In this document: positions 1 to 40,928 of the stretch, one piece after another
Numbering within the stretch: the first letter of the stretch is position 1
Layout of the letters: each line of letters opens with the position of its first letter
Virus record (IMG/VR): IMGVR_UViG_3300023179_000222
Location: 1 to 40,928 of that record
DNA length: 40,928 nt
Source: a virus
Reading direction: 5' to 3' (one strand)
Translations under genes and position numbers: made by a program
Notes under the pieces: generated by a model
The model's database searches: none
Told to the model about the DNA's origin: nothing
Seen by the model: only the letters and a program-made list of their open reading frames with translations

Positions 1-1
1 A

Positions 2-409
2 ACCGCAAACGACTTTAGAAAAGTCGGTCTCATTCGTGATCCTTATTCATACGGCACAACAGTTCGCCATACAGGAACTAACGTAAGACAAACATATAGA
101 TATACAATACCATCACCAACAACAAATTATGCTGTTGATGAGACAATCACGATTGGAAGTAATACTGCTACAGTTGTTGAATGGGACGCAACAAATAAGT
201 ATTTGTATACAACAAAACCTCTACCAAAAGATTTTGCAAATGCTACATACGCCGTTGGCGGAACTTCAGCGGCCAACGGTTTAATTACGGCGATAAATAA
301 TCCAGGAATTCAACCATATTCAGGTGATATCATTTATACTGAACATAGAAGTCCAATCTCTAGAGCGTCAGACCAAATTGAAGATGTAAAATTAATTATT
401 CAGTTTTAA
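2..409 (+). CDS. 8: Baseplate wedge subunit gp8-like, C-terminal part (5' end outside window)
   Basis: The reading frame is open from base 2 to the TAA at 407-409, so this is the last 135 codons of a gene that begins upstream; the ATG at 203 is internal. The visible protein contains NDFRKVGLIRDPY near its start and ends SRASDQIEDVKLIIQF, a tail I associate from memory with gp8 of T4-like phages. T4 gp8 is a structural part of the baseplate wedge. The position directly before the other tail-fibre and baseplate genes and upstream of gp13 fits the T4 order gp8 to gp13. The assignment rests on recalled family features and synteny; another wedge protein such as gp6 is the main alternative. Confidence 0.6.
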   Translation, partial: TANDFRKVGLIRDPYSYGTTVRHTGTNVRQTYRYTIPSPTTNYAVDETITIGSNTATVVEWDATNKYLYTTKPLPKDFANATYAVGGTSAANGLITAINNPGIQPYSGDIIYTEHRSPISRASDQIEDVKLIIQF

Positions 410-430
410 TTAAACTCGGAAACGTAAAAT

Positions 431-3400
431 ATGGCTAATACAAATCCAGGTGGGCTGAATTTAAACGTCAGCCCATACTATGATGATTATGACGAAGATA
501 AAAAATTTGTAAGAGTTCTTTATGTTCCTGGGCGAGCAGTTCAAGCCCGTGAACTTTCACAATCGCAAACACTTCAGCAAAAGCAAATCGAAAGATTTGC
601 TAATTACTTTTTCAAACAAGGTTCTATTGTTGACGGATGTGAACAAACTATCGATTTGTCAATGCAGTATGTCAAACTTCAATCCACATATAATTCTGTG
701 GAAGTTGACGTTACAGATTTTGAGTTGAAAGAAATTGTCGGCGCAAATACTGGTATAAAAGCTTATGTTGGCATCGTTTCCGATTTAGAAGATACTGATC
801 CCAAAACATTATTCATTAATTACTTAACAGCAGGTGCAGTTTTACTCACAGTAAATACTGCACCATCAACACTTACTGTCGGAAATACAATCACATTTTC
901 AACAGGAAATACTGCAACAATCAGATCGTGGGTAACTGATCCTCTTAGTTCTGGTATAACACTTTATGTTGCAAACGTAACGGGCACATTAACAACTACA
1001 ACGGCCAATACTTATCTTAGCGACGGTAGTCTACAAACTTTAAACGTTACAGGAATTACCGATAAAAGATCATCCATTATATTTGAAAATTCAGAATTAC
1101 TTTTTACAGCAAACACAACGTCAAGATTTTATGCAAACTCTGCAATATCTGAAGCTACACAGTATACAGAAGATGCTGGATTGTCAACGGAAAAAGTATA
1201 TACAAAAGGATCAAAAGTCACCATAGGTGATGGTGTTGTTTATATCGCAGACCATTTTGTTAAAAATTCATCACAGACGTTAATTTTAGACAAGTATAAA
1301 AATATACCATCCTATAAAATAGGATTTGTTCCTGTAAAAAGTTATGTAGATTATCTTGGAGATACGTCACTTGTTGATAACGCAGCAGGCACACCCAACT
1401 ATCAAGCGCCTGGTGCTGATAGACTTAAAATAGATACAAGTCTAACTAAAGTTGCTTTAAATGCAACAACAGATGAAAATGAATTTATTGCTATTTTAGA
1501 AGTTGAAAGCGGTATCATTAAAAAGAAAAAGAGCACTCAAATAGAGAGTAAACTCGAAGAGGCCGTAGCAAAAAGAACATTTGAGGAGTCTGGCAATTAT
1601 ACGCTTTCAGATACGAGATTAAATGTCCGTGAACACTTGTCACAATCAGGAAACGGTGGTAGATATACAGCATTAGAGAGTGGTAACAGCAGTTTACTGT
1701 TTGTTGAAGTGGATCCATTCACATCATATGTGAGTGGGTATAGAAATGAATTTTTAGTAAAGCAAGGAATTAATTTAGAAAAAGGTTTGTTCACACAATC
1801 TGAAGTGCAAATCAAAACGCAAATCAATACAGGAAACTATGTTGAAGTGAAGGAGCTTGTAGGCTCTTGGGATTTCATGGAAGCAACTTCAATTGATTTG
1901 TATGATACAGCACAAAAAGTTATTAGCAATAATTCGTTTTCTACTGCAACTGTAACAGGCACAAGTATAGGCACTGCAAAAGTTAGAGCGATTGAATATG
2001 TAAGTGGTAACGTAGGCACAGCGGATGCGAGATATTATTTGTATCTTTTTGATGTTGTCATGAATTCTGGCAAAATCTTTTCAGATGTTAGAGCTGTTTA
2101 TGATTCAGCAACGCCTAAACGATTTGCTGACATTGTTTTGGATTCAAACGGAAATGCAATTTTACAAGAACAATCTTATGATCGTGCAATTTTTCAGTTG
2201 CCTTATAATGCAATAAAAACTTTGCGTGATACTGGCGGAAACGTTCAAAACGGTTATAGATTCAAAAAAGATTTTTCAGTTACGTTTACAGGCGGAATTG
2301 CTACAATTTCAACAACAGATTCAACTGAAACTTTTGTCGGCACCGGATCATTATCAACAGCACAGAAAAATGAAAACTATCTTGTCTTTATCAACAATTC
2401 TGGAGCAAACGTTGAAACGTCAACATTAACTGGCACAGTTACTATATCGGCAGCATCAACTAATGTTGTGGGTAGTGGTACATCATTTACGACACAATTA
2501 AATGTCGGCGACTTAATTAAAGTAAATAGTCTTACAAGAAAAGTTGCATCTATTACCAATACATCATTTTTAACACTTGATAGCGCACATACAACAGGCG
2601 CATCAGCAAATACGTTTACTAAAATTCTTCCTACAGGAACGCCCATTTACTTAGGCGGAAATGGAGGAACAGGCTCAACCAGAACAGTTTCGGTTTCTTC
2701 TCCAGGAACACTTCAGATCGATATCAAAGAAAATGCAACATTTACTGCTAGAGTTGTTGCTACAATGGATAGAGCAGAAGCTAGAGAAATGACGAAGATT
2801 CTAAATTATTCTGCCAATACAAATTTAAATCCTAGCACACATCCGAATGGTTTAGTTGGCCCATATAATCTCGGTAGAGCCGATGTTTATCAACTTCGTG
2901 GAATTTATCAGGCAGCTAATTTTTCAGCAAATGCCACAACATCTGACACAAACGTAACGTCAAATTATATATTTAATAATGGTCAACGTGATAACAGCTA
3001 TGAACATGCTACAATCACACCAAAAGTTGGTGTAGTTCCTACAGGCCGTTTACATGTCGTTTATGATTTCTTTACACATGACACAACACAAGGCGTTGGT
3101 TATCTATCGGTCGATTCTTATCCCGTAAACGATTCTGTAGCATCCAATACAACAATTACGACAGCATCAATACCAAAATATGTAAGCGTAAGAACTGGCG
3201 CAACTTTCGATTTAAGAAACTGTTTAGATTTTAGACCTATCAAAACGTCAAATACAGCATTGAACCCATCAGATCCAGGCACATTTCAAGTTGCAACAGG
3301 AGGAATTCACATTCCTACGCCTGGTTCAGATTTTCAGTCTGATCTTATTTTCTACAAAGGAAGAAAAAGTAAACTGTATTTGGATCAAAAAGGCACACTG

Positions 3401-6400
3401 AATTTTAATGACGGTTCACCTGGATATCCAAATCCTCTTTCACCGCCTTCCATTCCCGATGGAATGGACATTGCAGAGTTAACTATTCCTCCATATCCAT
3501 CATTACCATCTGAGATTAATATTCGTTTGATGAAAAACAAACGATATACAATGAAAGATATTGGTAAAATTGAAGAGAGAGTAAATAAACTTGAATATTA
3601 TACAGCATTAAGTTTGCTTGAGAAACAAGCGACAGATAAAGTTATTTTAGACGATGATGGATTAGATAGATTTAAGAATGGTATTATAGTTGATGCGTTT
3701 ACAGGATCATCAATCGCTGACGTATCATCAAATTCTTATAGCGCAGCAATTAATCGTGATGAAAAATATGCTACAGCATATGCTAATAATGAAAATCAAA
3801 TTAAAATTTCATATACATCTACAGGATCTTCAGGTGTAGTAAGAACTTCAGGCAATAAGATTATGCTTTCTTATAGTGAAGAAACATTTATCGATCAGCC
3901 TTATGCATCTACGCCAATCAATCTTGCACAAGAATTGACATGGACGTGGGTTGGTGATGTTGAAGTTTTACCTCCAACAGATAACTGGTTAAGTACAACC
4001 AGAGATACATCAAACAATTTGGTTATTGACAATTCTGGAGAAGCTGATAATTGGAGACGGTTAGCAAATGCATGGAATACTGAAGTTGCTCCTTTAAATA
4101 GACACTGGGTAGGAGAGACAACCTCAGCAACAACTAGAAGTAGCGAGTGGCAATTTGAAAGTTCTACAAATCAATCTGTGACTTGGGGTATTTTTGATGT
4201 AACTAGAACGGTAACACAAAATATCCAGAGAGAGTTTATTCAAGACGCTCAAGTTACTACTGGGCCATCCACAACAAGGGCTACTGCTGATCGTGTTGTA
4301 GATATATCTATAGCGCATAACATGAGAAGCCGTGATTTTATTTTTCAAGCAACAGGTATGAAATCTGGCGCAAGATTGTATGCATTTTTTGATGGTGTTG
4401 ATGTAACTGCAAATTGCAAACAAATTAGAATACCTACAGGAAAAACGCTGCAAAATTTATTTGATGCTATGAATAATGACGGTAAAATTCCAGCATCATC
4501 AAATAACACCAATTATGTGCTAGTTTCCAATGGTTCTATGCGTGTCAATGAGGATCATACAATTTTAGGTGTATTTACTGTACCAGCAAACACTTTTAAC
4601 GTTGGAACTAGGGAGTTCAAATTAACTGATAGTCCAACAAATTCTGATGGCAGCACAACAACATACGCAAAAGAATCTATTCAAGCATTAGGTATATCTC
4701 AAACCAAGAGTACAACATCAATAAACACCAGACCCATAAGTGTAAGTTTTGATAGTCCGAATTTAAGAACATTTACCGGTAGACAACAAGTAACTTCAAC
4801 AAGCAGTTCTGTTGTTAATGCTGTAAGAACAGGAACAATTACACAGGTTTTTGATCCACCGCCACCACCAAGATTTGATCCAGTAGGACAAAGTTTTTAT
4901 ATCGATGAGGCGTTATATCCTGATGGTATTTACATCACATCTTTAGATTTATATTTTAAAACTAAATCTAGAGATAATGCACTAGGAGTTACACTAGAAA
5001 TTCGTGAAATGGAAAACGGATTTCCAACTCGTAAAGTCATAGGTGGTGAAAGAGCTAGAGTTCTTTCTTCAGCAATTTCAATAAGTGAAGATGCATCATC
5101 TGCCACAACATTCACTTTCTCAAATCCAATTTATCTATTGCCTGATTCTGAGTATTGCTTCGTAGCAAAGCCTGACGGCAATTCGGATGAGTTTCAAATT
5201 TGGACTGCTGAATTGGGGCAGATAGATATTACAAATAGTGATGTTAGCGTGAGAATTGATAAGAACAATGCTTTGATTGCAGGTGTTCTTTTTACAAGTT
5301 CAAATGATTACACATGGAGTGCGAAACAAAATCTTGACGTAAAATTTAAGATGAGAATTGCAGCATTTTCATCTACAGGAACCGCAGCTTTTATCAATGC
5401 TCCAATCAGCGGAAATAATGTCACTTATACAGCATTTCAAACAAATATTGAAGATTTGGTGCCATCTCAAACTTCAATTGATTATCAGGTACGGACTGCT
5501 GATAGCACATACACAACCGATGATTATTTTACAGTTAAAAATTTAGAACGTATTGTTTTATCTTCACAAAAACAAATTTCAAATACAATCAATGAAACTG
5601 CTGAATCATTTAATTCATTTGGTGTATTGGCGCAACTAACATCGTCAAGTAGATATATTAGCCCATACATTGACATCACACGAGGCAACGTTGCGCTTGA
5701 AGATTTAGTTATTAATAATTCAACATCAACATCGGTTACTGGAACGGTAACATATTCAGCGGGATCAAATGTTGTTGTTGGAACTGCTACAGCATTTAAC
5801 ACTCAAATTTCTCCGGGCCAATACGCAAAATTTGGTGATCAATATAGACTCGTTGCGAATGTTGTGAATGCTACATACATGACAGTCGCTACAAATTTTA
5901 TAGAATCAAACAGTTCAAGTCAATTGATTACAATTAAAAATGAAGAAAATCCTGGGCTTCCTTATACATCTGAAAGTCGGTATATCACACGACGAATTGC
6001 TCTGAATGATGGTTTTGAGGCAAATGATTTAAATGTTTATATTGATGTGAACAGGCCTGCAGGAACAGACATTAAAGTTTATTATAAAATATTAAACGAA
6101 AATGATAATGATAATTTTGATGATAAGTTCTATCAAGAAATGACTTTGAGTGGAACTAAAATATTTAATCAAAATTCAAAAATTTATAGTGAAGAAAGAT
6201 ATGTTATGCCTACATCAATTAAAACTGGCGGTAATTTGCTTTTATCTGGTAATGTTTTAGTATCAAGTTCAAATACAAATGTTGTAGGAACTTCAACAAG
6301 ATTCTTAGAAGAAGTTAAAATAGGAGACACAATTGCTGTTGGAACAAGTCGTATTGAAAGGGTCGTTTCATCGATTTCAAATAATACATTCTTGTCCGTT

Positions 6401-6592
6401 GAAAGTGTATTTCCTTCTTCGAATAGTGGTTTAGATGCATTCTTAGTTTTGAACAATGCAATTCAATATACAACGCCTGATAATAGAACGTTTACAGGAT
6501 TTAAATATTGTTCAGTTAAGATTGTGTTTTTATCAGACAATGACTCATTTGCACCTAGAATCAAAAATCTAAAGGCGATTGCACTAGCATGA
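431..6592 (+). CDS. Giant baseplate/tail structural protein, DUF4815 type (2053 aa)
   Basis: A very large virion protein, probably peripheral baseplate or fibre. The first ~60 residues (NLNVSPYYDDYDEDKKFVRV, then GRAVQARELSQSQTLQQKQI) are characteristic of the DUF4815 family of T4-like phages, and that domain probably fills the first several hundred residues. Around residue 1475 a five-proline hinge precedes FDPVGQSFYIDEALYPDG and a jelly-roll-like stretch often seen in phage baseplate fibres. Three copies of a ~60-residue beta-rich module (GTxFxxQLxxGDxI pattern) lie at about bases 2422-2620, 5731-5935 and 6236-6450. No signal peptide or membrane segment. The ribosome-binding site is weak (GGAA before the ATG). 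It takes the place of T4 gp9/gp10/gp11, and those functions could be merged here, but that is inference. Confidence 0.75.
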   Translation: MANTNPGGLNLNVSPYYDDYDEDKKFVRVLYVPGRAVQARELSQSQTLQQKQIERFANYFFKQGSIVDGCEQTIDLSMQYVKLQSTYNSVEVDVTDFELKEIVGANTGIKAYVGIVSDLEDTDPKTLFINYLTAGAVLLTVNTAPSTLTVGNTITFSTGNTATIRSWVTDPLSSGITLYVANVTGTLTTTTANTYLSDGSLQTLNVTGITDKRSSIIFENSELLFTANTTSRFYANSAISEATQYTEDAGLSTEKVYTKGSKVTIGDGVVYIADHFVKNSSQTLILDKYKNIPSYKIGFVPVKSYVDYLGDTSLVDNAAGTPNYQAPGADRLKIDTSLTKVALNATTDENEFIAILEVESGIIKKKKSTQIESKLEEAVAKRTFEESGNYTLSDTRLNVREHLSQSGNGGRYTALESGNSSLLFVEVDPFTSYVSGYRNEFLVKQGINLEKGLFTQSEVQIKTQINTGNYVEVKELVGSWDFMEATSIDLYDTAQKVISNNSFSTATVTGTSIGTAKVRAIEYVSGNVGTADARYYLYLFDVVMNSGKIFSDVRAVYDSATPKRFADIVLDSNGNAILQEQSYDRAIFQLPYNAIKTLRDTGGNVQNGYRFKKDFSVTFTGGIATISTTDSTETFVGTGSLSTAQKNENYLVFINNSGANVETSTLTGTVTISAASTNVVGSGTSFTTQLNVGDLIKVNSLTRKVASITNTSFLTLDSAHTTGASANTFTKILPTGTPIYLGGNGGTGSTRTVSVSSPGTLQIDIKENATFTARVVATMDRAEAREMTKILNYSANTNLNPSTHPNGLVGPYNLGRADVYQLRGIYQAANFSANATTSDTNVTSNYIFNNGQRDNSYEHATITPKVGVVPTGRLHVVYDFFTHDTTQGVGYLSVDSYPVNDSVASNTTITTASIPKYVSVRTGATFDLRNCLDFRPIKTSNTALNPSDPGTFQVATGGIHIPTPGSDFQSDLIFYKGRKSKLYLDQKGTLNFNDGSPGYPNPLSPPSIPDGMDIAELTIPPYPSLPSEINIRLMKNKRYTMKDIGKIEERVNKLEYYTALSLLEKQATDKVILDDDGLDRFKNGIIVDAFTGSSIADVSSNSYSAAINRDEKYATAYANNENQIKISYTSTGSSGVVRTSGNKIMLSYSEETFIDQPYASTPINLAQELTWTWVGDVEVLPPTDNWLSTTRDTSNNLVIDNSGEADNWRRLANAWNTEVAPLNRHWVGETTSATTRSSEWQFESSTNQSVTWGIFDVTRTVTQNIQREFIQDAQVTTGPSTTRATADRVVDISIAHNMRSRDFIFQATGMKSGARLYAFFDGVDVTANCKQIRIPTGKTLQNLFDAMNNDGKIPASSNNTNYVLVSNGSMRVNEDHTILGVFTVPANTFNVGTREFKLTDSPTNSDGSTTTYAKESIQALGISQTKSTTSINTRPISVSFDSPNLRTFTGRQQVTSTSSSVVNAVRTGTITQVFDPPPPPRFDPVGQSFYIDEALYPDGIYITSLDLYFKTKSRDNALGVTLEIREMENGFPTRKVIGGERARVLSSAISISEDASSATTFTFSNPIYLLPDSEYCFVAKPDGNSDEFQIWTAELGQIDITNSDVSVRIDKNNALIAGVLFTSSNDYTWSAKQNLDVKFKMRIAAFSSTGTAAFINAPISGNNVTYTAFQTNIEDLVPSQTSIDYQVRTADSTYTTDDYFTVKNLERIVLSSQKQISNTINETAESFNSFGVLAQLTSSSRYISPYIDITRGNVALEDLVINNSTSTSVTGTVTYSAGSNVVVGTATAFNTQISPGQYAKFGDQYRLVANVVNATYMTVATNFIESNSSSQLITIKNEENPGLPYTSESRYITRRIALNDGFEANDLNVYIDVNRPAGTDIKVYYKILNENDNDNFDDKFYQEMTLSGTKIFNQNSKIYSEERYVMPTSIKTGGNLLLSGNVLVSSSNTNVVGTSTRFLEEVKIGDTIAVGTSRIERVVSSISNNTFLSVESVFPSSNSGLDAFLVLNNAIQYTTPDNRTFTGFKYCSVKIVFLSDNDSFAPRIKNLKAIALA

Positions 6593-6828
6593 AATATCAA
6601 GTAGAAAAAATTAAAATGAAAGAAGTTGTCGGCGGCTTCACTGAAAGGGACGTGAACTCTAAAGCACTTTTAAATACTGATGTTGATTCGCTTTTAAAAT
6701 ATAAAATTCAAAAACGAAAAATGAGCAATAATACAGAAATAGAAAAAATGCGTGATGAAGTTGCAACTTTAAAAAATGAAATGTGTGAAATAAAAGAATT
6801 ATTACTAATCTTAGTCAAGAGTAAATAA
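6589..6828 (+). CDS. Small coiled-coil protein of unknown function
   Basis: A 79-aa protein whose ATG overlaps the stop of the giant structural gene (ATGA at 6589-6592), so it is translationally coupled to it. The C-terminal half, from about residue 46 (NNTEIEKMRDEVATLKNEM onward), has a heptad pattern and should form a short coiled coil; the N-terminal half is Lys-rich. It ends 2 nt before the next gene. I do not recognise a family. Coupling and context suggest a minor tail or fibre-connector protein, or a partner of its giant neighbour. Confidence 0.65.
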   Translation: MKYQVEKIKMKEVVGGFTERDVNSKALLNTDVDSLLKYKIQKRKMSNNTEIEKMRDEVATLKNEMCEIKELLLILVKSK

Positions 6829-6830
6829 TA

Positions 6831-7922
6831 ATGGCAATCGCAAACGTAGCTTTATCGAACACATTTAATCAATTTCGCTCAACGACAAATGATGTAATTG
6901 CTCAAGTCAATGAGCTGTATGCTGTCACAGGAGTTACACCAGGAACTTATGGCAGTTCAATATTAGTTCCTGTCATTACCGTAACTAATCAAGGTAGAGT
7001 TACCAGCATAGCAAATGTATCAGTGGGTGGTGTTGGTCAATTTAATTATCACACAGGTAATGCAAATTTTCAGATTATAACTTCAAGCGGAACTTCATTT
7101 CTCGCTAGCATCGGGCAGCGCCTAGACACATCCGCAAACGTCATATTTAATAATTTAACCGCCACAGGAAACGTAACATTTACAGGAAACGTTACTTCAG
7201 TAACAGCAAACAATCTCGTCGTTCAAGATAATCTTATTCAAATTGGAAAAAATAATGATACTGATGTTGTAGACTTAGGATTTATCGGCCACTATAAGAG
7301 AACGTCCGACAATGTAAATGCCCATGCAGGTTTGTTTAGAGATGCTTCAGATGGCATCTGGAAGTTTTTTGATAATTATCCAATTGAACCTGGCACAAAT
7401 ACAAACATTGACACGGCTAATAGTCAATTTAGAATTGCAAATCTTACAGCGCACAACATTACATCAAACGGCATATTTTACGGTGTGGGTTCGGGGCTAA
7501 CAACACTGAATGCATCAAACGTTTCAAGTGGAACACTTTCTAATGCTAGAACAACAGCATCATCTTCTAACGGTGCATCGACGATTGTTGCTAGAGATGC
7601 TTCAGGATCATTCACAGCAAATAATATTACAGTCACAGATTTAAATTCTACTTCAGATATTAGACTTAAAGATAATGTAATCGAAATTGATAATGCATTA
7701 GAAACGATAACAAAATTGTCTGGAATTAAATTTAACTGGAAAGATACGGGGAAGATAAGTTACGGCCTATCAGCACAAGATGTAGAGAAAATTATACCTG
7801 ACATTGTAATGACAAGAAATGATGGTAATAAAGGCATTAACTATCTAAACATTATAGCATTTTTAATTGAATCTATCAAAGCTTTAAACGAACAGATAGA
7901 AAAATTAAAATCACATAAATAA
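6831..7922 (+). CDS. Tail fibre with C-terminal S74 intramolecular chaperone
   Basis: A 363-aa fibre. Residues ~95-190 (NVTFTGNVTSVTANNLVVQD and the following DVVDLGFIGHYK) are of a type common in T4-like tail fibres. From residue 275 the protein carries the peptidase S74 / endosialidase chaperone signature: S275-D-I-R-L-K280, then GLSAQDVEKIIPDIV, an NYLNIIAFLIESIK helix and a coiled-coil end. In this family the domain drives trimerisation and then cleaves itself off, with cut just before the Ser; Ser275 and Lys280 match the conserved pair. The mature fibre would therefore end near residue 274. The gene starts 2 nt after the small coiled-coil gene and probably shares its transcript. Host-receptor binding is inferred. 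Confidence 0.85.
   Translation: MAIANVALSNTFNQFRSTTNDVIAQVNELYAVTGVTPGTYGSSILVPVITVTNQGRVTSIANVSVGGVGQFNYHTGNANFQIITSSGTSFLASIGQRLDTSANVIFNNLTATGNVTFTGNVTSVTANNLVVQDNLIQIGKNNDTDVVDLGFIGHYKRTSDNVNAHAGLFRDASDGIWKFFDNYPIEPGTNTNIDTANSQFRIANLTAHNITSNGIFYGVGSGLTTLNASNVSSGTLSNARTTASSSNGASTIVARDASGSFTANNITVTDLNSTSDIRLKDNVIEIDNALETITKLSGIKFNWKDTGKISYGLSAQDVEKIIPDIVMTRNDGNKGINYLNIIAFLIESIKALNEQIEKLKSHK
7914..7921 (+). promoter_or_regulatory. Candidate late promoter CATAAATA
   Basis: CATAAATA differs at the first base from the T4 late consensus TATAAATA. It lies across the last codons and stop of the S74 fibre, about 35 nt before the next start. The same one-base variant recurs before the genes at 8670 and 25067, which makes chance less likely. 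Confidence 0.4.
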
Positions 7923-7955
7923 ACAAAAAGCCGAGTTCTAAGAAAAGGAGCGACG

Positions 7956-8639
7956 ATGGCAATCAAAGTAGGCGGTTGTACCGTCATCAATGATACCAAA
8001 TGTTTGACCAATATTTGTTCAGTGGGACTAGTCTGCGGTAACGAAGGCACCGCAGGTCAATATTTAAAATCTCAAGGTCCAGGGCAACCAACTGTTTGGG
8101 ATAGTATATCCAACGCAAGTTTTTCCACTACAGCAACGATAGTTTCGTATCCATACGAAAATCGTGGAATTCTTAGAACACTTACAACTGCCAATGATGG
8201 CACGACAGCTTTTATTGAAGATTTAGGATATTTTAAATTTAGTTTAGGCGTAATAGACACTGACGATGATGAAACATCTTTTGTTATTGCCGAAATTGGA
8301 ACTTGGGTATTAACTGCTCCCACATGGGAAACAACTAGAGCATACACAGAATTTGAAAGAGTAGGTAGAAATTATACTGTTTTAGTTGACAATTCAATTG
8401 GATGTTTTGTTACAAATCCTGTGTGTCAGAATGTAAATATTCCTGGTGCAGCACCTAATGATTTTTATCAAATTCAAGCATATTGTGGATGTGCTTATGT
8501 AGGAGAAATTAGAGCAAATTATAATAATGCTACAGGATGTGTAATGTTGATTGGATCAATACCCCGTGTAAATTCAACTTCAGCTTGCGGTAATTTTTCT
8601 AGCGTCTGTAAATGGCTAGTATATGTTCAAAAAGCATAA
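7956..8639 (+). CDS. Cys-containing putative fibre/adhesin protein (227 aa)
   Basis: Unrecognised family. Residues ~29-48 read GNEGTAGQYLKSQGPGQPTV, a variant of the GsaGqvLtSnGsGapTW linker common in phage tail fibres, so a fibre or collar role is likely. It has 11 cysteines by hand count, clustered in the first 27 residues (four) and the last ~90 (seven, including CGC), which is unusual for a phage structural protein and is shared with the next gene. The middle (~60-130) is beta-rich. A strong Shine-Dalgarno (AAAAGGAG) precedes ATG 7956. No signal peptide. It is probably co-expressed with the much larger Cys-rich protein downstream, possibly as its base or partner; that is inference. Confidence 0.6.
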   Translation: MAIKVGGCTVINDTKCLTNICSVGLVCGNEGTAGQYLKSQGPGQPTVWDSISNASFSTTATIVSYPYENRGILRTLTTANDGTTAFIEDLGYFKFSLGVIDTDDDETSFVIAEIGTWVLTAPTWETTRAYTEFERVGRNYTVLVDNSIGCFVTNPVCQNVNIPGAAPNDFYQIQAYCGCAYVGEIRANYNNATGCVMLIGSIPRVNSTSACGNFSSVCKWLVYVQKA

Positions 8640-8642
8640 ATA
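8635..8642 (+). promoter_or_regulatory. Candidate late promoter CATAAATA
   Basis: CATAAATA overlaps the TAA stop of the preceding gene and lies 27 nt before the start of the Cys-rich giant protein. Same one-base variant of the T4 late box as at 7914 and 24990. Confidence 0.4.
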
Positions 8643-8669
8643 AAAAAATAATTAAAGAAAGGAAATTCC

Positions 8670-11600
8670 ATGCCGTTAGTTAGAGGATTACGACTACTAA
8701 ACTCACTTGAATCAGGTAATATTTCAGGCACATGTTTAGAAACTTTGATGACATGTCCGGCAAGACAAAATGATTTCATTAGCATATTGCAATCTCCTGG
8801 ATTTGCTTGTCTCGCAGCATCTTCAAACGCATCTACTTACGCAGTCACTCGGTCAAACACTGCATTAAATACACTAGGTCAAAGCACAATCGGTGCATGT
8901 ATTTACTATTCGACGCCTGCGTTTGCAAATAACTTTGCGTATTCAGGTAATGCTTTTAATAACTTTTTGACAAGTAATGACACACTAAAGCATTTTGCAA
9001 ATTCAGATTTAACAATGTCTTGCGCTTTCGCAACTGGAACGTCATTCATTCAATGTGTTGTAGCATCAAATACTAATTTGTCAAGAATGTTTGTTTGTCC
9101 AATTACGACATGCTGTATCTTTAGAAATCCATCTGCAATGGCAAGTTTAGCTAACAATTCTAACATTGTGGCATATTTGTTTTCTGATCCAACTGCGTCA
9201 GCTTGTTTTACCACATACGGCGGTGCGACTGCGATATGTAATGCATTTGCAGGAACTGCTTATGTCAATTATATTTTACAGCCTGGAGTTACATGTTCAA
9301 TATTTGCTGATCCTTGTATAGGTCCCTATGCATTTACTCAAGCAAGTTCAGCAAATTCATTCATAAGAAACGTTTGTGCATATACTGCTTTAGTTAATTT
9401 GCCTGCTTGCTGTGCTCTAGGCACTAGCTGCACTTTCACATGTTTTGCTAATTCTACATACGGAATTCCTTGTGCAACAACAGAATATATTAGTGGTAAC
9501 ACAGGATTTATTAATGAGGTTTTCAATTTGAATTCTTGCGCTCAATTGGGCGCTTTAACAACGTGCAATGCGTCTTTTATTCGATGCTATTATCGTGCGA
9601 CAACTCCATTTAATGATAAATTTAGTTGTTTTTGGAATACTGCAAGTTCAGGCGCAGCATCAGCTTTTTCTAGTTTTGACTTAAATAGTATCTCCGTAGA
9701 TAGTTTAGGAATTAGAACTCCATGTCTTGAATCGTTTTTAACTCCTGCTGAATCTATATATTATGCTTGTGTCTGGTGTCAATATAAAGATTCTGTATCA
9801 TCATCGAACAACGGAAATTTCATTTTGGTTGGCGGCGGATATACAGTTCCTGGTAATGTGCCCCTTTACAGCAGTGGTGGAACACCACTGTGTCTGTGTA
9901 TTGAAACAGCAAACTATTGTACAGCAGTTCATGATACTGTAAAAACAAATGGTTTTTGTGTGTGTTGCCCAGGAATGATGTACTCAAATAATGATGGTTG
10001 TATATTTTACAGAGTTCCTGGATTCTGTATTCCCAACACGTTCTTCACATGTGTATGCTGTGATGGATTTTTATATAATGCATGTACCGCAGGCCAATGC
10101 GGAAAAGTTGAAATTCAATGGGCTTTGGGTGGATTTACATGCGAAGGATCAATTTGGCAGGGTTTTAGAATTAATAATCTTTGCTGTAAGAGTCACGGCG
10201 TTTGGGGATATGCGTGTGCTACCGTTCAAGCAAATAATACGCCCGGTGCATGGACAGTTTGTTTAGGATCATTTCCGTTTTATTTTACAACATTCTGCTG
10301 CGGATACTTTTCAGGTATCGGTGGAGATTGTGTGACTACAAATTTTACAGGCGCAGGCTTATTTAATGCAGGATATTCAAATGGTCCTGGCAATTGTTAC
10401 TATCGGGGAGCACATATACCAAGATTTGTTATAGGAAAAATGACTGGTTCCGCTAACACATGTGCATTTTGTTTAGTTGGAGCCAATTCTAGATGTAACT
10501 GTAATCCTTTTACACAAGTGTTAAGAGGTGTCTGTGTGGATGCATGTTTTGCGTGCTGCTGTGCTTTAAATAATCCTTTTTGGTGCATTATGTCATGTTT
10601 TCAGGATCGTGTGAACTTATGTTCAAAAATGCCTGTGATAAGTTTTATGACATGTGTCTACGGATGCCCTAATAATATTAGAGCATGGATGCTTCAGCTT
10701 CATGATTTGTGCTATACAGCCTGCGGAACGTATGTTTACAATGTTACTCAATGCCAGCCGTTTGATGTTGTAGGCTATCACGCCCATTGTAATCTTATAG
10801 AGTGGAATAACGGTTCTCCTAGGAATTGTAATTTATCTCATGCAGACAATACTATTTTAACTATTGGCGCAGTTATACCTCTCGCAAATACAGTATTGTA
10901 TGTGTCATCGTGGACAGCTTATTGCGTATGTATTGAACCTGGTACACCTACTTACTTCTGTTATCATTGCAGTCCTATGTTATGTATGTTGAGAGCGCAA
11001 TGTAGTAATTTTACTTGGGGAAATTGTACAACGTGTTCTCCTGATGCCTATTGTACATTTTTAAGTGTGACTTGCGGCCGGGCCTATAATATGTTTAATA
11101 GTAGCAGATATACTCCTGCTTGTAGTTATTTTGACTGCTATTCTTCTACTACATACAATAATACTTCATTGCCATTGTTTGGTGCGGGGTATTTGCCGGC
11201 AAGCTACGGACCCTGCTACTTTATGTCTTATGAAGGTTCCTGTATAACCGGTTGCTGTCTAGATCAGGGTTATTCCGTAATATTAAACGCAAATAATAAT
11301 ACATTTGTTGCGACTTTGATGCATCATTATTGTCAATATTCAAGTAGTGGTAGTTTTGCACCGCAAATATTATATAATTATCCAACGGACGGAAGCAACG
11401 CAAACACGATATACGGAAGAGCAGATTGCGCTGGAGCAGTAGCAGCAGCATGTAGTTATTATTGCTGCCTTAATACATGTGGACCAAGAAACTTTTGTAA
11501 TATTTTACTTACGGGACTTTGTAGCCCGCGATTGGCTGTTACTAGTCCCACCTTTGGGATGACATGTTGCGCGAATTTCTTAAGAGATAGAATTCCTGGT

Positions 11601-12086
11601 TGTCCTATGCCGGCATTTTGCAATTCATTTTACACTCTTTGTGCTAGAAGTGATGCAATCGCTATAGCAGGCTGGCCGTGTGCGGTTGTATATGGAGGCA
11701 ATTACGGTGCACCGTGGGGCGCTAATACTTCAGCAGGCACGACAATAACATGTACAGATTTTTATTGTTATAATTCGGTGGGATGTCTTTTATGTTTGGG
11801 AGCAAATCCTGCGTCTCCTAGTTCTGCTGATGATTTTGGTCGATGTTCATTTCGAGGCGGATCTTATGGATGGACATGTAAAGTTCTTTGCAATCCAAGG
11901 TTGTTTTCGTTTTGTACACTTGGCACTAGCCATACAATATCGCCGCTTGCGCCAAGATTCGTATGCACTGCAAATTCAATGCCTAGCATTGCATTTGGGC
12001 ATTTGTTGTGCGGTTCCGGATTCTATGCAAACGGAGCAACATATACAACATGTACATTTAAACTAAGATTTATTGATATGTTCTAA
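8670..12086 (+). CDS. Extremely cysteine-rich putative virion adhesin (1138 aa)
   Basis: I do not recognise a Pfam family for the body. By hand count there are about 108 Cys (~9.5%), with many CC and CxC pairs, one CCC, and abundant Gly, Asn, Phe, Tyr and Thr. The N-terminus (VRGLRLLNSLESGNISGT, then a Cys-poorer region with alternating short Ala/Asn/Ser repeats to ~residue 200) resembles N-terminal attachment and repeat regions of phage fibre proteins. Cys density rises sharply after residue ~230. No signal peptide or membrane helix, so it is made in the host cytoplasm. A good Shine-Dalgarno (AAAGGAAA) precedes ATG 8670. Placement between the S74 fibre and a fibre-assembly-like gene supports a receptor-binding or surface role. 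Cystines after lysis or metal binding are both possible. Confidence 0.6.
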   Translation: MPLVRGLRLLNSLESGNISGTCLETLMTCPARQNDFISILQSPGFACLAASSNASTYAVTRSNTALNTLGQSTIGACIYYSTPAFANNFAYSGNAFNNFLTSNDTLKHFANSDLTMSCAFATGTSFIQCVVASNTNLSRMFVCPITTCCIFRNPSAMASLANNSNIVAYLFSDPTASACFTTYGGATAICNAFAGTAYVNYILQPGVTCSIFADPCIGPYAFTQASSANSFIRNVCAYTALVNLPACCALGTSCTFTCFANSTYGIPCATTEYISGNTGFINEVFNLNSCAQLGALTTCNASFIRCYYRATTPFNDKFSCFWNTASSGAASAFSSFDLNSISVDSLGIRTPCLESFLTPAESIYYACVWCQYKDSVSSSNNGNFILVGGGYTVPGNVPLYSSGGTPLCLCIETANYCTAVHDTVKTNGFCVCCPGMMYSNNDGCIFYRVPGFCIPNTFFTCVCCDGFLYNACTAGQCGKVEIQWALGGFTCEGSIWQGFRINNLCCKSHGVWGYACATVQANNTPGAWTVCLGSFPFYFTTFCCGYFSGIGGDCVTTNFTGAGLFNAGYSNGPGNCYYRGAHIPRFVIGKMTGSANTCAFCLVGANSRCNCNPFTQVLRGVCVDACFACCCALNNPFWCIMSCFQDRVNLCSKMPVISFMTCVYGCPNNIRAWMLQLHDLCYTACGTYVYNVTQCQPFDVVGYHAHCNLIEWNNGSPRNCNLSHADNTILTIGAVIPLANTVLYVSSWTAYCVCIEPGTPTYFCYHCSPMLCMLRAQCSNFTWGNCTTCSPDAYCTFLSVTCGRAYNMFNSSRYTPACSYFDCYSSTTYNNTSLPLFGAGYLPASYGPCYFMSYEGSCITGCCLDQGYSVILNANNNTFVATLMHHYCQYSSSGSFAPQILYNYPTDGSNANTIYGRADCAGAVAAACSYYCCLNTCGPRNFCNILLTGLCSPRLAVTSPTFGMTCCANFLRDRIPGCPMPAFCNSFYTLCARSDAIAIAGWPCAVVYGGNYGAPWGANTSAGTTITCTDFYCYNSVGCLLCLGANPASPSSADDFGRCSFRGGSYGWTCKVLCNPRLFSFCTLGTSHTISPLAPRFVCTANSMPSIAFGHLLCGSGFYANGATYTTCTFKLRFIDMF

Positions 12087-12098
12087 AAGATAAACCAT

Positions 12099-12704
12099 AT
12101 GAAACTTATCATATCAAATAATCGTGTAATTGCAACTTTAACTGACCAATATGATGGTCCTCATGAGTGGATTTTTGCTCCTGAAGATTTTGATGATTCT
12201 AGAGCATTTGATTATATCGTTGATCAAAATGGAAATTTAACACTACCTGCTCCACCTGAAGTTGAGCAGGTAGAAATTCCAGAAAAAACTTTATTGGAAA
12301 TTTTAGAATCTGCTGTTGAAGCTAGATTGGATTTTTTTGCAAAAACACGAGGATACAGTAGTATAGGTATCGCTACAACATATATCAATTCAATCATTGA
12401 TGCATATAAAAATGAAGCTGAATATGCAATACAAATTAGAGATGACACCTGGGTGAAGTTTTATGAAATTATGAACGATGAAAGCAGAGATCCTCCTGTT
12501 GAGAGTTTTTCTGATATAGTGGCTGAATTGCCTGTTTTAGCATGGCCTGAAATTGAAGTCTCAAACACTGAAGTCTCAAACACTGAAGTCTCAAACACTG
12601 AAGTCTCAAACACTGAAGTCTCAAACACTGAAGTCTCAAACACCGAAGTCTCAAACAGCGAAAATATTATTATAGTTTCCAACACCGAAATCGCAAACAC
12701 TTGA
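12099..12704 (+). CDS. Small fibre-assembly-like protein with EVSNT pentapeptide tail
   Basis: 201 aa. Residues ~65-128 (LESAVEARLDFFAKTRGYSS, later RDDTWVKFYEIM) follow the pattern of phage tail-fibre assembly chaperone-type proteins (DUF4376-like: a Arg/Phe-rich helix, GY-x-S, then a helix with RD-x-x-W). I recall this from family features and it needs a profile search. The N-terminal ~60 residues look like a small beta domain with a PAPP linker. The C-terminus, from residue ~153, is seven in-frame EVSN[TS] pentapeptides encoded by a 15-bp tandem repeat. It starts 12 nt after the Cys-rich gene, so it probably serves that protein or the S74 fibre. It could instead be a small virion decoration. 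Confidence 0.55.
   Translation: MKLIISNNRVIATLTDQYDGPHEWIFAPEDFDDSRAFDYIVDQNGNLTLPAPPEVEQVEIPEKTLLEILESAVEARLDFFAKTRGYSSIGIATTYINSIIDAYKNEAEYAIQIRDDTWVKFYEIMNDESRDPPVESFSDIVAELPVLAWPEIEVSNTEVSNTEVSNTEVSNTEVSNTEVSNTEVSNSENIIIVSNTEIANT
12555..12659 (+). repeat. 15-bp tandem repeat, seven units
   Basis: The unit GAAGTCTCAAACACT is repeated from 12555 in steps of 15. Units 1-5 are identical, unit 6 ends ACACC and unit 7 ends ACAGC. A decayed copy (GAAATCGCAAACACT) ends at the stop codon. The unit length is a multiple of three, so copy-number changes would lengthen or shorten the EVSNT tail without breaking the frame. Confidence 0.95.
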
Positions 12705-12729
12705 CTTTTTGACAAATATATAGTACAGT
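12701..12729 (+). promoter_or_regulatory. Possible sigma70-like promoter for the glycan genes
   Basis: TTGACT at 12701-12706 and TACAGT at 12724-12729 are separated by 17 nt. The -10 is weak. There is no TATAAATA box in this gap, and the minus-strand genes of the same module have clear sigma70-type promoters, so early or middle expression is plausible. Confidence 0.3.
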
Positions 12730-12775
12730 AGCTTGAACGCTATATTATTCACTCTTTTGAAGGAATTATGCTCAT

Positions 12776-13714
12776 ATGAGAAAAATTATTTTTATCGATG
12801 GTGGCGCTGGTAGAGCGATTGCAGCAATACCAGCATTAGAAAAATTAGTAAAGAATAGCAAAAACAAAGACGATATTCGGATTGTTATTTTTGGTTGGGA
12901 CAACTTAGTGTGGGGAAACACACTTCTTCAAGACATTACATACAATGCTGATACAAAAGGTATCTTTGATGGTTTCATTAAAGATGCTGATGAAACCATT
13001 TCACCTGAACCCTACAGATTACCTGCGTACTACAATCAAAAGTGCTCACTAGCTGAAGCGTTTGATGCTTTAATCAATAATACTACAGATCATTCAGACT
13101 TGCCTCCTGTTAAATTGTATGTGAGCAAAGCGGAAGAAAAGAATGCAGTAAATTTGATTGCAGATGTGAAGTCACAACAAAAGAAAGAAAAAACGATTGT
13201 CATTCAACCTTACGGAAGAAGTGCAAGAGTTGATAGAAATGATATCATTGATGATAGTTCAAGAGGTCTTGATTCACATGCATACCTAAGACTCGTCAGA
13301 AAACTTTCTACAAAATATAATCTTATACTTTTTGCAGAGAAGCCTTTCTGGCAGCAAGATGATACATTCACATTTAAACCTGAAATGGATTTGAGAATGT
13401 GGTCAGCAGTGATTGAAGCTTGCGATTATTTCGTAGGATGTGATTCAGTCGGTCAACACATGGCTAGAGCATTCAATAAACCGGGCACAGTTTTTATTGG
13501 ATCAACTTATACAATTAATGTGTCATATCCTGATTGGTTTAATATGTACGAAAAACCAGGAGCAGAAAGAAAGTATTCTCCTATTCGTGTTTGTGGGCTT
13601 GATTCACATTTAGCAGATCGGTACAATGATAAATGTATGGATCTAACTGATAAAGACATAGATGATTTGTTTATGTCAATTGTTAAAGATATAGAAAAAA
13701 AGGTGGGTAAATAA
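12776..13714 (+). CDS. GT9-like (heptosyltransferase-type) glycosyltransferase
   Basis: 312 aa. The N-terminus (MRKIIFIDGGAGRAIAAIPALEKL) has the Gly-rich loop and helix of GT-B ADP-heptose:LPS heptosyltransferase-like enzymes, and residues ~220-245 (GCDSVGQHMARAF then KPGTVFIGSTY) match the conserved sugar-nucleotide-binding motif near the C-terminus (DSG-x-x-HxA, then the Gly-x-T region). Normal family length is ~320-350. It is predicted to transfer a sugar from a nucleotide donor; donor and acceptor cannot be read. It overlaps the carbamoyltransferase by 1 nt (TAATG at 13712-13716), so the two are coupled. ATG 12776 is chosen because MRKIIFIDGG is the family start. The AAGGA box lies 11 nt upstream, closer to a three-codon ORF at 12768. 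Confidence 0.75.
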   Translation: MRKIIFIDGGAGRAIAAIPALEKLVKNSKNKDDIRIVIFGWDNLVWGNTLLQDITYNADTKGIFDGFIKDADETISPEPYRLPAYYNQKCSLAEAFDALINNTTDHSDLPPVKLYVSKAEEKNAVNLIADVKSQQKKEKTIVIQPYGRSARVDRNDIIDDSSRGLDSHAYLRLVRKLSTKYNLILFAEKPFWQQDDTFTFKPEMDLRMWSAVIEACDYFVGCDSVGQHMARAFNKPGTVFIGSTYTINVSYPDWFNMYEKPGAERKYSPIRVCGLDSHLADRYNDKCMDLTDKDIDDLFMSIVKDIEKKVGK

Positions 13715-15474
13715 TGAAATTTAATATTCTAGGCATTAATCCTGGGCATAATGGATCAGCAGCACTTATCTCTGATGGTGAAGTTGTATTCTACGTTGAG
13801 GAAGAAAGATTAACAAGAATGAAGTATGATGGCAATCCATTCCGTGGAATGCTGGAAGTTTTAAAACATTGGCATGTTGACGTTCTAGTTATTGCGGGAA
13901 CAGGGCAAGAAGAGCATAGACTTCCATGGACAGGTGAAGACGCTTACTCAGCTTTAGTAAGAAAATTTAATCCTGCTGTTCGTGTGATTAGACTAGGGCA
14001 TGAACATCATCTAGGCCATGCAGCAGGCGCATTTTACAATTCAGGTTTTGATAAAGCAATCGCTCTAGTTGTAGATGGTGCAGGATCATTAAAGACTGAA
14101 AAAATCAATGAGCAAATGGAAATTCAAGGATTTGAAGCTGAATCTGTTTGGTTATGTGAATATCCAGGAAAATTTTCGCTTATTCATAAAGCTTACGGAA
14201 ACAATTCTGGTCAAAAGTTTGACACTGGTGCATTTTCTTTTGACAGTGCGGTAACAATTACTAAAGCATACGAAGCAGTATCACAATACTTAGGATTTGG
14301 CTTTATTGAAGCAGGTAAAACGATGGGATTAGCACCGTACGGTAGAAAAGATGATAATATTCCGTCACTATTCTTAGGAAATCGTGGTTCTAAAGATGTT
14401 TTCTTGCCGTCATATCCTGCTGGTGCGTATGTAGATCAATTTAGAATCAAATATCTTGCACAAAATAAAGATCCAAAAGATTGGCATAGAAGCCCAGAAA
14501 AACTTACTGATGTTGAAAAGAATTTAGCATGGCAAATTCAACACGACACTCAAAAGCTTGTCGGTGATTATGTTGAGAATGCATTACGTACTGTTCCTGA
14601 TGTGACAAATGTCGTATTTGCAGGCGGGTATGGTTTAAATTGCGTAGCAAATTATTATCTCGTTAAAAGATTTCCTCATATTAATTTCTACGTTGATCCA
14701 ATTGCACACGATGGCGGAACATCAATTGGTGTGGCGAAGTTAATTTGGCACACTGAGCGTGAAGATGAAACAATTCGCCCTCAAACAAGCATCTACTACG
14801 GTCCAGAATATTCGGCGGATGAATTGAAGGCTGTATTAGATAAAAATTCAAACAAAATTGCTACAAAATCTGTCACGAAACATGAGATTGCACAGATGAT
14901 TGCTGATCGAAATATTGTATCAATCTTTCAGGGTCGCTCTGAAGCAGGTCCTCGTGCATTAGGTAATAGGTCCATTCTATATGATCCACGTGATCCTGAT
15001 GGTAAAGAAACTGTAAATACCGTTAAGGGCCGTGAATGGTTTAGACCGTTTGCAGGATCATGTCTTGTAGAAGACGCAAATGATTGGTTCGACATGGCAG
15101 GAATGAAAGAATCGCCATTCATGATGTATGCTGTAAATGTCGCAGCAGATAAAGTGCATGAGATTCCTAATATTACGCATGTAGATGAAACATGTAGAGT
15201 TCAAACAGTATCCGAAGAATCTAATAAACATTACTACGAATTAATTAAAGAGTTTAAGAATATCACTGGTGTTCCTGTATTGTTCAATACATCATTCAAT
15301 CTTGCTGGAGATCCTCTTGTAGAAACACTTGACGATGCTCTAGACACTTTATATCGATCTAAATTAAAGTATTTGTATTTGCCTGAGTTGAGCCTTCTCG
15401 TTGAGAAGACTATTGAAGATCCTAAAGATGAGAAGATTGTAATTAATACGACAAATGATATGATAGAAATGTAA
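13714..15474 (+). CDS. O-carbamoyltransferase, NodU/CmcH/TobZ family
   Basis: 586 aa, the normal two-domain length. The N-terminal kinase-like domain has GINPGHNGSAALISDG (residues 7-22), VEEERLTR (28-35) and the HEHHLGHAAGAFYNSG segment (96-111), whose histidines match the metal/carbamoyl-adenylate site in TobZ-type enzymes. The C-terminal YrdC-like domain contains GRSEAGPRALGNRSIL at ~407-422 and NTSFN near 528. The family makes carbamoyl-AMP from carbamoyl phosphate and ATP and transfers the carbamoyl group to a sugar or antibiotic hydroxyl. Co-translation with the glycosyltransferase suggests the substrate is a sugar added by it. All motifs look intact, so it should be active. It ends just before a bidirectional terminator. 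Confidence 0.9.
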   Translation: MKFNILGINPGHNGSAALISDGEVVFYVEEERLTRMKYDGNPFRGMLEVLKHWHVDVLVIAGTGQEEHRLPWTGEDAYSALVRKFNPAVRVIRLGHEHHLGHAAGAFYNSGFDKAIALVVDGAGSLKTEKINEQMEIQGFEAESVWLCEYPGKFSLIHKAYGNNSGQKFDTGAFSFDSAVTITKAYEAVSQYLGFGFIEAGKTMGLAPYGRKDDNIPSLFLGNRGSKDVFLPSYPAGAYVDQFRIKYLAQNKDPKDWHRSPEKLTDVEKNLAWQIQHDTQKLVGDYVENALRTVPDVTNVVFAGGYGLNCVANYYLVKRFPHINFYVDPIAHDGGTSIGVAKLIWHTEREDETIRPQTSIYYGPEYSADELKAVLDKNSNKIATKSVTKHEIAQMIADRNIVSIFQGRSEAGPRALGNRSILYDPRDPDGKETVNTVKGREWFRPFAGSCLVEDANDWFDMAGMKESPFMMYAVNVAADKVHEIPNITHVDETCRVQTVSEESNKHYYELIKEFKNITGVPVLFNTSFNLAGDPLVETLDDALDTLYRSKLKYLYLPELSLLVEKTIEDPKDEKIVINTTNDMIEM

Positions 15475-15477
15475 AAG

Positions 15478-15503
15478 AAAGCCCGCTTTTAAAAGCGGGC
15501 TTT
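15478..15503. terminator. Bidirectional intrinsic terminator
   Basis: AAAGCCCGCT pairs with AGCGGGCTTT around a TTTAAA loop, with T-runs outside the stem on both strands. It sits between the convergent carbamoyltransferase (+) and HAD gene (-) and can end both transcripts. Confidence 0.9.
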
Positions 15504-15504
15504 T

Positions 15505-16242
15505 CTATTCTAGACTGTTTGCAAATTCTAGTAAATTACTATAAGTTTTAACTTTATTTTTTAGTTCTTTATTTGCAAATGAATCAAGCTTAGTTTGAGT
15601 ATCTGAAAAATTGCCTGTTTGAATTAGAATAGGCTTCACATTCATTGTATCAGCTATTTTCAAATTATAAATTTTATCGCCGACAAAATATCCATTTTTA
15701 AATGATAGGCGCATGTCATTTTCAGCTTTCTTTAGCATTCCTGTATTGGGCATAGCATATATATCTTCTTTCATGTTTGTTGTAGCATATAGCATACCAT
15801 CTATAGTGAAGATGCCAGCTTGGCCGAAAATGTTCATAAGTTGCTGATTAATTACATCAACATTTTGCTGAGTCATTTTTCTTTGGCCGATCAAAGGCTC
15901 ATTGAAAAATATAACCAATTTATAACCCTTTAGTCTAATTGTTCTAATACCTTCTAAAGAGCCTGGAATAATTCTAATGTCATTTGGAGTTAGAATAGAT
16001 TGAGTATCATCCATAAATACTCCACGATCTATACCAATTGTTTCTTTAGGAAAGAATGTTGGCCAGTTCGCAGGAGACATCTGTTGAGACATTCCATATG
16101 ATTGAGGCATTTGAGGTTGACCATATGAAACTGGTTGATTATAATCTGGAACAGTATATGGTTGTTGAAATGGTTGCTGTTGTTGAGGAACTGAATTTGT
16201 ATAGTTCCCGGTACTTCTTTCTACTGAAAATCTACCACCCAT
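15505..16242 (-). CDS. HAD-fold GmhB-like protein, catalytically degenerate, with Q/P/Y-rich leader
   Basis: 245 aa. Residues 1-60 are low complexity (Gln, Pro, Tyr, Ser; QQQQPFQQP), followed by a HAD domain of the histidinol-phosphatase / heptose-bisphosphate phosphatase type (residues ~61-245). Family motifs are recognisable but broken. Motif I DRDGT reads IDRGVF, with the second Asp deleted. The motif II Thr is Phe (VIFFN). The motif III Lys is lost (AMPNTGML for RKPxPGML). The zinc Cys/His loop is gone. VGDK (187-190) remains, but the following Asp is Asn. It is therefore probably a pseudophosphatase with a structural or ligand-binding role. A GGAG box precedes the ATG. It is transcribed leftward from its own sigma70-like promoter and ends at the shared terminator. 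Confidence 0.75.
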   Translation of the reverse strand: MGGRFSVERSTGNYTNSVPQQQQPFQQPYTVPDYNQPVSYGQPQMPQSYGMSQQMSPANWPTFFPKETIGIDRGVFMDDTQSILTPNDIRIIPGSLEGIRTIRLKGYKLVIFFNEPLIGQRKMTQQNVDVINQQLMNIFGQAGIFTIDGMLYATTNMKEDIYAMPNTGMLKKAENDMRLSFKNGYFVGDKIYNLKIADTMNVKPILIQTGNFSDTQTKLDSFANKELKNKVKTYSNLLEFANSLE

Positions 16243-16271
16243 AATAACTCCTTTTTTTCAATGGACACTGC

Positions 16272-16301
16272 ATTATATATGTTCTAATTATAAATAGTCA
16301 A
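16272..16301 (-). promoter_or_regulatory. Sigma70-like promoter for the HAD gene
   Basis: Read on the minus strand: TTGACT (complement of 16296-16301), an 18-nt spacer, then TATAAT (complement of 16272-16277), about 30 nt before the HAD start codon. It overlaps the late promoter box on the other strand by one base and encloses the rest of it. Confidence 0.65.
16289..16296 (+). promoter_or_regulatory. Late promoter TATAAATA (upstream of gp13 fragment)
   Basis: A perfect T4 late consensus box, 27 nt before the start codon of the duplicated gp13 fragment and followed by a GAGGAAA ribosome-binding site. It is probably a leftover of the promoter that once drove a full gp13. Confidence 0.7.
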
Positions 16302-16322
16302 GTTCTATTTTGAGGAAAAGCA

Positions 16323-16460
16323 ATGGCTAAACCTGTCGCCAGAGAAGAATTCAAAGAGCATTGTTTACGCAGACTAGGCAAACCCGTTCTAGAAATTAAT
16401 GTTGATGATGACCAAGTTGAAGATCGAATTGATGAAGCGTTAGCGTATTATCACTCATGA
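16323..16460 (+). pseudogene. Truncated copy of the gp13 5' end (45 codons)
   Basis: Starts MAKPVAREEFKEHCLRRLGK and is nearly identical to the beginning of the full neck gene at 17347: over the ~115 nt from the shared AGAGAAGAATTC to TATCAC I count about eight differences, mostly silent and concentrated toward the 3' end. Directly after TATCAC the homology stops and a TGA closes the frame at 16458-16460. It keeps its own late promoter and ribosome-binding site, so a 45-aa peptide may still be made. The differences suggest a copy from a related phage genome that recombined here, not a fresh tandem duplication. Confidence 0.85.
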
Positions 16461-16867
16461 TACCTTGATGTACTGCATCAACTTGATTTGTAGTTTGTAA
16501 TTTTTTATGAATCCCCGCTTGATTTGTGAGAATCATCAGACGATGACCTTTCAAACGAATCATACGAATCGCGTCAAGGCTACCTGGAATATAACGAATC
16601 TGACTATGGTCGGTGATGTACTCACCTATGTCTTCATTGATTGTGCCATCTCTATCTAATCCGATGATGTGGTTAGGAAATACAGTAGGCCATTGTTTTT
16701 GCATCTCCTGCATTTGTTGCATCTTCATCATTTGCTCTTGCGACATTTGATTTTGTTGCTGGAAATGATTGTGCCAGCCACTAGAGTATGGCGATCCACC
16801 ATAAGATGGAACTTGTCCTTGCGGTAGTGGGTTGTGCTATCGCAGTATCCGAATTAAACCGACCCAT
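16396..16867 (-). pseudogene. Broken second HAD phosphatase (GmhB-like), frameshifted and truncated
   Basis: Paralogue of the HAD gene at 15505-16242 with catalytic motifs intact: HIIGLDRDGTINED (motif I) and LMILTNQAGI (motif II). The C-terminal half is missing: homology ends at about 16456 where the gp13 fragment begins, and the last ~20 residues of the open frame are antisense gp13. The original start is probably ATG 16867-16865 (MGRFNSDTAIAQ, matching MGGRF of the paralogue and overlapping the cupin stop), but that frame hits a stop after 28 codons. The frame continuing into the HAD core (HNPLPQGQVPSYGG) is one base off, so one extra base near 16838-16842 broke it. An internal ATG at 16746 could still start a 116-aa fragment. 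Confidence 0.8.
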
Positions 16868-17228
16868 TCTGAGAGTCTCCTGGCGCAATACGGTAGTTGT
16901 CCTCTACGCTATCTGGCGTAGAAACTTCAATAATAATGGAATTATCTTCTAATGCGACAAGTCGATGTGGTAGATTTGGTGGGTTTCTCCAAGTGTCGCC
17001 TTTTGCAAGGATTTTCTTCATCGTTGATGCATCTTGTGTGTTGATGATCTCTAATTCAAATGACCCATTCAAGACGTACCAAGACTCATCTTTTTCGGTG
17101 TGAAAATGTAGGGAAAATTTACCGCCTGCCTTATCGAAACACAGCAGTTTGCCGCAGTATTTGTCGTTAGTTGCGAAGATAACTTCTCGACCCCATGCTT
17201 TATTCACGATACCTTCTAATCTTTGCAT
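16854..17228 (-). CDS. Cupin-fold protein, probable sugar-metabolism cupin
   Basis: Single-domain cupin. With the ATG at 17228 as start (124 aa), cupin motif 1 G-x5-HxH-x4-E-x6-G is perfect: G35, H41, H43, E48, G55. Motif 2 supplies H88 in GDTWRNPPNLPHRL. These four are the usual metal ligands. The closest resemblance is to mannose-6-phosphate isomerase-type and sugar-epimerase-like cupins, so a nucleotide-sugar step is a reasonable guess; the substrate is unknown. A GTG at 17240 is an alternative start, but GTGAG there fits better as the ribosome-binding site for ATG 17228. It was once followed, with overlap, by the second HAD gene, and is driven by a strong sigma70-like promoter. Confidence 0.75.
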   Translation of the reverse strand: MQRLEGIVNKAWGREVIFATNDKYCGKLLCFDKAGGKFSLHFHTEKDESWYVLNGSFELEIINTQDASTMKKILAKGDTWRNPPNLPHRLVALEDNSIIIEVSTPDSVEDNYRIAPGDSQNGSV

Positions 17229-17261
17229 ATTATATCTCACTATAGGTTACAAATAATAAAC

Positions 17262-17290
17262 ATTATACACTATTTAGTATGAAAAAGCAA
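17262..17290 (-). promoter_or_regulatory. Sigma70-like promoter for the cupin gene
   Basis: Minus strand: TTGCTT (complement of 17285-17290), a 17-nt spacer, then a perfect TATAAT (complement of 17262-17267), 34 nt before ATG 17228. It diverges from the gp13 late promoter. Confidence 0.7.
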
Positions 17291-17309
17291 GATGCGAAAT
17301 ACCAACTAT

Positions 17310-17317
17310 GATAAATA
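17310..17317 (+). promoter_or_regulatory. Late promoter variant GATAAATA for gp13
   Basis: Seven of eight bases match the T4 late box, 30 nt before the gp13 start. It occupies the same place relative to gp13 as the perfect box before the duplicated gp13 fragment. Confidence 0.5.
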
Positions 17318-17346
17318 GAGGTAAAGATTTTCATCAAGGGGCATAA

Positions 17347-18096
17347 ATGAGCACTCACAAACCAGCATCAAGAGAAGAATTCAAAGAGCATTGTCTACGC
17401 AGACTAGGCAAACCCGTTCTAGAAATTAATGTTGATGATGACCAAGTTGAAGATCGGATTGAAGAAGCTTTATCATACTATCACGATTATCATTTTGATG
17501 GTACTGAAAAAGTTTTTTTAGCGCATCAAGTTACAGCAGAAGATAAATCAAACAAATACCTTTCAATTCCTGAATCTGTCATAGGCGTCATCAACATTTT
17601 TGATATTGGTGACTCTTATTCTACCAACAATCTGTTCAATATAAGATATCAAATCGCATTGAATGATCTTTTCGCATTCAATTACGGACCATTTGCACCT
17701 TATTACATGGCCCTCCAAAATGTAGCACTTGCTGAAGAACTTTTTGTCGGTCGGCAAAGTCTTCGGTACAATCGGCACGTCAATAAACTTTATATAGATA
17801 TGGACTGGGAAGCTAAAGTTGCTACAGGTGAATATATCATTGTTGAAGCATATCAAAAACTAGATCCGGACACATACTCTGATGTATGGAATGATAGATG
17901 GCTTCAAAGATATTGCACAGCATTGATCAAAAGACAGTGGGGTGAAAATCTGAAAAAGTTTGAAGGGCTTCAAATGCCCGGCGGTCTGACTTTCAATGGT
18001 CAGAAGATATGGGACGAGGCGACTGACGAAATTACGAAGCTAGAGGAAGAAATGATTAGCTCATATAGTCTCCCGATATCAGATATGATTGGATAA
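17347..18096 (+). CDS. 13: Neck protein gp13
   Basis: 249 aa. The sequence EEFKEHCLRRLGKPVLEINV near the start, QSLRYNRHVNKLYIDMDW in the middle and the end SSYSLPISDMIG are what I recall for gp13 of T4-like phages from marine hosts. In T4, gp13 forms a ring with gp14 that completes the head and gives the tail its docking site. T4 gp13 is longer (309 aa); the shorter form is usual in environmental relatives. It is followed 2 nt later by gp14. A truncated copy of its first 45 codons lies about 1 kb upstream. Confidence 0.9.
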   Translation: MSTHKPASREEFKEHCLRRLGKPVLEINVDDDQVEDRIEEALSYYHDYHFDGTEKVFLAHQVTAEDKSNKYLSIPESVIGVINIFDIGDSYSTNNLFNIRYQIALNDLFAFNYGPFAPYYMALQNVALAEELFVGRQSLRYNRHVNKLYIDMDWEAKVATGEYIIVEAYQKLDPDTYSDVWNDRWLQRYCTALIKRQWGENLKKFEGLQMPGGLTFNGQKIWDEATDEITKLEEEMISSYSLPISDMIG

Positions 18097-18098
18097 TA

Positions 18099-18944
18099 AT
18101 GGCACGTAACCGTTATTTTAATCAATACTCTACAACTTCAGAACAAAATGTTTATGAAGATTTAATCATCGAATCAATTAAAATCTATGGTGTTCCGGCA
18201 TATTATCTTCCACGAACGCATGTCAATTTAGATAAACTCTACGGTGAAGATGGATCTATGTATTTTGATGACGCTATAGAAATTGAAATGTACATTAAAA
18301 CTTTTGACGGTTTTCAGGGCCAACTAGATTTCATATCTAAATTTGGTCTTCAAGTTGATGAACAAATTACATTTTCTTTAGTAAAGAAAAGATTTCAACA
18401 AGCAATGAAGTCATGCTTAATGACTGAATATAATTATAATTTAATTATGGAAGATGGTGATGAACTTTTATATCAGAATGAAATGTTGTCTGCAACAGAT
18501 GGTAGAAAAATCGCAGATTACGATTACTCTGGTATATACAGACCACGAGAAGGCGATCTCATATGGTTGCCTTTAGTTCAGTCTATGTACGAAATCAAAT
18601 TTTGTGAAGACAATGAATATTTTTTTCAATTAGGTAAAACTTATACATACGAATTGCGATGTGATAGATTTGACTATTCTTCAGAGATCATTGATACAGA
18701 TGTTTCAGAAATTGATGATACTGAAAATTTATATAGTCTTGCTACAAATGCTCTTGATGAGCTACTTGATGAAATCGGTGACAAGATGCTCCTTGAAGAT
18801 TCAAATACGATCATTCTTGAAGGTGATGTGTTTGAAAATAGAGCGAATACAGCAGACAATGATTTCATTACATCTAGTGTTCAAGATGAAGATGTGCTAG
18901 ATTTTAGTGAAGCAAACCCTTTTGCTTTAACTCGGGAGTGGTAA
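18099..18944 (+). CDS. 14: Neck protein gp14
   Basis: 281 aa, beginning MARNRYFNQYSTTSEQNVYE and containing GVPAYYLPRTHVNLDKLYGE, the typical start of gp14 in T4-like phages (T4: 256 aa). It partners gp13 in the head-tail neck. The C-terminal ~80 residues are strongly acidic (DTDVSEIDDTEN, EDSNTIILEGD) and probably extended. It lies between gp13 and gp15 with 1-2 nt gaps, an ordinary late virion operon. Confidence 0.88.
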   Translation: MARNRYFNQYSTTSEQNVYEDLIIESIKIYGVPAYYLPRTHVNLDKLYGEDGSMYFDDAIEIEMYIKTFDGFQGQLDFISKFGLQVDEQITFSLVKKRFQQAMKSCLMTEYNYNLIMEDGDELLYQNEMLSATDGRKIADYDYSGIYRPREGDLIWLPLVQSMYEIKFCEDNEYFFQLGKTYTYELRCDRFDYSSEIIDTDVSEIDDTENLYSLATNALDELLDEIGDKMLLEDSNTIILEGDVFENRANTADNDFITSSVQDEDVLDFSEANPFALTREW

Positions 18945-18945
18945 A

Positions 18946-19674
18946 ATGATGTTCGGCCATGATTTTTATCACGGAACGTTAAGACGATATATTATCATGT
19001 TTGGTAATATCTTTAATGAACTTCAAGTTGAGAGATATGACTCAAGCGGCAACGTTATACAAAAAGTAAATGTTCCAATTGAATATGGTCCTAAGCAAAA
19101 GTTCATCCGAAGAGTCACAGCAGATCCTCAAATAGGTAGGGAACAATTTAGCACACAGCTACCTAGATTGGGTTTTGAAATGACTTCAATTTCATATGCA
19201 CCAGGAAGAAAATTAAACACAGGTCTTAAATTGAAAAAGAATCTCAATTCTTCTACTGAAGATTTTTCAAGTGTTTACACACCTGTTCCTTATGATATGA
19301 GTTTTTCTTTGAGTGCGCTTGTAAGAAACGCTGAAGATGGAACACAAATTGTTGAAAAAATTATACCGTTCTTTACACCAGATTTCACAGTTACAATGAA
19401 AGCACTGCCTGACATAGCATTAAATTTAGATGTTCCAATAGAACTATTGTCAGTTGCGTCAGATGATACATACGAAGGTGATTTTGATACACGAAGAGTT
19501 ATTTCTTGGGATTTAGCATTTAATGTAAAAGGATATCTCTTTGGACCGATTACAAAGGCTAAGTATATCACAGATGCAGTAGTTCGTCTAAACGAAGAAC
19601 AAAAACACTCTACATTTTCAACAATAATTTTAACTGGTAATACAGAATTTGGATTTAATACGACACTGACATGA
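18946..19674 (+). CDS. 15: Tail completion / sheath stabiliser gp15
   Basis: 242 aa. The N-terminus FGHDFYHGTLRRYIIMFGNI, followed by a conserved stretch with PIEYGPKQKF and QLPRLGFEM, identifies the gp15 family. In T4, a gp15 hexamer caps the end of the tail and connects it to the neck. Start at ATG 18946, preceded by GGGAGTGG at good spacing; the adjacent ATG 18949 is also possible. The stop overlaps the gp16 start (ATGA at 19671-19674). Confidence 0.9.
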   Translation: MMFGHDFYHGTLRRYIIMFGNIFNELQVERYDSSGNVIQKVNVPIEYGPKQKFIRRVTADPQIGREQFSTQLPRLGFEMTSISYAPGRKLNTGLKLKKNLNSSTEDFSSVYTPVPYDMSFSLSALVRNAEDGTQIVEKIIPFFTPDFTVTMKALPDIALNLDVPIELLSVASDDTYEGDFDTRRVISWDLAFNVKGYLFGPITKAKYITDAVVRLNEEQKHSTFSTIILTGNTEFGFNTTLT

Positions 19675-20078
19675 AAAAGACAATTGACGAAAAGATAAGC
19701 GATGCCTTGGATATTCCTTATTACGAAAAGCCTTCTCAAGAATATCCTGTCGCGTCTGCTGTAGAAAATCAAGAGAATTCCATTGACGACGATTATCTCT
19801 ACGCTAGAGAAAATCTTAAGCACTTTATTGAAAAAGGTAAAGAAGCTATGGATGAAATCATTTATGTAGCAAAGGAAATGGAATCTCCTAGAGCATACGA
19901 AGTAATCGGCCAGCTGATTAAAACATTGTCTGAGACAAATAAAGATTTGTTAGAACTTTCTAAAAAAGTGAAAGACCTCAAACAAAAAGATGAAGAAAAA
20001 CAACCAACTCATGTGACGAACGCTTTATTTGTTGGCAGCACAGCAGAATTACAAAAGTTACTCAAAGGTAATGGCTAA
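19671..20078 (+). CDS. 16: Small terminase subunit gp16
   Basis: 135 aa, largely helical. The segment ESPRAYEVIGQLIKTLSETN with a following coiled coil (LLELSKKVKDLKQKDEE) matches the central oligomerisation region of T4-like small terminases, and the tail THVTNALFVGSTAELQKLL is a recalled conserved end. It forms a ring that recognises the DNA and stimulates the gp17 packaging ATPase. It overlaps gp15 by 4 nt and gp17 by 8 nt, so the three genes are translationally coupled. Confidence 0.9.
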   Translation: MKKTIDEKISDALDIPYYEKPSQEYPVASAVENQENSIDDDYLYARENLKHFIEKGKEAMDEIIYVAKEMESPRAYEVIGQLIKTLSETNKDLLELSKKVKDLKQKDEEKQPTHVTNALFVGSTAELQKLLKGNG

Positions 20079-21720
20079 AAAAATATACTTAGGAAATCCG
20101 CTACTCAAAGCTGCTGGAGTTTCTGTACCATTTACAAAAGAGAACATTCAAGAGTACATTAAATGTTCTGAAGATTATATTTATTTCATTGAAAAATATT
20201 GTAAAATTGTTACGCTCGATTATGGCTTGCAGCCGTTCAATCTCTATGATTGTCAGAAAGAAAAGTTGGACATTATACATAACAATCGCAAAGTTATACT
20301 CATGGAGCCACGGCAGCAAGGAAAGACAACAACTTCAGCAGCATATATACTTTGGTATACTTTATTTCAAGGCAGCAAAACTGTAGCAATCCTAGCAAAC
20401 AAAGCGACAGCAGCAAGAGAAGTTTTATCACGTTATCAATTGATGTACGAAAATCTTCCTCAATGGCTTCAGCAAGGCGTCAAGACATGGAACAAAGGTG
20501 ACATTGCTTTAGAAAACGGTTCAATTGTTTTCACAGCAGCGACAAGCAGACAAGGTATTCGTGGTAAGTCTGTCAATTTATTGTATGTTGACGAAACTGC
20601 AATCATACCAAATAATATAGCAGAAGAATTCTTCACCGCAGTTTCACCTACCATTTCTGCTGGTTCTACGACAAAGATTCTTCTCTCTTCAACACCTCTC
20701 GGCTACAATCATTTCTGGAAATTCTGGAATGACGCTGAAAATGATAGAAATGATTTCATACCATTGTTCATACCGTACTGGAAAATACCTGGCCGTGATG
20801 AAAAATGGGCCGAAGAGCAGCGAAGACAGCTTGGTGAACTTAAATTTAATCAAGAAATTCTTTGTGCATTCTTGGGATCAAGTCTGACACTGATTGCAGC
20901 AGATTCTATAGCGCAAATGTCAGCATCTAAGCCTATATACAGTAAAGATGGCTTAGACATTTACGAAAAAGTGGAGAAGAATGGTGCATACGCATTGATT
21001 GCAGATGTTGCAAAAGGTGTCGGAGGTGATTATTCTGCATTTACAGTCATAAGAATTGATGAAATGCCATATCGGCAAGTAGGAAAATTTAGAGACAATC
21101 AGATCAGTCCGCTGCTATATCCATCTATAATATACAAAGTTGCTAAAGAGTATAATGAAGCATGGACTCTTATTGAAATCAATACGTCAGAGCAAGTTGC
21201 AGAAATTCTACATAGTGAATATGAATATGAAAACATCATTTTCATAAATAGAACAAATCAAGGCCAAGTTGTTTCAGGTGGTTTTGGCGGTGGCAAAACA
21301 CAGTTGGGTGTAAACACAGACAAAAAAATCAAAAGAATAGGTTGCATGAATTTCAAATCTTTGATTGAAGGTAAAAAATTGCTGATTCAAGATGCAGATA
21401 CAATTGCTGAAATTTCAACTTTCATAGAAAAACGACATAGTTACGCTGCGGATGAAGGATATCATGATGATCTAGTCATGCCTTTAGTTCTTTTCTCTTG
21501 GCTAACAACAAATCCTTATTTTAAGGAGTTGACAAACACAAACATACGAAAAGAACTTTATGAACAAAGAATGAAAATGATTGAAGATGAAATTGCGCCG
21601 TTTGGAATTATTGATAATGGTCTCTCAGATAATAAAATTGTTGATGGTGCTGGTCAAGTTTGGGAAATAGATAAAGATTCTGAAAAACATATCAGTGATA
21701 ATTTATTCATGAAGATGTAA
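20071..21720 (+). CDS. 17: Large terminase subunit gp17 (packaging ATPase/nuclease)
   Basis: 549 aa from ATG 20071. ATPase domain: Walker A EPRQQGKTT at residues 79-87, Walker B LLYVDE at 170-175, coupling motif SSTP at 206-209. Nuclease domain: first Asp D312 in LIADVAKGVGGDYSAF, acidic residue E369 in TLIEIN, and DD466-467 in GYHDDLVMPL. It packs DNA through the portal and cuts the concatemer. T4 gp17 is 610 aa. The open frame extends upstream to a TTG at 20029, but ATG 20071 gives the family N-terminus and has AAAGG upstream inside gp16. No intein or intron is apparent. Confidence 0.97.
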   Translation: MAKKIYLGNPLLKAAGVSVPFTKENIQEYIKCSEDYIYFIEKYCKIVTLDYGLQPFNLYDCQKEKLDIIHNNRKVILMEPRQQGKTTTSAAYILWYTLFQGSKTVAILANKATAAREVLSRYQLMYENLPQWLQQGVKTWNKGDIALENGSIVFTAATSRQGIRGKSVNLLYVDETAIIPNNIAEEFFTAVSPTISAGSTTKILLSSTPLGYNHFWKFWNDAENDRNDFIPLFIPYWKIPGRDEKWAEEQRRQLGELKFNQEILCAFLGSSLTLIAADSIAQMSASKPIYSKDGLDIYEKVEKNGAYALIADVAKGVGGDYSAFTVIRIDEMPYRQVGKFRDNQISPLLYPSIIYKVAKEYNEAWTLIEINTSEQVAEILHSEYEYENIIFINRTNQGQVVSGGFGGGKTQLGVNTDKKIKRIGCMNFKSLIEGKKLLIQDADTIAEISTFIEKRHSYAADEGYHDDLVMPLVLFSWLTTNPYFKELTNTNIRKELYEQRMKMIEDEIAPFGIIDNGLSDNKIVDGAGQVWEIDKDSEKHISDNLFMKM

Positions 21721-21731
21721 AACGCGATTTT

Positions 21732-21739
21732 TATAAATA
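21732..21739 (+). promoter_or_regulatory. Late promoter TATAAATA for the sheath gene
   Basis: A perfect late box 60 nt before the gp18 start, in the only sizeable gap between the terminase and sheath genes. An AAGGAG ribosome-binding site lies downstream. Confidence 0.75.
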
Positions 21740-21798
21740 AATTGAAATAATCATATAGATGATTGATAAGAAAAACATTATATTCAAGGAGAAGATAA

Positions 21799-23691
21799 AT
21801 GGCAATCAGTCTAATTTCACCAGGAATTAAAATCACAGAAACAGATTTTATTTCCAGTTCTCAGACACCATCAAGAACTGCCGGCGCTTTTGTTGGGCAA
21901 TTTCGTTGGGGTCCTATTAATGAAGTCACTCAAATTGGCTCAGAATCAGATCTAGTAATAAACTTCGGTAAGCCAAACGCGACGAATGCAGTTGATTTTT
22001 ATTCTGCTGCGAATTTCTTGAACTATTCTGGAAATTTATCTGTTGTTCGTGTCGCAAACACAGCTCTAAACGCTACAGCAGAACAAACAACAGGTTCAGG
22101 GAATACTGGCACAGGTCTTCTCATTTCAAATAGAACATCTTATGATAATACAGCGTCATTTGACGTTGGTCCTTGGGCCGCAAGATATGCAGGTGAACTA
22201 GGAAATTCATTGAAAGTTTCTGTCTGCCCATCTTCAAATGCATGGTCATCAAGTCTCACTGGAACATTTACAATTGCAGCTGGTTCCACAACAGTTGTGG
22301 GCGCTGGTTCAGCAGCAAATACACAACTCACAGTTGGTGATTATTTTGTCGCCGGCAATCGCGCAATTAAAGTTGCTTCAATTACAAACACTACACATTT
22401 TACACTTGCTTCTGGGCACTTAGAGGGTATAACATCGTCAGCAGGTACGCGCCGTTGGGAATACTTTAACGAATTTTCAGGCGCACCAGGAACGTCTGAC
22501 GACGGAACTCTTAAGGGAGCATCTAATGATGAAATGCATATCATTGTTGTTGATGAAGACGGCGCTATTACAAACGGTATAGGAACTGTTCTAGAAAAAT
22601 ATGAAGGCGTTTCTAAGGGTAGCGACGCTAGATCACCTAACGGAGGATCTAATTACTATAAAAACGTCATCAACCAATTATCGTCGTATATTTACTGGAC
22701 AGATCATGATGCAGCTGGCTCAAATTGGGGCAATACTTTAATAGGTACAACATATACAGCAGTCACATTACCGAAAAAATACAGTCTTGCTGGCGGTTCT
22801 GACGGCTATGGACTATCATCTGGTGATAGAACTACAGGTTATAAAACATATCTTTCAGTAAAAGAGACTGTGCCAGTTTCAGTAATCATTGCTGGCCAAG
22901 CGGTTGCTGCAACAATCAACTCTATCATCACTGATGTTTGCGAAACAAGAAAAGATTGTATTGTTTGTTTTTCACCACTTAGAGCGAATGTTGTCAATAA
23001 CACAGGTAATGAAGTGACAGACATTTTAACTTTTGCAGACACAATTACTCGGTCAACTTATGCTTTTGCTGATAGTGGTTGGAAATATCAGTATGATCGT
23101 TACAACGACACATACATTTATGTTCCATTAAACGCTGACGTTGCAGGATGTATGGCTAGAAATGATACAAATCGTGATCCATGGATTTCTCCCGCTGGAA
23201 TCTCATCAGGAAATATTTCAAATGTGCTAAAACTTTCATGGAATCCAAAACAAGCTGATCGTGATACTTTATATAAAATAGGAATAAATCCAGTTTTCAC
23301 ACAAACTGGCCGCGGAACAGTTTTATTTGGTGACAAGACATTTGTTTTGAAGAACCAATCCACAAATCGTATCAACGTTCGTAGATTGTTCATTGAGTTG
23401 CAAAAAACAATTGGTGCTGTCGCTGAAACATTTTTATTTGAACAAAATGATGTCACAACAAGAACTGCATTTGTAAATCTAGTTATACCATATCTAAGAA
23501 GTGTTCAAGCTAGAAGAGGTGTTTCTAATTTTAGAGTTGTATGCGACACGACAAATAATCCAGAAAGTGTGGTAAATAACAATGAATTTATATGTGATAT
23601 TTTCATTCAGCCCATTGGTTCCGTTAATTTTATTCAATTGAATTTTGTCTCCGTTAGAGGTTCTGCTAACTTCACTGAAGTTGCAGCTTAA
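21799..23691 (+). CDS. 18: Tail sheath protein gp18
   Basis: 630 aa (T4: 659). Begins MAISLISPGIKITETDFISS, with AGAFVGQFRWGPINEVTQIG next, the standard sheath N-terminus. The C-terminal half (ARNDTNRDPWISPAG, LIKI-type core around KIGINPVF, and QARRGVSNFRVVCDTTNNPE) is the conserved contractile core that attaches to the tube. Residues ~150-210 hold a beta module (LTGTFTIAAGSTTVVGAGS, then QLTVGDYFVAGNRAIKVAS) that also occurs in three other virion proteins here and is probably an insertion in the exposed part of the protein. Strong ribosome-binding site and own late promoter, as expected for a major structural protein. Confidence 0.95.
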   Translation: MAISLISPGIKITETDFISSSQTPSRTAGAFVGQFRWGPINEVTQIGSESDLVINFGKPNATNAVDFYSAANFLNYSGNLSVVRVANTALNATAEQTTGSGNTGTGLLISNRTSYDNTASFDVGPWAARYAGELGNSLKVSVCPSSNAWSSSLTGTFTIAAGSTTVVGAGSAANTQLTVGDYFVAGNRAIKVASITNTTHFTLASGHLEGITSSAGTRRWEYFNEFSGAPGTSDDGTLKGASNDEMHIIVVDEDGAITNGIGTVLEKYEGVSKGSDARSPNGGSNYYKNVINQLSSYIYWTDHDAAGSNWGNTLIGTTYTAVTLPKKYSLAGGSDGYGLSSGDRTTGYKTYLSVKETVPVSVIIAGQAVAATINSIITDVCETRKDCIVCFSPLRANVVNNTGNEVTDILTFADTITRSTYAFADSGWKYQYDRYNDTYIYVPLNADVAGCMARNDTNRDPWISPAGISSGNISNVLKLSWNPKQADRDTLYKIGINPVFTQTGRGTVLFGDKTFVLKNQSTNRINVRRLFIELQKTIGAVAETFLFEQNDVTTRTAFVNLVIPYLRSVQARRGVSNFRVVCDTTNNPESVVNNNEFICDIFIQPIGSVNFIQLNFVSVRGSANFTEVAA

Positions 23692-23725
23692 TTAAGCACG
23701 AACATCAAAATAAAAGGAGATTAAA

Positions 23726-24289
23726 ATGGCAGTTAATTTTAATATTAGTGCATTTAAAGAGGCTATAGGTGCTGGCTCTAGGCCGAATCTCTTTAGAGTT
23801 TCTGTCACACCGCCAAGTGGTTATCCATTATCAAATTTTAATTACTTGTGTAGGTCTGCGTCGCTTCCTGCAGACACAATGGGTCTCATTGAAATTCCAA
23901 TGGCTGCTGGTAGAAGATTGAAGCTTGCTGGAGATAGAACTTTTCCTGATTTTACAACAACAGTATTGAATGATGATGGATTTAAAATTAGATCTAATAT
24001 TGAGAAGTGGCAAAACGACATGGTTAAAACTAATTTTGGTTTATCGTCAATTGGTAAAAGAACAGTTTCCAGTAAAGATGCGAATGGAGCAGCTATAGTA
24101 CCTTTAACTACAGGAACTCTTGAAATATTTCAGTTGAGTGAGACTGGAAATGATGTCACCGGTGGAAAAGTAAAATTATTTAATTGTTGGCCAAGTGATA
24201 TTTCAGCAATTGATCTTTCATATGACACTACAGACACAGTGGAAGAGTTTACAATTACGTGGACCTACGACTATCATATAAATAGTTAA
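23726..24289 (+). CDS. 19: Tail tube protein gp19
   Basis: 187 aa (T4: 163). FKEAIGAGSRPNLFRVSV near the start and GLIEIPMAAGRRLKLAGDRT then FPDFTTTVLNDDGF identify the tube protein family; the end TDTVEEFTITWTYDYHI is also typical. Hexameric rings of it form the inner tail tube. It lies 34 nt after the sheath gene with an AAAAGGAG site. The late promoter for the next gene is embedded in its last codons. Confidence 0.93.
   Translation: MAVNFNISAFKEAIGAGSRPNLFRVSVTPPSGYPLSNFNYLCRSASLPADTMGLIEIPMAAGRRLKLAGDRTFPDFTTTVLNDDGFKIRSNIEKWQNDMVKTNFGLSSIGKRTVSSKDANGAAIVPLTTGTLEIFQLSETGNDVTGGKVKLFNCWPSDISAIDLSYDTTDTVEEFTITWTYDYHINS
24277..24284 (+). promoter_or_regulatory. Late promoter TATAAATA inside the 3' end of gp19
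   Basis: A perfect late box within the last codons of the first tube gene, 46 nt upstream of the second tube gene. Confidence 0.65.
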
Positions 24290-24329
24290 TTAGTGTAATC
24301 ACTGTAATCGGTGTAATAGGAGAGAGAAA

Positions 24330-24989
24330 ATGGGAACAACATCACAATTAGGAACGATAGCTGAGCTAAAAAACGCACTATCAGTCGGAGCTAGACCAAA
24401 TTTATTTAAAGTTGCAATTGATTGGCCCACAGCATTAGCAACTAATGCAAATTTTGCTGCAAATATTAAAAAGGCAAAATCATCAATTGGAAAAACTGGA
24501 ACTGCTGAACTAAAACAAAATATTCTATGCAAATCAGCAGCTTTACCCGGTATGAATATTGGAATTATTGAGGTTCCAACTCGCGGTGGAAGGCGCGTCA
24601 AGATTCCTGGCGATAGAACTTTTACGGATTGGACTGTTACTTTTCTAAGCGACGAAGCGCATTCTTTAAGATTCGCTTTCAAAGTTTGGCAAGAATATAT
24701 GAAAACATCAGATTATGAACAAAATTATATAAGATCGAATGATAATACAGCATACGATTATGCATCAGATTTGTTCGTCTATCAATTAAATTCTGCTGGT
24801 GGTGTAACAAGAAGTTATAAATTATATGAGTGTTTTCCAACAGAAGTCGGTTCAATTGATTTTTCTTTTGATTCAACAGACGCTCTATCAGAATTTACAG
24901 TAACTTTCCAATATCATTACATGAATGCTCTTCAGGGCGAAACTGAATTTGAGGATGATGCTGATATGGATGCGGCGGAGGGCGAGTAA
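24330..24989 (+). CDS. Second tail tube paralogue (gp19-like)
   Basis: 219 aa, clearly homologous to the preceding gp19: LKNALSVGARPNLFKVAI and GIIEVPTRGGRRVKIPGDRT then FTDWTVTFLSDEA align with its motifs. It differs by a ~20-residue insertion near residues 40-60 (rich in Lys and Ala) and an acidic C-terminal tail (EFEDDADMDAAEGE). It may be a minor tube or initiator protein (T4 gp54 and gp48 are distant relatives of gp19) or a second tube subunit. It has its own late promoter. I am confident of the family, not of the specific role. Confidence 0.85.
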   Translation: MGTTSQLGTIAELKNALSVGARPNLFKVAIDWPTALATNANFAANIKKAKSSIGKTGTAELKQNILCKSAALPGMNIGIIEVPTRGGRRVKIPGDRTFTDWTVTFLSDEAHSLRFAFKVWQEYMKTSDYEQNYIRSNDNTAYDYASDLFVYQLNSAGGVTRSYKLYECFPTEVGSIDFSFDSTDALSEFTVTFQYHYMNALQGETEFEDDADMDAAEGE

Positions 24990-24997
24990 CATAAATA
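24990..24997 (+). promoter_or_regulatory. Candidate late promoter CATAAATA for gp20
   Basis: A one-base variant of the late box, overlapping the end of the second tube gene's TAA stop. By T4 spacing, transcription would start near 25003, inside the alternative hairpin described next. Confidence 0.45.
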
Positions 24998-25000
24998 GTT

Positions 25001-25043
25001 GCGTAATAGTTATCAACAAAGGGAGCTATTACGCTCCCTTTTT
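25001..25043 (+). terminator. Terminator-type hairpin with competing upstream stem (possible attenuator) before gp20
   Basis: AAAGGGAGC (25018-25026) pairs with GCTCCCTTT (25033-25041) around a TATTAC loop and runs into five Ts, a standard intrinsic terminator. GCGTAATAG (25001-25009) is the exact complement of CTATTACGC (25026-25034), giving a 9-bp stem that cannot coexist with the terminator. It lies 24 nt before the portal start. The pairings are read directly; the regulatory meaning is inferred. Confidence 0.7.
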
Positions 25044-25066
25044 CAATTTATGTAAAAGAGAAAAAA

Positions 25067-26722
25067 ATGGCAATAAAACTATTTGGTTTTAAAATTGGTA
25101 AAGATGAGCCAGAACAATCACAACCGCAATCATTTGTTCCTAAAGCAGAAGATGATGGCGCAGTTGCTATTTCAGCGGGTGGTGTTTACGGAACTTATGT
25201 TGATTTAGAAGGTCAAATTCGGTCTGACTCTGAACTCATCAATAAGTATCGTGAAATGGCTATGCAGCCTGAATGCGATTTGGCGATTGACGATATTGTC
25301 AATGAAGCGATTGTTTACGAAGAACATAGATATCCAGTTTCAATTGTTCTAGATAATTTGAAGCAACCTGAATCAGTTAAAAAGAAAATTCGTGATGAAT
25401 ACGATCACGTTATGAAACTTTTAGATTTCAATAATCAAGGCTACGACATCTTCAGACGATGGTATGTTGACGGAAGACTTTATTATCACATGATTATTGA
25501 TGAAAAGAATCCGAAAGCTGGCCTTCGTGAAATTCGTTACATTGATCCACGAAAGATTCGCAAAGTTCGTGAAGCAGTCAAGAAAAAAGATCCGACAGGT
25601 GTTGCACAGATTTATACTAAACCAAATGAATATTATATTTTTTCAGACAAGGGTTTTGCAAAAGATGGTGCACAGGGTTTAAAGATTGCAGCAGACTCAG
25701 TGTGTTATGTTCATTCTGGTGTTTTTGATAAAGGTGGTAAAGTTGTCATCTCACATCTTCACAAAGCAATCAAACCACTCAATCAACTGCGTATGCTTGA
25801 AGATGCTACAGTCATCTATAGAATCTCAAGAGCACCTGAACGTAGAATTTTTTACATTGATGTAGGTAATTTACCAAAAATAAAAGCTGAACAATATCTT
25901 CGTGAAATTATGCAGAAATACAAAAACAAATTAGTGTATGATGCACAAACAGGTGAGATTCGTGACGATAGAAGATTTCAAACAATGCTTGAAGATTTCT
26001 GGTTGCCACGAAGAGAGGGTGGCAAAGGAACTGAAATCACTACACTTCCTGCGGGCCAGAACTTAGGTGAAATTGAAGACGTTCTATACTTTCAAAAGAA
26101 ACTCTACAAATCTTTGAACGTACCAATTTCAAGATTAGAAGCAGATAATGGATTCTCTCTAGGTCGTGCAAGTGAAATTAGTAGAGATGAATTAAAATTT
26201 TCAAAGTTTGTAACAAGACTTCGCTTGAGATTTACACATTTATTTGATAAAATATTAGAAACACAATTGTTATTGAAAGGTGTATGTACACGAAATGAGT
26301 GGCTTCAACTTAAAGAAGAAATCAATTATGATTTCATTTCCGATTCTCATTTTGTTGAACTAAAGCAAGCTGAAATTATGAAAGAAAGAATGGCACTTTT
26401 GGGTGAAATTGATCCGTATGTCGGTAAATATTTTTCAATCAACTATATCCGCACACATATTCTTCATCAAACTGAAGATGACATAAAACAAATGAATAAA
26501 GAAATGGAAGAAGATAAAGCGAATATGGAAGATGAGCCTGTAGAAGCACCTCCACCACCGCCGGTAGCACCTCCGCCACAAGAAGTTGTCGTGAGTGTGA
26601 AGAAAGAAGAAATTGAACCACGAATTGTTGATGATACTGATCAAAAAGAGTTAGCTAAATCTATGACAAGATTTTTTGAAACCCTAACGGAAGATACGAA
26701 GAATGAGCGAGGAGAAAAGTAA
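25067..26722 (+). CDS. 20: Portal vertex protein gp20
   Basis: 551 aa (T4: 524). The core matches gp20: DLEGQIRSDSELINKYREMA, then QPECDLAIDDIVNEAIV, FRRWYVDGRLYYHMIIDE, IRYIDPRKIRKVRE, YRISRAPERRIFYIDVGNLP and LEADNGFSLGRASEISRDE. A dodecamer forms the portal at one head vertex and is the DNA channel used by terminase. The C-terminal ~60 residues are acidic and proline-rich (APPPPPVAPPPQE). It overlaps the collagen-like gene by 20 nt. GAGAAAAAA precedes the ATG. Confidence 0.96.
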   Translation: MAIKLFGFKIGKDEPEQSQPQSFVPKAEDDGAVAISAGGVYGTYVDLEGQIRSDSELINKYREMAMQPECDLAIDDIVNEAIVYEEHRYPVSIVLDNLKQPESVKKKIRDEYDHVMKLLDFNNQGYDIFRRWYVDGRLYYHMIIDEKNPKAGLREIRYIDPRKIRKVREAVKKKDPTGVAQIYTKPNEYYIFSDKGFAKDGAQGLKIAADSVCYVHSGVFDKGGKVVISHLHKAIKPLNQLRMLEDATVIYRISRAPERRIFYIDVGNLPKIKAEQYLREIMQKYKNKLVYDAQTGEIRDDRRFQTMLEDFWLPRREGGKGTEITTLPAGQNLGEIEDVLYFQKKLYKSLNVPISRLEADNGFSLGRASEISRDELKFSKFVTRLRLRFTHLFDKILETQLLLKGVCTRNEWLQLKEEINYDFISDSHFVELKQAEIMKERMALLGEIDPYVGKYFSINYIRTHILHQTEDDIKQMNKEMEEDKANMEDEPVEAPPPPPVAPPPQEVVVSVKKEEIEPRIVDDTDQKELAKSMTRFFETLTEDTKNERGEK

Positions 26723-29384
26723 ATCCTCTTTAATTAATAATGCGTTATCCGTTGCAACTTCTATAGCGTACACAAAAAGAGAAGTTAGCAAATTAAATGA
26801 GAGAATAAACTCTCTCGAAGAAAACGGTAAACAAATTGTAGAAATCACTGGACCAAAAGGGCCTGAGGGTCCTCGTGGTTTACCCGGAATTGTCGGTGAA
26901 AAGGGTGAGCGAGGAGAGAAGGGCGACACTGGTGAAAAAGGCGACATTGGTCCTCAAGGCGAAAAGGGTGACATCGGTGAGCGAGGAGAGAAGGGCGACA
27001 CTGGTGAACGTGGGCTTCAAGGAGAAATTGGTCCAAAAGGCGAGAAAGGTGATCGTGGAGAAAGGGGTGATCCTGGACCACAAGGTCCTCGCGGCGAAAA
27101 AGGCGATCAAGGTTTTCCTGGCAGAGATGGAAAAGACGGTAAAGATGGCGCAAAGGGCAAAGACGGAAAGAAAGGTGACAAAGGTGATTCTGGACCTCAG
27201 GGTTTACATGGTCTTCAAGGCGAGAAAGGTGAAAAGGGAGACAAAGGTGATCCTGGGCAAGACGCAGACGTAAAGCCTATAGAAGATAAATTCAAAAAAT
27301 TCACTGACAAAATTGAAAAAGAATTTGGTGAGTATAGAAATCGTGTTAATGTTTCAATTTCTAAAGCATTAGCAACAGACGCATGGAAAGCAACTGGTGG
27401 TGGTGAAGTCAATCTTCGCTGGTTAGATGATGTAGATCGGAGTAGTATTCAAGATGGATATGTATTATCATACGACGAATCTACTCGAAAATTCACATTT
27501 GTAGAACAAACTGGCGGTGGCGGTGGCGGTGGACCAGCATTTAGAAATATTCGTATAAATGATAATCAACTTATTACTGCAAATAGTACAAATGGAACTT
27601 TTAGAGTAATTTCTGGTGATAATGTTGTTTTCACATCAGATCCTATAGCAGACTCTTTAAGAATTGATGTTGACTTGACAGGATATGCAGTCAACACATC
27701 AACACAAATTATATGGAATACTGCAAATACAGCTAATGTCACTGCACAAAATGCATACAATCAAGCCAATACAACAAATTCTTTAGCGCAAGCAGCATAT
27801 GACACAGCTAACACTAAATCAACTTTTTCTGGGTCTTATGACGATTTAACTAATAAACCGAATTTAACTGCATACGCAACAACAACATCCTTGAATGTTG
27901 TATATAATCAAGCAAACTCAGCAAATTCTTTAGCACAAGCTGCATATGATGCTGCTAATACCAAATCAACTTTTTCTGGATCTTATGACGATTTAACTAA
28001 TAAACCGAATTTAACTGCATACGCAACAACAACATCCTTGAATGTTGTATATAATCAAGCAAACTCGGCATTTAATACAGCGAATTCTGCTGCGACTTTA
28101 GCGCAAGCATCATATGACTACGCTAACACATTAATTATACCAAGTCTAAGTGGCTATGCTACAAACGCTACATTAGAAATTGTATGGTCAACCGCAAACG
28201 CAGCATACGCACAAGCTAACGCAGGTGGTGGATCAGCAAATTTGGTAGGTTATGCAGTTAATACAACGGTTGATATTGTATGGTCAACTGCAAATGCATC
28301 ATATAATCAAGCAAACTCAGCAAATTCTTTAGCACAAGCTGCATATGATGCTGCTAATACCAAATCAACTTTTTCTGGGTCTTATGATGATCTAACAAAT
28401 AAACCAGATTTAAGTGTTTACTTGACATCAGCAAATCTTTCGGGTTATGCAACCGAAAGTTATGTTAATACATCGATATCAAATCTAGTAAATTCTGCGC
28501 CAGCCGTTTTAGATACTTTAAGTGAATTGGCGAATGCATTAGGTAACAACGAGAATTTTTCTGTAACAGTTACCAATTCAATTGGTGCAGCACAGAGTAC
28601 GGCCAATAACGCTTGGGATAAAGCTAATAGCGCATTTAATGAAGCTAATACTTCAACATCTATTGCTAACGCAGCATACGATCAAGCAAACACCGCCACA
28701 GCATTAGCACATGCTGCATATGATGCAGCAAACAATGTTGTATTATATGATCAAGATTTAAATACGTCAAACTCTGTATCATTTGCTGAACTTACTGTCA
28801 CAGGAAATACGAATACTCAAAATGTAATACCGTCTATAAGCAATCTATATAATTTAGGATCTCCGAGTTATAGATATAAAGATTTGTATTTGAGTGGATC
28901 GTCAATATATCTCGGCGATACAGTTATAACTTCAGTTTCTTATAATTCACTAAGTAATACGGCATATTTCGCATCAAGTCAAGCTAACAGTTCATTTGAC
29001 AAAGCAAATTCAGCTTATACATTAGCACAAAATGCATATAACGCAGCAAACACAGGTGGCGGTGGCGGTGGAAATGGCATAATTAAAACATATAATATAT
29101 TGAATGAATTCTCAGCACCTCTTATCGGAACACAAATTTTTGTTCCAATAACAACAACGTTTATTAAAAAGGTGCAAATTACAAATGGTGAAACCGCAGG
29201 AGTTGATATTATGTTAGGTCTTTATAGAAACAACGACCTTTTAACTTTCTTGACTTTACCCTCAGGATATACTACAACTACAGTGACAGGATTAAATTTG
29301 GAAATTAGAAACAATGATTACATTACAGTCAATGTCGTTGCTGGAGCAGGAAAAAATTTAATGATGGCGATGTTTGATGTATAA
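26703..29384 (+). CDS. Collagen-like tail fibre / virion fibre (893 aa)
   Basis: Residues 1-49 form a short helical head, including a coiled-coil-like YTKREVSKLNERINSLEEN. Residues 50-187 are 46 uninterrupted Gly-X-Y triplets rich in Lys/Glu/Asp (GEKGDTGEKGDI), which should form a trimeric collagen helix. A coiled-coil-like segment, a Gly-rich hinge (seven Gly near ~277) and a small beta domain follow. Residues ~355-790 are fibre repeats of AQAAYDAANTKSTFSGSYDD type alternating with YATTTSLNVVYNQANSA helices. A compact C-terminal domain (~795-893) is the likely receptor-binding tip. Start ATG 26703 lies inside gp20, so expression is coupled to the portal. No family-specific function can be assigned beyond a fibre. 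Confidence 0.8.
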   Translation: MSEEKSKSSLINNALSVATSIAYTKREVSKLNERINSLEENGKQIVEITGPKGPEGPRGLPGIVGEKGERGEKGDTGEKGDIGPQGEKGDIGERGEKGDTGERGLQGEIGPKGEKGDRGERGDPGPQGPRGEKGDQGFPGRDGKDGKDGAKGKDGKKGDKGDSGPQGLHGLQGEKGEKGDKGDPGQDADVKPIEDKFKKFTDKIEKEFGEYRNRVNVSISKALATDAWKATGGGEVNLRWLDDVDRSSIQDGYVLSYDESTRKFTFVEQTGGGGGGGPAFRNIRINDNQLITANSTNGTFRVISGDNVVFTSDPIADSLRIDVDLTGYAVNTSTQIIWNTANTANVTAQNAYNQANTTNSLAQAAYDTANTKSTFSGSYDDLTNKPNLTAYATTTSLNVVYNQANSANSLAQAAYDAANTKSTFSGSYDDLTNKPNLTAYATTTSLNVVYNQANSAFNTANSAATLAQASYDYANTLIIPSLSGYATNATLEIVWSTANAAYAQANAGGGSANLVGYAVNTTVDIVWSTANASYNQANSANSLAQAAYDAANTKSTFSGSYDDLTNKPDLSVYLTSANLSGYATESYVNTSISNLVNSAPAVLDTLSELANALGNNENFSVTVTNSIGAAQSTANNAWDKANSAFNEANTSTSIANAAYDQANTATALAHAAYDAANNVVLYDQDLNTSNSVSFAELTVTGNTNTQNVIPSISNLYNLGSPSYRYKDLYLSGSSIYLGDTVITSVSYNSLSNTAYFASSQANSSFDKANSAYTLAQNAYNAANTGGGGGGNGIIKTYNILNEFSAPLIGTQIFVPITTTFIKKVQITNGETAGVDIMLGLYRNNDLLTFLTLPSGYTTTTVTGLNLEIRNNDYITVNVVAGAGKNLMMAMFDV
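27776..28415 (+). repeat. 147-bp tandem repeat plus a third dispersed copy
   Basis: Copy 1 (from 27776) and copy 2 (from 27923) are near-identical 147-bp (49-codon) units encoding the NSLAQAAYD / SGSYDDLTNKP / TSLNVVYNQ fibre repeat. A third partial copy begins at 28322 and diverges near 28415. The period is in frame. Confidence 0.85.
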
Positions 29385-29387
29385 AAT

Positions 29388-29395
29388 TATAAATA
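29388..29395 (+). promoter_or_regulatory. Late promoter TATAAATA (first of two)
   Basis: A perfect late box just after the collagen-like gene, 86 nt before the next start. Confidence 0.65.
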
Positions 29396-29426
29396 ACAAA
29401 ACTCAACAATTTATTGAATTGATTAT

Positions 29427-29434
29427 TATAAATA
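29427..29434 (+). promoter_or_regulatory. Late promoter TATAAATA (second of two)
   Basis: A second perfect box 39 nt downstream of the first and 47 nt before the start codon at 29481. Two tandem late boxes suggest high late expression of the downstream gene. Confidence 0.65.
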
Positions 29435-29480
29435 TAGCATGAATTTTGAAAATCTTATCAAATACTAGGAGAATATTTAC

Positions 29481-32400
29481 ATGGCAACACTTAACGAACT
29501 TGGTAGAAATAGTGCATCTATTACATACGGTGGCACTGCGACGGGTTCTGATCTATGGCCTACTTTAGCTCTTGTAGACCAGTGGTTGACGAACGATACA
29601 CTTCAAGGAACTGCTACTGCAAGTAGCACTACCGTAACTGGAACTGGCACTGTGTTTGTTACACAAGTTCGGGCTGGCGATGTTATTATGATTGCGGGTC
29701 AAATGAGAACCGTCGCTTCAGTAACTAGCGATACCGTCTTTACTGTAACTTCCGCTTTCAGTCCAGCAGTATCCGTTGCAAGTGCTATTAAAGTTATTAA
29801 TACAACTCTAACAGGAAATACAACTACGACAACTGTTAGAGGCAATACATTTGGTACAGTTTCAGTAACAAATGGATCCACTACAATTACTGGTTCTAAT
29901 ACATATTTTTTAACAGAGGCTACAAACTCTGTAACGCCTGTATCTGTAAGCGGTACAGTTGCGGTTGCGGCTAACGGTTTAATTACTGGTACAAGCACTT
30001 CTTTTGTAACATCTCAAGGTGGTGCGAATGGATTATATCCAGGAGATTCTATTACGGTAGTTTCAACAGGAACAACATATTACTTTGAAGTTGCTACGGT
30101 TACAAGCGATACTGAAGCAACAGTCATAACAGGACCAGCATCTGCAATTTCTGCTGGTGCTACACTAACTAAAGCGCAAAATGGTGTTTCTGGTAGAGTT
30201 ATTAATATTAATGGTCGTATTCGTACAGTCGCAGCAATATCGACAAACGGCACGATGACTGTAAATCTACCAATGGACTTTACAGATTCTAATTTAAGAT
30301 ATAGAGCATATCCACGAGGGACAATTGCTAATGCTGTGGGTGGCACTTTAATTCAGTCAACAGGATGTTCATCTTCAGGCACGACATTAACAGTAGCAGC
30401 AACACTTACAGGCGTCATCGTTGTTGGTGCAGGATTAAACTTGACATCTGGTACAGGAACACTTGTCACAGGCACGACAATTGCGAATCAGCTTTATGGT
30501 GCAACTGGCGCCGCTGCTGCAACAACAACAGCGACGGGTTCAAGTGGAGGAAACACAATCACTGTAGGATCTGCAACAGGCATTCTAGTTGGTCAATTAA
30601 TTTCAGGTAACGGCGCTGTAGTTTCTGGTATTGATCCTAGTACATATGTTACTGCTATCTCAGGTACAACAATCACTCTAAGTAAAAATTTGACAGGCAA
30701 CTTATCAGGTACAACTGTTTATTTTTATCTGCCTGGCGGTTTAGGCGGTTACACACTAAGTTCGGCTGCAACTGTGAATCTTTCAGCCGCAACAGTTCAA
30801 TTCAGTAGTGTTATAGGAACTGGTGCAAATTTTGCTTGGGACTTACAAACAGGCGATCAAGTTTGGATCGGAGATGAATTAAGGACATTCAATTTTGCTA
30901 CTGATGGTACGGCGATTGCATCCGCTACAACAGGAAATCCCATTGTTTATGGTTATACTACAGATTATACAGGATATGCAGGCAGCGCAATTAATGTTGT
31001 GCGGCAACTTTATCAGGGCCAATCTTTTCGTAGAGATGAATCCTACATCAACGGTTCAGGAACATCATTTACAACTGAGTTGCGTGTCGGTGATGAATTG
31101 ATTATTGATGGCACTGAAGTTAATGTTACTCAAATTTTGAGCAACACGCAAATGAGAGTTCGTCAAGATTTTACTCACACACTTTCAACTTCGACTATCT
31201 ACAAGAAAAAGAAAATACATGGATTTGTTCTAGAAGGTACGAGAGAAGGCGGTACAACCGCCGGTAATAAATTATCGCAAGCGAATACGATTCTTGCTAC
31301 AACAAATACTGTTTATCCAATCGGCACAAATACTATCGTTGTAGCATCTGCACCAACAGTAGGACAATATAACTTTATTAAAATTCATGGTGCAGGCGGA
31401 ACTCCCACAGTATTAACAGGAACAATTAATACTGTATCAGCTTCTACAACAGTTACAGGAACAAGTACATTATTCACTACGCAGCTTCATGTGGGCGCTG
31501 AAATTTCAATTGCAGGCCAATACTTTGTCGTTACAGCAATTGCATCAGATACTTCAATGACTGTGAGTGCAAACTGTACAGTTACAGGACCAGTTCCATT
31601 TTATAGAACTATTCCACTTTACACTTACATTGCATCTATTGCTAGCACGACTATTACTTTGGGCCACACACTACGTCATCCAATTTATGCGACAGCAGCA
31701 AATCCATGTATCATCTATACGCCAAATACAGGCGCAGATTTCATTGAGTATGTTTATTCGGCACCAAACAAATCAGCAGAAGCATCAACATTACTCTTCA
31801 ATACAAGTTTAGATAGAAAATATTTTGGTTTCCGTTTTTATCCATTGATGCAAAATGCTGCGACATATGTCTCTGGCACTCAAATCATTAACGGCTATAC
31901 ACCAAATGCAACATCTACAATTTCAACTGCATTGAGTGGATGGAACACACCAGTGTATGAGCGTTGGGTTGCAGCATATGGGCAAACTGGTGGTGTAGGT
32001 ATTAATCTCGCAGATTGTTCTGGCGGTACAGTGATGATCGGCACACAAACCACAACAACATTCACATTGAATAACTTGATCGCAGGAACAATTACAATTC
32101 CAACATCATCGACGCAATATGCGCCATTTACTTTAGGAATCACAGCAAACAGTCCTACTGCACTAGCGAGTGGCACATTCAATGCAGCATCATCAACTTA
32201 TACCGCACCAAGCAACACTATAGGAGCAAGTAGCGTTGTACTAGGTGCTATCAGCGGCGTTTTTGATACACAAGTTGGAACACAAACCACTGGCGGATTC
32301 ATATATCTTTTCGCTACACCAAGATACTTTGTAATTCAAGGAAAGAGTTTTGCGAACGTACCTAATAATCTAATTGGTTGCGTTGAATTTGAAAGAGCGC

Positions 32401-33233
32401 AGCCTGAAGATTCTGGCACAGGACTAGGAACAACACTTGGTGTAACTTATAGTACGTTTAGTTTGACAACTGGTGTTGGTGGTTCACAAACAGTTCAGGG
32501 TATGGGAGCTTCAGCAGTATTAGGCACACCCGCAATTAGTCCATGGCCTTGTTTTGGTTATATCAATGGTCAAAGATTGCCCGTCGGTGGATCACAATAT
32601 CCTTCATTGCCAAATCCAGGAAATGCACCAGTTCATGGAAATGTCATTTCTATACCTAGAGTTAGAAATTCAGCAGGCGACCTAGTGGGCGTCAATTCAC
32701 ATATCTATAGTGCTATGACAATTACGACAGGTCGTTGGGGTCATACTGTAGAGTTAGGCGGTACTGGCGCATATCTCTCACCTGGTACAATTGCATCAAA
32801 TGGCATACCAGCGCAAACAGGTGTTCTAGCAGATACAATTCCTCAGATACATATGGGTCAAATTGTTCCTGTGTTTACTAACGTTTATAACAGTAAACGA
32901 TTTATGTTTAGCCCCGTTGTTGTTTTAGGGCCAGCTTATGATCCTGATGTTCGTGGTAGACTTTACGGATTCAAAGTTATACCTAGTGGTTTAGGTACTC
33001 TCATGGACACTGTAAGCATTACTACAGATAGTAATTTCTTTTATGACGCTACACAATCTGCAAACGATCATTGGGTTTTAGGCGCACAAGTGGGAACATT
33101 CAGATTCACACTCAGAGCATCAACATCTCAAATTCAACAATCATGGAGAAGTTTGGAAGATACATCAACACAGGCTGCAAACTTAGCTGCTGCTACATAC
33201 AACAACAGCTTTAGATACGCATTGCCTGCCTAA
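29481..33233 (+). CDS. Large modular virion surface protein (1250 aa)
   Basis: No named family recognised. The protein is Thr/Ser/Gly-rich and beta-rich. At least five copies of the ~60-residue module (TVTGTGTVFVTQVRAGDVIM, INGSGTSFTTELRVGDELII, TVTGTSTLFTTQLHVGAEIS and others) occupy the first ~700 residues. The C-terminal ~550 residues form a different globular region with IHMGQIVPVFTNVYNSKRFM and GRLYGFKVIPSGLGTLMDT, probably the anchoring or tip domain. ATG 29481 has a strong AGGAGA site and two late promoters. It is followed by a long terminator. Likely a decoration, whisker or fibre protein; no enzymatic motif seen. Confidence 0.7.
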   Translation: MATLNELGRNSASITYGGTATGSDLWPTLALVDQWLTNDTLQGTATASSTTVTGTGTVFVTQVRAGDVIMIAGQMRTVASVTSDTVFTVTSAFSPAVSVASAIKVINTTLTGNTTTTTVRGNTFGTVSVTNGSTTITGSNTYFLTEATNSVTPVSVSGTVAVAANGLITGTSTSFVTSQGGANGLYPGDSITVVSTGTTYYFEVATVTSDTEATVITGPASAISAGATLTKAQNGVSGRVININGRIRTVAAISTNGTMTVNLPMDFTDSNLRYRAYPRGTIANAVGGTLIQSTGCSSSGTTLTVAATLTGVIVVGAGLNLTSGTGTLVTGTTIANQLYGATGAAAATTTATGSSGGNTITVGSATGILVGQLISGNGAVVSGIDPSTYVTAISGTTITLSKNLTGNLSGTTVYFYLPGGLGGYTLSSAATVNLSAATVQFSSVIGTGANFAWDLQTGDQVWIGDELRTFNFATDGTAIASATTGNPIVYGYTTDYTGYAGSAINVVRQLYQGQSFRRDESYINGSGTSFTTELRVGDELIIDGTEVNVTQILSNTQMRVRQDFTHTLSTSTIYKKKKIHGFVLEGTREGGTTAGNKLSQANTILATTNTVYPIGTNTIVVASAPTVGQYNFIKIHGAGGTPTVLTGTINTVSASTTVTGTSTLFTTQLHVGAEISIAGQYFVVTAIASDTSMTVSANCTVTGPVPFYRTIPLYTYIASIASTTITLGHTLRHPIYATAANPCIIYTPNTGADFIEYVYSAPNKSAEASTLLFNTSLDRKYFGFRFYPLMQNAATYVSGTQIINGYTPNATSTISTALSGWNTPVYERWVAAYGQTGGVGINLADCSGGTVMIGTQTTTTFTLNNLIAGTITIPTSSTQYAPFTLGITANSPTALASGTFNAASSTYTAPSNTIGASSVVLGAISGVFDTQVGTQTTGGFIYLFATPRYFVIQGKSFANVPNNLIGCVEFERAQPEDSGTGLGTTLGVTYSTFSLTTGVGGSQTVQGMGASAVLGTPAISPWPCFGYINGQRLPVGGSQYPSLPNPGNAPVHGNVISIPRVRNSAGDLVGVNSHIYSAMTITTGRWGHTVELGGTGAYLSPGTIASNGIPAQTGVLADTIPQIHMGQIVPVFTNVYNSKRFMFSPVVVLGPAYDPDVRGRLYGFKVIPSGLGTLMDTVSITTDSNFFYDATQSANDHWVLGAQVGTFRFTLRASTSQIQQSWRSLEDTSTQAANLAAATYNNSFRYALPA

Positions 33234-33247
33234 ATGTTAATTTGAAT

Positions 33248-33282
33248 AAAAATGGCTGTCATTAGCATGATGGCCATTTTTT
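33248..33282 (+). terminator. Long-stem intrinsic terminator
   Basis: AAAAATGGCTGTCAT (33248-33262) pairs with ATGATGGCCATTTTT (33267-33281) around a TAGC loop: 15 pairs including two G-U, ending in a run of six Ts. It closes the transcript of the 1250-aa gene. Confidence 0.88.
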
Positions 33283-33295
33283 ATAGGTATATCCA

Positions 33296-36200
33296 GTGGC
33301 AATATTAAGCGATTCTTTTAGTAGTTTTGAACTCACTACGCAAGGGAAGATGTCTGCTCATAATACGTTGCGGAGTGTTCCTGATTCTAGATCAATTTCA
33401 AAAATATCATCTCAGAGCGCATTGAGAAGTGTTTCTGATTCTAGATCAATTTCAAAAATATCATTTCGGAGCGAATTGAGAAGTGTTTCTGATTCTAGAT
33501 CAATTTCAAAAATATCATCTCAGAGCGCATTGAGAAGTGTTCCTGATTCTAGATCAATTTCAAAAATATCATCTCAGAGCGCATTGAGAAGTGTTCCTGA
33601 TTCTAGATCAATTTCAAAAATATCAAGAGAGGGTAGAAACACTCTAAAAGATGTAACTGACAATAGGGCTGTACCCTATCGTTTATCAAGATTCAATCCT
33701 ACCAGCAATCCTTCCGATTTTACACTCCAAGTTACTGGTCAAAGTGTAGATTCAAACACAAATCAATATCCAATTGATGCTTTATATACAGAATTAAGTC
33801 CAAATGAAGGATACTTATGGAATAAACTTTCTCAGACGATTCCATCAACAATAACTTTATATTTTGCAAAACAACCATCAATTAGATTTTATCCTGGTGA
33901 ATCAATAAGAATTAGAAACGTTAATAATTCATATTCTGAAATAGTAACAGTTACGAATTCAACTTTCAATTCTGTCACATACACTAGTTCAAATCTTATT
34001 CCAGAAACTTCAGGAACATTTATAGATTCTGGCTCTACTCTATACGGGCGGTTATATTTTAATGCCAATAATGCGTCTGATAGTTTTCAAAAATATTTTT
34101 ATTCCTTAATGATACCGGGATTGTATTTAAAAAAATATGTTAATAATATTGCTGATAACATTCCTGAAAGTATTAAAGTTGGAAAAATTAAAAATATAAC
34201 ACAATATAAAGGCATAAATGAGGTGCATAGTGTTGCACAGATTAAACCTTTGAAGGTTTCAGCCATATTTGAATTAAAAGATAATAGAAAAGTATATAAT
34301 TTTAAAATACCTTTTGCAGCAGCATCATTATTACATGATACAACAGTAACACTTTTATCTAAAAAATTATTAAAAATAAGAGATGTGCCCTTATATCTCA
34401 TAACAGAAAAAGTATCAAATATAAAATTTTATAACAATCAAATTTTAGATTATGAAAAAAATAGTAGAGGAATATTAGCTTTCACATATAAGTCTGTAGA
34501 TTTTTCTTTTGCAAATACCGTAACTACACTGACCAAATCTATATCGACACTTAAATCTACATCAGAAACACCTCAATCAAATTTTTTACAGAGAAAACTT
34601 TTTACGTTAAATTCTATCAGAGATAAAATTGAAAACATTAATTTTATCAATAAAGGACTTAAAGTCATTCAAGTTTCAGATAGACGGTCTGTAAATAAAA
34701 TTATTTTACCTTTAAAAGCAGTTCTAAGCACATACGGAACACCATATCGTGTAGATGCTTTGTATCTAAAGAGTCAAGTATCAACAAATGTAGCACCAAT
34801 CAATGCAAGAGAAAATTTGTACTATGCCACACTTGCTCCAGGTTTAAGGAACAAAGCAACTTATATTCATTCATCAAATTATGCATCATATAATACAAAT
34901 ATAAGTTCAAATAGAATTGAAAATTTCTATGATCAAAGTCTAGTATCCACAAATGTAGCACCTGTTAGCCCTAGAGAAGTGTTATATTATGTAAACTTGG
35001 CTAGAGGTCTAAGGAACAAAGCAACTTATATTCATTCATCATCATATGATTTTCAAAATGCCAATTTCAATTCAAATATAATTGAGAATTTCTATAATCA
35101 AAGTCTAGTATCCACAAATGTAGCACCTGTTAGCCCTAGAGAAGTGTTATATTATGTAAATCTAGCTAGAGGTTTAAGGAACAAAGCAACTTATATTCAT
35201 TCATCATCATATGATTTTCAAAATGCCAATTTCAATTCAAATATAATTGAGAATTTTTATTCTCAAAGTTTAGTTTCAACAAACGTAGCACCGACTAATG
35301 CAAGAGAAAATTTATATTATGCTAGTTTAGCTCCAGGAATAAGATCAAGCCTTTTATATCCCGCTTCAATAGATTATGCACATGTTGATTTCAATGTGAA
35401 TGTGGGAAGAGTGGCAAATTATACTCAAGTTAGAAGTATATCACTAAACACTTCTCTTATAGTACCGTCTTATTATGCTACAACAGATAATTTAAATAAT
35501 TATAATTTTTCTATTTTAATTACTGGTCAAAGTTTAGATTCAAGTATAAGTAGATACTCTCTGGATTCATTATATTTTGAATCGAGTACAAACGAAAATT
35601 ACATATGGAATAAATTATCACCGACATCAAGTGGAACAAAAACACTATATTTTGCAAACCAAACGGCCACAAGATTTAAAATTGGTGATACAATTAGAGT
35701 TTATAATAGAAATTCTGGTTACTCTGAGTTAATTAATTTAACAGGAGTGACTTCAAATTCTGTATCTTATACAAGTAATAACTTAATACCAGAAATTTCA
35801 GGAACATATATTGATCCTGGATCAGAATTCTACAATATTACGTTAGGCGGTTTAGCAACGGCGCCAAATGCAATAAAAAATTTGTATACAGCATTTTCCA
35901 CACCAGGAAAAAGGTCAACTAAATCATTTGGCTATGGATTGAATTCAGCAGCAAGCCCGTCTGAAATTTTTAAAAGTTATCATTTACTGAATAGAATAGC
36001 AGTTCTTAAATCTATTCCTCATTCTTCTAATCTGTATCATTTATCTAGATTCTCTCCAGATGGTAGATATGATGTGAGACTTGAAATTACAGGCCAAAGT
36101 TTAGATAGTTCAATAAAAACTGAAAATGTTGAAACGCTTTATATTGAAAATAGTTCAGATGAAGGTTACATTTGGACAGGAACTGTAGCATCAAATTCAT

Positions 36201-36703
36201 CTATAAAAACTCTTTATTTTAGCAATCAAAACTCCTTAAAGTTTAGTGTGGGTGAAGTTATAAGAATCAGAAATATTAATTCCGGCTATACAACTGATGT
36301 GATAGTCACTAACTGCACTTTCAATTCAGTGTCTTATACAAGTTCAAATTTATTACCAGAAATTTCAAGAACTTTTGTTGAATCTGGATCTTCTTTAATT
36401 CCACAATCAACTGTTAGAACAAATTTGGCGCCCACGAATCCAAGAGAAAGATTGTACTATGCTACAATGACGCCAGGATACAAAGCAAAATATATTTTGA
36501 ATGCCGGTTATTCAAGTTTGATATATAACTATAATGTCGCAAGTATATTAGGGAAAAGAACAAATCCTAATGTTTATTTTTCAGTGGGAAGCGTGTTTTA
36601 CGGTAAAATAGATAAATTTATAGTCGGAGATTTTAAAAAAGGTTCAAATAAAATGCAAGATATGGCTGCAACTAAAAAGGCGCCTATTCAATTTTGGAGT
36701 TAA
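33296..36703 (+). CDS. Repeat-rich virion-type protein (1135 aa), GTG start
   Basis: Unrecognised. The start is GTG 33296, with AGGT 8 nt upstream; ATG 33350 is an alternative that would drop 18 residues. Residues ~25-110 are five 18-residue repeats (LRSVPDSRSISKISSQSA). Three copies of a ~100-residue beta domain (DFTLQVTGQSVDSNTNQYPI, LYFAKQPSIRFYPGESIRIR, TYTSSNLIPETSGTFID pattern) lie near residues 145-250, 740-845 and 920-1030. Between them are four 55-residue repeats (SLVSTNVAPVSPREVLYYV, LARGLRNKATYIHSSSYD). The composition suggests a flexible multi-domain surface protein. It begins only 14 nt after a terminator and I see no late box in between. Confidence 0.65.
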   Translation: MAILSDSFSSFELTTQGKMSAHNTLRSVPDSRSISKISSQSALRSVSDSRSISKISFRSELRSVSDSRSISKISSQSALRSVPDSRSISKISSQSALRSVPDSRSISKISREGRNTLKDVTDNRAVPYRLSRFNPTSNPSDFTLQVTGQSVDSNTNQYPIDALYTELSPNEGYLWNKLSQTIPSTITLYFAKQPSIRFYPGESIRIRNVNNSYSEIVTVTNSTFNSVTYTSSNLIPETSGTFIDSGSTLYGRLYFNANNASDSFQKYFYSLMIPGLYLKKYVNNIADNIPESIKVGKIKNITQYKGINEVHSVAQIKPLKVSAIFELKDNRKVYNFKIPFAAASLLHDTTVTLLSKKLLKIRDVPLYLITEKVSNIKFYNNQILDYEKNSRGILAFTYKSVDFSFANTVTTLTKSISTLKSTSETPQSNFLQRKLFTLNSIRDKIENINFINKGLKVIQVSDRRSVNKIILPLKAVLSTYGTPYRVDALYLKSQVSTNVAPINARENLYYATLAPGLRNKATYIHSSNYASYNTNISSNRIENFYDQSLVSTNVAPVSPREVLYYVNLARGLRNKATYIHSSSYDFQNANFNSNIIENFYNQSLVSTNVAPVSPREVLYYVNLARGLRNKATYIHSSSYDFQNANFNSNIIENFYSQSLVSTNVAPTNARENLYYASLAPGIRSSLLYPASIDYAHVDFNVNVGRVANYTQVRSISLNTSLIVPSYYATTDNLNNYNFSILITGQSLDSSISRYSLDSLYFESSTNENYIWNKLSPTSSGTKTLYFANQTATRFKIGDTIRVYNRNSGYSELINLTGVTSNSVSYTSNNLIPEISGTYIDPGSEFYNITLGGLATAPNAIKNLYTAFSTPGKRSTKSFGYGLNSAASPSEIFKSYHLLNRIAVLKSIPHSSNLYHLSRFSPDGRYDVRLEITGQSLDSSIKTENVETLYIENSSDEGYIWTGTVASNSSIKTLYFSNQNSLKFSVGEVIRIRNINSGYTTDVIVTNCTFNSVSYTSSNLLPEISRTFVESGSSLIPQSTVRTNLAPTNPRERLYYATMTPGYKAKYILNAGYSSLIYNYNVASILGKRTNPNVYFSVGSVFYGKIDKFIVGDFKKGSNKMQDMAATKKAPIQFWS
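33368..33625 (+). repeat. 54-bp tandem repeat, about 4.8 units
   Basis: Units begin at 33368, 33422, 33476, 33530 and 33584, each starting TTG(C/A)G and encoding an 18-residue Ser/Arg/Ile repeat. The core CTAGATCAATTTCAAAAATA is identical in all five. Codon-level identity indicates recent expansion. Confidence 0.93.
34769..35428 (+). repeat. 165-bp tandem repeat, four units
   Basis: 55-codon units begin near 34769, 34934, 35099 and 35264. Units 2 and 3 are almost identical (a few silent changes such as AACTTGGC versus AATCTAGC), while units 1 and 4 are diverged, so the central pair is a recent duplication inside an older array. Confidence 0.88.
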
Positions 36704-36707
36704 ATTA

Positions 36708-36715
36708 TATAAATA
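36708..36715 (+). promoter_or_regulatory. Late promoter TATAAATA
   Basis: A perfect late box directly after the 1135-aa gene and 30 nt before the likely start of the next small gene. Confidence 0.65.
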
Positions 36716-36744
36716 GATAATAACGTTTTATGAAAGGATTTTTT

Positions 36745-36972
36745 ATGTATGAAGAGTTAAACAAAATATTTCCAAATCAATGGTGGTTCTATGAAGTTGT
36801 CGGATTAAATATCAACGAGGCTATGGATCGGTGTGCTAGGATGACGGGTGATCAGGCCCATGTAATTAACTTCCAAAACAAAATTATTTTTGCATCCGTC
36901 AATGAAATAGGAAATGATAACAGTTGGCTTAATTTGATAGGCGGTCCATCACCAGAAGAAATCTCAGAATAA
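36745..36972 (+). CDS. Small protein of unknown function (75 aa)
   Basis: MYEELNKIFPNQWWFYEVVG onward. ATG 36745 is preferred because GAAAGGA lies 5-6 nt upstream; the earlier in-frame ATG 36730 would place that site inside the coding sequence. It is a compact soluble protein with WW and FYEVVG near the start, ending SPEEISE. No family recognised. It follows a late promoter and precedes the 967-aa structural gene by 10 nt, so it is probably a minor virion or assembly protein for that neighbour. Confidence 0.6.
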   Translation: MYEELNKIFPNQWWFYEVVGLNINEAMDRCARMTGDQAHVINFQNKIIFASVNEIGNDNSWLNLIGGPSPEEISE

Positions 36973-36982
36973 GAGTAAAATT

Positions 36983-39886
36983 ATGTCAAAACGTATCATA
37001 AATGAATCTTATACTTTTACTCCTAGCACAAGGACAGTAATTATAAGAAATAAAGGAATTAAAAGAGAAAAACTTATTCTCATCATTAATGCTAGAACTA
37101 ATACGGTAATTTATAATTTTACTGATCCTTCATTAGGAGCATCAACGTACACCATTTCATCAACTCCTGAAGCTGAATCTACGACGATTGTTCTCACTTA
37201 TGATACGCAAACTGCTGGAATGAGTTCAACTGATCCCTTAAGTATCATTGTCGATGAAGTAAATAATATTATGTTTCCTGCTGATCCGTACAGAGATCCA
37301 GTTGAAAAGATGAGAATAAGCACACCGCAATCACTCATTGATACCGACTTTGAATACGGCAATCAATCAACAAAATGGGAAACCATAGCACTTACAAATA
37401 ATAGACCATCAGCATTTTATGATCCGACGCAGGGTATCAGCGGAAATAGTACAACATTGTCACTTCCGAATTCTGTGCCAGGAACGTACCAAATCACAAA
37501 CATTGTAGGAAATGGTACAAGATTAGTTACTGTTTCTATCAATAACACGACTGGTATAACGACAAGCACACCCGTTTACATTCAAGATGCTACAGATCAG
37601 ACTGCTAATGGTTGGTATCTTCCTTATACCGTTACAACCAATACAAGTTTTACATATTATGCAAGAGCAAACGTAACAAACGCTTCAATTTTTGACACGA
37701 CAAAAACTTATGTTTTTGTGGGTGCTTTTTATACGGGCGCACCAATACCAGCAGCAACTAATGCTATTACTTATGTGGGTGATACTGTTACAGTTACAAC
37801 AACAGAAGCTCACGGTTTGACTCCAGGTCAAGCAATTTATATTATAGGGACGACAGCAACGACAAATCCACCTAACGGAGCATGGTATGTCCAAAGAGTT
37901 CCTGCATCAAATCAATTTATCTTTACTGTAACTGGAGGATTACCTGGTTCAATTACAGGAACAATTACCTCAGTTTTAAATGCAAGTGTTTATGCTAGAA
38001 CTTGGGGTTCAAGTATCCATAGAGCGTTTGATGGTGGTGTTGCATTTACAGCGGGTTATCCATATCATGGAAATCAAATGATTCGCCAAACACGAAGATA
38101 TTTTAGATATCAGTCAGGTAAAGGTATTCAGTTTTCTACAGGTTCAAACATATGTGCGCCATGGCAAGTAGAAAGTATAACTGCTTCTGGAACTACCGTT
38201 ACTGTTACAACAAAATATATTCATAATGTAGGAATTGGAGCAGTAGTTAAAATTTCAGGTGCAACGCAAACAGAATACAACGGAAATTTCACAGTAACAT
38301 CAATTCCTAGCGATACAACTTTAACTTATACCGCTTTATCAGCGCCTTCAGTAAGCCCTGCAACAACAACAACCGGTCTAGTGGCACAACCGTATCAATG
38401 GTACGGTGCTAAAGTCAAAACTGGTATGTTTGATAGTCAAAATGGTCTATTTTTTGAATATGACGGCCAACAATTGTATGCAGTAAGACGTTCAAGCATA
38501 TTTCAGCTTCCTGGATATGTATCCACGATTGCACAAGGCAGTCAAACAGTTACTGGAATAGGAACGACTTGGTCGCAATATTTAAGTCCTGGCGAATATA
38601 TCGTTCTAAGAGGTATGTCGTATAAAGTATTAAGTATTGAAAGCAATACTTCTATGACAATTTATCCTGACTATAAAGGAACATCGTTAACTGGCGCAAA
38701 CAGAGCGATGGTAACGAAAACCGTTGATACAAGAATTCCACAAAGTCAATGGAACATGGACCGAATGGATGGTACAGGACCATCAGGAAACGTCTTAGAT
38801 ATTACTAAAATGCAAATGTGGTTTATTGACTACTCTTGGTACGGTGCTGGTGTAGCACGTTTTGGCGTAAGAGACCAAAAAGGTGATATTACTTATTGTC
38901 ATCGATTTGTACACGGCAATAATCAAGTAGAAGCATACATGCGTTCAGGCAACTTACCTGCTCGATATGAAGTAGATACAATGCATCCTTACACAAAAAC
39001 AACTGCGACAGTTAATACAGGAGATACGTCAATTGGTGTTACAACAACTGATGGTTTTCCGTCATCTGGCGCCCTAATATTAAAAGCGCCAGGCACATCT
39101 GGTGCTATGGAAGTAGTAACATATTCAGGCAAAACTTCAGCATCATTTACGGGTGTAACAAGAGCAGTAACAAATTTAACTGGTCCAGGTAGTCAGACAG
39201 GCATGGGCGGCGCATCAACAGCACAAACATTTACATATTCGGCAACAGCACCAATTTCTGTAGAATTTTGGGGGCCGCAGTGTGCAGATACCATTAGTCA
39301 CTGGGGATCATCTGTTATAATGGACGGTAGATTTGATGATGATAAATCATTTCTATTTAATTACGGAACATTAGCATCATACTCTGCAACCACATCAGGA
39401 ACAAGATATGCAGTTTTCAGTATTCGATTATCGCCTTCAGTCGATAGTGGTTTAACTGGTACAATAGGTCAAAGAGAAGTTATTAATCGTATGCAGTTAC
39501 AGCCGCATAGTATGGGTGTTATCGCCACAAGTTTTCCTGTTCGTGTAGAATTATTATTAAATGCACGAATTAGCGGAGGTACTTTTGTTCCTGTTGGCGG
39601 TTCAAGTTTATCACAGCGATGCGATCATACGAACGCCCATACAGTTTCTGGTGGCGAAAGTATTTTAACATTTTTTGCTCCAGCGGGCAGTTTTAACTCA
39701 TTTGATTTAACTAAAGTTCGTGACATTGGCAATTCTATACTTGGAGGTGGCAATTCATTTAACTATCCAACCGCGGATACAAACAAATATCCAGACGGCC
39801 CAGATACATTAACAATTACCGTTACTCCAATTGGTGGCACTGCGACAGTTCTTGCTCGTATGAACTGGACTGAGGCTCAAGCGTAA
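36983..39886 (+). CDS. Conserved large virion structural protein (967 aa)
   Basis: The N-terminus (IINESYTFTPSTRTVIIRNK, then NTVIYNFTDPSLGASTYT, DPLSIIVDEVNN, TPQSLIDTDFEYGNQSTKWE) is one I recall as conserved in structural proteins of marine T4-like phages. The middle has repeated TGITTSTPVYIQ / HGLTPGQAIYIIG-type beta segments and one copy of the shared module (STIAQGSQTVTGIGTTWSQY, LSPGEYIVLRG) at about 38512-38690. The C-terminal half (~residues 500-967) contains RIPQSQWNMDRMDGTGPSG and QMWFIDYSWYGAGVARFGVR, a distinct conserved domain. Probably a head- or tail-attached surface protein; no enzyme motif seen. Confidence 0.7.
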   Translation: MSKRIINESYTFTPSTRTVIIRNKGIKREKLILIINARTNTVIYNFTDPSLGASTYTISSTPEAESTTIVLTYDTQTAGMSSTDPLSIIVDEVNNIMFPADPYRDPVEKMRISTPQSLIDTDFEYGNQSTKWETIALTNNRPSAFYDPTQGISGNSTTLSLPNSVPGTYQITNIVGNGTRLVTVSINNTTGITTSTPVYIQDATDQTANGWYLPYTVTTNTSFTYYARANVTNASIFDTTKTYVFVGAFYTGAPIPAATNAITYVGDTVTVTTTEAHGLTPGQAIYIIGTTATTNPPNGAWYVQRVPASNQFIFTVTGGLPGSITGTITSVLNASVYARTWGSSIHRAFDGGVAFTAGYPYHGNQMIRQTRRYFRYQSGKGIQFSTGSNICAPWQVESITASGTTVTVTTKYIHNVGIGAVVKISGATQTEYNGNFTVTSIPSDTTLTYTALSAPSVSPATTTTGLVAQPYQWYGAKVKTGMFDSQNGLFFEYDGQQLYAVRRSSIFQLPGYVSTIAQGSQTVTGIGTTWSQYLSPGEYIVLRGMSYKVLSIESNTSMTIYPDYKGTSLTGANRAMVTKTVDTRIPQSQWNMDRMDGTGPSGNVLDITKMQMWFIDYSWYGAGVARFGVRDQKGDITYCHRFVHGNNQVEAYMRSGNLPARYEVDTMHPYTKTTATVNTGDTSIGVTTTDGFPSSGALILKAPGTSGAMEVVTYSGKTSASFTGVTRAVTNLTGPGSQTGMGGASTAQTFTYSATAPISVEFWGPQCADTISHWGSSVIMDGRFDDDKSFLFNYGTLASYSATTSGTRYAVFSIRLSPSVDSGLTGTIGQREVINRMQLQPHSMGVIATSFPVRVELLLNARISGGTFVPVGGSSLSQRCDHTNAHTVSGGESILTFFAPAGSFNSFDLTKVRDIGNSILGGGNSFNYPTADTNKYPDGPDTLTITVTPIGGTATVLARMNWTEAQA

Positions 39887-39892
39887 TACAAT

Positions 39893-39900
39893 TATAAATA
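39893..39900 (+). promoter_or_regulatory. Late promoter TATAAATA for the prohead genes
   Basis: A perfect late box in the 29-nt gap between the 967-aa gene and the gp67-like gene. Confidence 0.7.
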
Positions 39901-39915
39901 TAGGTAAAAAACATA

Positions 39916-40140
39916 ATGGATCATATAAAAAATGCTATAGAATTCGCAGCACAATCAAAAGCAATTGATTTTAAAGATTCTATTTACAGTGCGCTTGCTG
40001 ATAAAATACAAGATGCATTGTTATTAAAAAAAATGGAAATAGGATCAAAAATACTTTCAGAACCAGAAGAATCTGAAATTGAAGATTCAGAATCATCAAA
40101 TCAAATAGACACCGAGGAAAATGTCGATGAAAACCTTTAA
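39916..40140 (+). CDS. 67: Prohead core protein gp67-like
   Basis: 74 aa, similar in size to T4 gp67 (80 aa). The N-terminal half is helical (MDHIKNAIEFAAQSKAIDFK, then ALADKIQDALLLKKMEIGSK) and the C-terminal third is strongly acidic (EPEESEIEDSESS, DTEENVDENL), the same architecture as gp67, which is cleaved to internal peptides during head maturation. The position downstream of the portal gene fits T4 (gp20, gp67, gp68, gp21). Short and low-complexity, so family assignment relies on architecture and synteny. Confidence 0.6.
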   Translation: MDHIKNAIEFAAQSKAIDFKDSIYSALADKIQDALLLKKMEIGSKILSEPEESEIEDSESSNQIDTEENVDENL

Positions 40141-40684
40141 ATCTTATATTTCAGAGATTGAACAAGTTGATGAAGAACCGGGTTCACAAAGTCATCAAGC
40201 AAAAACAACTCTGAAGCATATCAAACCAGGCACAATTAGACAGAATCGTGGCGACAAAGCTGACGCTGCAAAAATAAAACCTGGCACCAGCGACTATGCG
40301 TCAAGACATGCTATGTTAACTAGAGCAAAGAAAGAAGGCCGTTTGAAAGAAGATCAGCAAGTTGATGAAGCAGATTTCACTAAACAACAAACAAAAATGG
40401 CTCACACCATTGGTAAAGAATTTGAGAAAAAAGGTGTTGGTGACAAATATAAAGGTGGTCCATATGCAGTTGCATCAGCGATGGTGCGTGATAAACCTGA
40501 AGCAGCAGCAAAGGCATACAAGACAATTAAAGGCAAAATGAAAGAACAATCTGAAGTTGAGGCGCTTTTCAATCTTTATAACGAGTTAACTGAAGAAAAT
40601 CAAGAAATCTTCATGTTGCAATTGGAAGAGAATCCAGAAGCACTGATTGATTTCATTAATTCATTGGAAGACACAAATGGCTGA
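40127..40684 (+). CDS. Putative prohead/scaffold-region protein (gp68 position)
   Basis: 185 aa from ATG 40127 (MKTFKSYISEIEQVDEEPGS). GAGGA lies 8 nt before this ATG but only 2 nt before the in-frame ATG 40121, so 40127 is preferred. It overlaps the gp67-like gene by 14 nt. Highly charged and helical: two KPGT segments (IKPGTIRQNRGDK, IKPGTSDYASRH), a middle KYKGGPYAVASAMVRDKP segment, and an acidic helical C-terminus. The position corresponds to T4 gp68, but length and sequence do not let me confirm homology. The MKTFxxYxxE start is common in small prohead-region proteins of environmental T4-like phages (recalled). Confidence 0.6.
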   Translation: MKTFKSYISEIEQVDEEPGSQSHQAKTTLKHIKPGTIRQNRGDKADAAKIKPGTSDYASRHAMLTRAKKEGRLKEDQQVDEADFTKQQTKMAHTIGKEFEKKGVGDKYKGGPYAVASAMVRDKPEAAAKAYKTIKGKMKEQSEVEALFNLYNELTEENQEIFMLQLEENPEALIDFINSLEDTNG

Positions 40685-40928
40685 TACAGTAACATCACAA
40701 AAATTAAAGGATCATGCAACAGCGTGGGCGTATAAATTTACGAATATTTCTGATGGAACTGGCGAAACAAATGTTGTAAAAGTGAGTGCAAATACATTGG
40801 TTGCTTCAGACGGAGATGGTTCATCACAACGATTGACAATTAATAAAATATTCTGGAATGTAAGTTCTGGTACAACTCCGACATATACTCCAAGAGTTAA
40901 TTTGCTTTGGAGAGGATCAACAAATACG
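40677..40928 (+). CDS. N-terminal part of an unknown virion-type protein (runs off window)
   Basis: ATG 40677 opens an uninterrupted 84-codon frame to the window end: MADTVTSQKLKDHATAWAYK, then FTNISDGTGETNVVKVSAN. GGAAG lies ~8 nt upstream within the preceding gene, which it overlaps by 8 nt. The FTNISDGTGE-x-x-V-x-KV pattern is one I recall from small conserved structural proteins of marine T4-like phages. The rest of the gene is needed for a call. Confidence 0.65.
   Translation, partial: MADTVTSQKLKDHATAWAYKFTNISDGTGETNVVKVSANTLVASDGDGSSQRLTINKIFWNVSSGTTPTYTPRVNLLWRGSTNT

Follow-up and report, generated by a model that had tools for sequence, protein, structure and literature searches.

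A cysteine-rich putative fibre-tip protein of a T4-like phage and a linked heptosyltransferase-like and carbamoyltransferase gene cassette

Gene Content of the Adsorption Module

The window, that is, the whole stretch of DNA that was analysed (40,928 bases), is an IMG/VR virus record. It belongs to a T4-like (Kyanoviridae-type) water phage, and the gene of the protein considered here, P0001, is located in the adsorption module. The genes from the baseplate-to-fibre connector to the neck protein are as follows:

431..6592, + strand: VrlC/gp10-like baseplate-to-fibre connector, 2053 aa (PHROG 358, E = 0; tblastn)
6831..7922, + strand: Cys-free fibre protein with a C-terminal Peptidase_S74 chaperone domain (Pfam PF13884, E = 1.6e-13; PHROG tail fibre families)
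7956..8639, + strand: companion fibre protein, 227 aa, 11 Cys (homologues in L163, L165, L167)
8670..12086, + strand: Cys-rich putative receptor-binding fibre-tip protein (P0001), 1138 aa, 108 Cys (homologues in L163, L164, L165, L129, L161)
12099..12704, + strand: Cys-free protein between the tip and the glycosyltransferase, possibly a fibre assembly protein, as suggested by position only
12776..13714, + strand: GT9-like (heptosyltransferase-type) glycosyltransferase (PF01075, E = 0.002, below the curated cut-off; TIGR02201, E = 1.3e-4)
13714..15474, + strand: NodU-like carbamoyltransferase (PF16861, E = 3.4e-61; PF02543, E = 1.7e-27)
15505..16242, − strand: GmhB-like HAD phosphatase of the heptose bisphosphatase type (NF006506, E = 3.5e-18, below the cut-off)
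16396..16746, − strand: second, short GmhB-like HAD ORF (NF006506, E = 1.1e-16, N-terminal half only)
16854..17240, − strand: cupin, part of the sugar cassette (PF00190, PF07883)
17347..18096, + strand: neck protein gp13, the downstream border of the adsorption module

The terminase of the window is closest to those of Methylophilales phage Melnitz and Synechococcus phages, and tblastn with the 2053-residue connector finds matches in Ochrobactrum phage OC, Pelagibacter phage Mosig, and numerous cyanophages. The P0001 gene is located downstream of the gp10/VrlC-like gene and upstream of neck gp13, near the S74-domain fibre gene, a placement that matches cultured T4-like phages. Homologues of the companion protein (221–229 aa, 11–14 Cys) directly precede the homologues of P0001 in L163, L165, and L167. 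The ORF at 12099–12704 gave no family match in PHROG and profile searches; it carries seven 15-bp repeats close to its end.

The assignment of the glycosyltransferase to GT9 is weak by profile, with E-values of 0.002 to 1e-4 that lie below cut-offs. The protein contains a DSxGQHxA motif, and DSxGQHxARA, which we take to be a GT9 signature, is conserved across alignment A7. Models of protein-modifying (BAHT-type) heptosyltransferases gave no match to the phage enzyme, which is matched by LPS heptosyltransferase models only, and weakly. The short ORF at 16396–16746 is probably a truncated duplicate of the GmhB-like ORF. The cassette of the related locus L163 additionally contains an ADP-heptose 6-epimerase that scores above the curated cut-off. 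PADLOC returned no match.

Cysteine Content of P0001

The P0001 ORF starts with ATG and has no internal stops. A recount confirms what had been claimed from the letters of the DNA, namely 108 cysteines among 1138 residues (9.5%), encoded by 73 TGT and 35 TGC codons. Their scarcity in the first 200 residues (11, 5.5%) and density beyond (97/938, 10.3%) had likewise been described correctly. An abundance of CC and CxC motifs had also been claimed; neither exceeds the expectation from local density (11 observed vs. 10.2 expected for CC, 5 vs. 9.1 for CxC). The other main ORFs of the window contain 0–1.6% cysteine, with the exception of the companion ORF at 7956–8639 (11/227 aa, 4.8%). Histidine makes up 1.1% of P0001.

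Over the P0001 gene, the coding frame holds 108 TGY triplets, compared with 33 and 80 in the two alternative frames of that strand. A DNA-level origin of the excess, either a motif or hypermutation, was ruled out since only the coding frame shows it. An altered genetic code was rejected as well, given that the adjoining genes read normally, with 0–1.6% cysteine.

When P0001 itself was searched against Pfam, PHROGs, and phage sequences (tblastn) and used in a single-sequence viral scan, no homologue emerged. Profile searches detected no glycine-rich domain in it, no Pfam match, and no significant PHROG match. Its AlphaFold2 model, built on an alignment of six sequences, has a pLDDT of 27. In this low-confidence model, residues 1–230 form short helices with a period of about 10.

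Homologues of P0001

Homologues were reached through neighbouring genes, those of L129 and L161 first, and then those of L163, L164, and L165 via alignment. The resulting family of six sequences, P0001 included, spans 1091–1391 aa and 108–146 Cys, the five metagenomic homologues having 118–146. P0001 is 55% identical to its L163 counterpart. Within residues 1–200 of P0001, all 11 cysteines are kept at an identity of 78%. Residues 601–1000 are hypervariable: identity falls to 31–40% and Cys retention to 0.48–0.64, and cysteine density nevertheless persists in this region. The six-sequence alignment contains 38 ungapped all-Cys columns and 60 columns with Cys in a single sequence, which indicates that the family keeps the density and only in part the positions. 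The sequence-only reading had made its case depend on conserved cysteine positions among homologues; this holds for about 38 columns and fails for many others, which turn over. Where cysteine is replaced, the substitute is hydrophobic in 18% of cases vs. 44% at other substitutions.

A Proposed Class of Cysteine-Rich Fibre Tips

Cysteine content was compared over 2092 proteins with lengths of 150 aa or more, encoded in this and related loci, a set enriched beforehand for one Cys-rich family. It is bimodal: nearly all proteins are below 3%, a second mode lies at 8–12%, and few fall between. The other Cys-rich proteins of the module show no sequence relation to P0001 and occupy the same position. 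They and their lower-level forms are:

L006: Cys-rich protein, 1287 aa, 137 Cys, gene cut by the contig end
L127: Cys-rich protein, 631 aa, 74 Cys
L133, L136, L147, L158: Cys-rich proteins, 317–356 aa, 26–33 Cys
L084, L094: lower-level forms, Cys at variable positions of NTTG repeats
L083: lower-level form, Cys in collagen-like GCPGC repeats
P-SSM2: two Cys-rich proteins, 355–356 aa, 36 Cys each
S-CAM1: three Cys-rich proteins, 25–36 Cys

Such same-position proteins are present in the cultured cyanophages P-SSM2, S-CAM1, S-CAM3, and S-SSM7, and in the single-cell virus AG-345-O18. Those of P-SSM2 and S-CAM1 are assigned to PHROGs 35878 and 4205, which carry no function. The proposed class is delimited by a long ORF of the fibre module with a Cys content of 7% or more, and by GT9-like and carbamoyltransferase genes directly downstream; P0001 has 9.5%, and the two genes follow it at 12776–15474. 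S-PM2, whose virion proteome is published, lacks a Cys-rich tip, and a search for a published virion proteome of a phage with such a tip found none.

The earlier suggestion of a fibre-type protein gains support from the gene position, the conserved cassette, and the predicted fold of the same-position Cys-rich family. Three candidate chemistries had been suggested along with it, namely, a disulfide mesh, metal binding, and mixed disulfides. P0001 is very probably a fibre tip; as such it would be present in the virion, and would bind the receptor. A secretion signal is not required for a virion protein. Host recognition is a known kind of role, of which the Cys-rich tips and their cassette are a new form; no paper describing it was found in the searched library, which is a part of the whole literature.

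Linkage of the Tips to the Cassette

The linkage was assessed in 37 loci sampled through gp13, hence blind to cysteine content. The GT9-like and carbamoyltransferase pair is present in all seven complete loci with an ORF above 7% Cys and in none of the 30 others (Fisher p 1e-7). Among these 30, 28 have neither enzyme, and L084 and L094, which encode repeat adhesins with 4.7% Cys, have a distant GT9-like gene alone. Follow-up through the carbamoyltransferase added four further cyanophages, all of them (4/4) with the pair and a Cys-rich tip. Follow-up through the GT9-like protein gave 8/8 on genome contigs, two of these eight loci being near-identical. The contigs retrieved in this way carry the labels of bacterial or archaeal MAGs, but their gene content is phage-like.

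The trait has five or more changes on the gp13 tree, and in 5/5 independent pairs both enzymes change along with it; with five pairs, the lowest p reachable by a sign test is 0.06. In the GT9 tree, scaffolds of the window type and of the AG-345 type each form one group, adjoining the Gly-rich types. This grouping of three scaffold classes in one GT9 lineage suggests that Cys-richness outlived changes of scaffold. Mosig has a carbamoyltransferase and neither a GT9-like gene nor a Cys-rich tip. L008 encodes a Gly-rich protein with 4.7% Cys, and the cassette is absent within its available sequence. The sequence of L006 stops inside its Cys-rich gene. In general, these data make a functional dependence between the tips and the cassette likely. 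Other sources of linkage would be co-transfer of the cassette or enzymes working on host lipopolysaccharide.

Fold and Cysteine Turnover in the Glycine-Rich Family

The Gly-rich Cys-rich family A6 was modelled from an alignment of 74 sequences with a pLDDT of 75.8 and a pTM of 0.78. Compared with solved structures, the model is most similar to the Bxb1 tail tip 9d93 (E 9e-8) and the cyanophage Pam3 fibre 7ypx (E 5e-7), followed by the ALK/LTK glycine-rich domains. Among viral models, the S-CAM3 and P-SSM2 proteins rank top and Syn9 Gp38 lower. PF21722 is found in 30 of the 74 members, and a sequence search of solved structures with alignments A3 and A6 gave no match. In Pam3, glycine-rich and TNF-like domains are reported to be responsible for receptor recognition, and the distal tip to be hypervariable (PMC9608196). 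The predicted fold of A6 thus supports a receptor-binding role for the Cys-rich tip class. Since the model of P0001 itself is unusable, its own putative receptor-binding role is argued from gene position, hypervariability, and membership of the class.

The parity and single-step measures were taken on the Gly-rich family, not on the homologues of P0001. Its 133 members divide into 71 with an even and 62 with an odd Cys count. Exactly one Cys change separates 13 of 58 close pairs, and double steps in the same direction number four. Cysteine is the best-kept residue in close pairs (0.96 vs. a mean identity of 0.83), and its replacements are hydrophobic in 22% of cases vs. 36% at other substitutions. 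Covariation of Cys columns could draw on just three columns with at least four events.

Cysteine as a Possible Sugar Acceptor and Rival Explanations

The best explanation overall, to which we give a probability of roughly 0.4, is that P0001 acts as a hypervariable tip for receptor binding and that the linked heptosyl/carbamoyl cassette uses the cysteines on its surface as substrate. P0001 would be the hypervariable tip, or adhesin, on the tail fibre of a T4-like phage. It would represent a class that comprises several unrelated scaffolds with 8–12% Cys and is co-encoded with GT9-like, NodU-like carbamoyltransferase, and heptose-nucleotide genes. Such a tip would fold inside the reducing host cytoplasm, where its thiols would stay free and surface-exposed. 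The GT9-like enzyme, supplied with ADP-heptose, would then place heptose on many of these cysteines, the attached sugar would perhaps be carbamoylated afterwards, and the mature virion would display a glycosylated tip. It is the linkage to a heptosyltransferase-like gene that suggests cysteine as the acceptor, the chances of cysteine accepting the sugar of the cassette being a little short of even. Phage-encoded S-glycosylation as such, in which the dedicated GT9-like enzyme and carbamoyltransferase coat a Cys-packed tip with S-linked (carbamoyl)heptose, is put forward tentatively. The literature searched contained no report of S-linked modification of such tips, and no sequence context (sequon) shared around Cys across scaffolds was found. 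Glycosylation of both cysteines of a CC pair would be crowded.

Disulfide stapling is the main rival and a serious one, possible though somewhat doubtful. Disulfides would form after lysis, both within and between the chains of a trimer, and so staple an adhesin that is rich in loops and evolves fast; the variety of patterns would amount to structural diversity, and the cassette would act elsewhere, e.g., on host lipopolysaccharide or on Ser/Thr of the tip. The medium in which virions act is oxidising. The 38 ungapped all-Cys columns of the six P0001-family sequences, the retention of 0.96 in the Gly-rich family where mean identity is 0.83, and the density kept through the hypervariable residues 601–1000 agree with stapling; the retention and the invariant columns, which structural disulfides would produce too, count against the sugar-acceptor reading. 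Comparable use of movable cysteines is made in bovine antibodies, for which disulfide-pattern diversity has been proposed (PMC7366855). These antibodies prefer even Cys numbers (PMC7366855), whereas the Gly-rich family does not (71 even, 62 odd), and its close pairs show 13 single-Cys steps vs. four same-direction double steps. The odd counts, the single-Cys steps, and the polar replacements together disfavour obligate pairing, and polar residues in place of Cys point to exposed positions. Furthermore, stapling leaves the obligatory linkage to the GT9-like and carbamoyltransferase genes without a reason. It can, for all that, coexist with glycosylation.

Improbable by comparison is a matching of receptors, in which the heptose and carbamoyl enzymes of the phage alter the host surface polysaccharide, the Cys-rich tip is the type of adhesin that binds it, and the linkage reflects co-selection or co-transfer. 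The resemblance of the cassette enzymes to lipopolysaccharide heptose enzymes, the discussion of cyanophage clusters as LPS genes of unknown use (PMC3037559), and the repeated parallel appearances on the gp13 tree, which fit cassette transfer, all speak for it. However, it accounts neither for the enrichment of Cys, of all residues, across scaffolds of unrelated sequence nor for the lack of the enzyme pair in 30/30 loci without such a tip. A metal-binding tip, with clusters of Cys holding Zn, Fe, or Cu to stabilise it or to attach it to surfaces that bear metal, would suit the high Cys density, and metal ions are known from other phage tail tips. It is nonetheless very improbable: His, Asp, and Glu are few in P0001 (His 1.1%), short Cys spacings are not enriched in it, Cys positions are movable, Cys numbers change in single steps, and the enzyme linkage is left unexplained.

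Comparison with Known Systems

Sugar on the cysteines, if present, would mean that a viral adhesin is S-glycosylated en masse, with a bearing on host range and on the escape of such proteins from standard proteomics. The Peribacteria encode very large extracellular proteins with about 7% Cys that are strain-variable and have a proposed role in attachment (PMC4736985). Unlike P0001, they are secreted cellular proteins, most with signal peptides, and no link to a phage fibre or a glycosyltransferase cassette has been described for them. The tail spikes of viruses of methane-cycling archaea are among the most Cys-rich proteins of their virus (PMC9723712), but this concerns counts in two genomes of different viruses, with no cassette reported.

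The autotransporter heptosyltransferases offer a related arrangement, namely, an adhesin with a dedicated cytoplasmic enzyme that uses ADP-heptose at many sites (TibC/TibA, AAH/AIDA-I; PMC4358343). With ADP-heptose as donor, TibC transfers heptose to serines of both TibA and AIDA-I (PMC4358343). The acceptor there is Ser, whereas Cys is proposed in the phage, and the phage enzyme has no BAHT match, its heptosyltransferase activity being putative.

The glycine-rich receptor-binding tips (Pam3 gp24, S16 gp38; Pfam Gly_rich_2) share the place at the fibre end and the hypervariable distal part. The Cys-rich family of S-CAM1, S-CAM3, and P-SSM2 (PHROG 4205, 35878) is predicted to have the same fold. 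The Cys-rich class differs in its 8–12% Cys and its linked GT9/carbamoyltransferase cassette, and P0001 differs further in having no detectable glycine-rich domain or sequence match.

The hypothetical proteins PSSM2_304/306 of P-SSM2 and C030809_105-107 of S-CAM1 resemble P0001 in coming from T4-like cyanophages, in their 8–12% Cys, and in the GT9-like and carbamoyltransferase genes directly downstream; they differ from it in length (299–356 aa), in their Gly-rich scaffold, and in showing no detected sequence homology to it. The Cys-rich tips are a recurring class on unrelated scaffolds, cultured cyanophages included, that is linked to these two genes. Sullivan et al. described LPS gene clusters in larger cyanophage genomes in 2010 and left open whether they are functional or 'stuffer DNA' (PMC3037559). 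S-glycosylation, if true, would give a function to the heptose gene clusters of marine cyanophages. Where 'LPS' clusters adjoin Cys-rich tips, their use may lie in the fibre of the phage itself, and the linkage to the cassette makes the question raised in 2010 testable in cultured phages.

Variable cassette genes and origin of the contigs

Downstream of the Cys-rich putative fibre tips, the cassette region of L257, L258, L263 and L267 (related loci) contains 2OG-Fe(II) oxygenase-type, tryptophan halogenase or extra carbamoyltransferase genes. Because these additional genes differ from phage to phage, the data suggest that decoration is variable among these phages. The eight contigs retrieved through the GT9-like protein (L260-L267) resemble T4-like phage sequence despite their bacterial or archaeal MAG labels (Euryarchaeota, Actinomycetota, Neomarinimicrobiota and others), and were probably misbinned.

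Repeats and fibre genes

The Cys-free ORF adjoining the tip gene has, close to its C-terminus, seven copies of a 15-bp repeat (12554-12657, 98% match). Further features of the window are:

15505-16746 (-), two GmhB-like HAD ORFs, side by side
26703-29384, fibre protein that lacks Cys and contains collagen-like repeats (PF01391)
33296-36703, structural-type ORF of 1135 aa

The active-site motif is altered in the longer HAD ORF, and the short one looks like a truncated duplicate. The collagen-like fibre gene lies about 15 kb further downstream than the tip gene and includes a 147-bp tandem repeat. The 1135-aa ORF carries 54-bp tandem repeats at 33374-33625 and 165-bp repeats at 34772-35321, its first repeated part reading ALRSVSDSRSISKISSQS.

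Repeat adhesins, with NTTG repeats or collagen-like GCPGC, were found in three related loci:

L084, 805-5331
L094, 304-3471
L083, 3-350

Their Cys content is about 5-10%, at variable repeat positions; L084 and L094 also possess a distant GT9-like gene, without the carbamoyltransferase.
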